Source: a bacterium (GTDB lineage Bacteria > Campylobacterota > Campylobacteria > Campylobacterales > Sulfurimonadaceae). Taken from it: DNA of 53,336 bases. Position numbers and translations under genes: made by a program. Positions 1 to 53,336 of this stretch are shown here, piece after piece. The stretch covers positions 1 through 53,336 of the forward strand of contig JAHJEG010000021.1 of the NCBI GenBank assembly GCA_018825665.1. The letters are read 5' to 3'. Under the pieces are notes generated by a model. It saw only the letters and a list, made by a program, of their open reading frames with translations. It did no database searches and was not told where the DNA came from. The stretch's first letter is position 1. Each line of letters opens with the position of its first letter.

Positions 1-37
1 AAATTATAAAACAAACCAATACATAAGGTAAGCATCC

Positions 38-844
38 ATGACAAAGACTCTCATAAAAAATATTGACGCTATTCCGCCGCTTCCCGAGTCCGTGCAGGAT
101 ATCGAGAAAATATATGCAGATCCCGACAGTACATTTGAAGATATGCAAAAGGCCATTGAAAAGGATCCGATTTTAACAGCGGATATACTGAGAATTGCGA
201 ATTCTCCGATGTACGGAATATCGAGAACTATAAACAATGTAAAACAGGCTGTATCACTGCTTGGAAAAGATGCAGTCAGGTCATTTGTATTGAGCAGTGC
301 CGCCAATGCGAGTTTCAAAATAGATCTATCTCCCTACAATATGACCAAAGAGCAGTTTGCAACGGCATGTGAGAGACAGTTGGCATTGACGATCAACTGG
401 TTAATCCGCACACAGCCCAAACGTTTATCCGTCCTGGCACCCGCCGCATTTTTGGTAGATATAGGAAGAGTTATCATCAGTAAAACACTTATAGAAGACA
501 ATAAAGCATCTGTCATCAAAGAATCCATAGATGAGGGCAAAGATATAGCATTCGCGGAAAAAAGTGCATGTGGAGCGCAGACAACGGATGTGACCGCTAC
601 CTTGTTTAACAACTGGAACCTTGACCCCAATATCATCCATGTAATCCGTTACAGCGATGATCCCGATGGAACCTATGACGATGAAAAAGTGATGGCGGCA
701 ATACTTAAAGCTGTCCGTGAAACAGTACTTCCAAACGGGGAAATAACAGAAGAGTCCATTGCCGAGGCCAAAGATACCATAGAAGAGTATGAGCTTGATT
801 TGCAAGGGTATGAAAAAGCAGTAGAAAAAATTTTAGAAGCATAA
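38..844 (+). CDS. HDOD domain signalling protein
   Basis: This 268-residue cytoplasmic protein is almost entirely an HDOD domain. It opens with the typical IPPLPESVQDIEKI stretch (residues 12-25). The segment around residues 45-80, with ILTADILRIANSPMYG and then AVSLLGKDAVRS, matches the usual HDOD core. No REC, EAL or GGDEF domain is attached. HDOD proteins are non-enzymatic relatives of HD hydrolases that act in signalling and stress control; the partner is unknown here. The ATG is preceded by AAGG about nine bases upstream. The gene converges on mrp and ends just before a hairpin built from two copies of the repeated 9-mer. The family call is firm and the role is open. Confidence 0.85.
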   Translation: MTKTLIKNIDAIPPLPESVQDIEKIYADPDSTFEDMQKAIEKDPILTADILRIANSPMYGISRTINNVKQAVSLLGKDAVRSFVLSSAANASFKIDLSPYNMTKEQFATACERQLALTINWLIRTQPKRLSVLAPAAFLVDIGRVIISKTLIEDNKASVIKESIDEGKDIAFAEKSACGAQTTDVTATLFNNWNLDPNIIHVIRYSDDPDGTYDDEKVMAAILKAVRETVLPNGEITEESIAEAKDTIEEYELDLQGYEKAVEKILEA

Positions 845-863
845 AAAAAGTGTAGCGATTCTT

Positions 864-886
864 GGCATGTGGAGTTTCCACATGCC
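864..886. repeat. Inverted pair of the CCACATGCC motif, hairpin between convergent genes
   Basis: GGCATGTGG (864-872) and CCACATGCC (878-886) form a 10-bp stem, GGCATGTGGA against TCCACATGCC, with a 3-base loop. It lies between the ends of the HDOD gene and mrp, which converge, so it may terminate transcription from both sides, although no U-run follows on either strand. Inverted pairs of uptake sequences acting as terminators are well known in Neisseria and Haemophilus. The same use here is an inference. Confidence 0.85.
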
Positions 887-891
887 GGATC

Positions 892-1935
892 TTAGAGGGT
901 GAATTTTGAGTTTTTGAGAATATTCTCTATGATATCCTGATAGTATTTCTTTTGTTCATTATTACCAAGGGCTACCGGCGGTTCACCCTTATCCGAAGCT
1001 TCTCTGATTTGCATATCCAGAGGGATACCGCCTAAAAAAGGCACTTCGTACTTTTTGGCGATTTTTTCACCGCCGCCTGAGCCGAAAATATCATATCTGT
1101 TTTTTGTATCCGGTGCTATGAAAAAGCTCATATTCTCAACGATACCCGCCATTTTGACATTGATATCCTTAAACATCATTACGGCACGGCTTACATCGTC
1201 GGTTGCGACGAGCTGAGGGGTTGTCACCAGTACAGCCGCACTTATAGGAAGTTCTTGTGCGATTGTCAGCTGCACATCTCCTGTTCCCGGGGGCATGTCG
1301 ATGACCATAAAGTCAAGTTCTCCCCAGGCCACATCTTCTAAAAACTGGATGAGGGCATTTACCGCAACAGAACTTCTCCACACAAGAGGTGTATCCATGC
1401 TTGGCGTCGTAAGGGCAACACTCATAATCTTAATCCCGTAATTTTCGGCAGGGATGATTTTATTGTTGTCATCCCATTTGATTCTTTGAAGATCCGTATT
1501 GGTCAGACGGGGTATATTCGGACCGTAGACATCGGCATCGAGTATTCCGACCTTGTAGCCTCTTTGCGCCAGGGCGATTGCGAGATTGACACTTACCGTA
1601 CTTTTCCCCACTCCGCCTTTGCCGCTTGTCACGGCTATGATATTTTTTGCATAAGGGGCACGGTTGTTTGGAGCTGCGCTGTTTCCGTAATTCATATCTT
1701 TTTTGGCAGAGAGATTTTTCTTGCTGATATCAAGAGCGCTGAATATATCAGAAAAATTTTCTTCAATCAGTTTTTTTACATTCAAGTAGGACTCATCACT
1801 TATTGTGAGAAGTTCAATCTTGGCTTTGTCCCCGATTACTTTTATATCACCAAGAAGCTTCAGCTCCCCGATACTTCTGTTTATGCCGGGGTATTTTAAA
1901 TCTTGAAGAGCTTTTTTTAAGGTGTTGCTATTCAT
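892..1935 (-). CDS. mrp: Mrp/NBP35-family Fe-S cluster carrier ATPase
   Basis: This is a P-loop ATPase of the Mrp/ApbC family that binds and delivers Fe-S clusters in the cytoplasm. An N-terminal DUF59 (MIP18-like) domain covers about residues 1-80. It is followed by the deviant Walker A GKGGVGKSTVSVNLA, the switch region DADVYGPNIPR, and VIDMPPGTGDVQLT. A CxxC pair common in the family is not obvious. I start at the ATG at 1935 (MNSNTLKK), which has AAGGA upstream, rather than 60 bases further out. The start overlaps the end of the preceding small gene, so LRV protein, unknown protein and Mrp form an operon. The gene converges on the HDOD gene. Confidence 0.93.
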   Translation of the reverse strand: MNSNTLKKALQDLKYPGINRSIGELKLLGDIKVIGDKAKIELLTISDESYLNVKKLIEENFSDIFSALDISKKNLSAKKDMNYGNSAAPNNRAPYAKNIIAVTSGKGGVGKSTVSVNLAIALAQRGYKVGILDADVYGPNIPRLTNTDLQRIKWDDNNKIIPAENYGIKIMSVALTTPSMDTPLVWRSSVAVNALIQFLEDVAWGELDFMVIDMPPGTGDVQLTIAQELPISAAVLVTTPQLVATDDVSRAVMMFKDINVKMAGIVENMSFFIAPDTKNRYDIFGSGGGEKIAKKYEVPFLGGIPLDMQIREASDKGEPPVALGNNEQKKYYQDIIENILKNSKFTL

Positions 1936-2299
1936 ACGGATTCCTTTGCGATTCTCTGGCAAGCAAAGATTTTGTTGCCGTTGCTTTTTGTGCAAGCTTT
2001 GAGAGCATAGCGGCAGAAGCCGGATAATCCATGCTTAGAGAATGGTATTGTTGTATCCTGTCTTGGATAAGAGTGTTTAAAAGCGCTGCTGTTTGATTGA
2101 GTGTACCGTTTTCGTCACTTTTATTGAGAAGCTCTTTTATAAGGAGTTCTCTGGAATTCATCCCCAGTTTCAGCCCTGTCTTTTCACCAATCTGGATAAA
2201 CTCTTTTGCGCTTATGTAAATTCCGGAGAAAAAAGTGTTTAGAAACTGATTTTCAAGAGATGTAAACTTGCTTTTCATGCTTTGTCTGTTTCCTTTCAC
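1928..2299 (-). CDS. Small helical protein between LRV and Mrp genes
   Basis: I do not recognise this protein. It has 123 residues, is probably soluble and helical, and has no Cys pair or signal peptide. It starts at a GTG at 2299 that overlaps the stop of the LRV gene (GTGA) and has GGAGG seven bases upstream. An internal ATG at 2278 is a weaker alternative. Its 3' end overlaps the mrp start. Tight coupling on both sides suggests a role with Mrp, perhaps in Fe-S handling, but that rests on context only. Confidence 0.75.
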   Translation of the reverse strand: MKGNRQSMKSKFTSLENQFLNTFFSGIYISAKEFIQIGEKTGLKLGMNSRELLIKELLNKSDENGTLNQTAALLNTLIQDRIQQYHSLSMDYPASAAMLSKLAQKATATKSLLARESQRNPYE

Positions 2300-2901
2300 G
2301 ATTTTGCCTCCAGATTCATTTGTGCCGCTTTTGCTACGTTTACATCTGAATCATCGCAAAGTTCCTGAAGGATCTCTTTTGGTGCACCGCTGTTTTCAGC
2401 TAAGCGCATCCGTACCATTTTATCCGCGTCATTTGCCAGAATCTTTAGTATTTTTACCGGAGTGGAAGGGTTCCCAGAGAGACCGTCTCTTACTATTTTC
2501 TCATCGCTGAAAAATTTTTCTAAAACAGCGGGAGGCGTCATCGGATTCGTAGCCACCAGAGCGCGAACCAGATTTACCTTGTCTCCGGCAAGATTTACCA
2601 AAACATCCTGAGGGGTATGCGGATTTTTGGCAACAGCCCATCTCGCACCCATATCGGCTTCATTCACAGCCAGATCACGAAGCAGCTCAACCATAGTTTC
2701 GCTGTATTCCTTCTCTCTGTCGTAGACCGAAGTTCTTAAACTTAGATTCATTGCGACCTGTCCGACTATCTCTTTGTGCTCTCTAAAAGGAAAATAGATT
2801 TTTTTTACCGATTCAATATCTAAGCTTCTGTCATCAAGAGCTTCGAGGATATCTTGTTCATTTTTAGTATCTATAGCATTTTGAATATCAATTTTTGACA
2901 T
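2296..2901 (-). CDS. Leucine-rich-repeat-variant (LRV) / HEAT-like repeat protein
   Basis: This 201-residue protein has at least four tandem repeats of about 23-25 residues from about residue 85 to the end. Each has the pattern A-x-NP-x-TP-x-x-x-L-x-x-L-A-x-D, for example AKNPHTPQDVLVNLAGD, ATNPMTPPAVLEKFFSD and SGNPSTPVKILKILAND. This is the LRV type, first known from a nif-linked Azotobacter protein with an N-terminal Fe-S cluster. The N-terminal part here has no cysteines, so no cluster is expected. It is first in the operon with mrp. A scaffold role near Fe-S assembly is plausible but inferred. Confidence 0.75.
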   Translation of the reverse strand: MSKIDIQNAIDTKNEQDILEALDDRSLDIESVKKIYFPFREHKEIVGQVAMNLSLRTSVYDREKEYSETMVELLRDLAVNEADMGARWAVAKNPHTPQDVLVNLAGDKVNLVRALVATNPMTPPAVLEKFFSDEKIVRDGLSGNPSTPVKILKILANDADKMVRMRLAENSGAPKEILQELCDDSDVNVAKAAQMNLEAKS

Positions 2902-3257
2902 ATGTACCTACTTGTATAAATGTGATTATTTTGTGAGAATATATCTAACTATTGCTTTTTGTACTCTAAAAGTAGTTTCTAATTTATAAATTTAAGAGTA
3001 AAAATTTGTTGAATTATTATTCAAAGTGTATGAATTTATATAATTTATTTCTATACATTATAATTCTCATAGCTCATATTATCGGGTGTTTCGTTTAGTA
3101 ATAGAAATATGTGATATTTTTGTGATTTAATTGTTTCATAAGAGTGCGAAGCCTATAATGAGCACGTTATTCCGTTTGAATATATTTCAAGTTTATGAGT
3201 GGTTTTATCCGCTTGTGAAAATAATTGCAATATAAAATAATAAAATAAGGAGCACGG
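2902..3257 (+). promoter_or_regulatory. 356-bp upstream region of the rhodanese-molybdoenzyme operon
   Basis: No gene is visible. The region is very AT-rich. A good sigma-70 type promoter reads TTGTTT (3131-3136), 17-base spacer, TATAAT (3154-3159), giving a leader of about 90 bases. Just downstream, at 3176-3190, is the inverted repeat TTGAA-N5-TTCAA, placed where a repressor or dual regulator could act. It resembles an FNR/CRP-family box but does not match TTGAT-N4-ATCAA. The rhodanese ATG at 3258 has AAGGAG upstream. The left part also carries the promoter for the leftward LRV-mrp operon, which I cannot place exactly. Confidence 0.55.
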
Positions 3258-4400
3258 ATGAAAAAATTGCTAAAAACATTAGTTTTTGCAGCAACATTAA
3301 CATTTACCCCTCTTATGGCAACAGATGAGTATGTAGATAAAGATATTTTAATATCTGCTGAAGATGCTATAAAGTTAATAGGTAAAAAAGATGTTATGTT
3401 TGTTTCTGGAGACAGTGAAGATGTATATAAACTAGGACATATCAAAGGTTCTGTTGAGATGTATGCTCACCATTTACACCATTCAGATATTACTGGAGAT
3501 ATGCACTGTGCACCACTTTATCGTTGTATAGATGATGCGGAGCAATATATAGGTTCAAAAGGCATTGATAACAATACTCTGGTTATCGCTTATGACGACT
3601 TCAAAGGGCCAAATGCTACCGGCGTTTACTCTTTTTTCCACAGTTACGGACACAAAAATGTTAAAGTTTTAAACGGCGGCCGTAATGCTATTATGGAGAT
3701 CGATCCGGCTCAGATTAAATACAATGAAATCAAAGATGAGCTAAAAGCTGAAAAAGACAAATCTAAACCTGCCAGCAAAAAATTAAAAGATGCTAAAAAA
3801 GGCAAGGGGCAATTGACGGATGAGCAAAAAGCTGAATTAACAGCGATTGTTAAAGCCAGCAAAAAAGCTCAAAAAGAGATCAGTGCAAGAATGAAAGCGG
3901 CTGAAAAAGATCTTCTTGTTGTAAAAGGTGAAGAACACGTTGAGCACAAAACATACAAGATAGATAAAGACAAGCTTGATTTTTCATTGATTACAGGCAA
4001 AGAAGAAGTTAGACATGCAATGGAAGACATCAAGAAAAATGGAGATGCTTCCAAATATGTAATTATCGATTCTCGCGGTATGGCTGAAATCATAGGCGAT
4101 AGAAAAATGGATAACGTTGCTCGTGCAGGGCATATTCCGGGTTCAAAGTTTGTTGAATGGAATAAAATTTCAGATATGAAGAACAAAAAGTCTTTCAAAA
4201 CAGCAGCAGAGCTAAAAGAAGTATATGCCACATACGGTATTACTCCTGATAAAACTATTTATGCGTACTGTATGGTTGGTGCCGGTCGTGGATCTGAACA
4301 TATAACGGCTCTTAAACTTTTGGGTTACAAAAACATTAAAGTGTTTACTGGTAGCTGGGATGTTTGGGGTAATGATATGAATTTACCGCTAAAAAGATAA
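3258..4400 (+). CDS. Periplasmic two-domain rhodanese with lysine-rich insert
   Basis: This is a 380-residue sulfurtransferase with a Sec signal peptide (MKKLLKTLVFAATLTFTPLMA, cut near residue 21). Two rhodanese domains are visible. In the first (about 28-145) the active-site position reads AYDDFKGPN, with Asp instead of Cys, so it should be inactive. The second (about 240-378) keeps Cys338 in AYCMVGAGRGS. A Lys/Ala-rich helical insert of about 80 residues (150-235) separates them, which is unusual for the family. Rhodaneses move sulfane sulfur between carriers. As the first gene of the molybdoenzyme operon, it suggests a sulfur compound as substrate or product. It lies 16 bases before the Mo subunit gene. 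Confidence 0.88.
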   Translation: MKKLLKTLVFAATLTFTPLMATDEYVDKDILISAEDAIKLIGKKDVMFVSGDSEDVYKLGHIKGSVEMYAHHLHHSDITGDMHCAPLYRCIDDAEQYIGSKGIDNNTLVIAYDDFKGPNATGVYSFFHSYGHKNVKVLNGGRNAIMEIDPAQIKYNEIKDELKAEKDKSKPASKKLKDAKKGKGQLTDEQKAELTAIVKASKKAQKEISARMKAAEKDLLVVKGEEHVEHKTYKIDKDKLDFSLITGKEEVRHAMEDIKKNGDASKYVIIDSRGMAEIIGDRKMDNVARAGHIPGSKFVEWNKISDMKNKKSFKTAAELKEVYATYGITPDKTIYAYCMVGAGRGSEHITALKLLGYKNIKVFTGSWDVWGNDMNLPLKR

Positions 4401-4416
4401 GGGAGAGGTTTAAAAT

Positions 4417-7317
4417 ATGACAAAAGTTATGAATAATAAGCGTAGAAATTTCCTTAAAGTTTCGGGAATGACTGCTGCATTGGTTGCTTCTCAAGGTAGC
4501 CTTTTTGCAAAAACAGATGCTATGAGTATCGAAAACGGTAAAAATGATTATCCAAATACAAACTATACGGAAGAGATGTATAGAAATGAGTTCTCTTTTA
4601 CATATGGTAAAAAAGAAGAACATGGTTTTGCATACCACTGTGTAAACTGTCAAGGTAACTGTGCATGGGAAGTTTGGTCTCACAACGGTGTAATTACACG
4701 TGAAAACCAATCTGCACGCTATCCTGTTATCAATGCTAAAATACCTGACTTTAACCCTCGTGGTTGTAACAAAGGTGTACAGCATTCACAGGTAATGTAC
4801 CAAAAAGACAGAATCCTTTATCCGATGATCCGTACAGGTGAGCGTGGTGAAGGTAAATGGAAACGTGCAAGCTGGGATGAAGCTGCTGAGAAAATCTGTC
4901 AAAATATTTTTGATACTTTGACTGATCCGGAACGTGGTCCGGATAAATTGATGGTACACGCGGGTACAGGTCTTTTAACTGAAGGGCGTCGTGGTTCTGT
5001 GCTACGTTTCTCTACACAGTTGGGTGCGAACCGTATTTATCCGTCGTCATACCTGGGGGATATGTTCTCCGGTGCTGCTATCGCGTACGGCGAGGGTAAC
5101 CTTGGGTGTACTTGGGACTTTATGTACACAGTGGATACAGCTGTTATGTGGGGTGGTAATCCATCTGTTTCACGTATTCCTGATGCTCACTTTGTTTGGG
5201 AAGGTAAATATAACGGTGCTAAAATCATCGTAATTACTCCAGAATTCAATGCTACTGCAAAGTCGGCTGACCTTTGGATCCCTATTAAAGCCGGTTCTGA
5301 TAATATCCTGGCGATGAGTGTTATTCATGAAATCTTAAATGATAAAATGTATAAACCTGAATTTGCCAAACTTTATACAGACTTACCATTCTTAGTAGAT
5401 GTAAAAACGCAAAAAATGATTCGTCGTAATGATTTAGAGCATACACAAAACAAAGAAGACCACCATAAATGGGATGAGCAGTTCTATTGTATGAATGAGA
5501 CTGACGGCAAGCCTTTCTTAATGCCGGGAACTGAAGGTCACGATAAACGTACACTTCGTTTACCGGCAAATGTTAAACCTACTTTAGAGGGAACATGGAC
5601 GATAAAAGATGTTCACGGACACAATAGAGAAGTGACAACAGTATTTGAGATGCTGAAAAAATCAGCTTCAAAATTTGCTCCTGAGGCTACTAAAGATATC
5701 ACGGGTGTTCATCCGGAAACAGTGAAACAATTGGCAAAAGATATTGCACTTCCAAAAGTTGTAGAGATTACTACAGGGTTCTCTCTTAACAAATACTTCA
5801 ACGGTATGATGACTATATGGAATGTTGCATCTATCTGTGGTTTAACCGGACGTATGGGACCATACGGCGGATTAAACACTGAAAATGAGTTTCAATTATC
5901 AGGTCTTGGCGCACTCTCTGGATTCAGCGGTAAATATGCTCCGCGTTTTGGTTCAGGTTTCGTAGGTGAGTTCATGAACGGTAACGGGATGAAAACATTT
6001 GACGAGTATTTCAATGATGAAGATGTGAAACGTGCACAAAACGGTATGAGCAAGAAAGAGTATATGACTGTACTTCAAGAGATGCTTGATGCCGGTAAAA
6101 ACGGTGGCGACAACATGACAAGCAAGCATGGAAATGTTGTAAAACCTTGGTGGTTGCCAACAACTGCTCTTATCGTTGCCGATTCTACTTTTAGACGTAA
6201 CAAGGGGAACGAGTACCGTAAAGCTTTCCTAGGAAGAATGGACTTCTTTGCTTATGTTGATTACAGAATGAGTGAAGCTGCACAGTACGCTGATGTACTT
6301 CTGCCTGCAAAAAGCCACTATGAGGTATACGACCTGAGAACATCCCCGGGTTACCACAGGTTTACCAACTTGGCTCAACCGGTTGCAAACATCAAAAATG
6401 TTGGTGAAGCTATGGATGAATGGAGTATGTTTACACTTTTGGCTAAGAAACTTGAAGAGATCGCTAAGCGTCCTCAAAATATAGCAAAAGCAAAAGTAAA
6501 AGACGATGTTCGTTATGCCAAACCAGGTTTCCATGACTTGACTATATTCCATAAAGAATACACAAATACTGATGAAGAGTCTGAGGGAGAGGGTGAAGTT
6601 TACCTTGGTACTGATAAAATGGCTGTTGAAGCTGCTTTGGAAAAATGTGATCAGTATCAGCCTTGGACAATTGAAAAAATGTACAAAATGGGCGGTTTCT
6701 TACTTATTAATGATAAAGCGGCACAAACATCTCCGCTCTATTCTGATAAGCCGTACAATTCAAATGAAAACCATATGTACAAGTTTGAACCTTTACATAC
6801 GATGTCCGGTCGTCAGACTTTTTATGTTGATCATGAAATGTATATTAAGATGGGTGCAGCTACAAATACAGGTATGGAGGGTATCCGTCCACAGCGTGAA
6901 GAGTATCCGTATGTGCTTATGACTCCACATGCCAGATGGTCTATTCACTCGAATTATAAAACTTCTCGTACATTGCTTCGTTTACAACGTGGTGTACCGG
7001 CAATGCAAGTGAACCGTGTTGTTGCAGAAGCAAAAGGGATCAAAGATGGAGATACAATCCGTATTTTCAATAATCTTGGAGAATTCTTTGCAATGGCAAA
7101 ACTAAGTTCTTCTGCACCGGCTGATGGTCTTGTTATGGAGCATGGATGGGAACCGTACATGTATAAGTTCAACAAAGGTCACAACGAAGTTGTACCTACA
7201 TCTCTTAACCTATTAGAGATGGCAGATGGCTGGGGTCACCTTAAATTCGGTGGTCTTTGGGACGGTAACCAATATGCATATGATGGCGCCGTAAATTATG
7301 AAAAAGCAAAAGTTTAA
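4417..7317 (+). CDS. Type II DMSO-reductase-family molybdopterin catalytic subunit
   Basis: This 966-residue catalytic subunit carries Mo-bis-MGD. It has a Tat signal (RRNFLKVSG, residues 9-17), so it is exported folded. The N-terminal Fe-S cluster ligands fit the NarG/type II pattern: His74-x3-Cys78-x3-Cys82 and Cys117 in RGCNKG. Cys75 is an extra cysteine. The proposed Mo ligand is Asp215 in SSYLGDM, as in the NarG, EbdA, SerA, ClrA, PcrA and DdhA group. The SD GGGAGAGG precedes the ATG. Members oxidise or reduce very different substrates (nitrate, selenate, (per)chlorate, ethylbenzene, dimethyl sulfide), so the substrate cannot be read from the sequence. One copy of the CCACATGCC motif lies at 6925-6933 as codons for Pro-His-Ala. 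Confidence 0.9.
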   Translation: MTKVMNNKRRNFLKVSGMTAALVASQGSLFAKTDAMSIENGKNDYPNTNYTEEMYRNEFSFTYGKKEEHGFAYHCVNCQGNCAWEVWSHNGVITRENQSARYPVINAKIPDFNPRGCNKGVQHSQVMYQKDRILYPMIRTGERGEGKWKRASWDEAAEKICQNIFDTLTDPERGPDKLMVHAGTGLLTEGRRGSVLRFSTQLGANRIYPSSYLGDMFSGAAIAYGEGNLGCTWDFMYTVDTAVMWGGNPSVSRIPDAHFVWEGKYNGAKIIVITPEFNATAKSADLWIPIKAGSDNILAMSVIHEILNDKMYKPEFAKLYTDLPFLVDVKTQKMIRRNDLEHTQNKEDHHKWDEQFYCMNETDGKPFLMPGTEGHDKRTLRLPANVKPTLEGTWTIKDVHGHNREVTTVFEMLKKSASKFAPEATKDITGVHPETVKQLAKDIALPKVVEITTGFSLNKYFNGMMTIWNVASICGLTGRMGPYGGLNTENEFQLSGLGALSGFSGKYAPRFGSGFVGEFMNGNGMKTFDEYFNDEDVKRAQNGMSKKEYMTVLQEMLDAGKNGGDNMTSKHGNVVKPWWLPTTALIVADSTFRRNKGNEYRKAFLGRMDFFAYVDYRMSEAAQYADVLLPAKSHYEVYDLRTSPGYHRFTNLAQPVANIKNVGEAMDEWSMFTLLAKKLEEIAKRPQNIAKAKVKDDVRYAKPGFHDLTIFHKEYTNTDEESEGEGEVYLGTDKMAVEAALEKCDQYQPWTIEKMYKMGGFLLINDKAAQTSPLYSDKPYNSNENHMYKFEPLHTMSGRQTFYVDHEMYIKMGAATNTGMEGIRPQREEYPYVLMTPHARWSIHSNYKTSRTLLRLQRGVPAMQVNRVVAEAKGIKDGDTIRIFNNLGEFFAMAKLSSSAPADGLVMEHGWEPYMYKFNKGHNEVVPTSLNLLEMADGWGHLKFGGLWDGNQYAYDGAVNYEKAKV
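6925..6933 (+). repeat. Intragenic CCACATGCC copy in the Mo subunit gene
   Basis: Plus-strand copy; in frame it reads Pro-His-Ala. Confidence 0.9.
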
Positions 7318-7326
7318 GGAGCATAG

Positions 7327-8454
7327 ATGTCAAAAAGACAATTAGCAATGGTTATGGACCTGAACAAATGTATCGGGTGCCAAACATGTACAGTAGCATG
7401 TAAAACTCAATGGACAAACCGTAACGGTCGTGAGTATATGTATTGGAACAATGTTGAAACTTATCCGGGTACAGGGTATCCAAAAAATTGGATGGAGTTA
7501 GGCGGCGGTTTTGATGCTGCCGGTGATTTACAGCCTGGTATTATTCCTAATCTTGAAGCAGACTACGGTGTGCCTTGGGATTATAATTATGATGCACTTC
7601 AAGGCGGCGCATCATTTGAGCCAAACGTAGAACCGACATGGGGACCAAACTGGGATGAAGATGAGGGTGCCGGTGTTTTTCCACAAGACAACTACTTCTT
7701 CTACTTGCCTCGTATTTGTAACCACTGTACAAATCCGGGTTGTTTAAGTGCGTGTCCTCGTGATGCAATCTTCAAGCGTGAGCAAGACGGTGTTGTGTTG
7801 GTTGACTTAGACAGATGTCAAGGGTACCGTTATTGTATAGCGGGATGTCCTTACAAAAAAATCTATTTCAATCCGAAAATCTCAAAATCTGAGAAATGTA
7901 TTTTATGTTTCCCAAGAATTGAGCAGGGTCTTCCGCCGGCATGTGCACAACAGTGTGTTGGGCGTATCCGTTTTGTAGGTTTCTTGGATGATACGGAAGG
8001 TCAGGTGCACAAACTTGTGAACAAGTACAAAGTAGCGCTTGGTTTAAGAAGTGACTATGGAACACAGCCAAATGTTTATTACGTACCGCCGACCGAATCA
8101 CCGGCTAAGTTTGATGCTGATGGTAAAATTATTGAAGGTTCAACTCGTCTTCCAATCGAAGAGTTAGAGAAACTATTTGGTCCTGAAGTTCATCAAGCGA
8201 TTAAAACATTAAAAGCTGAAATGAAAAAACGTAAAGAGACAGGAGAAAGTGAATTGATGGATATCCTGATTGCATACCAGCATTCAGATATGTTCCGTCT
8301 TGATAATAACTATTATCAGCAAGTAGCAAAGGACAATGGTCACAAGGCACTTGCTCCGGTAGACAACCGCTATATCGCTGGTAAATTTACTAAAAATTCT
8401 CATGAAATGAACTTCTTTCATGGCGGAGATTTCAAAGCTGGAGGGCATCACTAA
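7327..8454 (+). CDS. Type II DMSO-reductase-family Fe-S electron-transfer (beta) subunit
   Basis: This 375-residue NarH/DdhB/EbdB-type subunit has four Cys groups: CIGCQTCTVACK near the N terminus, CNHCTNPGCLSACP, CQGYRYCIAGCPYKK, and CILCFPRIEQ followed by CAQQC. In relatives the third group reads CxGW and holds a [3Fe-4S] cluster. Here Tyr replaces Trp, so a [3Fe-4S] cluster is still expected. There is no signal peptide, so it should be co-exported with the Tat-bearing alpha subunit. It passes electrons between the alpha FS0 cluster and the heme subunit. It starts nine bases after alpha, with AAGGAG upstream, and its stop overlaps the next ATG (TAATG). The tail is His-rich. Confidence 0.92.
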   Translation: MSKRQLAMVMDLNKCIGCQTCTVACKTQWTNRNGREYMYWNNVETYPGTGYPKNWMELGGGFDAAGDLQPGIIPNLEADYGVPWDYNYDALQGGASFEPNVEPTWGPNWDEDEGAGVFPQDNYFFYLPRICNHCTNPGCLSACPRDAIFKREQDGVVLVDLDRCQGYRYCIAGCPYKKIYFNPKISKSEKCILCFPRIEQGLPPACAQQCVGRIRFVGFLDDTEGQVHKLVNKYKVALGLRSDYGTQPNVYYVPPTESPAKFDADGKIIEGSTRLPIEELEKLFGPEVHQAIKTLKAEMKKRKETGESELMDILIAYQHSDMFRLDNNYYQQVAKDNGHKALAPVDNRYIAGKFTKNSHEMNFFHGGDFKAGGHH

Positions 8455-9656
8455 TGAAAAAATTAGCTAGTACAATAGTAGCAGCCGGTCTTATCGCATC
8501 GTCGGTAGCGGCTGACTCTGCTATTACAGCGGTTAAAGTTAATGCTGACCTGGATAGAGTAAACTATAAGTCGGCGGTGTGGAAGGATGCCAAGTTTTCT
8601 ACGGTAACTTTATATCCTCAGACAACTATAGAGTTTAACGACAAAAAAGCAAATGCTTTAAATACAGCCAATAAGGCTGTAAAAGCTAAAATTGCAGCCG
8701 TTTACAATGACTCAAGAATAGCATTTTTAATCGGATGGTCTGATGAAACAAAAAATGTTACAACTGGAACTAAAACAGATGAGTATGCAGATGGTTTTGC
8801 CGTACAGTTTGCAAGTAACTCTACGAATCCTAAAGAACTTCCATATATAGGTATGGGTTCTGATGGACGTCCGGTAGTTATACATCTTCAAAAAGAAGCG
8901 ATCGGTGTTTTTGAACCAAACGGTAACGGGGATGTATCTCATCAAATCAATCCTAATCAGACAGATTTGTTTGGAGAAGATCTTAAAAACTTTAACAAGA
9001 AAGTTAAGCGTCTAGCAAGTACAGACTATGAGAGAAGTTTTGTATCTGAAGGTTTCCGTTCAATGACGGAGATTAAAGATGCAAGCAACAAATCATACTC
9101 CCGTATCGGTTATGCAAGCGGCGGATGGTCCGGAACAGTTTCCCGTCCATTAAAAGACGAGTATGTTAATTTAAATGCTGCTTCAATCCCTGTTGCATTT
9201 GCTGTATGGGACGGAGAAAAAATGGGCCGTAACGGTCTTAAGAATCTTACAGCTTGGACAGCAGTTAAACTTGAGGGCAAAAAAGGCGGAGACGCTTTAG
9301 TTACTGCACTTCATGGAAAAGTTGCCGGAGATGCTGCAAAAGGTAAAGAAGCTGCTATGATGAACGGCTGTACGGGCTGTCACCAAATGGAAGCAACAGA
9401 TGCTGCTAACCTGATGGGACCATCTCTTACAAATATCGGCGGTTATTCAACTGTGGATTATTTAAGAGAATCACTAGTGAACCCTTCAGCCGTAGTAGTT
9501 CCGGGTTACAATAGAAATGCGCATAGCAATTATGCATGGTATAACATTGAAAACGGTAAGAGAGTATCTACAATGCCTGATCACAGTTGGATGGAAAAAG
9601 CCGACCTTGATAACATTGTTGCGTATTTAAAAACTTTAAAAGCGGAGGTTAAATAA
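8454..9656 (+). CDS. Heme-b (EbdC-like) / cytochrome c fusion gamma subunit
   Basis: This is a 400-residue periplasmic subunit with a signal peptide (cut near residue 20). Residues about 25-280 resemble the heme-b-binding ethylbenzene dehydrogenase gamma domain. Candidate axial ligands by analogy with EbdC are Met134 (YIGMGSDGRP) and Lys272 (WTAVKLEG). Residues about 285-400 are a class I cytochrome c domain with CTGCH (306-310) and a likely distal Met374 (STMPDHSW). In the known enzymes the gamma subunit usually stops at heme b, so the fused c-heme makes a built-in exit to or entry from periplasmic carriers. No membrane anchor subunit follows, so the complex should be soluble. TAATG overlaps join it to both neighbours. 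Confidence 0.85.
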   Translation: MKKLASTIVAAGLIASSVAADSAITAVKVNADLDRVNYKSAVWKDAKFSTVTLYPQTTIEFNDKKANALNTANKAVKAKIAAVYNDSRIAFLIGWSDETKNVTTGTKTDEYADGFAVQFASNSTNPKELPYIGMGSDGRPVVIHLQKEAIGVFEPNGNGDVSHQINPNQTDLFGEDLKNFNKKVKRLASTDYERSFVSEGFRSMTEIKDASNKSYSRIGYASGGWSGTVSRPLKDEYVNLNAASIPVAFAVWDGEKMGRNGLKNLTAWTAVKLEGKKGGDALVTALHGKVAGDAAKGKEAAMMNGCTGCHQMEATDAANLMGPSLTNIGGYSTVDYLRESLVNPSAVVVPGYNRNAHSNYAWYNIENGKRVSTMPDHSWMEKADLDNIVAYLKTLKAEVK

Positions 9657-10135
9657 TGAAAACATTAAGTTTAATTACTTCAGCTTTGGCACTTGGTGCA
9701 ATGATTCTGTTGAGTGGCTGTAGTTCAAAAGAAGCTATGTCTCCAGAAGCTTCAAAAGCAGTTCAAACTGCTAAGGCTCCTGCAAAGTTGGTCCATATCG
9801 AAAAAATGGGCTTTCTTACGCTAGAGAGATGTGCTGAAGCGGGTGAATTTTTAGATTGTTATCTTGAAAACTACGCATGTGGTTCAAATGGCTGTTATGA
9901 AGAATTTGACCCGGGTGTATTTGGAAAGATTCAAATAGTTCTTTACTCACACGTCGACGGTATCAGCTATAAGGTGGACGTATCTAAAATAGATCCTGCA
10001 TTAATAGACAAAGGTATCAATCGTAACGATGTGACGCTTATCGGTGAATACGATGCAGAAGCAAATATATTATATGCTACTGAATTTAAAGCACCGCCAC
10101 CACCTAAAAAGTCTTTCTTCAAAGGCTGTTTATAA
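9656..10135 (+). CDS. Cys-containing lipoprotein of the molybdoenzyme operon
   Basis: I do not recognise this family. The 159-residue protein has a type II signal with lipobox LLSGC (Cys22 lipidated). The mature part has clustered cysteines (RCAEAGEFLDC, then YACGSNGC) that could form disulfides or bind metal. It ends in a proline-rich stretch and Cys-Leu. GGAGG lies seven bases before the ATG, and the start overlaps the gamma stop. A strong terminator follows, so it is the last gene of the operon. Inference: it could tether or mature the otherwise soluble complex at the membrane. Confidence 0.8.
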   Translation: MKTLSLITSALALGAMILLSGCSSKEAMSPEASKAVQTAKAPAKLVHIEKMGFLTLERCAEAGEFLDCYLENYACGSNGCYEEFDPGVFGKIQIVLYSHVDGISYKVDVSKIDPALIDKGINRNDVTLIGEYDAEANILYATEFKAPPPPKKSFFKGCL

Positions 10136-10137
10136 TT

Positions 10138-10171
10138 CTTAAAGCCATTTGGCTTTAAGAGGTGTTTTTCT
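10138..10171 (+). terminator. Rho-independent terminator of the molybdoenzyme operon
   Basis: CTTAAAGCC (10138-10146) and GGCTTTAAG (10151-10159) form a perfect 9-bp stem with loop ATTT. A T-rich tract, GTTTTTCTT, follows. It ends the rhodanese-to-lipoprotein unit and separates it from the torD gene. Confidence 0.85.
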
Positions 10172-10289
10172 TATAACTTCTTTTGTATCTCAGATATATA
10201 TCATTAACTAATTTTATTACTATGCTTTGATGTAAGCGAAATTATGATAAAAATTCCACAACTCAGATATAACTAACAATAGGATAATT

Positions 10290-10865
10290 ATGAACAAAGA
10301 GTACAGACTCTACATTTACGCATTTCTTTCAAGAACTATGGCTGGAACGGCTGACAAAAGATATATAAGTGATTTACGTAACAATACAGACTTGCTTGAA
10401 CTTCTTGGTGAGGACACAAAAGAATGGTTTTTAAATAATGATGATGAAACTATTTTGGATGCCCTTAATGAGGATTTCTCATCTATGTATGTTATCAATA
10501 CGCAGGCTGTGGAGTCCTTTGTATTGGATGCCAAGAATGAAACCCTGGTAGGATTGCAAAATCCGGTTATGAACTTTTATTATAAAAACGGTTTTGAACT
10601 CAATATGGACCAAAGTGAACTCATGGCACCGGATCATCTTTCAATAGAGTTCGCCTTTATGCAGACACTGGTATTTCGGGATGAATACAAGCCCCAATAT
10701 GAATTTTTGAAAGAGCATCTCTTTAACTGGGTGGTTCCTTATATGATTGGCATGAAAAGTATGGCTTTGACACCTTTTTACAGCGATCTTTGTGACTTTA
10801 TCGTGGAATTTATTGTCGCAGATTTTGAGTACTGTTCAGCCGAGATGGAGAACAGAAGTGAATGA
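10290..10865 (+). CDS. TorD/DmsD-family molybdoenzyme chaperone
   Basis: This 191-residue all-helical cytoplasmic protein belongs to the TorD/NarJ/DmsD superfamily. Supporting features are the start YRLYIYAFLSR, the central DFSSMYVIN, and the family motif region near MAPDHLSIEFAFMQ (about residues 117-130). These chaperones bind the Tat signal of a molybdoenzyme and hold it until cofactor loading. The most likely client is the alpha subunit upstream. The gene is its own unit behind a terminator and overlaps the ferredoxin gene. An AGGA motif precedes the ATG. Confidence 0.85.
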   Translation: MNKEYRLYIYAFLSRTMAGTADKRYISDLRNNTDLLELLGEDTKEWFLNNDDETILDALNEDFSSMYVINTQAVESFVLDAKNETLVGLQNPVMNFYYKNGFELNMDQSELMAPDHLSIEFAFMQTLVFRDEYKPQYEFLKEHLFNWVVPYMIGMKSMALTPFYSDLCDFIVEFIVADFEYCSAEMENRSE

Positions 10866-11949
10866 TTTAACATTTGTACAAAAATCTGAGCTCTTTTCCT
10901 ATAGCGGGACAAACTGTATCAGAAATGACTACTATCACAATGCATGCCAAAAATGTGTTGATATTTGCCCTGAGAATGCATTAAATATAGTACGGAACAA
11001 ACTGGTGCTTTTTTCAAATGAGTGTATTGAGTGTGCCGGTTGTATCGGTTCTTGTCCTACCGAGGCGCTTAGTATAAAAAGTTTTGATCCAAACGCATAT
11101 ACTGCAAGTTTTAAAGAGAACAAGGAAAAGCTCTTGTCTTGTAAAAAAACTACAACATGTTTGGGAGCTTTTGATGCGCATCATTATATAACGATGGGAT
11201 TAAACTCACCGGAGATGCCTCTGTGCGACATGGCACATTGTGAGGGGTGTGCGGTCAACAAAGACTCAAAAATCGAATCATTTATACGCTCTGAAATACA
11301 AAAAGCAAATGATTTTCTCTTGGAATGCGGGATAGAAAATAGAATCAACACAATAGAAGAAAAGCCGGAAGACGAAAATAGCAGAAGAACAATATTCAAA
11401 GCGGCGTTTTCTAAAGTCAAGGATGCCGCCAAAGAGAAGGATACCTCTTCAGTATCTATGACGATAGCCCATCAGAGAAATCCCAATACAAACGGACTGC
11501 CTTTAAAGCATTTACATTTAAAACAGGCATTAAAAGCGAATCTATCGAAATTGACAAAAACAAGGCATGAAACAAATTTTGGTATATTTGCAAAAAAAGA
11601 GATCAGTTTTACCGATTGTACAAACTGTGGTGACTGTATACAGTTTTGCCCGACGGGCGCCTTGTTGAACACATCTGATAAACAGGGGATAAATTTCAAT
11701 GTTGGGGATTGTATCGCCTGCGGCATATGCGATCATATTTGTAAAACAGATGCTATAAAAACAGCGGATGGAATTGATCTGGTCAATGTCGCGTATGACA
11801 GAGGAGAGCAATTAGTACATTATGAAATGGTGATGTGTCACGAATGCAGATGCCCTTATCCGTACCGTGGCGGAGATCCTATCTGTGACAGATGCGCAAA
11901 TTATAAAAAAGATTTCGAGCATGTGTTTACCCTGGCTAGGGATGTATAG
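10858..11949 (+). CDS. Polyferredoxin with four 4Fe-4S motifs
   Basis: I place the start at the GTG at 10858, which overlaps the torD stop and has GGAG seven bases upstream; an earlier in-frame ATG lies inside torD. The 364-residue cytoplasmic protein has two N-terminal clusters (Cys20/30/33/37 with QKCVDICP, and CIECAGCIGSCP). Two more lie in the C-terminal half (CTNCGDCIQFCP and CIACGICDHICK), followed by a CHECRCP...CDRC zinc- or cluster-like tail. It is similar in style to NapF and to ferredoxins found beside TorD genes. Coupling to the chaperone suggests a role in maturation or electron supply before export. That role is inferred. Confidence 0.82.
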   Translation: MNDLTFVQKSELFSYSGTNCIRNDYYHNACQKCVDICPENALNIVRNKLVLFSNECIECAGCIGSCPTEALSIKSFDPNAYTASFKENKEKLLSCKKTTTCLGAFDAHHYITMGLNSPEMPLCDMAHCEGCAVNKDSKIESFIRSEIQKANDFLLECGIENRINTIEEKPEDENSRRTIFKAAFSKVKDAAKEKDTSSVSMTIAHQRNPNTNGLPLKHLHLKQALKANLSKLTKTRHETNFGIFAKKEISFTDCTNCGDCIQFCPTGALLNTSDKQGINFNVGDCIACGICDHICKTDAIKTADGIDLVNVAYDRGEQLVHYEMVMCHECRCPYPYRGGDPICDRCANYKKDFEHVFTLARDV

Positions 11950-11956
11950 CTAATGC

Positions 11957-11982
11957 TTCCACATGCCGGGCGGCATGTGGAA
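11957..11982. repeat. Inverted pair of the CCACATGCC motif, hairpin between convergent genes
   Basis: CCACATGCC (11959-11967) and GGCATGTGG (11972-11980) form an 11-bp stem, including flanking TT/AA, around loop GGGC. It lies between the convergent ends of the ferredoxin gene and the helical-protein gene. An A/T tract flanks it on the right. The order of the two arms is opposite to the pair at 864-886, so these are not copies of one hairpin but two separate pairings of the same 9-mer. Confidence 0.85.
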
Positions 11983-11991
11983 ATAAAAATA

Positions 11992-13053
11992 TTATTTTTC
12001 TTTTTTATCAATAGCGTCTTTGGCGGATTTTATAGCACTGCCGAGTGCCGTTCTCGCCACACCCCAGGCTTGTATTCCCATTCTTTTAGCTTCTTGGGCA
12101 GTTTGTGACTGAAGAGCCTTTTCACCTTTTTTCACTGCAGTTTTGGCAAGAGAAGAGAATTTTTCTCTCATAATCTCTGCCGCTTCCTTGGAGATATGTA
12201 CAAGTTCTTCAAGATCATAATGCATATTTGCATTGATATCCAGAAGAAGCTTTTTGATTCCCTGAGAAGATTCACCAGCCTGAGTTTGCACCACCTGTGA
12301 AAATAAAACATCCGTCTGATTCAAATCTTCTATGATGGTGTCATAATCTTCTATAAGGATATGTTTGGCTTCGGTAGGCATAAATGCCAAACGTTTTTTA
12401 AATCTGTCTATAGAACGCACTAAACCGCTTCTCATCCCCTTTAGTGTTGCACTAAGAATTTCATCTGCTCTTGTCGGAGTGGCTTCTGCCACATCAATCG
12501 CCGACTGCAAGATAGTAGAGAGAATCTTTCTGATTCTTATGGTATTGAGTGAGCCCTCTTTGATAGCTTCAAAGGTTATATCTTTTATAATCTCTTCTGT
12601 AGTTTCCGTTATATCGCCGTCTGTGTCTTTTTCAAGCGTTGTGATTATCGCAGATTCTACCATTTCGCTGAGCAGGTCAAAAAGGTCTATAGACTGCAGT
12701 TTGATTTGGTGGAGTTTTGCCAGCGTTTGGTTGTCTTGGGGATTAACCTGCTTCTCCATCGCATTAAATACCTTGTATTTTAATTCCTGAAGTGCTTCAG
12801 ATTTTCGCTCCAGACTTCTTTCTATCTGTTCTTTTTGTGCCAAAAGCGATTCTACTTCATCATGAAGGGTCTGAGTTTCGATATCCAAAATAGAAGTAGC
12901 CAAGGTTTTAATCTCATGCAGACTGAGGTCGTGTGCATCCACATGCCACTCCTGAACCAGATGATTTACAATATCTTCAACTCTTTCATTTACACTTTCC
13001 AGATCTGTGTTATACGAATTTTTTAAATCTCTTTGCAGTTTTTCCAAGTCCAT
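11992..13053 (-). CDS. Long helical protein of unknown function
   Basis: I do not recognise a named domain in this 353-residue protein. It is predicted to be almost all helix, with a coiled-coil stretch at about residues 75-115. It is rich in Glu, Lys and Leu, without cysteines, signal peptide or clear membrane segments. The C-terminal 80 residues are Lys/Ala-rich and amphipathic (KGEKALQSQTAQEAKRMG), which could bind membranes, granules or nucleic acid. It stands alone, converging on the ferredoxin gene. One CCACATGCC copy lies at 12939-12947, read as Trp-His-Val-Asp. Confidence 0.7.
   Translation of the reverse strand: MDLEKLQRDLKNSYNTDLESVNERVEDIVNHLVQEWHVDAHDLSLHEIKTLATSILDIETQTLHDEVESLLAQKEQIERSLERKSEALQELKYKVFNAMEKQVNPQDNQTLAKLHQIKLQSIDLFDLLSEMVESAIITTLEKDTDGDITETTEEIIKDITFEAIKEGSLNTIRIRKILSTILQSAIDVAEATPTRADEILSATLKGMRSGLVRSIDRFKKRLAFMPTEAKHILIEDYDTIIEDLNQTDVLFSQVVQTQAGESSQGIKKLLLDINANMHYDLEELVHISKEAAEIMREKFSSLAKTAVKKGEKALQSQTAQEAKRMGIQAWGVARTALGSAIKSAKDAIDKKEK
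12939..12947 (+). repeat. Intragenic CCACATGCC copy in the helical-protein gene
   Basis: Opposite to the gene; in the gene frame it reads within Trp-His-Val-Asp. Confidence 0.9.
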
Positions 13054-13128
13054 AAATAATCCTTATTTAATTTTATGAGTCCGACAAAGGGATACACCCT
13101 TTATCCTCTCTCTGTGATGCTGAGGCGA

Positions 13129-13398
13129 CTAGAGTACCATCTTTATATTTTGGTGCGCTTTTAGGGCTTCATAGATGAAGTTTCTCTCATCTTCATTTTG
13201 TATAACCAAGTCAAGATTCATACTGATGTATTTGCCTGTCTTGCTCGAATTTGAATGCCTAAGAGTGTGCGCTCTTTCAATTATCACATCGTGAATCGCT
13301 TTTTGAATCGCCTCTTTTTCATAGCCTATAAGCTTGTAAGACCAAGAACACGGGTAGTCAAGTTCCAGCTTATCGGTTCTATCGTTTAAAATCTCCAC
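13129..13398 (-). CDS. DUF493/YbeD-family protein (HP0495-like)
   Basis: This small cytoplasmic protein has the ferredoxin-like DUF493 fold: [14 protein letters not shown], then a helix, then long strands ending NIKMVL. I choose the GTG at 13398 because AGGAGG lies five bases upstream. It gives about 89 residues, close to the 86 of H. pylori HP0495. An ATG at 13431 gives 100 residues but has no ribosome site and would overlap moaC by 53 bases. YbeD in E. coli affects lipoylation, and the Campylobacterota role is unknown. It is translationally coupled to moaC. Confidence 0.82.
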
Positions 13399-13849
13399 TT
13401 TTCCCTCCTGATTTTTCTTCAAGTTGTACATTTCGGATAATCATCCCTTTATCTATCGCTTTGACCATATCGTAAATAGTTAAAAGACCTATGCTTGTTC
13501 CCGTGAGAGCTTCCATTTCTACGCCTGTCTGACCGGTGAGTTTGGCAGTAACCGTCAGTTTGAATCCAGGCAAAGAGGAGAGCTCCTCAATATCACAGTT
13601 AATCCCGCTGAGATTAAGCGGATGGCACATAGGAATAAGGTCGCTTGTCTTTTTGGTTCCCATTATAGCTGCGATGACTGCAGTTTGAAGCACGGGACCT
13701 TTTTTGGTTTTCTCGCTTACAATCGCATCGTAAGCATCCTGACTCATCTCTATAATCCCGCTGGCAACTGCCACTCGCGTTGTTTGGCTCTTCTCAGAGA
13801 CATCGACCATTTTAGGTCTGTCTTTTTCATCAAGGTGTGTTAATTTCAT
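13379..13849 (-). CDS. moaC: Cyclic pyranopterin monophosphate synthase MoaC
   Basis: MoaC makes cyclic pyranopterin monophosphate in the first part of molybdenum cofactor synthesis. The 156 residues include the family motifs [13 protein letters not shown] (about 66-78), GVEMEALTG (109-117) and [11 protein letters not shown] (126-136). The catalytic Lys and Asp lie in the last of these. Length and motifs are complete. It supplies the cofactor needed by the molybdoenzyme at 4.4 kb, along with mobA and mod in this window. Confidence 0.95.
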
Positions 13850-13960
13850 TATGCATTCTTTATGTATTTATAATCTTGCGATTATTATATCAAATGGATG
13901 TTAAATAAGTGTCAGTAAGCAAGGGATTCATAGAAGTAACAAAAAAACGAACAAGTGGAC

Positions 13961-13982
13961 GGCTCTCCATAAAGGAGTTGCC
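13961..13982. terminator. Probable terminator after arsB, near-symmetric
   Basis: GGCTCTCC (13961-13968), ATAAA, GGAGTTGCC (13974-13982) form a hairpin with a small internal mismatch. TTTTTT follows on the plus strand. On the minus strand the arsB stop and an A-run come first, and a T7 run lies about 12 bases past the stem. It can plausibly stop arsB transcription before moaC. Confidence 0.6.
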
Positions 13983-13986
13983 TTTT

Positions 13987-15249
13987 TTATAGCAGACCAA
14001 GCAGTGCAACAAAAAGCACGGGCGGCGTAATGAGAAGTCCCACCTTCATATATTCGCCCCAGGTGATTTTTACACCTTTGCCGGCTAAAACATGCAGCCA
14101 AAGCAGTGTCGCAAGTGAACCGATAGGTGTCATCTTTGGTCCTAGGTTGGAGCCCAGGATATTTGCATAGACCAATGCTTCATTGCCCGCGTACCCAACA
14201 TGCTCAATCGCTATATCCATAATCATAATAGTAGGCATATTATTCATAATAGAGCTTACTATGGCAGATAAAAAGCCTGTTCCAATAATAGCGACTGTAG
14301 TCCCGTGTCTGTTTAACTCTAGTATCCAAGAAGCTATTACATCGGTAAGACCTGCATTTTTAAGACCATATACAACGACATAAAGTCCTATACTGAACCA
14401 TACGACCTGCCAAGGAGCCGCTTTTATCGTCATAATGGGTTTTACAGCTTTATAATGATTCGCTATAGCTAAAAATATCAAAGCTCCCCCAAGAGCAAAG
14501 ACGGATACAGGAAGATTATAAAAGTCTCCGATAAAATAGCCAAGCATTAAAAGACCTAAGAAAACCCAAGAAAATTTAAACATGGTTTGATTTTTAATAA
14601 CCGAAGAGGCCTCCGGAAGGGTGGAGACATCAATGCTAAAAGGGATGTCTTTGCGAAAATAAATCCAAAGAACAACTATAGAAGCAAATATTGCCAACAG
14701 ATTCGGTAAAAACATATTTTTTGCATATTCAACAAAACCTATGTCGAAATATCCAACCGTCACTATATTGGTAAGATTTGAGATGACCAGTGGATTTGAA
14801 GCACTGTCGCCGATAAAACCGCCTGCCATTAAAAAAGCAAATATTGCCAAAGGTTTCATCTTTAAGTATTTCATTTTAGCAAGCAAGATAGGTGTCAGAA
14901 TCAGTGCCGCTCCGTCATTTGCAAAAAATGCGGCAACTAGAGCACCTAAGAGGAGTATGTATACGAACATCTTATGTCCATTGCCTCCGCTAAGCTTTGC
15001 CATCTTAATAGCTGCCCACTCAAAAAAACCTATCTCATCAAGCACCATAGAGAGAATGATAATCCCTATAAAAGCCAAGGTGGCATCCCATACAATATCG
15101 ATGACAGTAAATACATCTGTAAAATTAACGACTCCCGCCAATAAGGCTACAACCGCTCCAACCACTGCCGTAGTGCCTATTTGAAGACCTTTTGGCTGCG
15201 AAATTACAAATACCAAAGTAATTAAAAAAACTAATATTGCTAATGTCAT
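13987..15249 (-). CDS. arsB: ArsB-type arsenite efflux permease
   Basis: This polytopic inner-membrane permease of about 420 residues belongs to the ArsB/ion-transporter superfamily, with about 10-12 hydrophobic segments. Conserved stretches include FFANDGAALILTPI (about 110-123), GGFIGDSASNPLVISNLTN (about 145-163) and NILGSNLGPKMTPIGSLAT near the C terminus. It exports arsenite or antimonite, driven by membrane potential. I start at the ATG at 15249, with GGAG five bases upstream, rather than the adjacent GTG. It diverges from arsI-arsR-arsC-arsP across a 123-bp region with an ArsR-like operator. Confidence 0.9.
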   Translation of the reverse strand: MTLAILVFLITLVFVISQPKGLQIGTTAVVGAVVALLAGVVNFTDVFTVIDIVWDATLAFIGIIILSMVLDEIGFFEWAAIKMAKLSGGNGHKMFVYILLLGALVAAFFANDGAALILTPILLAKMKYLKMKPLAIFAFLMAGGFIGDSASNPLVISNLTNIVTVGYFDIGFVEYAKNMFLPNLLAIFASIVVLWIYFRKDIPFSIDVSTLPEASSVIKNQTMFKFSWVFLGLLMLGYFIGDFYNLPVSVFALGGALIFLAIANHYKAVKPIMTIKAAPWQVVWFSIGLYVVVYGLKNAGLTDVIASWILELNRHGTTVAIIGTGFLSAIVSSIMNNMPTIMIMDIAIEHVGYAGNEALVYANILGSNLGPKMTPIGSLATLLWLHVLAGKGVKITWGEYMKVGLLITPPVLFVALLGLL

Positions 15250-15302
15250 CACATCTCCATCTCTATTTTATTATCGTAACTATATCTAAATAAAATCTAA
15301 AT

Positions 15303-15332
15303 ATCAATATATCTTGATTTAATGATTATAAT
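15303..15332 (+). promoter_or_regulatory. Candidate ArsR operator and promoter
   Basis: An inverted repeat ATCAA-N6-TTGAT (15303-15318) lies immediately upstream of a TATAAT -10 box (15327-15332), so a bound repressor would cover the -35 region. ArsR-family operators commonly have ATCAA-type arms. The position between the divergent arsB and arsI genes fits control of both directions by the ArsR encoded here. The assignment is inferred from layout. Confidence 0.6.
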
Positions 15333-15372
15333 ATGCTACAATTTGTCAATTTAAAATAGTTATGGAGATTCT

Positions 15373-15828
15373 ATGAGAAGATTACATTTGCATATATCAG
15401 TCAAAGACTTGGAAAAAAGTGTCAAGTTCTATACTGCACTTTTTGGTATGGAGCCTACAAAACTCAAAGCAGACTATGCTCAGTGGTTAGTAGATGACCC
15501 AGCAATAAATATGGCTATTTCAACTGGAAGAGATAAAAAAGGCTTAAACCATCTAGGACTGCAAGTAGACAGTGATAAAGAGGTGCAAGAGTTAGAAGAG
15601 AGACTTCAAGCGGCCGGTGTTTCAGGAGAGAAGCAAAAAGAAGCAGTCTGTTGCTATGCAAAATCTAACAAATACTGGGTACAAGACCCAAGTTCTATCA
15701 TATGGGAAAACTACCATACTATGGAGCAAGTAGAGGTATTTGGAGGGGACACATTTACAGGCGGTACAGGCTGTTGTGAACCTACTTTTAGTAAAAATGG
15801 GCAGTGGTCTACAGGTGCAAGTTGTTAG
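15373..15828 (+). CDS. arsI: ArsI/CadI-type glyoxalase-fold protein (candidate C-As lyase)
   Basis: This 151-residue vicinal-oxygen-chelate protein has the two-half fold (LHISVKDLEKSVKFYTALFG, then LNHLGLQVDSDKEV). Likely metal ligands are His7, His60 and Glu112 (IIWENY). The vicinal cysteines Cys93-Cys94 (AVCCYAKSNKYWVQDP) match the trivalent-arsenic site of ArsI, which cleaves the C-As bond of methylarsenite. A second Cys pair occurs near the C terminus (TGCCEP). CadI-type proteins are similar, so cadmium or arsenic induction is also possible. As the first gene of the ars operon next to arsP, it favours organoarsenical detoxification. Confidence 0.8.
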   Translation: MRRLHLHISVKDLEKSVKFYTALFGMEPTKLKADYAQWLVDDPAINMAISTGRDKKGLNHLGLQVDSDKEVQELEERLQAAGVSGEKQKEAVCCYAKSNKYWVQDPSSIIWENYHTMEQVEVFGGDTFTGGTGCCEPTFSKNGQWSTGASC

Positions 15829-15831
15829 GCT

Positions 15832-16155
15832 ATGGATGTTTTTTTAAAAAGCGTCTCAGCATTAAACGATGAGACAAGAGTGCTTCTGCTTCGTTTTTTA
15901 GATGAGCATGGAGAGTGTTGTGTATGCGATATGCAAAGTTCATTCAATATGATTCAGTCGCGTTTATCACGACACTTGAAAATATTAAAAGATGCTGGAT
16001 TTTTACGAGTAAATCGTAAAGGAACCTGGGCGTATTACTCTATCAGAAGTCCATTGGACCGCTTTCGTAGCGAAGCTTTGGAAGAGATTCGTTATTTAGA
16101 TATCGAGCTTCCGCCCTTAAAAAAATTATCTCAAACAGGAGAATGTAAACTATGA
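15832..16155 (+). CDS. arsR: ArsR-family arsenite-responsive repressor
   Basis: This 107-residue winged-helix repressor has the metal-binding motif ECCVCDM (Cys29, Cys30, Cys32) followed by the DNA-reading helix region IQSRLSRHLKILKDAGFL and a wing at RKGTWAYYSI. It resembles the classical ELCVCDL type, in which As(III) bound by cysteines releases DNA. It starts three bases after arsI and overlaps arsC (ATGA). It probably acts on the operator at 15303. Confidence 0.93.
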   Translation: MDVFLKSVSALNDETRVLLLRFLDEHGECCVCDMQSSFNMIQSRLSRHLKILKDAGFLRVNRKGTWAYYSIRSPLDRFRSEALEEIRYLDIELPPLKKLSQTGECKL

Positions 16156-16556
16156 AAAAAAATGTACTGGTTTTATGTACGGGAAACAGTTGCCGCTCGA
16201 TTATGGCAGAGGCATTGATAAACGCTAAACTTGGAGAGTGTATCCACGCTCAAAGCTCCGGTGTAAAAGCAAGCGGTGCTGTCAATCCAAATGCCCGGGC
16301 TCTTTTAGAAAAGAAAGGTTACTGGAGCGAGGCGTATCACTCAAAAGTTATTGAGACAGTTTTGGATACTCCTTTTGATTTGATTGTAACCGTATGCGAC
16401 CATGCAAAAGAGACCTGCCCTATGTTTCCAAAGGCCGTTAAAACGATACATATGGGTTTTGATGATCCAAGCGGTAAAGCAATAGAAGAGTATGAAAAAA
16501 CATTGGATTTAATTGAGAAGGAACTTCTGCCAGTAGTCAAAGAGGAGCTTTGCTAA
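16152..16556 (+). CDS. arsC: Thioredoxin-coupled arsenate reductase (LMW-PTP type)
   Basis: This 134-residue arsenate reductase has the low-molecular-weight phosphatase fold. The P-loop CTGNSCRS uses Cys9 as nucleophile. The redox pair Cys82 and Cys89 (TVCDHAKETCP) matches the Cys10/82/89 triad of plasmid pI258 ArsC, so reduction should use thioredoxin. It produces arsenite for ArsB export. It overlaps arsR by 4 bases and abuts arsP with no gap. The thioredoxin-like protein at 17514 could be a reductant. Confidence 0.95.
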   Translation: MKKNVLVLCTGNSCRSIMAEALINAKLGECIHAQSSGVKASGAVNPNARALLEKKGYWSEAYHSKVIETVLDTPFDLIVTVCDHAKETCPMFPKAVKTIHMGFDDPSGKAIEEYEKTLDLIEKELLPVVKEELC

Positions 16557-17501
16557 ATGTGGTATGAACTCTCAAAAGAGTTTATCTATAGTACCCTTGG
16601 ACTTGAAGGAAAACTGGCTGATGCTATTCACTTTTTTGTCTACGACACTCTAAAGATCTGGTTTTTACTGCTTACGATAATTTTTGCAGTTTCATTTTTG
16701 CGGACTTGGGTGAATACAGAGTATGTACGTGCTCATCTGCAAGGAAAGTCGTCATTTTACGGGCATGTGGGAGCATCCCTTTTTGGAATTATCACACCTT
16801 TTTGTTCCTGTTCGGCTATTCCCCTTTTTTTAGGCTTTATTCAGGCACGAATTCCTATAGGGGTCACGTTTAGTTATCTGATATCCGCACCTATGAATAA
16901 TGAGATCGCAATCGCTATGCTCTTTGGTATCTTTGGATGGAAGGTTACTTCAATCTATATTGTCTTTGGTCTGAGTGTAGCTATTGTCGGCGGCTGGATA
17001 ATAGGAAAGCTTGGTATGGAAAAAGAGATTTTAATGGATGTAAAACCGATTGAAGGTGAGCTTGAAGCCACTTTGGTGAAGCTGACATTAAAACAAAGAG
17101 CAAAAGAAGCATGGAACTACTCCGTAGATATTTTCAAAAAAATATATATCTATGTCATGATCGGCGTAGGCGTAGGTGCATGGATACATGGATATATACC
17201 GACAGATTTTATCGCACGCTATACAGGAGAAGGTAATCCGTTTGCCGTTATTATCGCTGTGCTTATGGGGATACCGATGTACTCTAATGCGGCTGGTGTT
17301 ATGCCGCTTGTAGAAGTTTTAACCTCGAAGGGGATGTTGCTTGGAACAGCACTTAGTTTCATGATGGCAGTAACCGCATTGAGTCTTCCTGAAGCTTTGA
17401 TATTGAAAAAAATCATCTCACTCAAACTCATTGGTCTCTTTTTTGCTATTGTCGGAAGTGGAATCATTACAATCGGGTATCTGTTTAATTTTATATTATA
17501 A
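16557..17501 (+). CDS. arsP: DUF318/ArsP-type membrane permease
   Basis: This 314-residue membrane protein has about eight hydrophobic segments. It carries the DUF318 signature ITPFCSCSAIPLF with Cys83 and Cys85 and a later GIPMYSNAAGVMPL. In Campylobacter, ArsP exports methylarsenite and organoarsenicals such as roxarsone(III). YraQ-type relatives have unknown cargo. Placement directly after arsC and in an operon with arsI supports the arsenical role. One GGCATGTGG copy lies at 16762-16770. Confidence 0.85.
   Translation: MWYELSKEFIYSTLGLEGKLADAIHFFVYDTLKIWFLLLTIIFAVSFLRTWVNTEYVRAHLQGKSSFYGHVGASLFGIITPFCSCSAIPLFLGFIQARIPIGVTFSYLISAPMNNEIAIAMLFGIFGWKVTSIYIVFGLSVAIVGGWIIGKLGMEKEILMDVKPIEGELEATLVKLTLKQRAKEAWNYSVDIFKKIYIYVMIGVGVGAWIHGYIPTDFIARYTGEGNPFAVIIAVLMGIPMYSNAAGVMPLVEVLTSKGMLLGTALSFMMAVTALSLPEALILKKIISLKLIGLFFAIVGSGIITIGYLFNFIL
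16762..16770 (-). repeat. Intragenic GGCATGTGG copy in arsP
   Basis: In frame it reads within Gly-His-Val-Gly. It is the only copy in the window whose 3' base on the CCACATGCC strand is a pyrimidine. Confidence 0.9.
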
Positions 17502-17513
17502 GGAGTGTGAAGT

Positions 17514-17747
17514 ATGAAAATCGAAGTATTGGGAACGGGGTGTACAAAATGTATGCAATTAGAAGCAGTCGTAAAGGAAGCAGTTGCTAAAAGTGGAAAA
17601 TTCGCACAGATAGAAAAAGTTGATGATATTGTAAAGATTATGGAGTATCAAGTGATGAGCACACCAGGTCTTGTTATAGACGGTAAAGTCCTCAGTACGG
17701 GAAAAGTTCTCAGTGTCGATGAAGTTCTTGAACTTATGAATAAATAA
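17514..17747 (+). CDS. Small thioredoxin-like redox protein
   Basis: This 77-residue protein of the thioredoxin_3 (redox-active disulfide protein 2) family has the start MKIEVLGTGCTKC with CxxC at residues 10-13, and the cis-proline region VMSTPGLVIDGKV. Such proteins often follow DUF318 permease genes. It may reduce ArsC or service the permease. It lies 12 bases after arsP with AAGGAG upstream and ends the ars operon. Confidence 0.88.
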   Translation: MKIEVLGTGCTKCMQLEAVVKEAVAKSGKFAQIEKVDDIVKIMEYQVMSTPGLVIDGKVLSTGKVLSVDEVLELMNK

Positions 17748-17779
17748 GTTTGCAAGAGTTAATTTAAACAATATTTGTA

Positions 17780-17855
17780 TGGTGGAGATAAGGGGGCTCG
17801 AACCCCTGACCTATACGCTGCCAGCGTATCGCTCTCCCAGCTGAGCTATATCCCC
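17780..17855 (-). tRNA. tRNA-Ala (GGC anticodon)
   Basis: A full 76-nt cloverleaf reads on the minus strand from 17855. Acceptor GGGGATA pairs with TATCTCC. The D arm is GCTCAGCTGGGAGAGC. The anticodon stem ATACG/CGTAT holds loop CTGGCAG with anticodon GGC. The T arm is CAGGGGTTCGAGCCCCC... and CCA is encoded. The G3:U70 wobble, the classical alanine identity element, is present. Confidence 0.96.
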
Positions 17856-17879
17856 GGGATTTTAAAAAATTATAGCAAA

Positions 17880-17933
17880 CTCTTCAGAACAGGATCGCTG
17901 TAAGCGAAGTGCTCTTCCTGCTGAGCCAATGCC
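17880..17933 (-). pseudogene. Degenerate tRNA-Val-like relic
   Basis: On the minus strand from 17933 the sequence GGCATTG, then GCTCAGCAGGAAGAGC, then CTTACAG looks like a tRNA acceptor, D arm and anticodon loop (TAC, valine). The anticodon stem is only partly paired. No T arm or CCA end follows, so it cannot be a working tRNA. It lies about 25 bases upstream of tRNA-Ala in the same orientation. It could be a decayed tRNA or a recombination remnant, and a chance resemblance is not excluded. Confidence 0.45.
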
Positions 17934-17994
17934 AAAATAATTTAGAGAATTTTACTCTATTAATTATTTAAAATAGATTATACGGGAAATTATT

Positions 17995-18567
17995 TTAAAT
18001 AAGTTTGAGTGCATCCTCATATTCATGTGGATGGTTTAGATTTGAAAACGGTTTTTCATCATTAAAACAGACAAAGCTTACATTGGCATTTTTTAGTAAA
18101 AGACCAAGTTTATGATTGTTGTTTTGCAACATCTGAATAAATTCACCCTCAAGGGAACGGTGATATATTCCGCACATAGGCTGTATCCCATATTCTGTTT
18201 TTGCTATGGTCGCATCGGCATGTGGAGTGTCATTTTTGAAGATTTCATTTATCTCCTGTCTGCCCACAAAAGGTGCATCAACACTAAGTGCAAAAAAACT
18301 GTTTTCTTTTATTGTTTCAAAGATGGCTACAAATCCTGCTGTTGGAGCAAATACGGCGTTTGTCTGAACATCTTCTATGAAGTTTGCATCAAATTCGAAC
18401 TTACTTTTATCTTTACATGAGATGTATACGGTTTTAAAGATTTTACCCAATCTGTTGAACTGGTATTGTGTGAGCGTAGGAAATTCACCAAAGGGAAGAA
18501 GAGCTTTGTCTTCCCCCATACGGCTGCTTTTGCCACCTGCAAAGATTACGCAAGGTGTGTCAATCAT
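17995..18567 (-). CDS. mobA: Molybdenum cofactor guanylyltransferase MobA
   Basis: MobA adds GMP to molybdopterin to make the MGD cofactor used by DMSO-reductase-family enzymes. The 190 residues include the nucleotide-binding [19 protein letters not shown] (9-27), the metal-binding region ALSVDAPFV and a C-terminal [12 protein letters not shown]. It lies three bases downstream of the ompA-like gene on the same strand but is probably an independent function. The motif at 18217-18225 reads Pro-His-Ala. Confidence 0.93.
18217..18225 (-). repeat. Intragenic GGCATGTGG copy in mobA
   Basis: Same direction as mobA; reads Pro-His-Ala. No further copy occurs for the next 10.8 kb. Confidence 0.9.
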
Positions 18568-18570
18568 GGA

Positions 18571-19728
18571 TTATTTGATAAGTTTAGCTTCGATTCGTCT
18601 GTTTTGTGCACGACCTTCAGCTGTTTTGTTTGTTGCAATCGGAGTAGATTCACCCATTCCGGTTGTTTTGATTCTATCGGCTGAAACACCCTCTTTAATA
18701 AGAAGTTGTGTTACCGCTTTTGCTCTTTTGAGAGAAAGTATCTGATTGCTTTTATCCCAACCAACACTGTCTGTATGACCAACTATCTCAGTTTTGTAAC
18801 TAGGAGCATTCTTTAGGAATGTAGCAAATGATTTGATATTTTGTTTTGATTGTGCGTCAACGTCAAATGAGCCATTCTCAAAGTTTATATTCAAATTTAC
18901 CTCTTTCATACATCCCATACTGTCAACAACCGTAACTGCTTTTGGAGTATTGGGGCATTTGTCAAGTGCATTTTTTACACCGTCTTTATCATCATCTGCA
19001 TTCTCTTTGGCCAGTGCTGCTGCCGCCGCTGCCGCTGCTGCAGCCTCTGCCTCTCTTTTTGCTTGTGCATCTGCTTTTGCCTGTGCATCCGCCTTGGCTT
19101 TTGCCGCCGCTGCAGCTTTTGCCGCTGCATCTCTTTTTGCTTTTTCTGCCGCTGCTGCAGCCTCTGCCTCTTTTTTAGCCTGTAAATCTGCTAAGCGTTT
19201 TTCTTCATCTTTTGCAGATGTGCCAAATGCAAAGTTGATACCCGCCAAAACTGCTGCATTGCTGTCCCATCTTTTTGAGTTGTATTTTGGCATATAGATC
19301 GCTTCTAGTTTAAGAGCAACACTATCCGTAAAAGGAACCTTCGCACCTACGCCTGCATTAAAAATCACGCTGTCTACGTTTTCGGACTGTTGTTTGTCCA
19401 TAGTTTCATAACCCGCACCCACTTTTGCAAGAGGTACGATAAAGCCAAGCTTGTCGTATTCGTATACACCATTTAATGCGATACGGAAAATATCCACCTT
19501 GTCTTTGTTGTCATATTCACCCGGTGAATACAAAACCGATAACTCAGGAGCCAAGGCAGTACCCAGGTTATTAAACTGAAGCTCAGCCCCAACAGCAGCC
19601 TGGTTTCTTAAACCGATGTTATCCTCGTTTATAACATAGCCTGCGACAGGTGTGAATTCGTAGTCGTAATCAGCTGCCATAGAAGCTGTAGCAAGCATTA
19701 ATGCCGGAATTAAAATTAGCTTTTTCAT
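18571..19728 (-). CDS. OmpA-family outer-membrane protein with Ala-rich linker
   Basis: This 385-residue protein has a signal peptide (cut after residue 18). An N-terminal beta-barrel covers about 20-175, followed by an Ala/Lys-rich linker at about 180-250 built of short AKADAQ-like and poly-Ala units. Next come a single TSP3-type calcium repeat (DDKDGVKNALDKCPNTP) and a C-terminal OmpA peptidoglycan-binding domain (IVGHTDSVG, GESTPIATN, NRRIEAKL). It should link the outer membrane to peptidoglycan. The linker DNA (about 19010-19190) is a purine/pyrimidine-biased, GCT/GCC-rich repeat likely to vary in length between strains. Confidence 0.92.
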   Translation of the reverse strand: MKKLILIPALMLATASMAADYDYEFTPVAGYVINEDNIGLRNQAAVGAELQFNNLGTALAPELSVLYSPGEYDNKDKVDIFRIALNGVYEYDKLGFIVPLAKVGAGYETMDKQQSENVDSVIFNAGVGAKVPFTDSVALKLEAIYMPKYNSKRWDSNAAVLAGINFAFGTSAKDEEKRLADLQAKKEAEAAAAAEKAKRDAAAKAAAAAKAKADAQAKADAQAKREAEAAAAAAAAAALAKENADDDKDGVKNALDKCPNTPKAVTVVDSMGCMKEVNLNINFENGSFDVDAQSKQNIKSFATFLKNAPSYKTEIVGHTDSVGWDKSNQILSLKRAKAVTQLLIKEGVSADRIKTTGMGESTPIATNKTAEGRAQNRRIEAKLIK

Positions 19729-19778
19729 TTGTATCCTTTTTTAAGTAAGTAACTGTTTAGATATAATCTTAAGCAATT

Positions 19779-19822
19779 AAGTCACATTTTAGACTAAAGA
19801 TTAGATATTAGTTTTGTGACTT
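19779..19822. repeat. Long-range inverted repeat between leuC and the ompA-like gene
   Basis: AAGTCACA (19779-19786) and TGTGACTT (19815-19822) are perfect 8-bp arms. Inner arms ACTAA/TTAGT could extend the structure. It lies downstream of leuC and upstream of the ompA-like gene. It may be a stem-loop at the leuC 3' end or an operator for the next gene. There is no T-run to mark a simple terminator. Confidence 0.4.
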
Positions 19823-19851
19823 TATGTAAATCATTGAGATAAGGACTGCTT

Positions 19852-21114
19852 CTAGGCCCTTGGGTCAGTGATATAGCCGGTAATCGCAGATATCGCCGCA
19901 ACGGCAGAGTTCGCCAAGTATACCTTAGAGCTTCTAGAACCCATACGCCCGACAAAGTTACGGTTTGTTGTGGAAATCGCCACTTCGCCGTCTCCCAAAA
20001 TTCCCATATATCCGCCAAGACAGGCACCGCATGTTGGATTACTTACTACGCCCCCGGCATCTACGATGATATCAATATAGCCAAGCTTATTGGCTTCACG
20101 AAGAATCATCTGCGTTCCCGGAGTCACGATGAGACGAACATCCTCATGCACTTTGTGCCCTTTTAGAATCTCTGCTGCAACTCTCAAGTCGCTAAGTCTT
20201 CCGTTCGTACAGCTTCCGATAAATGCCTGGTCTACTTTTATATGTTCTTTTTGTGCCTGAACAACACTGTGCCCGTTTGAGGGTAAAAAAGGATAAGCAA
20301 TAACAGGATCAAGTTTTGCAACATCGATTTCTAAGACCATATCGTATACAGCATCGGTATCGGAGTAGTGGATACGAGGCTCACGAGCCAGATTTTTGTC
20401 TGCCAAAAATTCTTTGGTCACATCATCATAGGCTACTATTCCACTTTTTGCACCCGCTTCGATAGCCATATTACACATAGAAAATCTGTCATCCATTGTC
20501 AAATGCTCAATGGTGCTTCCCGTAAATTCCAAAGTTTTGTACAAGGCCCCATCTACACCGATCATACGGATAATCTCCAGGATGATATCTTTGCCGGTAG
20601 TATATTTTCCGGGTTTTCCGCTTAGAACAACTTTGATAGATTCAGGCACTTTAAACCAGTTTCCACCGCTAATCATAGCAAAGGCCAAGTCCGTAGAACC
20701 CATTCCCGTTGAAAATGCCCCAAGTGCCCCATGTGTACAGGTGTGGGAATCTGCTCCGATGATAACATCACCGGGAACCACAAGACCTTTTTCCGGCAAA
20801 AGAGCATGCTCAATCCCCATATCTTTTTCATCAAAAAAGTTTTTAAGTTTGTATTTTTTGGCGAAATCACGAGAGATCCTGGCCTGATTTGCGGAAGCGA
20901 TATCTTTTGCAGGGATGAAATGGTCAAGGACAATCGAAAATCCATCCGGATTGGCAAGTTTAGTTGCACCTATATCTTCAAATGCTTTAATCGAGATAGG
21001 AGTGGTGATATCGTTCCCGATAACCATGTCAATTGCAGAGCGGATTATTTCACCCGCATATACAGGCTTTCCAACATGCTCCGAGAATATCTTTTCAGTT
21101 ATAGTTTGTCCCAT
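19852..21114 (-). CDS. leuC: 3-isopropylmalate dehydratase large subunit
   Basis: LeuC isomerises isopropylmalate in leucine synthesis and carries a [4Fe-4S] cluster. The 420-residue form is the short, archaeal/thermophile-like type used in Campylobacterota. Cluster cysteines lie in GSCTNGRLSD (about 300) and NPTCGACLGG (about 360-363). ADSHTCTHGALGAFSTGMGSTD is also conserved. LeuD is not in the window. No operon partner is visible. The ATG is preceded by AAGG. Confidence 0.94.
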   Translation of the reverse strand: MGQTITEKIFSEHVGKPVYAGEIIRSAIDMVIGNDITTPISIKAFEDIGATKLANPDGFSIVLDHFIPAKDIASANQARISRDFAKKYKLKNFFDEKDMGIEHALLPEKGLVVPGDVIIGADSHTCTHGALGAFSTGMGSTDLAFAMISGGNWFKVPESIKVVLSGKPGKYTTGKDIILEIIRMIGVDGALYKTLEFTGSTIEHLTMDDRFSMCNMAIEAGAKSGIVAYDDVTKEFLADKNLAREPRIHYSDTDAVYDMVLEIDVAKLDPVIAYPFLPSNGHSVVQAQKEHIKVDQAFIGSCTNGRLSDLRVAAEILKGHKVHEDVRLIVTPGTQMILREANKLGYIDIIVDAGGVVSNPTCGACLGGYMGILGDGEVAISTTNRNFVGRMGSRSSKVYLANSAVAAISAITGYITDPRA

Positions 21115-21233
21115 AATGAACCTTTATAAATATAATTAATTTCGCGATTATACCATGGAAGGTTTAAGAGTAAAATAATTTTGAGAAATAACTGAATGCT
21201 TTAGATTGCAAAAGAGGTTTTGCAAACAGCATT

Positions 21234-22208
21234 TTATGTAGAGGCAAATACCCTGTTCTTTCCGCTTTCTTTAGCCTTGTAAAGTGCTTTATCCGCTCTG
21301 TTGATGGAAGTGTCTATTGCTCTGTCCTGATCTTTTTTAAACTCATCCACTCCGATACTTATGGTAAAACGGATTGTTTCATTTGTACTTGTATATTCTA
21401 CTTTTTCTATATCATGTCTAATTTTTTCAGCAAATTTCAGTGCATTTTTGAGATCTGTCTTTGGGAGTATCATTGCAAATTCTTCCCCTCCGAATCTTGC
21501 CGTTATATCACTTTCTCTGCTGAGAAGATTCAGCCTCTCGGATAAGAGTTTAATTATTTCATCCCCTGTAGTATGCCCATATGTATCATTGATTTTTTTA
21601 AAATCATCAATATCCAGCATGATTAAACTGACAGGTTCTTTTTCTCTTTTGGCATACGCAATTATTTTTTCTGACATGTCTGCAAAGTATCTTCTGTTGT
21701 ACATGTTTGTCAAGGGGTCTCTGTGTGCCTGTTCTTTTAATTTTTTTTGTGCACTTTTGAGAGCTTGCGTTTGTTGGACGAGTTTGACATGGGTGGATAT
21801 AAATTTGCTTTGAGCTTCTTTTTGCAAGCTGATATCCAGGGCAAGGGATATCATAATATCTCTGCCGTCTTTATATTTTATTATCTTATCTTGTATCTGA
21901 AACCATTTGTTGGCCACTTCGTTAAAGTGTTCATAGCTTATATATCCATTATTATCGGGCAGGGCTTCTGTCTCGTTCCCTTCCATCAGCTCTTGTGCCT
22001 TGCACCATGAACATCTTGAATTTTGTCCATGAATGGACTCCCAGCAGTTTAGACCGCTGTTGTTTGCCATTAAATCTTTCATGGACTGATTCGAATAGAT
22101 AACAGTATAGGTAGATAAATCTATCGCGCTTACCGCTAGAAGAGAGGTGTCACTAAATACTTCAAGTGCAATAAATTTTTTCAATTCATCTGTTTCGAAA
22201 TCAGTCAT
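21234..22208 (-). CDS. PAS-GGDEF diguanylate cyclase
   Basis: This 324-residue soluble protein has a PAS-like domain (about 15-140) with the cysteine-rich CWESIHGQNSRCSWCKA, seen in many bacterial PAS proteins. A short coiled coil leads to a GGDEF domain (about 165-324) with active-site RFGGEEF and the upstream inhibitory-site-like RESD (residues about 235-238). It should make cyclic di-GMP. It is the last gene of the kinase-CheX-CheY operon, 16 bases after the CheY gene, so its activity or output is probably tied to that phosphorelay. Confidence 0.9.
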   Translation of the reverse strand: MTDFETDELKKFIALEVFSDTSLLAVSAIDLSTYTVIYSNQSMKDLMANNSGLNCWESIHGQNSRCSWCKAQELMEGNETEALPDNNGYISYEHFNEVANKWFQIQDKIIKYKDGRDIMISLALDISLQKEAQSKFISTHVKLVQQTQALKSAQKKLKEQAHRDPLTNMYNRRYFADMSEKIIAYAKREKEPVSLIMLDIDDFKKINDTYGHTTGDEIIKLLSERLNLLSRESDITARFGGEEFAMILPKTDLKNALKFAEKIRHDIEKVEYTSTNETIRFTISIGVDEFKKDQDRAIDTSINRADKALYKAKESGKNRVFAST

Positions 22209-22224
22209 AATCTAAATGTCAGCC

Positions 22225-22623
22225 TTAATATTCAAGTAAGTCATCGTCGTAATCATCTGTCTCTTGAGCATAAATCGTCTCAATCGCATTTGCAAGTTTT
22301 TCTTCATTGACGGGTTTTAGTATATAGCCTTTTGCTCCGGCTTTAAGAGAAGATACTATCATGTCTTCCTGCCCGTGAGATGTTATCATGATAATGTTCA
22401 CGTCATTGTCAAATTCTTTTATCATTTTTACGGCACTCACTCCGTCCATATCCGGCATAGTGATATCCATCGTAATCAAATCCGGCTTCAATTCGCGACA
22501 GGCTTCGACTGCCTGTGCTCCGGTCACAGACTCGCCAATCACATTATGGCCCAAGCTGGCAATATATTTTTTAAGATTTTTTCTGATAATTAGAGAATCA
22601 TCAACAACTAAAATATTTAACAT
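22225..22623 (-). CDS. Single-domain CheY-like response regulator
   Basis: This is a receiver domain of about 132 residues with the acidic pair Asp8-Asp9, phospho-acceptor Asp53 (TMDITMPDMDG), Thr81 and Lys103 (ILKPVN). An acidic tail (ETDDYDDDLLEY) follows. I use the ATG at 22623, with AAGGAAC upstream, one base after the CheX stop. A longer reading into cheX is unlikely. It should be phosphorylated by the CheA-like kinase and dephosphorylated by CheX in the same operon. Confidence 0.9.
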   Translation of the reverse strand: MLNILVVDDSLIIRKNLKKYIASLGHNVIGESVTGAQAVEACRELKPDLITMDITMPDMDGVSAVKMIKEFDNDVNIIMITSHGQEDMIVSSLKAGAKGYILKPVNEEKLANAIETIYAQETDDYDDDLLEY

Positions 22624-22624
22624 T

Positions 22625-23158
22625 TTATAGTTCCTTAAATTGTAATGTATCTGCAAAAGACTCTTTTGGTCCAATAACGGTTAGGAGAATATCACCAAAT
22701 GAAGTCGTAATGCTGGCTGCTGCAATGGCTGAGCTTTTATGTCTGAAAAGTGATTTTGCCTCATAGATTAAAACCGGAGGGGTTATCGTAAGGGTTGTTC
22801 CGTCAAAGGGATTGCTAAGAGCATTTCCGACAACGGTATTGACGAACTCTGAGGAGACACTTTCTCTTATCTCATCCATCTCATCCTCTGCTGCTTCTTC
22901 ACCCTCTAAAAATGCTTTGACCAATTCTTCAAGCAGCGCATCCTCATAGCTCATTGTGATGATGACCTGTATGCTCCCGCCCGTACCTATCATTGAGGTG
23001 TTCTTTTTAAGTTCAACCTTTTTTGGGCATATAACCTGCAGGCTTTGAGATACGACACGGATTTTCATGTCATCATTTAAAAAGCTGACAGCTCTTTGGA
23101 GTATCGGAGTCAGAACATCTTTTTCTATCTCCGCTCCATGACATTCATCTTTTATCAT
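22625..23158 (-). CDS. CheX-like phosphatase domain protein
   Basis: This 177-residue protein matches the CheX/CheC fold: a helix with ESVSSEFVNTVVGNALS (about 112-128), the ExxN-type phosphatase motif region, and a C-terminal GDILLTV strand. CheX dephosphorylates CheY-P. It overlaps the kinase gene by 4 bases and sits directly before CheY, so it probably closes this relay. Confidence 0.78.
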   Translation of the reverse strand: MIKDECHGAEIEKDVLTPILQRAVSFLNDDMKIRVVSQSLQVICPKKVELKKNTSMIGTGGSIQVIITMSYEDALLEELVKAFLEGEEAAEDEMDEIRESVSSEFVNTVVGNALSNPFDGTTLTITPPVLIYEAKSLFRHKSSAIAAASITTSFGDILLTVIGPKESFADTLQFKEL

Positions 23159-25755
23159 ATTTTTTCCTCTTGTTTTGGTATAGTAAACACAAAAGTCGTA
23201 CCACGGTTTTTATCGGTTTGGATAGAGATGCTGCCGCCGATCTTATCGAGTTCTGTTTTGACCGCACTCATTCCAACTCCCCGTCCTGATATATCTGTTG
23301 CTTTGTCCTTTGTCGAAAACTGCTTACTGAAAATAAGCTCATATACGGCATCATCACTCAAAGAGTGAATAGCTTCTTCGCTTAGTATCTTTTTCTTGAG
23401 AGCTTTTTGTAAAACTTTTTCTTTATCTATTCCTGCACCATCATCTGAGATTGTGATTTTGATTATACCGTCTGTTTGCTCAAAACTGCAAGAAATCGTC
23501 CCTTTTGGTTTTTTTGAGTTTTTTATTCTTGTCTTAGGCGTTTCAATGCCATGGTCTATCGCATTTCTAAAAACATGTATCAGTGTTTTTAGAAATGGCT
23601 TGACTTCGTCTGCTACGGCTACAGTCTGCTCCCCGGATATCTCGAAGGGATAGACGTCTTTTTTTAATCTGTGGGCAAGGTCTTCTACGAGCGAAGGGTA
23701 GTGTTTGAGAAGATAATATAATTTTTGCTTGGACAAATCGGATATCTGCATCATTATTTTTTTTGCCTCAGAAGTATCCAGATGAGCTTCTTGAAAGAGG
23801 GTGTGGATTTTTCTTTCCAATCCTTTAATCACCGAGAGCTCTATTTTTACAAAATGATTGGAATGAAAAAATTCTTCTCCCAAAATATTTTTGATTATTT
23901 TGAGTTCTTTTTGTATATTGGAATCAAAATCGGTAGTGTGCAAAAAGGAAAGCAGTTTTTCATTTGAGGGATCCTCCTCTTTTATCATTTCGGAGAGGGA
24001 ATTTTCAATAGAATGCAAAAAGGAGACAACATTATTCACATAGAGTTGCGAGAAGGAGCCTTTAAAGGTATGAATATACATATAGATATCATTAATATTG
24101 TGAAGAGCTTCTCTGTCTTTGTCAATATATTTTTCATAGGTATGTATAAACTCCTCATAATCAGTTTTGGTATCAAAAAAAGTATCACCTTGTGTCACAA
24201 TCTCTACAATCATCTTTAAAGTTTCCTGCTCTTTTTTGATCTTGCTTTCAAGTTTTTTTTGTGCTGTCACGTTTGTGATGATAAGCATCAGTTTACTCTC
24301 GCCAAATAATTTATATTCCAGTTTGAGGGCTCTTTTGTTGAGTATCACCTCTATAGGGAGCAAGGAGAGAAGCGATTTTTTTATGGTGTAGTCGCTTATC
24401 TCTTTTATATCAAGTATCGTGCTTTTGAAAAAGAGTTTTTTGGTCGGATCGCTAAAGAGCAGGTCCACTATATCGCTGCCTGCAATCTTCTTGCCCAGAA
24501 GTCTATGGCATTCTGCGGAATATTCATCATCGACGATAAAATCGCATCCAAAAGACAAAAAGCCCTGACCTGCATTATTTAAAAGTGCCGCAATCTCTTT
24601 TGTCTTTTCGTCAACCTCATGCTCAAGGTTTTCATTGAGATGATAAATGTCTTCATGAAGCTTTGCGCTTACGGCCATATTTTCTCTAAGGGAATTGGCC
24701 ATTTTTCCAAATTCATCATCGGTAACAATTTCAATACAATGTCTGTGGTCCGTTTTTCCCTGCAGGAATAAAAAGAAGTTCAGCAGATTCTCTTCAAATA
24801 TTTTGAGCGGTTTTGTTATAAGTATGCGCACAGCCAGTACGACCACGAATGTAGTGACAAGCGCCATCACCAGAATACCAAAAAGGGAGATATAAATCAA
24901 AAGTTGTGATTTATCTATCACGCTGTTTACTAAAAAGAGAGGCTTTGCCAAGAGGATGATGCCCAGCTCCTTGTTTTGAAAGTTTTTCACTTTCGCATAT
25001 GTGTAAAAGTATTTTGTGTCCAGAAGATAGCGGTTTTTTAAGAGCTGTTTTATATCTATACTTTTGGCACTCTTTAAAAAATCTTGATTTAAAAATTTTT
25101 GTGAGATGGTATAGTCTTGGAACTTTTTATTATTATCGGATGTCGGTGCATCCATGAGAAGCAAAAACCCTGTTCCGGTTTCATCAAAATATTTTGCGAC
25201 AGAGCTTAGTTCCTGAATGAACTCCAAAGAACCGAGATACTGTGCCTTGTCTGTGATGAGGGGTGTGATGGCTCTTAAAAGAAGAGCGGATTGATATGAT
25301 TCAAAAGAGACGATAGGTGCAAGTGTCGTTTGCACGGAGACCAAAGATGCCCTCGAGGAGCCTGAAGCGTCTTCTTCGGTTTTCACGGTTTTCAAAAATG
25401 GGGTATTGTCTTTTGTGTAGAGTTGAATTTGTACATCTTTAAACTCTGTATGTTTTTGCAGGGTATCTGTTATCTCTTCAAGAGAACGCACGGCATCCTT
25501 TTGCTGCTCTGTCTGCAGAGCGCTCTTGAGTCTTTGGTCATTCGCTATTGCAATGGCATTCGTGAGACCTATGCGCATTTTAAAGTTTATCTTCTCATCG
25601 GAACTTTCTATAAGTTCTTTGGCTGTATTTTTGTATATGTCTTGTTTTATTTGCTCTGCATACCAGGAAAGAACAAAAAAAGAGGTAACCAGAGATGCCA
25701 GAGATATTCCGATTATAGCAATATTTAATTTAGTGCTGACGGATAAAAATTTCAA
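23155..25755 (-). CDS. Membrane-bound CheA-like kinase: sensor, HAMP, PAS, Hpt, HATPase
   Basis: Positions below count from the ATG at 25788; I prefer a TTG at 25755 with AAGG six bases upstream (residue 12). Membrane segments lie at about 20-44 and 297-322, enclosing a periplasmic cache-like sensor. A HAMP-like linker, coiled coil and PAS domain (about 400-505) follow. An Hpt-type helix bundle has His573 in YIHTFKGSF. A CheA-type ATPase follows, with the N box HVFRNAIDHG (739-748), DDGAGID (782-788) and GRGVGMSAV (835-843). There is no CheW-binding domain and no P2, so it does not look like an MCP-linked CheA. It heads an operon with CheX, CheY and a diguanylate cyclase. Confidence 0.85.
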   Translation of the reverse strand: MKFLSVSTKLNIAIIGISLASLVTSFFVLSWYAEQIKQDIYKNTAKELIESSDEKINFKMRIGLTNAIAIANDQRLKSALQTEQQKDAVRSLEEITDTLQKHTEFKDVQIQLYTKDNTPFLKTVKTEEDASGSSRASLVSVQTTLAPIVSFESYQSALLLRAITPLITDKAQYLGSLEFIQELSSVAKYFDETGTGFLLLMDAPTSDNNKKFQDYTISQKFLNQDFLKSAKSIDIKQLLKNRYLLDTKYFYTYAKVKNFQNKELGIILLAKPLFLVNSVIDKSQLLIYISLFGILVMALVTTFVVVLAVRILITKPLKIFEENLLNFFLFLQGKTDHRHCIEIVTDDEFGKMANSLRENMAVSAKLHEDIYHLNENLEHEVDEKTKEIAALLNNAGQGFLSFGCDFIVDDEYSAECHRLLGKKIAGSDIVDLLFSDPTKKLFFKSTILDIKEISDYTIKKSLLSLLPIEVILNKRALKLEYKLFGESKLMLIITNVTAQKKLESKIKKEQETLKMIVEIVTQGDTFFDTKTDYEEFIHTYEKYIDKDREALHNINDIYMYIHTFKGSFSQLYVNNVVSFLHSIENSLSEMIKEEDPSNEKLLSFLHTTDFDSNIQKELKIIKNILGEEFFHSNHFVKIELSVIKGLERKIHTLFQEAHLDTSEAKKIMMQISDLSKQKLYYLLKHYPSLVEDLAHRLKKDVYPFEISGEQTVAVADEVKPFLKTLIHVFRNAIDHGIETPKTRIKNSKKPKGTISCSFEQTDGIIKITISDDGAGIDKEKVLQKALKKKILSEEAIHSLSDDAVYELIFSKQFSTKDKATDISGRGVGMSAVKTELDKIGGSISIQTDKNRGTTFVFTIPKQEEKI

Positions 25756-25830
25756 ATAAAACCTTAAATAAATAAATAAAAACACCATAATATCATAAAG
25801 AGGTGTTATTTTAGTAAGTTTTGAAATTAT

Positions 25831-26334
25831 TTATACTGTGTATTTTAAAGCTTTTTTCGTAAATTCGGTCGAACAGAAGAACAAAGCCGTAAATAGAGGG
25901 TTAAGTTTTACATACTCATCCTCAATGGTTTCAAATATCTTGAAACTAAAGCCCCCTCCGTCTTGCGGATTTTTCGGTGTCACTACAAACTCAATCGGGG
26001 CTAAAGCCCGCACCACATTTATAATCTTCTTTTTCTTTTTTTCACTCTCGGTCGAGAGGATATTAAAATCCGGATTTTCTGAACTTTTGTGGGAGAGCAA
26101 GATCTCTTCTAAAACCATGAGTTTGTCTTTGAAGACTATTTTATTCCATTTGATGACCGTATTATCGGAATGCACCTGGCATTTATTGCTGGTTAGAGGA
26201 TGAGGTTTTGTTGCTCTTAGAGCTTCTACCAAACCTAGAATAAAGTTTGCCCCTCCGATAGTGTCGGCTGATTTTGCAATAAGCAGATGTATCAATCCTT
26301 TTGTTTCGTCGTTTTGTTTGTTAAAGTTACACAT
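25831..26334 (-). CDS. Conserved-looking protein of unknown function
   Basis: I do not recognise this 167-residue protein. It has no signal peptide or membrane segment. A Lys-run (SEKKKKKIINV) occurs near the middle, followed by beta-rich sequence ending CSTEFTKKALKYTV. The start FNKQNDETKGLIHLLIAKSADTIGGA is helical. It lies in the same direction as the upstream-located kinase operon but has its own spacing of about 75 bases. No function is suggested by its context. Confidence 0.6.
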   Translation of the reverse strand: MCNFNKQNDETKGLIHLLIAKSADTIGGANFILGLVEALRATKPHPLTSNKCQVHSDNTVIKWNKIVFKDKLMVLEEILLSHKSSENPDFNILSTESEKKKKKIINVVRALAPIEFVVTPKNPQDGGGFSFKIFETIEDEYVKLNPLFTALFFCSTEFTKKALKYTV

Positions 26335-26469
26335 GTGTCAGCCTCTTTAAGGTTATATGGGTGCAATTATACCCGTTTTATATGCTTCTGCTATTCTTAA
26401 AGTAAATTGTATGTCAGTTTCATTTAAGCATATCGTAATAACAAAGCTAATATGATGTCAGAACTAAAA

Positions 26470-27739
<1,270 letters not shown>

Positions 27740-27791
27740 GGACTTAATGATGGCACCTGTTTGTTTGGTTGGAACCGGGTGTTAGAGTAGA

Positions 27792-27840
27792 CAAAGGAAT
27801 CATTTCCTTTGCCGTGACAAAAACAGGGGAAAAGCTTCCC
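27792..27840 (+). repeat. Two tandem hairpins between nifS and nifU
   Basis: CAAAGGAA-TCAT-TTCCTTTG (27792-27811) and GGGAA-AAGC-TTCCC (27827-27840) are perfect small stems in the nifS-nifU gap. Neither has a T-run. They could stabilise or process the shared message and set the NifS to NifU ratio. That role is inferred. Confidence 0.5.
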
Positions 27841-27873
27841 TTGATCTTATAAAATAGAATAAAGGAAAATATT

Positions 27874-28848
27874 ATGGCAAAAGCTGATATGTTAGGAGCA
27901 TCTCTTTGGGATGCTTATTCGAATAAAGTAACTACACTCATGAATAATCCTCAGCATCAGGGTGAGATCTTTGAAGCAGAGGCAGAGGCTCGCGGCAATA
28001 AGCTTATCGTAGCTGATTTTGGAGCGGAGTCTTGCGGGGATGCCGTTCGTCTTTACTGGGAAATAGATCCAAGCAACGACAAAATCGTTAACTCAAAGTT
28101 CAAATCTTTCGGTTGCGGTACGGCTATCGCATCTTCGGATGTTATGACCGAGCTTTGTATCGGCAAAACGGTCGATGAGGCTGTAAAGATCACAAATATC
28201 GATGTTGAGATGGCGCTTCGCGATACTCCGGATGTTCCTGCCGTTCCGCCTCAAAAAATGCACTGTTCCGTTATGGCCTACGATGTTATCAAAAAAGCCG
28301 CAGGACTCTATAAGGGTGTGGATGCGTCTACTTTTGAGACTGAGATTATCGTTTGTGAATGTGCGCGCGTAAGCCTGGGTACACTGCAGGAGGTTATCAA
28401 ACTCAACGACCTGAAAACCGTTGAGCAGATTACGGACTACACAAAAGCCGGCGGTTTTTGTAAGTCTTGTATCAAGCCGGGCGGGCATGAGGCAAGAGAA
28501 TGGTATCTTGTTGATATTTTGGCAAATACCCACAAAGAGATGGACGAAGAGAAGATGAAAGCTGCTGCGGATGCAGGTGCAGCCGGTAATTTTGAGGCTA
28601 TGACACTTGTACAGCAGATTAAAGCCGTAGATGCCGTTGTAGATGAGAATGTTCGCCAGTTCTTGATTATGGACGGCGGGAACATGGAAGTTATCGACAT
28701 CAAAAAAGGTGACGATTATATCGATATCTATATCCGTTATCTGGGTGCCTGCAACGGTTGTGCTTCTTCATCGACAGGGACACTTTATGCGATTGAAGCA
28801 ACTTTGAAAGAAAAACTTTCTTCTAAAATCCGCGTTTTACCTATATAA
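27874..28848 (+). CDS. nifU: Three-domain NifU Fe-S scaffold
   Basis: This 324-residue scaffold protein has an IscU-like domain (about 10-135) with Cys54, Cys81 and Cys131. A Bfd-type [2Fe-2S] domain follows (CECARV near 161-166, FCKSC near 195-199). The C-terminal Nfu domain has CNGC (LGACNGCASS). This full three-domain form is typical of Campylobacterota. It receives sulfur from NifS. AAGGA precedes the ATG. A GC-rich hairpin follows the stop. Confidence 0.95.
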   Translation: MAKADMLGASLWDAYSNKVTTLMNNPQHQGEIFEAEAEARGNKLIVADFGAESCGDAVRLYWEIDPSNDKIVNSKFKSFGCGTAIASSDVMTELCIGKTVDEAVKITNIDVEMALRDTPDVPAVPPQKMHCSVMAYDVIKKAAGLYKGVDASTFETEIIVCECARVSLGTLQEVIKLNDLKTVEQITDYTKAGGFCKSCIKPGGHEAREWYLVDILANTHKEMDEEKMKAAADAGAAGNFEAMTLVQQIKAVDAVVDENVRQFLIMDGGNMEVIDIKKGDDYIDIYIRYLGACNGCASSSTGTLYAIEATLKEKLSSKIRVLPI

Positions 28849-28875
28849 ATAATTATTCTATCCATCCTCATGCGC

Positions 28876-28895
28876 CACACCTCCGGAGAGGTGTG
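28876..28895. terminator. GC-rich hairpin after nifU
   Basis: CACACCTC (28876-28883) and GAGGTGTG (28888-28895) form a perfect 8-bp stem with loop CGGA, flanked by CCTC/GAGG that could lengthen it. It lies 28 bases past nifU. There is no T-run, so termination or 3'-end protection is only probable. Confidence 0.55.
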
Positions 28896-28996
28896 ACGAG
28901 GAGGGCGATACTCTTATTCCATCTTATTTTCTCTTATGAACTGCACACAAAACCCAAAAATATGGTTACAATGCCAAATTCATATTAGGTCGGTAA

Positions 28997-29635
28997 ATGG
29001 CTCAGGAACTCTACTCTAAAATCACGGATGCATTGGTTGAGGACGGATATATAATCATTCCACATGCCATCAGCAAAGAACTTTCAAAAAATCTTTTATC
29101 CACGGCAAAAAAAATCAAACGCTTTAAGAGAGCCGGAATATCCAATGCTTCAAATGTTCATATAGATTCAAATGTAAGAAGAGACAAGATACATTGGCTC
29201 GATTATGACAACGGCGGAGTCCAGAGTGAATTTTTGGACTTGACAAAAGGCTTGCAGCAGTATCTCAACCGTGAGTTATTTCTCGGACTTACTTACTATG
29301 AAGCCCACTTTGCCCTGTATGAAGAGGATGCTTTTTATGAAACGCATCTGGATGCCTTTGCCGGATCACGCAACCGCACGGTGACGACTGTGTATTATTT
29401 GAATGAGAATTGGGAACAAGGGGATGGCGGCGAGCTTGTCATCTATGATGAAAATAACAGCTATTTAACAACAGTGGCTCCACATGCCGATACCCTTGTT
29501 GTATTTTTGAGTGACAAATTTCCGCATGAAGTGTTGCCGACTAAAAAGAAACGCCACTCCATAGCCGGATGGTTCAGAGTGGATAAAAGGGCGGGGATAC
29601 CTCTTCCTCTGGAGGCTCTTACCTCTTTGGACTAG
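28997..29635 (+). CDS. 2-oxoglutarate/Fe(II)-dependent oxygenase, prolyl-4-hydroxylase-like
   Basis: This 212-residue cytoplasmic protein has the double-stranded beta-helix ligand set: His117-x-Asp119 (YETHLDAF), His177 (KFPHEVLP) and Arg187 (KRHSIAGWFR) for 2-oxoglutarate. It belongs to the 2OG-FeII_Oxy_3/P4H-like group. The substrate, perhaps a protein Pro or a small molecule, is unknown. It carries two CCACATGCC copies (29060-29068 and 29480-29488), both read as Pro-His-Ala. It stands alone, with AGGT-type spacing before the ATG. Confidence 0.88.
   Translation: MAQELYSKITDALVEDGYIIIPHAISKELSKNLLSTAKKIKRFKRAGISNASNVHIDSNVRRDKIHWLDYDNGGVQSEFLDLTKGLQQYLNRELFLGLTYYEAHFALYEEDAFYETHLDAFAGSRNRTVTTVYYLNENWEQGDGGELVIYDENNSYLTTVAPHADTLVVFLSDKFPHEVLPTKKKRHSIAGWFRVDKRAGIPLPLEALTSLD
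29060..29068 (+). repeat. Intragenic CCACATGCC copy, first in the 2OG oxygenase gene
   Basis: Reads Pro-His-Ala; start of a dense run of seven copies in 4.1 kb. Confidence 0.9.
29480..29488 (+). repeat. Intragenic CCACATGCC copy, second in the 2OG oxygenase gene
   Basis: Reads Pro-His-Ala. Confidence 0.9.
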
Positions 29636-29664
29636 GGATTGAGAAGCTCTTTGTGCAGGAAGTG

Positions 29665-29913
29665 CTAGTTTGTACCGGCAGGCTCTTTTGGCAGATACAT
29701 AAAATGCACAAAACACATCCACTCTCTGGAATCGGACTTCTCGCATAGGCACCCTACATCGATATCTTTTACGTCATAGTTTTCTTTGGCCGTTTTTTTT
29801 GCAAGCGCACAGGCATCTCTTTTTTCTATATTGGAGCCTCTCTCAAGACCTTGTATCAGGGCTGTTTGGGCAAAAAGAAGGGTGGATAAGGTGAGTAGGA
29901 TTAGTTTTTTCAT
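29665..29913 (-). CDS. Small secreted Cys-containing protein
   Basis: This 82-residue protein has a clear Sec signal (MKKLILLTLSTLLFAQTA). The mature part of about 65 residues has four cysteines (DACALAK, DVGCLCEK, EWMCFVH), probably two disulfides. I do not recognise the family. It diverges from the CitE-like gene with about 37 bases between the two start codons. Confidence 0.7.
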   Translation of the reverse strand: MKKLILLTLSTLLFAQTALIQGLERGSNIEKRDACALAKKTAKENYDVKDIDVGCLCEKSDSREWMCFVHFMYLPKEPAGTN

Positions 29914-29950
29914 GGGGTGATTTTACTAGAGAGTTGCTATACTTTTGCTT

Positions 29951-30865
29951 ATGAATAGAATTAACTACATAGAATTAGGTGCAACTCTTTTTGTACCCGC
30001 TACGCATAAAGATCTCTCAAAAATAATCAGCAAAGAAAAATATCCCGATTTAAAAAGTGTGCTCATAGATACGGAAGACGGCATAGATGCTCTAAACTCA
30101 GAGTCACTTCCACATGCCATGGAGCGCATAGAAAATTTGCTGGATACTTGTACAAAGAGCAGGCTTTTGGTATTTATAAGACCAAAAAACACGGATGTCT
30201 TAAAAAAGATGCTCGCCTTAAAGAGTATCCGTAAAATCGACGGATTCATCCTTCCCAAGTTTTCTTTGTCCAATGCACAGGAGTATATGCAAATTTTAAA
30301 AGACACTGAATTCTCAATCATGCCAAGTATTGAGGGGGAAGAACTCTTCAGCCAGAGGCAACTCTTCGAGTTGAGAGATATTCTGCTTCAGCACAAAGAA
30401 AAAATAATCTTGGTCCGTTTTGGGCTTGAAGATATGCTAAGACAGCTGGGGATGAGAAGAGGGTGCGAAGAATCTGTTTTTGATTTTAGTTCGACTTCAA
30501 ACGTACTGGGAAGCTTCATCGCCATTTTTAAAAGCTCGGGCTTTGCCGTAAGCGGCGGCGTATATCCGTGTTTTAGAGATTATGAAGGCTTTTTGAGGGA
30601 TGTGCAAAGAGATTTGAAAGAGGGGCTTTTTTCCAAGACAATCATCCATCCAAACCAGATAGTTCCGACTCACGAGAGCTACAGGGTGACACAAACAGAA
30701 TTTGATGAAGCTGTCGAGATATATACGAGCAAAGAGTCCGTATTTAATCAAAACAAAAAAATGGCAGAAAAGGGTACAATGTTTCCACATGCCACGGAAA
30801 TTATTAAGCGGGCGGAGGTTTACGGGATAAAGCCTTTAGATGCTTTTCCCGTTGACCATACTTGA
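29951..30865 (+). CDS. HpcH/HpaI aldolase / citrate-lyase beta (CitE)-like protein
   Basis: This TIM-barrel lyase of about 304 residues belongs to the CitE-like family. LFVPATHKDL at the start, IDTEDGIDAL (about 40-49), VFIRPKN, MPSIEGEELF and the C-terminal KTIIHPNQI fit. It is alone, without CitD/CitF partners, so it is more likely a malyl-CoA or similar lyase-type enzyme or thioesterase. I use the ATG at 29951 over a TTG two codons earlier; no strong ribosome site is seen for either. It carries two motif copies (30110 and 30785). Its 3' end overlaps the convergent cytochrome b gene by 30 bases. Confidence 0.82.
   Translation: MNRINYIELGATLFVPATHKDLSKIISKEKYPDLKSVLIDTEDGIDALNSESLPHAMERIENLLDTCTKSRLLVFIRPKNTDVLKKMLALKSIRKIDGFILPKFSLSNAQEYMQILKDTEFSIMPSIEGEELFSQRQLFELRDILLQHKEKIILVRFGLEDMLRQLGMRRGCEESVFDFSSTSNVLGSFIAIFKSSGFAVSGGVYPCFRDYEGFLRDVQRDLKEGLFSKTIIHPNQIVPTHESYRVTQTEFDEAVEIYTSKESVFNQNKKMAEKGTMFPHATEIIKRAEVYGIKPLDAFPVDHT
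30110..30118 (+). repeat. Intragenic CCACATGCC copy, first in the CitE-like gene
   Basis: Reads Pro-His-Ala. Confidence 0.9.
30785..30793 (+). repeat. Intragenic CCACATGCC copy, second in the CitE-like gene
   Basis: Reads Pro-His-Ala. Confidence 0.9.
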
Positions 30866-31408
30866 GATCAGACCTTTTTCGTCCCTGTTTTCGGCAACAA
30901 TAACACCGAGTATATGAAGCGGTACAAAGTATAGGATTATAGTAAATATCAGTTCATGCAGCTCTTTTATGGTGTGCGCCGTCTCTTTGCTTAGGAGCAG
31001 TTCCTGATAGAAGTGGATAGCCAAACCGCTCAGCGCCATAAAAACAAGCGTGCCATAGATAATATAATAGGAAACATTTACAGCTTTTTTGTGTAGGTCC
31101 AAAGAAGAAAAAGCAGCTTTTTCGCTTTTGTCGAAAAAGAACAGATAAATACGAAACAGGATTAAAAGAACAAGAGCGTATCCCAGAATGATATGCCATT
31201 CCCACATGCCAGCACGAATTGCTTTGGCCAAAACCGCGGCCTGTTCTGTTGTGATTTCGATTTGCATCTGTGCGAGCTGCGTCATGAGTATCTCGGAGTT
31301 GTCCCTCCAGCTGAGAAAAGTTTTTCTTAAAAACACGGTCGCCAGGAGACCCGTAACAATGAGAGCGTTGAGCCAATGCCATATTCTAAAGGCAAGTGAG
31401 TATTTCAT
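30836..31408 (-). CDS. Di-heme cytochrome b561-type membrane protein
   Basis: This 190-residue inner-membrane protein has four helices with histidines placed for two b hemes: RIWHWLNA (His11), EWHIILGYA, and HELIF...PLHILGV near the C terminus. It resembles the cytochrome b subunits of hydrogenases or formate dehydrogenases and CybB. No partner dehydrogenase is adjacent, so its redox partner is unknown. The motif at 31202-31210 is read as Gly-Met-Trp. Confidence 0.85.
   Translation of the reverse strand: MKYSLAFRIWHWLNALIVTGLLATVFLRKTFLSWRDNSEILMTQLAQMQIEITTEQAAVLAKAIRAGMWEWHIILGYALVLLILFRIYLFFFDKSEKAAFSSLDLHKKAVNVSYYIIYGTLVFMALSGLAIHFYQELLLSKETAHTIKELHELIFTIILYFVPLHILGVIVAENRDEKGLISSMVNGKSI
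31202..31210 (+). repeat. Intragenic CCACATGCC copy in the cytochrome b gene
   Basis: Opposite to the gene; in the gene frame it reads Gly-Met-Trp. Confidence 0.9.
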
Positions 31409-31473
31409 AATTAACCTCTATAAAATTATTATGTGCTATTATATCAAAAGAGATAAGAGAGGTTTAATAAACG

Positions 31474-32970
31474 ATGGCCGAACTCAAACAGTTGCGTGAA
31501 GAAGCAAAGGGATTTAGTGTTTTATATGGGGAAAGCAATGATGCACTGAGGACTAATGTCGCAAAACTTTTGGACAAGTTCTTCTCTAACGTCTATTCTG
31601 CCGCTGATGGGATAGAGGGTTTGAGACTCTTTAAAAAACACAGACCCGAGATACTTATAACAGATGTAAAACTGCCAAACCTTCAGGGAATTGAGCTTTG
31701 CAGATACGTAAAAGAAACACTTCCCGACACAAAGATAATCATCCTCTCATCCTGCGATGACAAAGAGTTCCTTTATGAATCTGTGACTCTTGGTATCTTC
31801 AGATACCTGAAAAAACCTGTAAATGTGGCAAATCTTACAGAGGTTTTGCATCTGGCTCTTCAGCAGATACATCGCGACAACGACACGAAGTTCTTTCATG
31901 CAAGTCTAAAAAACATCTTCAATCATCAAAGCTCAATGCTTGTTATGCTGAGAAATGAAAAGATCATTTTGGCAAATCAGTCGTTTTTGAATTTTTTCGG
32001 TGTTGAAAACATTAAGCAGTTTTTGCAGACATACGGAGATATAGGAAACGTATTTTTGGAACATAACGGCTTTTTATATAATAAAGCGGACAGTATGTGG
32101 TTGGACGAGATAAGCCAAAACGAACAAAAACTTTACAATGTAAAAATAAAAGACCACAGCGGCAAAGACAGACACTTCTTTTTCAGTTATCAAAATATTC
32201 CCGAGCAAAGAGAGAGCATGGTCTTGACCTTTGAAGATGTCTCAGGGATGAACCTTCTAAAACTTTTCGATGAAAAAAAAGAGCTGCATCCCGAGGAGGT
32301 GCTCGATGCGAATTCAATCTTTGAATTTTTAAAAGGGATGCAGAGGAACAACACAAAAGTGGGACTGCATAATTATTATAAAGGTCTCAGCATCACGCAT
32401 CATGCCCAAATCATAAATGTCTCCGAAAAAGGGATAACGCTCAAGACGAATAATATGCAGCAAAAAGCGATACAGTATGAAAAAAGGAGTGTTTTGGTAT
32501 CCGAAGCGCTTCCACATGCCGTGGTGTGCAAAAACATCTCTGATTTTAGTTTTGAGACACAGCTTGTAGAGTTTAAAGATGTGAGCTTTGTCACTACCTC
32601 GCCCGTTGCAAGAAAGACCATCAGGCTGGTTCCCGACGAGAAAGACAGAGCTACCCTGTTTTTGAGCAACGGAAGAAAGCAGACGGATATAGTCTTAGAA
32701 GATATCTCTCTGGATGCGCTAAAGATAAGGCTCGATGCCATGCCTGCGGGTTTAAATGACGGGGATGAAGTCACTATCGACATTATTCTGACACTCGACA
32801 AGATGCCTCTCATCATCAACACCAAGGCGGTTCTGTTTCGAAAACAGGAAAACAAATACAGCTACAGTCTTGTGTTTATGTTTAGGTTCGGCCTTGGACA
32901 AAGAGGCGAGATGGTGAAGTATATAACCAAAAGACAGATGAATATAATCAGAGAATTCAAGGGGATGTAA
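31474..32970 (+). CDS. REC-PAS-PilZ signalling protein
   Basis: This 498-residue protein has an N-terminal receiver (about 13-130) with phospho-acceptor Asp64 (ILITDVKLPN) and Lys109 (LKKPVN). Its acidic pocket is reduced (LYGES). A PAS domain follows (about 150-265), then a C-terminal YcgR-like region: a first part with NVSEKGITLK and a PilZ part with RKTIR and EDISLDALKI, where the usual glycine of DxSxxG is Ala. It should respond to phosphorylation and may bind cyclic di-GMP. It sits one base before the ODP gene and ten bases before the sensor gene, so the three form one operon. One motif copy lies at 32512-32520. Confidence 0.82.
   Translation: MAELKQLREEAKGFSVLYGESNDALRTNVAKLLDKFFSNVYSAADGIEGLRLFKKHRPEILITDVKLPNLQGIELCRYVKETLPDTKIIILSSCDDKEFLYESVTLGIFRYLKKPVNVANLTEVLHLALQQIHRDNDTKFFHASLKNIFNHQSSMLVMLRNEKIILANQSFLNFFGVENIKQFLQTYGDIGNVFLEHNGFLYNKADSMWLDEISQNEQKLYNVKIKDHSGKDRHFFFSYQNIPEQRESMVLTFEDVSGMNLLKLFDEKKELHPEEVLDANSIFEFLKGMQRNNTKVGLHNYYKGLSITHHAQIINVSEKGITLKTNNMQQKAIQYEKRSVLVSEALPHAVVCKNISDFSFETQLVEFKDVSFVTTSPVARKTIRLVPDEKDRATLFLSNGRKQTDIVLEDISLDALKIRLDAMPAGLNDGDEVTIDIILTLDKMPLIINTKAVLFRKQENKYSYSLVFMFRFGLGQRGEMVKYITKRQMNIIREFKGM
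32512..32520 (+). repeat. Intragenic CCACATGCC copy in the REC-PAS-PilZ gene
   Basis: Reads Pro-His-Ala. Confidence 0.9.
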
Positions 32971-32971
32971 A

Positions 32972-33730
32972 ATGGATAACAAAGAAAAAATCTTATACGA
33001 TGACGGCGTACACAAATACGTGATGTTCAGTTTTGACGATGAATCGCACGAGGACTCGTTTTTATCGGTAAACCAATACCTCATAGTCCAAAACGGCAGC
33101 GGTGTTTTGATAGACCCCGGCAGCGGAGCGATATTTGATGAGCTTTACGATGCAGTATCTCGGCATGTGGAAATAGAAAATATCAAATTTATATTTTTCT
33201 CGCATCAGGATCCGGATGTCTCAGGCTCTATTACGCAGTGGAGTATCAGCACATCGGCGAAGTTTATTATGTCGGGTTTATGGGTCAGATTTATGAGCCA
33301 TTACGGCTTTATGGATATGGACAGAATCATGTCTCTGCCTGACCACGGGGCAAAACTGAACTTTGGAAAAGAGTACCTGAAGTTCATTCCGGCACATTTT
33401 CTCCACTCTCCCGGAAACTTTTCCCTGTATGACTCCCGTTCGAAGATAGTGTTTTCAGGCGATATCGGTGCTGCAATCGTAAACAGCGAAGGCAGTTACA
33501 AGCAGGTAAAAGACTTTGAGGAACATGTACAGTTCTTACACGGATTTCACAAACGCTACATGGGCTCAAACAAGCTGTGCAGAGCATGGGTCAAAGAGAT
33601 AGAGAAACTCGATGTGGAGATGATAGCCCCTCAGCACGGTTTGGTGTTTGAAAAAGAGAACAAAACCCTGTTTTTGGAGTGGTTTAGAGAGCTTCAGTGC
33701 GGAAGTGATTATATGGATGAACTTTACTAA
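32972..33730 (+). CDS. Oxygen-binding di-iron (ODP) / metallo-beta-lactamase-fold protein
   Basis: This 252-residue protein has the flavodiiron-type metallo-beta-lactamase fold without a flavodoxin domain. Metal ligands match that pattern: His78-x-Asp80-x-Asp82 (SHQDPDV), His145 (HFLHSPGN), Asp164 (FSGDIGA) and His222 (APQHGLVF). Stand-alone proteins of this kind act as O2-binding di-iron sensors beside chemotaxis or signalling genes. The usual Glu of HxExD is Asp here. Placement between REC-PAS-PilZ and a cache-PAS sensor suggests oxygen or NO sensing. The motif at 33162-33170 is read as Arg-His-Val-Glu. Confidence 0.82.
   Translation: MDNKEKILYDDGVHKYVMFSFDDESHEDSFLSVNQYLIVQNGSGVLIDPGSGAIFDELYDAVSRHVEIENIKFIFFSHQDPDVSGSITQWSISTSAKFIMSGLWVRFMSHYGFMDMDRIMSLPDHGAKLNFGKEYLKFIPAHFLHSPGNFSLYDSRSKIVFSGDIGAAIVNSEGSYKQVKDFEEHVQFLHGFHKRYMGSNKLCRAWVKEIEKLDVEMIAPQHGLVFEKENKTLFLEWFRELQCGSDYMDELY
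33162..33170 (-). repeat. Intragenic GGCATGTGG copy in the ODP gene
   Basis: Opposite to the gene; in the gene frame it reads within Arg-His-Val-Glu. Confidence 0.9.
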
Positions 33731-33739
33731 GGAGAGACT

Positions 33740-35530
33740 ATGCCTTTGATCGACCTCGTTTCGCTTCGCAAAAATATTATTATCTATTTCTCCATAGTCA
33801 TATTGATTATTTTGATTTTTACGGCGGTGTCGGTTTTTGTTATACAAAAAGATCGTCAGGAAAACAGGGAGAGGGAATATCAACAGCTTATAAACCGCAG
33901 TGTGGAACATGTTATAAACGCGCATATACAAAAATATTCGGATCTTGTCTTTAGCATCTCCAAGAACCCCATTGTTGCAGATATGATACAACAGAATAAT
34001 AGAAAAGGCTTGTATGATTTTTTAAAACCGGAATGGAACCTTATGCAGACGCGGGAGAAGTATATCAAGCTGATGCAGTTTCACTTAAAGGACGGACGCA
34101 CTTTTTTGCGTATGCAAAAGCCAAACAGTTACGGGGATAAACTCGGAAACAAAAGAGCTATGATGCAGGAAATGCACCGTTCACAAAAAAAACTCACAGG
34201 TTTTGAGACGGGAAGATACGGTGCCGTGTATAGAGTGATATTTCCTATTTTTGACAGGAATAATACATATCTCGGAGCGATAGAGATAGGGGTATGTCCC
34301 AAGTATATCCTTGAGACTCTTAAAAAAATCAATAATCTAGTCGGGGTGATGTTTATTCGAGAAGATATAGTCTTTCCCTATTCCAAAACAAAAACGATGA
34401 TGATAGACGGCTACAGACTCAACTCAAAACTCACCCCTGAACTGCGGGCAATCTTAAAGTCGCTCCGTGTCAAAAATCAGCTTGCAGACGCTCTTGAGAT
34501 TACTACAAAATACAGTGTGTACCGTACGCATATCTTTGAGCTGAACGATTTTAAAGAGCAGCCCAACGTCAAGATAGTGTTTTTTCAGGATATAAGCGAG
34601 GCCGGCTTTTTTCGTGTGTATCTGATTTTAGGGCTCTTTGTGTTTATGGGATTTGTGCTGATGCTTTTGACATGGATGGTGCACAGCAGATATATCGAGC
34701 ATCACAACACTCTTGCCGAATTTTATAAACATCAGCTGGAAAAACTCGCCATAAGCGATAAACTGCTCCTTCAATCGAAAAATAATCTTCAAAATATTTT
34801 TGATACCGCTCCAAACATTATGATCACTACGAACGGGCAGAAGATAGATATAGTGAACTCTTATATGCTGAAGTTTTTCGGGTATGCATCCATAGAGGAG
34901 TTTAAAAAAGAGCACGACTGTATATGTGATTTTTTTATAGAATCAGACCATTATATCGGTAAAAGCGTAGAGGGGCAGGTATGGCTGGATTATGTACTCT
35001 CAACCAAGAACAAGCTCCACAACGTCTGCATGATGAAAGGTGAAGAGAAACACTATTTTACACTGCATGCCAAAAAACTGGAATCACACGAAGACAGCAC
35101 TCACAGCGTAGTTGTATTCAATGATATTACGGAGGTTGAACTGATAAAAGATGAGTTGGAAGCGACCGTAAACGAGCTTCGGATTGCAAAACAGCAGTTT
35201 GATCTTTTTATGCTCCATCTGCCTTTTGTGGCGGCAATCAAGGATGAGTCGTATGCACTCGTCTTTATAAACAAACAAAAAGGGGAGTATCCGGGGATCG
35301 AGGTCATAGCCCAAACCTTGACTGAGAGTGGGGACACGCCGACCGCCCGGGAGATCTATGCTCTTCTTGAGAGAGCCAAAGAGGATGGCAAAGCGGAAAA
35401 GATCATCAAGCTTGAAGCGGGGGAGCAAAAACGCGTAGCGCGTATCCTGGCATTTGCAATTCCCGAGGATGAGGGTAAAGTGTATGTCGGGATAATCTAT
35501 ATAGATATTACGGCTAGTTATCATACCTAA
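33740..35530 (+). CDS. Cache-PAS-PAS membrane sensor without output domain
   Basis: This 596-residue protein has membrane segments at about 13-33 and 292-315 around a long periplasmic double-cache sensor (FHLKDGRTFLRMQKPNSYGD fits the dCache_3 style). Two cytoplasmic PAS domains follow (about 355-480 and 490-596). No kinase, GGDEF, EAL or MCP domain follows, and the gene ends in IYIDITASYHT. It is complete, not obviously truncated, so it may signal to the neighbouring REC-PAS-PilZ or ODP protein. Its last 4 bases overlap the convergent kinase gene. Confidence 0.75.
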   Translation: MPLIDLVSLRKNIIIYFSIVILIILIFTAVSVFVIQKDRQENREREYQQLINRSVEHVINAHIQKYSDLVFSISKNPIVADMIQQNNRKGLYDFLKPEWNLMQTREKYIKLMQFHLKDGRTFLRMQKPNSYGDKLGNKRAMMQEMHRSQKKLTGFETGRYGAVYRVIFPIFDRNNTYLGAIEIGVCPKYILETLKKINNLVGVMFIREDIVFPYSKTKTMMIDGYRLNSKLTPELRAILKSLRVKNQLADALEITTKYSVYRTHIFELNDFKEQPNVKIVFFQDISEAGFFRVYLILGLFVFMGFVLMLLTWMVHSRYIEHHNTLAEFYKHQLEKLAISDKLLLQSKNNLQNIFDTAPNIMITTNGQKIDIVNSYMLKFFGYASIEEFKKEHDCICDFFIESDHYIGKSVEGQVWLDYVLSTKNKLHNVCMMKGEEKHYFTLHAKKLESHEDSTHSVVVFNDITEVELIKDELEATVNELRIAKQQFDLFMLHLPFVAAIKDESYALVFINKQKGEYPGIEVIAQTLTESGDTPTAREIYALLERAKEDGKAEKIIKLEAGEQKRVARILAFAIPEDEGKVYVGIIYIDITASYHT

Positions 35531-36675
35531 GAGGGCTGGAACCTTACGGTGAGAGTGGTTCCCTTATGTATTTTTGAGCTTATATCTATCTCAAATCCGT
35601 ACTCTTTTGCGATGCTCTCAACGATATTGAGCCCGACTCCAAATCCGCCTGCATAGTCGTTTGCCCTTGTAAAACGCTCAAAAATACTCTGGAGCTTCTC
35701 TTTTTCTATCCCTATCCCCTCGTCCTGCACCATAAGATAATCATCACTCAGCTGAATGCGTATCTTTGTATTTGGATGGGAGTATTTTATGGCATTGCCT
35801 AAAAGGTTGTTGATAAGCATTTTGGCCTTGCTTGGAGCCATATGCAAAGTGCACGGACTTATATGAGACTCCACGCGGATGTTTTTTCTTTCCAAAAGTT
35901 CATTGAAATATTCTATGGAGTTCTTTACGACTTTATCAAAGAAGAGCTCATGGGATTCTTCGCCTTGGGCGTCAAAGCTTATGTAGCTCAGCGATGCGTA
36001 GATATCATAAAGCTGTTTGGTGCTGATGGAAATATTTTGCATGATCTTTTCATCATAGAGTTTTTTGCTTTTAGCCCTTGATGTACTCATCATCAGGGCA
36101 GTTAAGGGAGTATTGAGCTCATGGGTGGTGTCTTTTACGAAATCTTCTATCTCCTGCATTTTATTTTTGATGGGCTGCAAGAAGATATAAGAGAGCATTA
36201 CGGCTATGATTATGATGACAAGAGCAACGAGCAGAGTGACAAGAAGGATGTTTTGCTGAAGTCTCGCAATACTCTTCGCATACTCGGCACTTTGCACTAC
36301 GACATAGCGTACACCAAGATGGGAGGCTGTAGCCCCCGATACCAAGACGGAATTTTCACCTTCAATATAAAAGTCCTTTGTAAAATCTATCTTTTGCAGA
36401 GGGGTTCCGTACTTAAGATTTTTATCCTTGTCATAAAGAGCGACTTTGGCATGTGCAAATGTATCCAAAACAAACTCCGTATCCATCATATGGGCATTTA
36501 TCACCCGGGAACTGACGCTGTCTGCAATATGGTTCATCTTGTAGTAATTATTGCTTTTCTGGCTGGAAACCTGATAGGAATAGAACCAGTAGCTGGCAAG
36601 AAACAAAAAGATAAAAGAGGATACAAGATAGAGTGTCAGGAATGAATAGAATGATTTTTTCGTAAGCTTATTCAT
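35527..36675 (-). CDS. Membrane histidine kinase of a two-component pair
   Basis: This 382-residue kinase has two membrane segments (about 10-34 and 142-167) and a small periplasmic loop. The DHp helix has His185 in DTTHELNTPLTAL, and the ATPase has NLLGNAIKYS, DEGIGIEKE and GGFGVGLNIV. It overlaps its OmpR-type regulator by 8 bases, which is upstream in the same operon. The signal and targets are unknown. Confidence 0.92.
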   Translation of the reverse strand: MNKLTKKSFYSFLTLYLVSSFIFLFLASYWFYSYQVSSQKSNNYYKMNHIADSVSSRVINAHMMDTEFVLDTFAHAKVALYDKDKNLKYGTPLQKIDFTKDFYIEGENSVLVSGATASHLGVRYVVVQSAEYAKSIARLQQNILLVTLLVALVIIIIAVMLSYIFLQPIKNKMQEIEDFVKDTTHELNTPLTALMMSTSRAKSKKLYDEKIMQNISISTKQLYDIYASLSYISFDAQGEESHELFFDKVVKNSIEYFNELLERKNIRVESHISPCTLHMAPSKAKMLINNLLGNAIKYSHPNTKIRIQLSDDYLMVQDEGIGIEKEKLQSIFERFTRANDYAGGFGVGLNIVESIAKEYGFEIDISSKIHKGTTLTVRFQPS

Positions 36676-37321
36676 AGATGTAGCCGCTGCCCCGGATGGT
36701 CTTTATCTTCTGTTTGCCTATCAAGTCCCGAAGTGTCCGTATATGTGAGCGGATGGTGGCATCACTCGGGAGAGCATCAAAATCCCAGATATTTTGTATG
36801 AGTTCATCCGAACTTATCAGCCTTTTTTGGTTGTTTAGCATATAAAGCAGTATAGCCGCATCTTTTGAACCCAGAGGAGTGGTTTTATTACGGGTCTGTA
36901 TTTTTTTCTCATCCGTCAAAAAGTATATCTCCTCTCCTATCTCTATGCTTTTTTGCGTGTCTATATTGAAAAGTCTTTGGATATTTGAGACCCTCGCATT
37001 GAGCTCTTCGAGCTCAAAGGGCTTTTTGATGTAGTCGCTTGCTCCAATCTCAAAGGCTTTTTTCAGGTATGCCGTGTCGGTATAGGCTGTAATGATTATC
37101 GCAGGAGTAGTGTTGTTGAAGGTACGCAGCTCTTTTAAAAGTTCAAGACCGTTTTTACCGGCTACATTTATGTCAAAGATGAAGAGATCGTATTTTTTTT
37201 CTTCAAGTCTTTTATACACGCCCTCATGGTTAAAAGCGTAATCAACGGAGTGGCTCTCGGATAAAAAGTCAAGCAGGATATCTGAAAGCACAGCATCGTC
37301 TTCCATTAGTAAAATAGTCAT
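36668..37321 (-). CDS. OmpR-family response regulator
   Basis: This 217-residue regulator has a receiver with Asp50 (FIFDINVAGKNG) and a C-terminal winged helix with the DNA-reading segment LPSDATIRSHIRTLRDLIG and wing IKTIRGSGYIYE. It pairs with the kinase that follows. AT-rich upstream DNA separates it from the divergent EAL-HDOD gene. Confidence 0.93.
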   Translation of the reverse strand: MTILLMEDDAVLSDILLDFLSESHSVDYAFNHEGVYKRLEEKKYDLFIFDINVAGKNGLELLKELRTFNNTTPAIIITAYTDTAYLKKAFEIGASDYIKKPFELEELNARVSNIQRLFNIDTQKSIEIGEEIYFLTDEKKIQTRNKTTPLGSKDAAILLYMLNNQKRLISSDELIQNIWDFDALPSDATIRSHIRTLRDLIGKQKIKTIRGSGYIYE

Positions 37322-37439
37322 TTGGCACCTCTGCAGATATTTTAGCTCATATAAACTTTAAGTTTAAAAGCCGTTTGAAAAAACCTACTGTTTCCTCTCC
37401 TCTTTTTTGTATAATTGTGAATAAAAGGGGAGGGTCATT

Positions 37440-38681
37440 ATGGAGAATGTATATTTAGCCAGACAGCCTATAGTCAATGGGGAGGGGTATACTTTTGCGT
37501 ATGAACTCTTATACAGGGATATTCATCAACAGCCCGAGATCGATAATGACCGCTATGCCAGCGCATCTGTTATCAGTAATGTTTTAAACAAGTTCGGCAC
37601 CCGTGCACTTCTTTCAAAGCATAAGGCATTCATCAAAGTAGACAACAAGTTCTTGATGAGTGACGTGATCTTCTCCATACCCGGTGAATTTTTTATTTTT
37701 ACCCTGCTTGAGAGTGTAGAGATTACGGAGAGGGTGATAGAGAGGATGGAAAAACTTCGTGATAAAGGGTATGAGTTGGCCATAAACGATGTATATCTGG
37801 ATATGGAAAAAATCGAAAAATATACACCCGTCATACAGTATCTCTCCTATTTCAAAATAAACGTCTCCAACAATATAGGCAATCAGGATATTCGAAAGAT
37901 CATTAGCAATCTGCGGGCACAGAATATAGGTGTAGTCGCTACAAAGATAGAAGACAAGAAGCATTATGAATTGGCAAAACAAATGGGCTGCACCCTGTAT
38001 CAGGGATACTTTTTTGCAGAACCAAACATAATAGAGAATAAAAAGTTTGATGCTACGCAGCTTTCCGTGATCAAGCTGTATAACATGCTTATGCAAGATA
38101 CGAATATAGATGAGATCACCTCAGAGTTTGAGCATAATTATGCAATTTCAATACAACTTTTACAGTTTATAAACTCAGCTTCTTTTCATTTTAAGACGAA
38201 GATATCCTCAATCCATCATGTTTTGGTCTTAGTCGGACGCAAACCTTTGGCTCAGTGGCTGATGCTCATGATCTATTCAAAATCCGTCTCAAAAACCGGA
38301 GAACTTTCACCTTTGATGCTTATGGTAAAAAACCGCACGGAGTTGATGGAAAACCTTCTCAAAGCCGTTCGACCCGATGTTAAAAGCAATGCTCTGGGTG
38401 AAGCTTATTTTGTCGGGGTCTTATCTTTGATAGACACCGTGTTTGGGATGAAGCTCGAAGAGATCTTAGACCATATAAATATTTCACAAGAGATACAGTA
38501 TGCTCTCTTAAATGATGAGGGGATACTCGGTGAACTCTATGCTTTGGTGCGTGATATCGAGGCTTTTAATACAAAGGCAATATCCGATTTTGCGCAAAGA
38601 CATAAGATTTCATCTGATATAATGAAAGAAATTATTGTAAAGAGTATAGAAAATGTCAACAATTTTGAAGAGGGTGAATAG
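37440..38681 (+). CDS. Degenerate EAL-HDOD (YuxH-type) protein
   Basis: This 413-residue protein starts with an EAL-like domain (about 1-200) whose signature reads AYELLYRD. It lacks most catalytic residues, so it should not hydrolyse cyclic di-GMP. A HDOD domain follows (about 205-400, SIQLLQFINSASFHF). YuxH/CdgJ-type proteins affect motility and signalling. GGGG-type sequence precedes the ATG. Its stop overlaps the start of the methyltransferase gene by one base. Confidence 0.88.
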   Translation: MENVYLARQPIVNGEGYTFAYELLYRDIHQQPEIDNDRYASASVISNVLNKFGTRALLSKHKAFIKVDNKFLMSDVIFSIPGEFFIFTLLESVEITERVIERMEKLRDKGYELAINDVYLDMEKIEKYTPVIQYLSYFKINVSNNIGNQDIRKIISNLRAQNIGVVATKIEDKKHYELAKQMGCTLYQGYFFAEPNIIENKKFDATQLSVIKLYNMLMQDTNIDEITSEFEHNYAISIQLLQFINSASFHFKTKISSIHHVLVLVGRKPLAQWLMLMIYSKSVSKTGELSPLMLMVKNRTELMENLLKAVRPDVKSNALGEAYFVGVLSLIDTVFGMKLEEILDHINISQEIQYALLNDEGILGELYALVRDIEAFNTKAISDFAQRHKISSDIMKEIIVKSIENVNNFEEGE

Positions 38682-39496
38682 TGGGTGTAGATGTGTCTCT
38701 CAATAGTATGGAACTGATAGAAGTAAGCAGTATAGATTTTCCCTCTTTGGAGATTTACCATAAGTTCAGAGCCGGCGCTTTTAGGGAAGATAACAGTTTT
38801 GTAGCAGACAGCCCAAAGGTCGTAAATCTGCTTCTTGAGACGGATTTGGAGATAAAAAGCATACTTGCGACACGGGAGTATTATGACAAATATGAAGAGC
38901 TGATCTGTGCAAAAAGTATCGAAAAACTTTTTGTCGTTGAAAAAAAAGAGATGGAAAAGATTGTCGGACACAATATCCATCACAACTGCATGATGCATGG
39001 CATACGCCCTGCAGATACCCCTTTGGAGATGCTCGATGATACGATACTTATGCTTGACGCAATCTCTTCAACTGAAAATATAGGCTCCATAGCAAGAAGT
39101 GCTGCAGCGCTTGGAGTGAACTCTTACCTCATCCCCTCCAACGGCCCCCACCCCTACGGCAGACGGGCACTCAGAGTTTCTATGGGATATGTAAGCCGTC
39201 TGAAGGTGCATGTATATGATGATATCTTTTCCACATGCCGGGCTCTAAAAGAGAAGGGGTATAAAATCTTTGCCGCAGAAATCACGGAAGACTCTACGCC
39301 TCTGATGGAGGTGCAGGTCCCTTCAAAATGGGTGCTTCTTATGGGTCACGAGGGGCGAGGGATTTCAAAAGAGGTGCTTGAGGTATGTGATGAGGTTGTT
39401 CACATAGAGATGCAAGAGGGGATAAAAAGCTTCAATGTGGGTGTGGCGGCTTCCCTTTTGATGTACCGCTTTAAAAACAGTTATAATTGCAAATAA
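38681..39496 (+). CDS. SpoU/TrmH-family RNA 2'-O-methyltransferase
   Basis: This 271-residue SPOUT-class enzyme has the three motifs: NIGSIARSAAALGV, LLMGHEGRGISKEV and IKSFNVGVAASLLMYRF. An N-terminal substrate-binding part precedes them. It uses S-adenosylmethionine to methylate rRNA or tRNA ribose; the exact target is not readable. I keep the GTG at 38681, with GAGGG six bases upstream and a one-base overlap with the previous stop. The motif at 39231-39239 is read as Ser-Thr-Cys-Arg. Confidence 0.9.
   Translation: MGVDVSLNSMELIEVSSIDFPSLEIYHKFRAGAFREDNSFVADSPKVVNLLLETDLEIKSILATREYYDKYEELICAKSIEKLFVVEKKEMEKIVGHNIHHNCMMHGIRPADTPLEMLDDTILMLDAISSTENIGSIARSAAALGVNSYLIPSNGPHPYGRRALRVSMGYVSRLKVHVYDDIFSTCRALKEKGYKIFAAEITEDSTPLMEVQVPSKWVLLMGHEGRGISKEVLEVCDEVVHIEMQEGIKSFNVGVAASLLMYRFKNSYNCK
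39231..39239 (+). repeat. Intragenic CCACATGCC copy in the SpoU methyltransferase gene
   Basis: Reads within Ser-Thr-Cys-Arg, the only copy in this frame. Confidence 0.9.
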
Positions 39497-39514
39497 AATA
39501 TCAAAGGTAAAAGT

Positions 39515-39706
39515 ATGGACGCTACGCAAAGAAAAAATATAAAACACGGCATGAGTGTGGCTATAGTCCTCAAGCAGGACCAGGACACGGGCAGGCTTAC
39601 TGATGGCATAGTGCGTGATCTGCTCACAAAATCACCCTCACACCCCCACGGTATAAAAGTGAGGCTTATGAGCGGTGAAGTGGGACGGGTAAAAGAGATC
39701 TACTGA
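39515..39706 (+). CDS. YwbE-family small protein
   Basis: This 63-residue protein matches the YwbE (DUF2196) family, with the conserved RKNIKHGMSVAIVLKQDQ and SHPHGIKVRLMSGEVGRVKEI. It is likely an OB-like beta fold. The function is not established. It follows the methyltransferase by 18 bases. Its stop lies inside a palindrome shared with the convergent gene. Confidence 0.9.
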   Translation: MDATQRKNIKHGMSVAIVLKQDQDTGRLTDGIVRDLLTKSPSHPHGIKVRLMSGEVGRVKEIY

Positions 39707-39718
39707 AAAGTTTTCAGT
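39702..39718. terminator. Palindrome holding both convergent stop codons
   Basis: ACTGAAAAGTTTTCAGT is a perfect palindrome around the G at 39710. The YwbE stop TGA (39704-39706) and the diguanylate cyclase stop TGA (minus strand, 39714-39716) lie in opposite arms. It may act as a short two-way terminator. Confidence 0.55.
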
Positions 39719-42341
39719 CTCTGCTTACGACTCTGTTACGGCCGCTTCTTTTTGCTTCATAAAGGGCGTTGTCCGCTCTTTTTACGATCTCATTGGATGA
39801 GGTGTCAAATCTGTTGTACTGAGTAAGCCCAAAACTGCAGGTTTGATTCTCGGCAAGCCCAAAATCAAACTCTTCAATTTTCTGTCGTAACTTTTCAGCC
39901 AAAGTTTTGGCCCCCGATAGATCCATCTCCGGACAGATTATCAAAAACTCTTCTCCGCCCCATCTTCCCAAGATATCCGTTGAGCGGATGTTTTTATTTA
40001 AGATCTCAACAATCTGTATAAGTATCTTATCGCCGACGTCATGACCATAGTTGTCATTTATATCTTTGAACAAATCTATATCCAACATTATTATCGAAAA
40101 AATCCCTTTGTATCTTTTCGCCCTCTCAAGCTCTTGCGCAAAGACATTTTCAAGATGGAGTCTGTTGTATATCTGAGTGAGGGGGTCTGTTATGGAGAGC
40201 TGCTGGGCTATTTTTTTGTCCGTGATATCCTGGCTTATCGCATTAAAGTTCTCTATCTCTCCATTTTTTGCAAGCGTCGGAGTTATTACGGTATTGACCC
40301 AGTAAAAGGAGCCGTCTTTTTTTCTGTCTCTGAACTCTCCGCTCCATATTTTTTTGTCTTTTATGCTCTCCCATAAATCTTTATATGTCTCTTGGGAGGT
40401 ATGCATGGTTTGAAAGATATTGTGATTTTGACCTATGAGCTCCTCTTTTTTGTAGCCGGTAAGTTTGCAAAAAGCATCACTGACATGTGTTATATTTCCG
40501 TTTATATCTGTTGTGGCCGTTAATACATCCGTATTTATAATATGTATGTATTTCTTCATATCTTTATTGTGCTTATTTGTCGTATAGTAGCCGTAGATAA
40601 GAAAAGCAGAGACAAGAGCGATAAAGCCGAGTATTTTCCATAAGAGGAGGTAGTCAAATCCCTGTTCGTAGCTTACGCTTATCCATTGATTGAGGATTCT
40701 TTGTTTTTCTTTTTCATCAATCTGGCTGATGGCCTTGTCAAGGATTCCCAAAAGGATTAGATCATCATTTCTGACACCGATTCCAAGCTTCAGGTCTTGC
40801 CCGATACGACCCGTGATCTTTAGAGTGCCGACATAATCCTGCTGAATCCTGTATCCCAGAGATGTGAGGTTGTCGATAAAGCCAAAGAGCTTGCCATTGG
40901 CGACTTTTTGCAGTCCGTCATTGATACTCTCAACCTCGATGAGGTTCATATCGGGGTACTGTATTTTGAGCAGTTCGGTATAGGCATATCCCCTGACGAT
41001 ACCTATCTTTTCATCTAAGACTTCGGTGACATCTGTGATAAAAAGCTTGTCATGGGTAGTCACTATCACTAAGGGCGTAATCAAATAGGGCTGCGTGAAG
41101 TTCATATATTTTTTTCGTTCAGGCGTTTGCATGGCAAGTGAAAAAATATCGCATTTTCTGTTTTTTGCAAATTCTATAGATTCGCTCCAGCTTGTCGTAG
41201 GCACGAGTGTGATGGGAGTATTGATGAATCTGGATATGATCTTCATATACTCAGAGCTCATACCGATATGTTTATTCTCCTTAATCATCTCGTAGGGCAT
41301 CCAGTCCGGGTCCGCGCACATCCTTATATTTTTTTTCTGGGCAAGATAGTTGTTTTCCTCTTCGCTCAATGCTTTATTGGTATTCAAAGAGCATCTGTGA
41401 TGGGGTAAAAACCGCTCAAAGCTTATGTTTTCTATTTTTGGAACCTGCCCTGTTTTCATAAAGTTCTCTGACATCTCTGTAAGAACCAGACAATCTACGC
41501 TCCCAAGCTCATAAACATTCGGAAGGATTAGGCTTTTGGTTATTTCAGCTTCATATGCCAATGCTTCTTTGCTCTTGTTTTGAGAGTTGTATTTTTTAAG
41601 GATGATATTTATGACTTCATCGGTATTTTGAAGCGCATAGTGCCACCCTTTGATGCTTGCTCTTGTAAATGCTTCGGTCCTTGAGGGATTGTTTTGTACC
41701 TCATTAAAAGAGCTAAAGAGATTGACATCATAATACTGCGAACCGTAGCTTGTAGGGTTATGCATGGTGTATTTAATATTCTTTTGGTTTAGCAGGAATG
41801 GCTGGTTGGTTATAAATGCAGTCATCGCATCCACTTTTTTTTCTACAAAGGCATCTATAGTATATGTAGGCTGCACCATCTTAATGTCGTTGATGCTTAT
41901 GTTGAACTTGTTGAGCATCATCGTGATACCCGAATTGCTGAGCTCCGTAGGGCTTCCCATCACTTTTTTGCCGGCCAGGTCCGAGGGAAGGTTTATCTCT
42001 TTTTGGGAGACCAGGACAAGTGCGGAGTGCTTGAAAATATTTGCAAGCAAAACGACAGGTTTGCCCTTGAGGTATTCAGAGATAAGCGTCGAATAAGTGA
42101 TTCCGTAGGTAGCCGTTCCATCCAGCACATGGGCAACTACGTCGATATCGGCACTCACTTCCCTGAGCTCGACCTCCAAGCCCTCATCTTTGTAAAAACC
42201 TTTTTCTATAGCCGCATAAAAACCGGCATACTCAAACTGGTGTTTCCATTGAAGCTGCAAGGACACTTTTTCAAGCTCACCGGAGTGTAGCTGCAAGGAG
42301 AGCGTAAGCAATAAAAAAATAGATAAGAATAATTGTTTCAT
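39714..42341 (-). CDS. Diguanylate cyclase with two periplasmic binding-protein domains
   Basis: I start at the ATG at 42341 (875 residues), where a signal sequence begins (MKQLFLSIFLLLTLSLQL). The 24 residues upstream in frame start at TTG and look non-native. Residues about 25-285 form an NMT1/THI5-type ligand-binding domain (LQWKHQFEYAGFYAAIEKGF). A SBP_bac_3 domain follows (about 335-580), then a membrane helix (near 590-615), a PAS/PAC pair, and GGDEF with active RWGGEEF. Two different solute-binding domains in tandem before a GGDEF suggest response to an imported small molecule, perhaps a thiamine-precursor or amino-acid type. The ligand is unknown. Confidence 0.88.
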   Translation of the reverse strand: MKQLFLSIFLLLTLSLQLHSGELEKVSLQLQWKHQFEYAGFYAAIEKGFYKDEGLEVELREVSADIDVVAHVLDGTATYGITYSTLISEYLKGKPVVLLANIFKHSALVLVSQKEINLPSDLAGKKVMGSPTELSNSGITMMLNKFNISINDIKMVQPTYTIDAFVEKKVDAMTAFITNQPFLLNQKNIKYTMHNPTSYGSQYYDVNLFSSFNEVQNNPSRTEAFTRASIKGWHYALQNTDEVINIILKKYNSQNKSKEALAYEAEITKSLILPNVYELGSVDCLVLTEMSENFMKTGQVPKIENISFERFLPHHRCSLNTNKALSEEENNYLAQKKNIRMCADPDWMPYEMIKENKHIGMSSEYMKIISRFINTPITLVPTTSWSESIEFAKNRKCDIFSLAMQTPERKKYMNFTQPYLITPLVIVTTHDKLFITDVTEVLDEKIGIVRGYAYTELLKIQYPDMNLIEVESINDGLQKVANGKLFGFIDNLTSLGYRIQQDYVGTLKITGRIGQDLKLGIGVRNDDLILLGILDKAISQIDEKEKQRILNQWISVSYEQGFDYLLLWKILGFIALVSAFLIYGYYTTNKHNKDMKKYIHIINTDVLTATTDINGNITHVSDAFCKLTGYKKEELIGQNHNIFQTMHTSQETYKDLWESIKDKKIWSGEFRDRKKDGSFYWVNTVITPTLAKNGEIENFNAISQDITDKKIAQQLSITDPLTQIYNRLHLENVFAQELERAKRYKGIFSIIMLDIDLFKDINDNYGHDVGDKILIQIVEILNKNIRSTDILGRWGGEEFLIICPEMDLSGAKTLAEKLRQKIEEFDFGLAENQTCSFGLTQYNRFDTSSNEIVKRADNALYEAKRSGRNRVVSRD

Positions 42342-42458
42342 GGATAAATAATCTTTATAGTAAGGTATGAATATTCTATCACACATATGATAAATTTCAC
42401 TGAAATCCCGCAAGCCCTCTATAATGTATAAGAAGATGGTATAATTTCAATAAAAAAG

Positions 42459-43835
42459 ATGCATATGAACTCTAAAAACTTCAACACACTTCCCCTCTCC
42501 CAAGAGATGCTCACAAACCTCAACGAAATAGGCTACAAAGAGATGACGCCTATTCAGGGGGAGAGCCTGCCGCTGATACTTGAGGGCAAAGACCTTATCG
42601 CCCAGGCAAAAACAGGCAGCGGCAAAACTGCTGCATTCGGGATAGGACTGCTTAGCAAACTGGATGTAAAAAAGTTTCGCGTGCAGGCTCTTGTGCTTTG
42701 CCCTACGCGTGAGCTTGCCGACCAGGTGGCCAAAGAGCTTCGTATGCTTGCCAGATTTACACACAATGTGAAGATTTTGACACTTTGCGGGGGCGCTGCT
42801 TTTGGACCGCAGCTCGGTTCACTTCGTCACGGCGCACACATCATAGTGGGAACTCCAGGAAGGATCTTGAAGCATCTCAACAAAGACAGCTTGAGCCTTG
42901 AGAATCTTGAGACGCTCGTATTTGATGAGGCGGACAGGATGCTGGATATGGGTTTTATCGAAGAGATTGAAAAAGTTTTGCAATATGCTCCAAAAGAGAG
43001 ACAGACACTCCTGTTCTCGGCGACCTATACCGATGAGATCATGGCGATAAGCGACTCTGTACAAAAAGATGCGGTGAGCGTAAAAACGATAGAGACAGAG
43101 AGCGTAAACAAGATACTTGAGAGATTTTACGAAGCACAAAACGGCGATAAGCTGCGTACGCTTGTAAAGATATTCGCTACGTATAAACCGGAAAACGTGA
43201 TTGTCTTTACAAACACCAAGATAGAGGCAAAAGAGCTCGCGGAGAATCTGCAAAAACAAAAGATAGATGCTCTTGCGATCCACGGCGATTTGGAACAGTA
43301 CGAGAGAAATGATGTGTTGGTGCAGTTTGCCAATAAAAGCTGTCCGGTTTTGATAGCTACGGATGTAGCGGCACGCGGCCTTGATATCAAAGAGCTTTCA
43401 ATGGTCGTAAATTATGACCTGCCCCATACCGAGGAGACCTATACCCATCGTATAGGAAGAACCGGACGTGCAGGGCAAGAGGGCATCGCAATCACCCTTT
43501 ATGACAGTTACGAAATACAAAAAGCGCTTGAGTATAAAAACGAAGTGCGTATTTTTGAAGATGCGGATTCTTTGAAAAAAGAGAACGGTTTTGAGATGAA
43601 ACCGCAGTATGTCACCCTGGTTATCGAAGGGGGCAAAAAAGACAAGGTGCGTGCGGGAGATCTGCTTGGCGCGCTCACCGGAGATGCAGGTCTGGCCGGA
43701 AGCAGCATAGGCAAGATAGATATTTACGAGCGTCAGAGTTATGTGGCGATTGAAAATGCAAAAATACAGCAGGCACATGAGAGGCTTAAAAACGGAAAAA
43801 TCAAGGGTAAGAAGTTTTCTGTCTGGATACTCTAA
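42459..43835 (+). CDS. dbpA: DEAD-box RNA helicase DbpA
   Basis: DbpA remodels 23S rRNA during 50S assembly. The 458 residues carry the Q-motif region PIQGESLP, Walker A AKTGSGKT (50-57), DEAD, SAT, and HRIGRTGRAG. The C-terminal RNA-binding domain is the DbpA type: KVRAGDLLGALTGDAGL, IGKIDIYERQSYVAI and a GKKFSVWIL end. The start is the ATG at 42459; a second ATG two codons later is equally possible, and neither has a strong ribosome site. Confidence 0.92.
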   Translation: MHMNSKNFNTLPLSQEMLTNLNEIGYKEMTPIQGESLPLILEGKDLIAQAKTGSGKTAAFGIGLLSKLDVKKFRVQALVLCPTRELADQVAKELRMLARFTHNVKILTLCGGAAFGPQLGSLRHGAHIIVGTPGRILKHLNKDSLSLENLETLVFDEADRMLDMGFIEEIEKVLQYAPKERQTLLFSATYTDEIMAISDSVQKDAVSVKTIETESVNKILERFYEAQNGDKLRTLVKIFATYKPENVIVFTNTKIEAKELAENLQKQKIDALAIHGDLEQYERNDVLVQFANKSCPVLIATDVAARGLDIKELSMVVNYDLPHTEETYTHRIGRTGRAGQEGIAITLYDSYEIQKALEYKNEVRIFEDADSLKKENGFEMKPQYVTLVIEGGKKDKVRAGDLLGALTGDAGLAGSSIGKIDIYERQSYVAIENAKIQQAHERLKNGKIKGKKFSVWIL

Positions 43836-43847
43836 AGATTCCGCTCT

Positions 43848-44375
43848 ATGAAAAGACTAAAATATTTGAACCACTACAGCGAGCAGACACAGCTTCAGGT
43901 CCATTCCCTTATCAGGCATGACAAACTTGAAGCGCATCTGCTCCATAAATATAAAAGTCCACATGCCATGAAAACCGACAAGGCACTTTTTGCTTATGTG
44001 AGTGAACTGAAAAATGATTATATGAAAAAAACCTCGCCTTTGAGCAAGGTGATGTATGATGGAAAAATCAATGTTATCCACAATGCTTTGGGCACGCACC
44101 ATTTTATCTCAAGGGTGCAGGGCAGCAAGCTAAAAGCAAAAAATGAGATAAGGGTAGCCTCTATGTTTAAAAATGTCCCCGAGGAGTTTTTACGTATGAT
44201 AGTGGTGCATGAGCTTGCCCATTTTAAAGAAAAAGAGCATAACAAAGCTTTTTATAATCTCTGCTTGCACATGGAACCCTCGTACCATCAGTTTGAGTTT
44301 GATCTGCGACTGTATCTGACACATATGGATATGTCAGGCAAGATACAACAGTGGGCTAATCCATCCAGCGAGTAG
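43848..44375 (+). CDS. YgjP/WLM-type zinc metallopeptidase
   Basis: This 175-residue protein has the zinc motif HELAHFKEKEHN, with a third ligand likely in the same segment. This is typical of YgjP-like (DUF45) metal-dependent hydrolases. The physiological substrate is unknown. It follows dbpA by 12 bases. Its 3' end overlaps the convergent GNAT gene by 20 bases. The motif at 43959-43967 is read as Pro-His-Ala. Confidence 0.85.
   Translation: MKRLKYLNHYSEQTQLQVHSLIRHDKLEAHLLHKYKSPHAMKTDKALFAYVSELKNDYMKKTSPLSKVMYDGKINVIHNALGTHHFISRVQGSKLKAKNEIRVASMFKNVPEEFLRMIVVHELAHFKEKEHNKAFYNLCLHMEPSYHQFEFDLRLYLTHMDMSGKIQQWANPSSE
43959..43967 (+). repeat. Intragenic CCACATGCC copy in the YgjP-like gene
   Basis: Reads Pro-His-Ala. 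Confidence 0.9.
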
Positions 44376-44907
44376 GGTCGTAGCCGTCACTCGGACGTAT
44401 GACTTCCTGCTTTTTTAGCTTTTTTATCATTGTAAAAACTTCAGAATCATCTACGGGGCTTTTTCCCTCTGAATTTTCCGCTTGTACAAACCCGAATTTT
44501 TTATAAAAACTTACGGCCCTGGAATCTTTGAGAACACTCACGCTTATCTGTTCATACAGTGCAGCGGCTTCGAGTAAAAACTGCTCCATCATTGCAGAAC
44601 CTATTCCCTGATTTCTAAACCTGGGTAAAACGGCCATGGTAAGAACCGGCGTATTCTCATCTATAAAGGCGTTGGCATTATGCTCTTGGTTGAGCTTTCT
44701 TGACCAGATGGCACCCGCTATCTCATGCGCAACAAGCGCGTAGAGTCCAAGGTCTTTTCGCGTCAGGCCGTAAAAATCATTATAGATGCTCAGGGCGGGG
44801 AAATCCCCGAGTATTGCATCCGATTCATCGAGCCTGTAGGCAAAGGGAAGCATTTTTGTGGCGATTTTCTGCTCTGATGAGCGAAGGAAATAAAGTATTG
44901 GTTTCAT
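44356..44907 (-). CDS. GNAT-family N-acetyltransferase
   Basis: This 183-residue protein has the acetyl-CoA loop RFRNQGIGSAMMEQFL and a C-terminal VLKDSRAVSFYKKFGFV. Acceptor specificity is unknown. It lies nine bases after tex on the same strand, so the two are probably co-transcribed. Confidence 0.85.
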   Translation of the reverse strand: MKPILYFLRSSEQKIATKMLPFAYRLDESDAILGDFPALSIYNDFYGLTRKDLGLYALVAHEIAGAIWSRKLNQEHNANAFIDENTPVLTMAVLPRFRNQGIGSAMMEQFLLEAAALYEQISVSVLKDSRAVSFYKKFGFVQAENSEGKSPVDDSEVFTMIKKLKKQEVIRPSDGYDPTRWMD

Positions 44908-44915
44908 GTCCGCAA

Positions 44916-47015
44916 TTATATCAGGCTCAGCCCAATTTTACCCTTTTCACGGTCTATGCTGATAACCTCTATCTGCGGAAGGTATTGGTTGAGCGAAAGT
45001 ATCTCAAGCGGATGGGAGATTCTTTTAGGACTCATCTTTGAGATATGGATCATCCCGTCATTTTTCAGTCCTATATCCACAAAAGCGCCAAAATCAGCGA
45101 TATTTCGTACCACACCCGAGACAAAACTCCCCTCTTTGAGCATTTTTATATCGGTGATTCCCTCTTTAAAAGGGATGGCAGGAAGCTCTTCCCTGGGATC
45201 GAAGCCCGGTTTTAAAAGCTCTTTGATAATGTCTCTGAGCGTTTCAATTCCCACATGCCACGCGGAAGCTTTTTCATTTACATCAATCTTGCCCAAGTCC
45301 TCACCGACGAGCTTTTGGGCAATCTCATAGCTCTCAGGGTGGATACCGCTGTTGTCAAAGATATTCTTTCCCTCTTTGATACGGATAAATCCGGCTGCCT
45401 GCTCATACGCCTTTGCTCCGAGACCCTTTACTTTTAAAAGCTCCGACTTTGTTTTAAACGCCCCTTTTTCCTCTCTGTAGGCGATAATGTTTTGTGCCGT
45501 TTTTGCACCAAGGCCTGCAACATAGGAGAGCAGCGAAGCAGAAGCGGAGTTGATATCCACACCCACGCGGTTAACCAGATCCACCGTCACATCCGTGAGT
45601 TTTTTCTCCAGAAGTTTCTGGTCGACATCGTGCTGGTACTGTCCTATGCCCAAAGATTTTGGATCGATTTTTACAAGTGCCGCCATCGGGTCGCGAAGTC
45701 TTGCCGCGATAGATATTGCTCCGCGGATGGTTACATCAAGATTTGGATACTCTTGCGAAGCAATTTTTGAGGCAGAGTAGACAGAAGCCCCCGCTTCAGA
45801 GACTACGGTATAGCTTAACTTCACACCCTCCTCTTTGTTGAGACGGGCAAAAAATTCCTGTGTTTCTCTCGAAGCGGTCCCGTTTCCTATTGCCACGCCG
45901 GTGATGTTATACTTGTCGGCCAGGGCCAACACTTTTGTTTTGGATGTGTTATAGTCGTTTTTTGGCTCCGTAGGATAGATGAGAGCCGATTCTAAATATT
46001 TTCCGTTTTCATCAATCACGGCAAGTTTGCATCCGCTGACAAAAGCAGGGTCTACGCCCAAAAGAACTTTTCTGGTAACCGGGGGAGTCATCAATAGCTG
46101 ATTAAGATTCTTGCCAAAGACAGCAATGGCGGCAAGGTCGGCTTTTTCTTTTAGCTCACTTTGTACTTCACGCTCAATAGAGGGGAGCAGAAGTCTTTTC
46201 AGCCCATCTTGATACGCCTGAAAAAGAAGTTCAGAGAGCTCTGAATCATGGCGGGGGATCTTGTAGCGGCGGATATTTTCCTCGATTTTTTCGGTCTCAA
46301 GGATGATTTTTACGCCGAGCTGTTTTTCCTTCACTCCGCGCATAATCGCCAAATACCTGTGGGAAGGGATATAGGCCACTTTTTCAGAGTGGTCTATAAA
46401 GTTTGCAAACACCCCTTTTTCATCAAATGTTTTTGTTTTTTTTACTTCCAAAACCCCGAATCTCATCATGGAGTTTCGTATCGCCTCACGCTCACGAGGC
46501 AAGTCCGCATAGCGTTGGGCAAGGATATCCTGCGCGCCTTTTATAGCTTCTTCAACGGACTCTACGCTCCCTTTTACAAAACTTTTGGCATACTCGGTAA
46601 ACGATTGCAGGGAGCCAGCCCCGGCATGTGCGATCTTGTCTGCCAAAGGTGTCAAACCGTTTGCAATCGCAGTCGCGGCGCGTGAGCTTTTTTTTTCTTT
46701 AAAAGGTCTGTAGATATCTTCAAGGACTCTGAGGGTATCTGCTTCATCGATACTTTTTTTGAGTGCCTCACTCAATACGGCTCTCTCGGCGATAAGCCTG
46801 AGCACCTCCTCTTTTCGCTCCAAAAGTCTTTTGGAATTCAGATAAACATTTTCAAATGTACGCAATGCTTCATCATCCGCCGCACCCGTCATCTCTTTGC
46901 GGTAACGCGCGATAAAAGGGATGGTGGCACCCTCGTCCAGGAGTTTTAAGATATTATGTATATGCTCTTGTTTGAGCTTTGTTCTTTGTGTGAGCAGTGT
47001 AATCAGGTTTTGCAT
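44916..47015 (-). CDS. tex: Tex-family RNA-binding transcription factor
   Basis: This 699-residue protein has the full Tex layout. It comprises an N-terminal helical/HtH region, a YqgF-like RNase H domain (LLGVDPAFVSGCKLAVID), a double HhH (NSASASLLSYVAGLG), and a C-terminal S1 domain (SFVSGVVRNIADFGAFVDIGLK) ending in GLSLI. Tex affects transcription and stress phenotypes. The gene stands alone with the GNAT gene behind it. The motif at 45251-45259 is read as Trp-His-Val-Gly. Confidence 0.93.
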   Translation of the reverse strand: MQNLITLLTQRTKLKQEHIHNILKLLDEGATIPFIARYRKEMTGAADDEALRTFENVYLNSKRLLERKEEVLRLIAERAVLSEALKKSIDEADTLRVLEDIYRPFKEKKSSRAATAIANGLTPLADKIAHAGAGSLQSFTEYAKSFVKGSVESVEEAIKGAQDILAQRYADLPREREAIRNSMMRFGVLEVKKTKTFDEKGVFANFIDHSEKVAYIPSHRYLAIMRGVKEKQLGVKIILETEKIEENIRRYKIPRHDSELSELLFQAYQDGLKRLLLPSIEREVQSELKEKADLAAIAVFGKNLNQLLMTPPVTRKVLLGVDPAFVSGCKLAVIDENGKYLESALIYPTEPKNDYNTSKTKVLALADKYNITGVAIGNGTASRETQEFFARLNKEEGVKLSYTVVSEAGASVYSASKIASQEYPNLDVTIRGAISIAARLRDPMAALVKIDPKSLGIGQYQHDVDQKLLEKKLTDVTVDLVNRVGVDINSASASLLSYVAGLGAKTAQNIIAYREEKGAFKTKSELLKVKGLGAKAYEQAAGFIRIKEGKNIFDNSGIHPESYEIAQKLVGEDLGKIDVNEKASAWHVGIETLRDIIKELLKPGFDPREELPAIPFKEGITDIKMLKEGSFVSGVVRNIADFGAFVDIGLKNDGMIHISKMSPKRISHPLEILSLNQYLPQIEVISIDREKGKIGLSLI
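45251..45259 (+). repeat. Intragenic CCACATGCC copy in tex
   Basis: Opposite to the gene; in the gene frame it reads within Trp-His-Val-Gly. Confidence 0.9.
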
Positions 47016-47105
47016 ATGGGTTTCTTTTTTAAGGAATTATACTGTTAATTGGAAATAATGCATATGCGTGTTTTATAGTATGAAGTGAAGTTTATAAAAT
47101 AATTT

Positions 47106-47190
47106 GCATGTTTCACATGCGTATATAAAAAGAGTATTTGTCTCTATCCATCAGAACAATGATTATGGTAATATACATTACGGTAATATA
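47106..47190. repeat. Repeats upstream of the DUF234 ATPase gene
   Basis: In this AT-rich gap, GCATGT-TTC-ACATGC (47106-47120) is a perfect 6-bp hairpin that shares only the ACATGC core with the repeated 9-mer. GGTAATATA occurs twice, 15 bases apart (47167-47175 and 47182-47190), and may be an operator or a promoter-linked repeat. No gene is visible in the gap between tex and the ATPase gene. Confidence 0.4.
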
Positions 47191-47211
47191 TTTTACTAAA
47201 AGTGGGTTACG

Positions 47212-48516
47212 ATGAAATTTTATAATAGAGATGTGGAGCTGTCTAATTTACACACCATACAAGAGTCCTCTTTGGAGTCTTCTAAAATGAGTATAATCGT
47301 TGGCAGAAGAAGAATCGGAAAGACAAAGCTTATTAAAAAAGCGTATCCTGAGAGGGTTTATTTGTTTGTTTCCAAAAAAAATGAAGCCCTTTTATGCGAG
47401 GAGTTTGTTAGTATTGTTCAAGACACCCTAGGTATTAGAATATTCGGTACACTGAGTACATTTAAAGAGCTTTTTGAATATTTGATGGACTTGGCAAAAA
47501 CCCGTTCGTTCACTTTGGTGATAGACGAATTTCAGGAGTTTATCTCTATCAATCCAAGTATCTATTCAGATATGCAAAATATTTGGGATTCTTATAAAGA
47601 TATATCCAGGATGAATCTTGTTTTGAGCGGCTCAATCTATTCGCTTATGAATAAAATATTTGAAAACAAAAAAGAGCCTCTCTTTGGACGTGCAGACAAT
47701 AAGATCTCTCTCAAACCCTTTAGCGCGGATACGCTCAAAGAGATACTTCAAGATAACTATCCTGCATTTACAAATGATGATCTGCTCTCCTTTTATATCC
47801 TCACAGGCGGAGTGGCTAAATATGTGGAGATATTTGTGGATAACAAAGCATTTACGCTCGATGCGCAATTGAACCTTATATTTGATGAGTATTCTCTATT
47901 TTTGGAGGAGGGGAAAAATTTATTGATAGAAGAGTTTGGCAAAGAGTACACAAGCTATTTCTCCATACTTTCGCTTCTTGCCAATTCTAAAACATCAAGA
48001 ACTGAGATAGAGTCGATTTTAGGTAAGAATATAGGCGGCTATCTGGAGCGGCTTGAAAATGAATATACAATCATCAAAAAAGTAAAACCTATCTTTGCCA
48101 AAGAGGGAAGCAGAACCCAAAAATACGAAATTATTGATAACTTCTTTAATTTCTGGTTTAGATTTATTTATAAATATAAGAGCGCGATAGAGATAGAGAA
48201 TTATGCATATGTAAAAGATATAGTACGAAGAGACTATACGACCTACAGTGGCAAATTTCTGGAAAAATATTTTATCGAAAAGCTGAAATATTCTAAAAAA
48301 TACTCTCAAATAGGCACCTACTGGGAAAAGGGAAACCAAAATGAGATAGATATAGTCGCCCTTAACGAAAAAGAAAAGATAATCTTGCTGGCCGAAGTTA
48401 AAAGAAACAGACAAAAAATTGATTTACAAAAGCTCAGGGAGAAATCCGTAGCTCTGCTAAAAAAGCATACAAAATACAAAATAGACTTTGTCGCCTATTG
48501 TATAGAAGATATGTGA
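47212..48516 (+). CDS. Archaeal-type AAA ATPase with DUF234 domain
   Basis: This 434-residue protein has an N-terminal P-loop GRRRIGKTKLIKK (31-43) and Walker B TLVIDEFQEF (about 102-111). A winged-helix part and a C-terminal DUF234 nuclease-like domain (EIDIVALNEKEKIILLAEVK) follow, where the acidic residues and Lys fit a PD-(D/E)xK core. Families of this kind are common in archaea and scattered in bacteria, often mobile. The biological role is unclear. It is a lone gene, and the motif copy at 48549 lies 33 bases past its stop. Confidence 0.82.
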   Translation: MKFYNRDVELSNLHTIQESSLESSKMSIIVGRRRIGKTKLIKKAYPERVYLFVSKKNEALLCEEFVSIVQDTLGIRIFGTLSTFKELFEYLMDLAKTRSFTLVIDEFQEFISINPSIYSDMQNIWDSYKDISRMNLVLSGSIYSLMNKIFENKKEPLFGRADNKISLKPFSADTLKEILQDNYPAFTNDDLLSFYILTGGVAKYVEIFVDNKAFTLDAQLNLIFDEYSLFLEEGKNLLIEEFGKEYTSYFSILSLLANSKTSRTEIESILGKNIGGYLERLENEYTIIKKVKPIFAKEGSRTQKYEIIDNFFNFWFRFIYKYKSAIEIENYAYVKDIVRRDYTTYSGKFLEKYFIEKLKYSKKYSQIGTYWEKGNQNEIDIVALNEKEKIILLAEVKRNRQKIDLQKLREKSVALLKKHTKYKIDFVAYCIEDM

Positions 48517-48548
48517 TTGCGGGCAAAGCAGTCTGTTTGAGCAAACTT

Positions 48549-48557
48549 CCACATGCC
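48549..48557 (+). repeat. Solitary intergenic CCACATGCC copy
   Basis: This single copy, TTCCACATGCCGG, lies between the DUF234 ATPase and the 73-residue gene. It is not paired. It adds to the six intergenic copies in the window. Confidence 0.85.
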
Positions 48558-48619
48558 GGCCTTGTAATTGCCATCCCAATTAGTCCTTAAAATTAATTTT
48601 TTCAAATTTATTTCTATGA

Positions 48620-48650
48620 TATAATATATTCAAATGAAGAGGAGGATATT
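48620..48650 (+). promoter_or_regulatory. Promoter and strong ribosome site of the 73-residue gene
   Basis: TATAAT (48620-48625) lies just before the AGGAGG-type ribosome site that precedes the ATG at 48651. No good -35 is seen, only a T-run, as is usual in Campylobacterota promoters. The short leader and strong site suggest high expression. Confidence 0.6.
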
Positions 48651-48872
48651 ATGAATGTTGCTCGTTATCTATTCCAATCGCCTTACTCAAGCCCTGTTCA
48701 AGTCGGCAGACCTGATACAAGTGTAAAAAAAGAGGAGTCTTCGGGCGGTGGTGCCGAGTTGAATTTGCAGAGCCAGTCTGCAAGGGATGCGCAAAGCTTT
48801 CAGGCTACGCAAATCAAAGAGGTACAGCCTACGGTGGACGCATCTCAGGCACTTTTGGACGTATACGCCTAA
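48651..48872 (+). CDS. Small Ser/Gln-rich protein of unknown function
   Basis: I do not recognise this 73-residue protein. It has no signal peptide, membrane segment or Cys. It is rich in Ser, Gln and Val and looks disordered in the middle (KKEESSGGGAE), with a helical end DASQALLDVYA. It has its own TATAAT promoter and a strong AGGAGG. It lies 10 bases before the end of the convergent modC gene. Confidence 0.7.
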   Translation: MNVARYLFQSPYSSPVQVGRPDTSVKKEESSGGGAELNLQSQSARDAQSFQATQIKEVQPTVDASQALLDVYA

Positions 48873-48882
48873 CACACTTCTT

Positions 48883-49737
48883 TTAGCAGTGGCTTATCGA
48901 GGGTGAAAATGCCTTTGTGCCGACATTTACGTTTTGCCCGATTTTAAAGCTTTTGGCTTCGTTGGCATCTAGGACCACTTCGACTATCTGTTGCCCTATG
49001 GCTACGACGGCTATAAAAATCACATCCGCTTTTATTATGTCCAGAAGTTCCCCTTTGAAGGTGAATTTCTGGCTTCCTTTGGTTTTTAGAAGCATCTCTT
49101 TTGGAGTGCCGTTTTGGATGATGTTTCCATGCTCCAGAACGATCACGCGGTTTGCCAGACGGTAAATTTCACTGGGGTCGTGGCTTACCATTATCGTGGT
49201 AGTTTTGAACTCTTTGTGCAAAGATAAAATATCATGCTGCAGTTTTGTCCTCATCTGCGGGTCAAGGGCGGAGAGAGGTTCATCCATAAGCAGGACTTTT
49301 GGACGGTTCATCAAAGCGCGGCAAAGCGAGACTCTTTGTTTTTGCCCTCCGCTGAGGGTATTTGGCATACGGTTTTTCAGCTCACCGAGCTGGGTGATTT
49401 GCAGGAGATGGTCCGCGAGCTCCTTGTCTTTTTTTACATACAGGAGGTTTTGCTCTACGCTCATATTTGCAAAGAGGGCATAGTCCTGAAAGACAAATCC
49501 GATTTTGCGATGTTGCGGGGGGAGCTTTTTTGAAGCATCCAGCCAGGGGATTCCCGATACGCTGATTGTACCACGGGCATCTTCAAGCCCTGCCAAAATA
49601 CGCAAAAGGGTGGTCTTACCGCTTCCGCTTACTCCCGCAAGAGCCAGAAACTCTCCCTCTTGAATCCCTATATTTACATTGAGCTCTATATCTCCGCTGC
49701 TGCCGTGCAGCTTTTTTTTCACATCAAGATGTATCAT
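48883..49737 (-). CDS. modC: Molybdate ABC transporter ATPase
   Basis: This 284-residue ATPase has Walker [13 protein letters not shown] (35-46), signature [12 protein letters not shown], Walker [14 protein letters not shown], and a C-terminal TOBE-like molybdate-sensing part. It powers ModB import of molybdate. It overlaps modB by 4 bases (ATGA) and is last in the mod operon. Confidence 0.95.
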
Positions 49738-50420
49738 ACGTGGACTCCGAATTTACGGTTTTGGTGCTGGTTGAACAGATACACCCCGAGCAAAACCAAA
49801 AAGCTTATGGCAAGCATAATAGCGCTGTAGATATGGGCAGATCCATAGTCCATAACCTCCACAAACTCATAAATGGCGACGGAAGCCACTTTGGTCTCTC
49901 CCGGAATTGAACCGCCGACCATTAAAACCACGCCGAATTCGCCTACGGTATGGGCGAAGGTTATGATGAGCGCAGTTATGAGGGCCGGTTTGATATTGGG
50001 CAGGGCGACGTTGAAGATGGTCGCAATCTTTCCTTTTCCGGCTATATAGGAAGCTTCAAGCATATTTTTGTTCAATGATTCAAAACCCCCCTGAAGCGGC
50101 TGCACCATAAATGGGAAAGAGTAGAACACGCTGGCAATGACAAGACCCGAAAAAGTAAAAACCATTTTTATACCCAAAGTCTCTTCAAAAAAAGCGCCCA
50201 GCGGCGAGTTATGAGACAGAGCAAAGAGTATATAAAACCCCAAAACGGAAGGGGGCAGGACTATTGGCAGGGAGACTACAGCCTCGATTATAGGCTTGAA
50301 ACGGTTTTTTGTCTGACTCAGCCACCAGCTTAGAGGCAGTGCGATAATAAAAAGAATGACAGTGGTGATGCCTGCTAGTTTAAACGATAATAAAAATGGT
50401 TCAAAATCAAGTTCGCTCAA
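49734..50420 (-). CDS. modB: Molybdate ABC transporter permease
   Basis: This 228-residue inner-membrane permease has about five or six helices and the cytoplasmic EAA-like loop [26 protein letters not shown], shown here only in part as [10 protein letters not shown]...LPNIKPAL. It follows mop by eight bases and overlaps modC. Confidence 0.94.
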
Positions 50421-50428
50421 AATAACTC

Positions 50429-50830
50429 CTATTCGTTTTGCAGGGATACTATGGATATATCGCTTGCTTTTATCAGTGCGATGACAGCATCACCGGCTTT
50501 TATATTCATTCGAGATGCGGATCTTTGGGTGATGATGCTCTCAATCACACTCCCTTGTATGCGTATTTTCACGCTGCACAGGATTGTGCCGCTCTCAACA
50601 CTCTCAACGATCCCCTCAATCTGATTGGAGATGCTTATCCCCTTTTGCGGAGTTTTTGCAAGAGAGATATTTGTGGCTTTTGCCCCAATGATGACCTTCG
50701 TTGCGACCTTGAGTTTTTCATTGAGTTCAAGCGAGACCATGCTTATCTGCGTCGAAGACGTATTCAATAAAACTGCTGAAATATTTTCGTATTGCTCAAT
50801 CTCTGCAATCTCGGCGTTGATATAGTTCAT
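50429..50830 (-). CDS. Molybdenum-binding TOBE (Mop) protein
   Basis: This 133-residue protein is made of two Mop/TOBE-like halves; the second ([18 protein letters not shown] to [12 protein letters not shown]) is the clearer. Such proteins bind molybdate and serve as a store or sensor. It overlaps modA by 4 bases and lies eight bases before modB. Confidence 0.85.
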
Positions 50831-51573
50831 TGCGTGATATAACCGTATTTTTTGAAGATATCTTTTGCTTCATCACCTAAGATAAAATCATAAAAAGCTT
50901 TGTACAGGGGATCGTGTTTTGAATACTCAAGTAAAACTATCCCCTGTCGTATCGGAGTGTAAAGCTTGGGGTCGACATCTTTATAGTGTGTGTCCTCTTT
51001 GTAGTGTCTCATGTTTTGGCTGTAGAGGGATGATTTTGCGATGAGCCCAATATCCGCCGCCGTTACGGAGTAGGCAACCGTTTGGGAGATGCTCTCTGCA
51101 TAGACCAGTTTGTCTTTTATACTCTCATAGATACCGGCTTTTTGCATAGCCTCCAGAGCGGCTTTGCCATAGGGAGCGGTCTTGGGATTTGCTATTGCTA
51201 TTTTTTGAATGCTTTGGGAGTTCAAAAGGGAGATACCTCTGCCAAAATCCTGTTTTTTTACGCTCAGATAGGCCAAGGCTCCCTCGGCATAGACCACAGG
51301 TTTTGTGATGGCGATCTTGTCTTTATAAAGAGCTTCGGGAAAGTCCATGTTGGCGGACATAAAAAGACCGTAGGGCGCACCGTTTTTAATCTGAGCGGTA
51401 AGTTTGCCGCTGCTCCCCAGTGTTACGCGCACCTTTGTTTGCGGATATTTGCTGACAAACACGGCTTTGAGCTCATCTATTGCATAGCTTACATTGGCGG
51501 CAACGGCGACGTTTATCTCTTGTGCCATCAGAGGGTGGAGCGTCAAAAGAAGTAAAAAGAGTATTTTTTTCAT
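50827..51573 (-). CDS. modA: Molybdate-binding periplasmic protein
   Basis: This 248-residue protein has a Sec signal (MKKILFLLLLTLHPLMA). The mature start INVAVAANVSYAIDELKAVF, the TLGSSGKLTAQIKNG and the FMSANMDFPEAL segment are typical of ModA. It captures molybdate or tungstate in the periplasm for ModBC. Confidence 0.95.
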   Translation of the reverse strand: MKKILFLLLLTLHPLMAQEINVAVAANVSYAIDELKAVFVSKYPQTKVRVTLGSSGKLTAQIKNGAPYGLFMSANMDFPEALYKDKIAITKPVVYAEGALAYLSVKKQDFGRGISLLNSQSIQKIAIANPKTAPYGKAALEAMQKAGIYESIKDKLVYAESISQTVAYSVTAADIGLIAKSSLYSQNMRHYKEDTHYKDVDPKLYTPIRQGIVLLEYSKHDPLYKAFYDFILGDEAKDIFKKYGYITQ

Positions 51574-51625
51574 TGTATTTTTCCTTTATAAAATATTTGC
51601 ATATATTATTCTAAAATACGATTCT

Positions 51626-52411
51626 TTAGAGTGTCCCAAGAATTATATTCTCCGCCTCGCATACTGCAAGGACTTCTAAACCCTCATGCAGATTTTTTTC
51701 ATCAAGAGCATCCAGGGAGATGGTTGCGCAAAGAGTATTCTTGCCCTTGAGAGATACTATGACTTCCGCATTTACACTTCCTTTGTTGATTCTTTCTATC
51801 ACCCCTCTGAGGGCATTGGGAGTATCTTTTTTCAGGTCTGTGCTGATGGTGAGAGCGCCTGCTTTAAAAAGAGTGTACACAACGGCTCCGGTTATGATGT
51901 CGAGTGCTCTGAGCGAGTCGTTTGTAAGCAGAGCTTTTAGAATATCCCCGCTTTGCAACTGCAAAGATATCTCACTGTGTATCGCACCTTTTTTTATCTC
52001 TACGACCGTGCCTGCGATCTGGTTTCTAGCACTCACCCGCATGCTCATCCTCTCAAGAAGGCTGAGATGTGCGCCATTGTCCTTGATTCGAAGAGAGAGA
52101 TTGTGCAAAAAAAGCTGATGCTCTTCATAGAGGATCTCATAGGTCTCGATAAGCCCTTTGGCGTACTCTGTAAGATGGGTTCCCCCACCCCCTTTTCCCC
52201 CTTTTGAACTCTGTACCAGCGGATTTTGGGCAAGATTGTTCATAGCGTCTATCGCATCCCACGCGGCTTTATAGCTCATTTTCATAGCTTTTGCCGCCTT
52301 GGTGATGGAACCGCTGTGCTGAATCTGCTTAAGAAGCTCAATCCGCCCCTTGCCTAAAAAGTTTTGCTCTGATTTGGAGATCCAAAAACGGCCGTCGAGT
52401 GAGTTGTCCAT
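51626..52411 (-). CDS. modE: ModE molybdate-responsive regulator
   Basis: This 261-residue protein has a winged helix with a ModE-type recognition region (SGSITKAAKAMKMSYKAAW, residues about 32-50) and a KGGKGGGGTHLTE loop. Two C-terminal TOBE domains bind molybdate. It is the first gene of the mod operon. A matching operator lies upstream at 52445-52470, so it probably represses its own operon when molybdate is ample. Confidence 0.94.
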   Translation of the reverse strand: MDNSLDGRFWISKSEQNFLGKGRIELLKQIQHSGSITKAAKAMKMSYKAAWDAIDAMNNLAQNPLVQSSKGGKGGGGTHLTEYAKGLIETYEILYEEHQLFLHNLSLRIKDNGAHLSLLERMSMRVSARNQIAGTVVEIKKGAIHSEISLQLQSGDILKALLTNDSLRALDIITGAVVYTLFKAGALTISTDLKKDTPNALRGVIERINKGSVNAEVIVSLKGKNTLCATISLDALDEKNLHEGLEVLAVCEAENIILGTL

Positions 52412-52444
52412 TGTATTCCCGGGTATAGTTATCTGTATTTACAA

Positions 52445-52470
52445 GCGAAGTATATATTTTTATATAACGC
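52445..52470. promoter_or_regulatory. ModE-type operator
   Basis: GCGAAGTATATA (52445-52456), TTTT, TATATAACGC (52461-52470) is an inverted repeat that fits the E. coli ModE box, CGTTATATA-N-TATATAACG. The match is strong in the right arm and has an extra base in the left. It lies 34 bases upstream of the modE start, where it could block the operon promoter. Confidence 0.75.
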
Positions 52471-52496
52471 TTTGTCAAGAAGGGGATGAAAATCCC

Positions 52497-52505
52497 GGCA
52501 TGTGG
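52497..52505 (-). repeat. Solitary intergenic GGCATGTGG copy
   Basis: This single copy lies between the ModE operator and the toxin gene. The rest of 52506-52706 shows no gene, and I see nothing else in it that I can name. Confidence 0.85.
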
Positions 52506-52706
52506 AAACTTTAAAATTATTTGGCATATGGATTTGAAATACGTGAAAGAGGCAAATACTCATCGACTAGTTTATATCTCTCCTTTTTAACTGACTTGTT
52601 TAGCAGTCTGTTTGACAGTTACGGAATATGCTAAAAAAACAACCTTACAGTATCAAGTTTGATTAAAGATTTATTACGAGACAAAAGTATTATTGATTAA
52701 TAACAC

Positions 52707-53003
52707 TTATTCTCTTCGTTTCTCTGCTTGCTTATAAACTTCCATCTCTTCTCTTTTGCCAATGGCAATAATATGAACCATTAAAATATTGTCTATAATT
52801 TCATAAACAATTCTGACTTGTTTTTTTGCTACATAGACTTTTTTGAGCCCGGTTAAATTCATATTATTTTTATTGCCAAGAGGCAAACCAAGTTCAGGCG
52901 ATTGCTGAATTTTTTTCAATTTTTTGAAAACTTCAATGCGAACAGAATTATTGAGCTGTCTTAAATCATCTTCTAAAAGTGGATGGTATTTTAATTCATA
53001 CAT
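52707..53003 (-). CDS. RelE/ParE-superfamily toxin
   Basis: This 98-residue protein has the RelE/ParE fold: a start YELKYHPLLEDDLRQLN, a central GLPLGNKNNMNLTGLKKVYV and the C-terminal VRIVYEIIDNILMVHIIAIGKREE. It probably cleaves mRNA or inhibits another target, held in check by the antitoxin. It lies three bases after the antitoxin gene. Confidence 0.85.
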   Translation of the reverse strand: MYELKYHPLLEDDLRQLNNSVRIEVFKKLKKIQQSPELGLPLGNKNNMNLTGLKKVYVAKKQVRIVYEIIDNILMVHIIAIGKREEMEVYKQAEKRRE

Positions 53004-53006
53004 AGA

Positions 53007-53315
53007 TTAAAGTGTCTTTAAATCTATATCAAACTTTTTAGCCATATCTTCCATTGAGATATATTCAGATAATGGAGTTTTCTTTCGTTCTTGCACGATA
53101 TTATATATCTCCGCATGTTCTGCTAATTCAAATCTTTCTTCCAATTCTTTTAGTCTTTCATACTCATCAGTTGAAATTACAACTGCTTCAAGTCTATTGT
53201 TTTTGAGTATTCCGATTTTTTCAAGAGAATGTTCTTTGATTCTGCCAACTACACTGCCAATTTGTTTAGTAAAGTCCGTAATTGAAAAAAGTTCATTTTG
53301 AGCATATTTAACCAT
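53007..53315 (-). CDS. Phd/YefM-family antitoxin
   Basis: This 102-residue protein has the Phd/YefM-type DNA-binding start (FSITDFTKQIGSVVGRI) and a helical middle with VISTDEYERLKELEERF. It probably binds its own promoter and neutralises the toxin. The order antitoxin then toxin, three bases apart, is typical of such pairs. Its upstream region ends at the window edge. Confidence 0.85.
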   Translation of the reverse strand: MVKYAQNELFSITDFTKQIGSVVGRIKEHSLEKIGILKNNRLEAVVISTDEYERLKELEERFELAEHAEIYNIVQERKKTPLSEYISMEDMAKKFDIDLKTL

Positions 53316-53336
53316 TCTTAATCCTTTTGAATTAAC

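Follow-up and report, generated by a model that had tools for sequence, protein, structure and literature searches.

We consider it rather probable that the five-gene operon at positions 3258-10135 of the window (the whole stretch of 53,336 nucleotides analysed in this study) encodes a sulfane-sulfur dehydrogenase of the periplasm that has a thiol carrier of its own and takes over the function of SoxCD with components unrelated to it. Many bacteria that use sulfur at vents, in caves and in groundwater are without SoxCD and have the molybdoenzyme together with a rhodanese and a small Cys-ended protein; it is probably their SoxCD substitute. The original prediction had proposed a sulfur-related substrate and the passage of electrons to cytochrome c. 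Both the connection to sulfur and a reaction in the oxidative direction are strongly, if indirectly, supported, because SoxC and the operon largely exclude each other and a sox cluster adjoins the operon in one family (f8); the substrate itself is one that we infer.

Gene organisation and subunits

The features of the operon and its flanks are listed below.

892-1995, minus strand: presumably an Mrp/ApbC-type P-loop protein, named from its sequence; divergent neighbour in 35 of 40 annotated loci
1928-2299, minus strand: protein between LRV and Mrp genes, matching no family; place conserved in 34 of 40 annotated loci
2296-2901, minus strand: divergent LRV-repeat protein (PF01816, 52.7 bits); 32 of 40 annotated loci
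3258-4400, plus strand: periplasmic double-domain rhodanese, 380 aa (PF00581, 84.6 bits)
4417-7317, plus strand: alpha, Tat-exported type II catalytic subunit predicted to bind Mo-bis-PGD, 966 aa (PF00384/PF01568; TIGR03479 below cut-off)
7327-8454, plus strand: beta, four-cluster Fe-S subunit, 375 aa (TIGR03478, 513.8 bits, above the cut-off of 480.7)
8454-9656, plus strand: gamma, fusion of an EB_dh heme b domain with a monoheme cytochrome c (PF09459, PF00034)
9656-10135, plus strand: small periplasmic protein with a C-terminal Cys tail, 159 aa, matching no Pfam or NCBIfam family at E 0.001
10136-10161, plus strand: terminator-like hairpin directly 3' of the small-protein gene
10290-10865, plus strand: TorD-like maturation chaperone (PF02613, 30.1 bits, above the cut-off of 22.2); 35 of 40 annotated loci
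10792-11949, plus strand: cytoplasmic polyferredoxin with two pairs of 4Fe-4S motifs; 32 of 40 annotated loci

The five ORFs run head to tail in the order rhodanese, alpha, beta, gamma and small protein, with gaps of 16 and 9 bases followed by two 1-base overlaps, and the coordinates and anatomy given in the original prediction were borne out by ORFs and family matches, as was its statement that the operon encodes no membrane anchor. Its extent proved too short, as the cluster runs past 10135 into the TorD-like chaperone and the polyferredoxin, which probably serves maturation. The hairpin divides the structural from the maturation genes and is supported by its position only, since four terminator-like sites were observed in the whole stretch against 6.4 expected from shuffles. 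The LRV-repeat protein is likely an accessory factor of the module; no close relative of it was found in the 36 operon-free members of the window's family, 12 of which have weak matches only, at 25-39% identity.

The rhodanese, which had been placed first in the operon, lies directly 5' of alpha on the same strand in 39 of 40 annotated loci, so that a chance arrangement can be excluded. The exception (L058) is a PcrA-like enzyme: this distant alpha of genome G292, considered as a divergent member, was rejected because it shows 65% identity to PcrA and no rhodanese match, and G292/L058 was left out of every carrier count. The assignment to the rhodanese/TST family was upheld by its domains and its catalytic cysteine. 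The N-terminal domain is without a catalytic cysteine; the C-terminal one carries the invariant Cys338 in a loop that had to be corrected to C-x5-R (CMVGAGR, 4269-4289), one residue longer than the six-residue C-x4-R loop of its alignment partner 1uar. Among the 120 loci examined, this C-x5-R loop, with the pattern CxVG[AT]GR, was found in all 115 that have a rhodanese match. The nearest solved structure is again 1uar (Z 29.8, rmsd 3.0, 271 residues aligned), and in the predicted model (pLDDT 85) helices 150-180 and 188-216 would form a long hairpin between the domains. ExtH, a rhodanese for selenite and tellurite, scored 38.8 bits against 200, and a link to it was dropped as weak.

Alpha carries an RR motif within NKRRNFLK as its Tat signal. 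The H-C-C-C cluster and Asp215 that had been read from its sequence were confirmed: the FS0 ligands H74, C78, C82 and C117 and the Mo ligand D215 (5059-5061) align with those of PcrA, EbdA and ClrA, in agreement with the type II pattern of Asp and His-Cys3, and are invariant in an alignment of 16 rows (the window and 15 relatives). With TIGR03479 alpha scored 725.2 bits against a cut-off of 984.75, and is thus clearly related to this family but outside its curated set. Identity to EbdA, PcrA and ClrA is 28-36%, with EbdA at 28% (a partial row) and ClrA, at 35.9%, the nearest characterised alpha among those compared, which did not include DdhA. In a 13-row tree, in which SerA was not a row, alpha and its relatives form a separate clade on a long branch (support 100/100), apart from PcrA, the haloarchaeal row and ClrA. 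Alpha was therefore not seen to fall among proven oxyanion reductases, the placement that the original prediction had named as its refutation, as far as PcrA and ClrA are concerned. Nor did the position of the rhodanese speak against the distinct enzyme that it had suggested, as all 39 annotated loci of this clade have it 5' of alpha. The Phe-Tyr gate that precedes the Mo Asp in PcrA (FYDWYGD) is replaced by YP[SA]SYLGD, a motif found in 116 of 120 loci, with the PcrA-like L058 among the four without it. A match of PcrA Trp489 with Tyr507 of the window was not used because two alignments disagree, one pairing the residues and the other not.

These results bear on the reading of the enzyme as a nitrate, chlorate, perchlorate or selenate reductase, as its published annotation implies. 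The best solved relatives of alpha (PcrA, EbdA and NarG) agree with it, and passages on two published genomes use the name narGH (PMC9938260; PMC4674564). Nitrate, chlorate and perchlorate were set aside in view of the tree, the substitution of P-[SA] at the F-Y gate and the true NapA that the genome of the window, for its part, already holds. An oxyanion reductase would also leave the rhodanese, the Cys-tail protein and the SoxC exclusion unexplained, and we regard it as improbable.

The four-cluster beta of the original prediction was recovered by its TIGR03478 score, and its gamma with heme b and c-type heme by matches to PF09459 (EB_dh, 100.5 bits against a cut-off of 33.3) and PF00034 (40 bits); the narrower TIGR03477 gave 95.5 bits, below its cut-off of 169.85. 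In a 16-row alignment (A3), M134 and K263 of the heme b domain are invariant, as is M374 of the cytochrome c domain, whose heme site is C306-x-x-C309-H310. Gamma also aligns with EbdC.

In the small protein, a putative OB-like domain holds Cys59, 68, 75 and 80, and a Pro-rich tail, PPPPKKSFFKGCL, holds Cys158; residues 154-159 of the protein are encoded at 10115-10132. All 101 complete frames end in FFKGCL, with Cys158 penultimate and invariant. The SoxY of the window's own genome ends in GGCG, and by sequence the C-terminal cysteine of the small protein appears reminiscent of SoxY. SoxY itself (PF13501) gave no match in the window protein at E 0.001 and was absent among the families listed at E 1 for 15 members (A4); no Pfam family was common to more than one of the 15 (best E 0.03). 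A profile search against solved structures returned one match (E 1.3), taken as chance. The tail is of low confidence in the structure model, and the OB-like folds retrieved with it are at noise level (Foldseek best E 0.086; Z no higher than 7.7), so an OB fold is at best weakly suggested. The protein had been called a lipoprotein; a lipobox is present in the window, but by a crude test 79 of 102 relatives are without one, and the constant feature is the C-terminal cysteine. It is likely a sulfur carrier for the enzyme, although Cys158 could instead serve in cofactor binding or protein docking. The likely carrier role does not appear in the original prediction.

Distribution of the operon and of SoxC

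The operon was identified as a conserved module in 54 of 397 Campylobacterota genomes; the small protein is present in all 54 and in none of the other 343. In the window's family (f1, all 52 genomes in the sample), 16 genomes have the operon and no SoxC, whereas 36 have SoxC and no operon. Among 92 SoxB-positive genomes, 19 carry the operon only, 69 SoxC only, three both and one neither, so that 19 of the 20 without SoxC are carriers. The carriers that also have SoxC are three (G109, G248 and G394), and one Sulfuricurvum-type genome (G176) has SoxC and no operon. The whole genome of the window, alpha included, was negative for SoxC (TIGR04555) at E 1e-60, and SoxC was not among the best 25 of the 26 families matched by alpha.

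In rpoB trees the operon and SoxC swap repeatedly. The control within f1 gave at least six changes, with all four supported independent pairs reciprocal (p 0.125, short of significance). A control with 89 genomes, the rows outside f1 being hand-chosen, gave 11 pairs, on average 9.5 of them reciprocal and none in the same direction (median p 0.002); G074 was left out because its branch length of 10 in the first rpoB tree probably reflects a wrong reading frame. It could also be a linked trait, for example habitat, that is under selection.

In family f8, six of 11 carriers are SoxB-positive, and soxB lies 6.5-15 kb from alpha in all six, with an ABC transporter, putatively of molybdate type, between the two in one genome. 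This neighbourhood, together with SoxY in 28 and SoxB in 22 of the 54 carriers, would fit the same chemistry acting on a substrate that is SoxYZ-bound or a small molecule (polysulfide or thiosulfate), the small protein being structural or a docking factor. SoxYZ is not the general carrier, since 26 of the 54 carriers are without SoxY, SoxB and SoxC, and docking alone would hardly account for so invariant a tail; we judge this alternative unlikely, at about one chance in five.

Proposed mechanism and published annotations

For the sulfane-sulfur dehydrogenase with its own carrier, we infer the chemistry of all five steps that follow and their oxidative direction. Cys338 of the rhodanese would take up zero-valent sulfur from polysulfide, thiosulfate or the product of Sqr, and the sulfur would move to Cys158 at the end of the flexible Pro-rich tail, which would act as a swinging arm in the manner of the C-terminal cysteine of SoxY. 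The tail would then enter the active-site funnel of alpha, which is a guess, and the Mo centre with its Asp215 ligand would oxidise the sulfane stepwise with water, by up to six electrons, to the level of cysteine-S-sulfonate. Electrons would pass through FS0-FS4 to heme b and heme c of gamma and on to a soluble cytochrome c, which would deliver them to an oxidase or a denitrification enzyme. Sulfite or thiosulfate would be the product released; in the presence of SoxB it would be sulfate.

The type II enzyme DMS dehydrogenase has a heme b gamma, and its reaction is the oxidation of a sulfur atom; this would speak for an organosulfur dehydrogenase like DdhABC, acting for example on DMS or methanethiol. 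The rhodanese and the thiol-tail protein suit sulfane sulfur and not DMS, and the SoxC exclusion would become a coincidence, which makes such an enzyme very improbable.

Sulfurospirillum arcachonense (G165/L121) carries the operon without Sox and is a sulfur reducer; replacement of SoxCD is therefore not the whole story there. Carriers of this type, and the central place of zero-valent sulfur in oxidisers and reducers alike, would accord with a sulfur, polysulfide or tetrathionate reductase that occurs by chance in lineages without SoxCD. The potential of heme b is +256 mV in EbDH and +324 mV in DMS dehydrogenase according to the passages of PMC8840923, and by analogy the heme c and the EbDH-type Met/Lys heme b of gamma would suit oxidation rather than reduction of sulfane sulfur; a high-potential exit of this pattern to cytochrome c appears ill-suited to low-potential sulfur reduction. 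Thiovulum and Sulfuricurvum, moreover, are oxidisers, and we give a reductase very little credence.

Thiovulum oxidises sulfur, yet according to the passages of PMC9938260 neither sox, dsr and apr genes nor a sulfite dehydrogenase could be identified in it. The passages describe in Candidatus Thiovulum stygium a six-gene operon with rhodaneses that are expressed, 'narGH', one gene for a cytochrome c and one without annotation. At locus L108 of this organism, in our data, the operon comprises six frames, since its rhodanese is divided over two; alpha (78%), beta, gamma and, last, the FFKGCL protein follow. The two operons would appear to be one and the same. The passages call the Thiovulum enzyme a nitrate reductase and contain no link to SoxCD or to a carrier.

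Sulfuricurvum kujiense is reported to be without soxCD (PMC4288042) and, judged from its genus, likely carries the operon. According to passages of PMC6890823, its cultures given only thiosulfate contained no residual S(0) particles, and zero-valent sulfur may be a component of their fluid; with sulfide plus thiosulfate the organism does form S(0). Complete Sox is reported for the Sulfuricurvum bins of one study in passages of PMC10086054.

Surveys that find no soxCD in genomes of Campylobacterota conclude, in the passages of PMC12403661 and PMC5401914, that oxidation is incomplete and ends at S(0) or that sulfur is a minor electron source. Sulfonitrofixus jiaomeiensis HSL3-7, for which PMC12403661 reports no sox genes other than soxABXY1Z1, would be expected to have the operon. 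If the operon does the work of SoxCD, such conclusions fail for the 19 of 20 SoxB-positive, SoxC-free genomes, the missing sulfur step in Thiovulum gains a candidate gene, and 'narGH' annotations need changing. More tentatively, and with slightly less than even confidence, Campylobacterales may possess a second, independently evolved sulfane-oxidation machine, made up of a type II molybdoenzyme with a rhodanese loader and a swinging-arm thiol carrier, convergent with SoxCD and SoxYZ and swapped for SoxCD many times. It would account for the oxidation of sulfur in Thiovulum, Sulfuricurvum, Nitratiruptor-like and further lineages whose Sox is regarded as incomplete or absent. A literature search found no work that joins a type II DMSO reductase or ethylbenzene dehydrogenase with Sulfurimonas, and no claim that the operon replaces SoxCD in the passages retrieved, subscription journals being mostly outside its reach.

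Comparison with known systems

SoxC belongs to another Mo-enzyme family, that of the sulfite oxidase type. The operon resembles SoxCD/SoxYZ in the proposed oxidation of carrier-bound sulfane with electrons passed to cytochrome c, in the position of a cysteine near the C-terminus of the putative carrier and in taking the place of SoxCD in genomes; it differs in its type II alpha, predicted to bind bis-PGD, in a putative carrier that is not SoxY by Pfam and in the added rhodanese. With ClrABDC of Ideonella and PcrAB it shares a type II alpha and a four-cluster beta, but its alpha stands in its own clade on a long branch and is without the PcrA-type gate, and no rhodanese is annotated in the Ideonella chlorate reductase stretch. 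The layout of a soluble periplasmic dehydrogenase and an EB_dh gamma with the Met/Lys pattern are common to the operon and EbdABC/DdhABC, whereas the additional cytochrome c domain of gamma, the rhodanese and the likely carrier are additional in the operon. Unlike NarGHI, which has the membrane diheme subunit NarI, the operon has as its third subunit an EB_dh domain joined to cytochrome c.

Gene organization and context of the operon

The original prediction of a five-gene operon at 3258-10135 holds: the order and features proposed for its genes, encoding a rhodanese, the alpha, beta and gamma subunits of a type II molybdoenzyme and a small Cys-tailed protein, were borne out by ORF and family searches. 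The genes are separated by 16- and 9-base gaps followed by 1-base overlaps, and are thus spaced like a single transcription unit. The features of this region are listed below.

3258-10135 (+), five-gene operon
10136-10161, terminator-like hairpin directly 3' of the five-gene unit
10290-10865, TorD-like chaperone, 3' of the hairpin
10792-11949, polyferredoxin, after the TorD-like chaperone
Divergent from the operon, LRV-repeat protein, unknown protein and Mrp-type protein

Elsewhere in the window, ABC transporter genes of molybdate type at 48883-52411 are accompanied by genes for a ModE-like regulator and a TOBE protein, the TOBE and ModE-like domains suggesting molybdate as substrate. An arsenic-type cluster at 13987-17501 has an ArsB pump on the minus strand; on the plus strand, ORFs judged ArsR-like and glyoxalase-like by sequence alone lie ahead of genes for an arsenate-reductase-like protein and for an efflux permease.

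Sequence features and phylogeny of the operon proteins

Alpha shows a Tat motif and, in alignments, has H74, C78, C82 and C117 as FS0 ligands and D215 as Mo ligand. Alpha shared 68-84% identity with seven relatives tested, 35.9% with ClrA, and 31.2% and 28.0% with PcrA and EbdA (both partial rows), respectively. Where PcrA carries a Phe-Tyr gate before the Mo Asp, the alpha of the operon has Pro-Ser/Ala. Placement of alpha in a type II phylogeny had been proposed originally, and in the resulting 13-row tree, which was built without SerA, DdhA and NarG rows, alpha belonged to a clade of its own outside PcrA and ClrA. The eight Campylobacterales rows formed this clade with full support (branch 1.28), separate from ClrA, from EbdA and from the group of PcrA with a haloarchaeal row, the branching order among these groups being unsure because of long branches. 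Judged by its ligands and beta subunit, the enzyme belongs to the type II DMSO reductase family, with alpha outside the curated set. Alpha was split into two or more frames, with breaks at differing places, in G031, G036, G145, G235 and G251 (loci L068, L067, L065, L069 and L066) and in G210 (L060), for which one stop is listed; some of these genomes are single-contig, with the adjoining genes present, and the breaks may reflect either sequencing error or decay.

In the gamma subunit, an EB_dh heme b domain is joined to a cytochrome c domain carrying C306-x-x-C309-H310; M134 and K263 of the former and M374 of the latter were invariant among the window protein and 15 relatives. Alignment with EbdC suggests M134 and K263 as the heme b ligands. 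Heme b of the EbDH type has Met and Lys ligation and a potential of +256 mV, and that of DMS dehydrogenase +324 mV, according to excerpts of PMC8840923.

The rhodanese was modelled (pLDDT 85) as two rhodanese domains linked by a long helical hairpin, with 1uar as its nearest solved relative (Z 29.8). A C-x5-R loop was present in the C-terminal domain at all 115 loci having a match. The N-terminal domain lacks the catalytic Cys, and its C.PL..C motif was detected in 108 of the 115 loci; H71, H74, C84 and C90 of this domain (gene 3258-4400, residues 71-90), invariant in the 16-row alignment, are a possible metal or redox site. For Candidatus Thiovulum stygium a six-gene operon with rhodanese, narGH and cytochrome c genes was described (PMC9938260, excerpt), probably the operon treated here: at its locus L108 this has exactly six frames, the rhodanese being split into two overlapping ones (L108:6850-7982, residues 1-127 and 125-380).

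The small protein was merely 38-51% identical to its relatives, among which four further cysteines were invariant. All 101 complete frames end in FFKGCL after a proline-rich stretch (102 matches among 120 loci, one running off its contig; some loci share a genome). The predicted structure combines an OB-like core with a low-confidence tail, and structure searches gave a fold match at noise level. By analogy, the FFKGCL tail is a putative swinging-arm thiol, and the protein would be carrier-like; SoxY of the window's genome ends in GGCG.

Distribution of the operon and of SoxC

Alpha (E 1e-100 or better) was matched in 55 of 397 sampled Campylobacterota genomes, the phylum to which the whole-genome survey was confined. 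Fifty-four belong to the operon clade and are termed carriers. The remaining match, in G292, was PcrA-like and was excluded; its locus (L058:2466-6315) encodes a perchlorate-reductase-like alpha (65% to PcrA) and a beta, and this genome of family f7 also has SoxB and SoxC. The small protein occurred in exactly 54/54 carriers and 0/343 other genomes. The rhodanese gene immediately preceded alpha, in the same orientation, at 39 of 40 annotated loci, L058 being the exception, and all five proteins were present at 38 of those 39, the other ending at a contig edge. TorD, polyferredoxin and the LRV protein were found at 35, 32 and 32 of the 40 loci, respectively; some misses are due to contig ends, and some f7, f4 and f10 loci gave no match despite no contig end. 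No close relative of the LRV protein was found in the 36 genomes of the window's family (f1) without the operon, only weak matches in 12 of them. Searching named genome contigs for two peptide patterns, matched exactly, yielded 157 relatives; among the best 80 used, 78 bear Campylobacterota names (Sulfurimonas, Sulfuricurvum, Thiovulum, Hydrogenimonas, Sulfurovum, Sulfurospirillum, Nitratiruptor and others), and L081 and L148 are labelled just 'bacterium' and 'Proteobacteria bacterium'.

The operon and SoxC, part of SoxCD, the usual sulfane dehydrogenase of the Sox system, were nearly mutually exclusive. Thresholds of our own choice were applied (alpha 1e-100, SoxB/SoxC 1e-60, SoxY/SoxZ 1e-4), so that weaker homologs were scored as absent. 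SoxC (TIGR04555) and SoxB (TIGR04486) were each found in 92 of 397 genomes, the SoxB match of G199 being partial and below the curated cut-off. Among the 92 SoxB-positive genomes, 19 had the operon only, 69 SoxC only, three both (G109, G248 and G394) and one neither (G285) (Fisher p 1.3e-15, uncorrected for kinship). Within f1 (n=52), 16 genomes had the operon without SoxC and 36 the reverse. The best rpoB trees require at least six changes of operon state in f1 and at least 15 among 89 genomes. All four well-supported independent pairs in f1 were reciprocal (p 0.125, too few for significance). Among the 89 genomes, 11 supported pairs gave means of 9.5 reciprocal, 1.5 with no difference and 0 in the same direction (median p 0.002); f1 was complete for the sample, and reciprocity is favoured here because the other 37 rows were hand-picked from genomes with one or both genes, one having neither. 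In G109, soxB, soxZ, soxY and soxC lie together within ~7 kb (L209, contig 26), which suggests later gain of a complete sox cassette.

Predicted function and comparison with Sox systems

The likeliest predicted function, to which we give somewhat better than even credence, is sulfane sulfur oxidation in place of SoxCD, the operon supplying its own thiol carrier and rhodanese. No such proposal was found in the literature searched. Several published genomes bear on it, as far as the excerpted texts go. soxCD was reported as lacking from Sulfuricurvum kujiense and RIFRC-1 as well as from a cave bin, and of four cave Sulfurovum-like bins three had no Sox listed (PMC4288042); two site names of that excerpt correspond to L113 and L116, which hold the operon or its sequenced part. 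So do Sulfurospirillum SCADC (L157) and Sulfuricurvum MLSB (L098), for which an excerpt of PMC4200150 reports soxABXYZ. The Zeitz organism (L117) was listed with narGH and no Sox in the excerpt of PMC4674564. Five weeks of S. kujiense culture on thiosulfate alone gave no S(0) particles; with sulfide plus thiosulfate particles formed, and a dissolved zero-valent component may exist (PMC6890823, excerpt). A missing SoxC has been taken as a sign of secondary sulfur oxidation (PMC5401914, excerpt). Against replacement of SoxCD stands the complete Sox reported in a Sulfuricurvum (PMC10086054, excerpt); this agrees with G176 but with none of the eight remaining genomes sampled under its genus code, all operon carriers.

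SoxY was found in 28 and SoxZ in 27 of the 54 carriers, and 26 had neither SoxY, SoxB nor SoxC; the operon is not dependent on Sox. In family f8, soxB lay 6.5-15 kb from alpha in all six SoxB-positive carriers (of 11 carriers), and in the other 16 SoxB-positive carriers the two were far apart or on different contigs. An ABC transporter of molybdate type, its substrate inferred, separates sox from the operon in G258 (f8). On the side facing the divergent mrp of the operon, the sox cluster of G258 finishes in genes for OprD, metallo-lactamase, thioredoxin, DsrE and DUF302. This sox layout (loci L202:1-19001 and L206) recurs at a different place in the window's genome, where soxB, soxZ and soxY lie on contig C44, away from the operon, adjoined by soxX- and soxA-like genes (soxA-like by size and place only); a true NapA is also present.

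The predicted working mode is common to the operon and SoxCD with its sulfur carrier SoxYZ, but the operon proteins have no kinship with them. The 22 SoxB-positive carriers resemble soxABXYZ plus a SoxCD substitute, whereas SoxB-less carriers resemble the soxCDYZ-only strains, which by the excerpt of PMC12403661 did not use thiosulfate but oxidised S(0).
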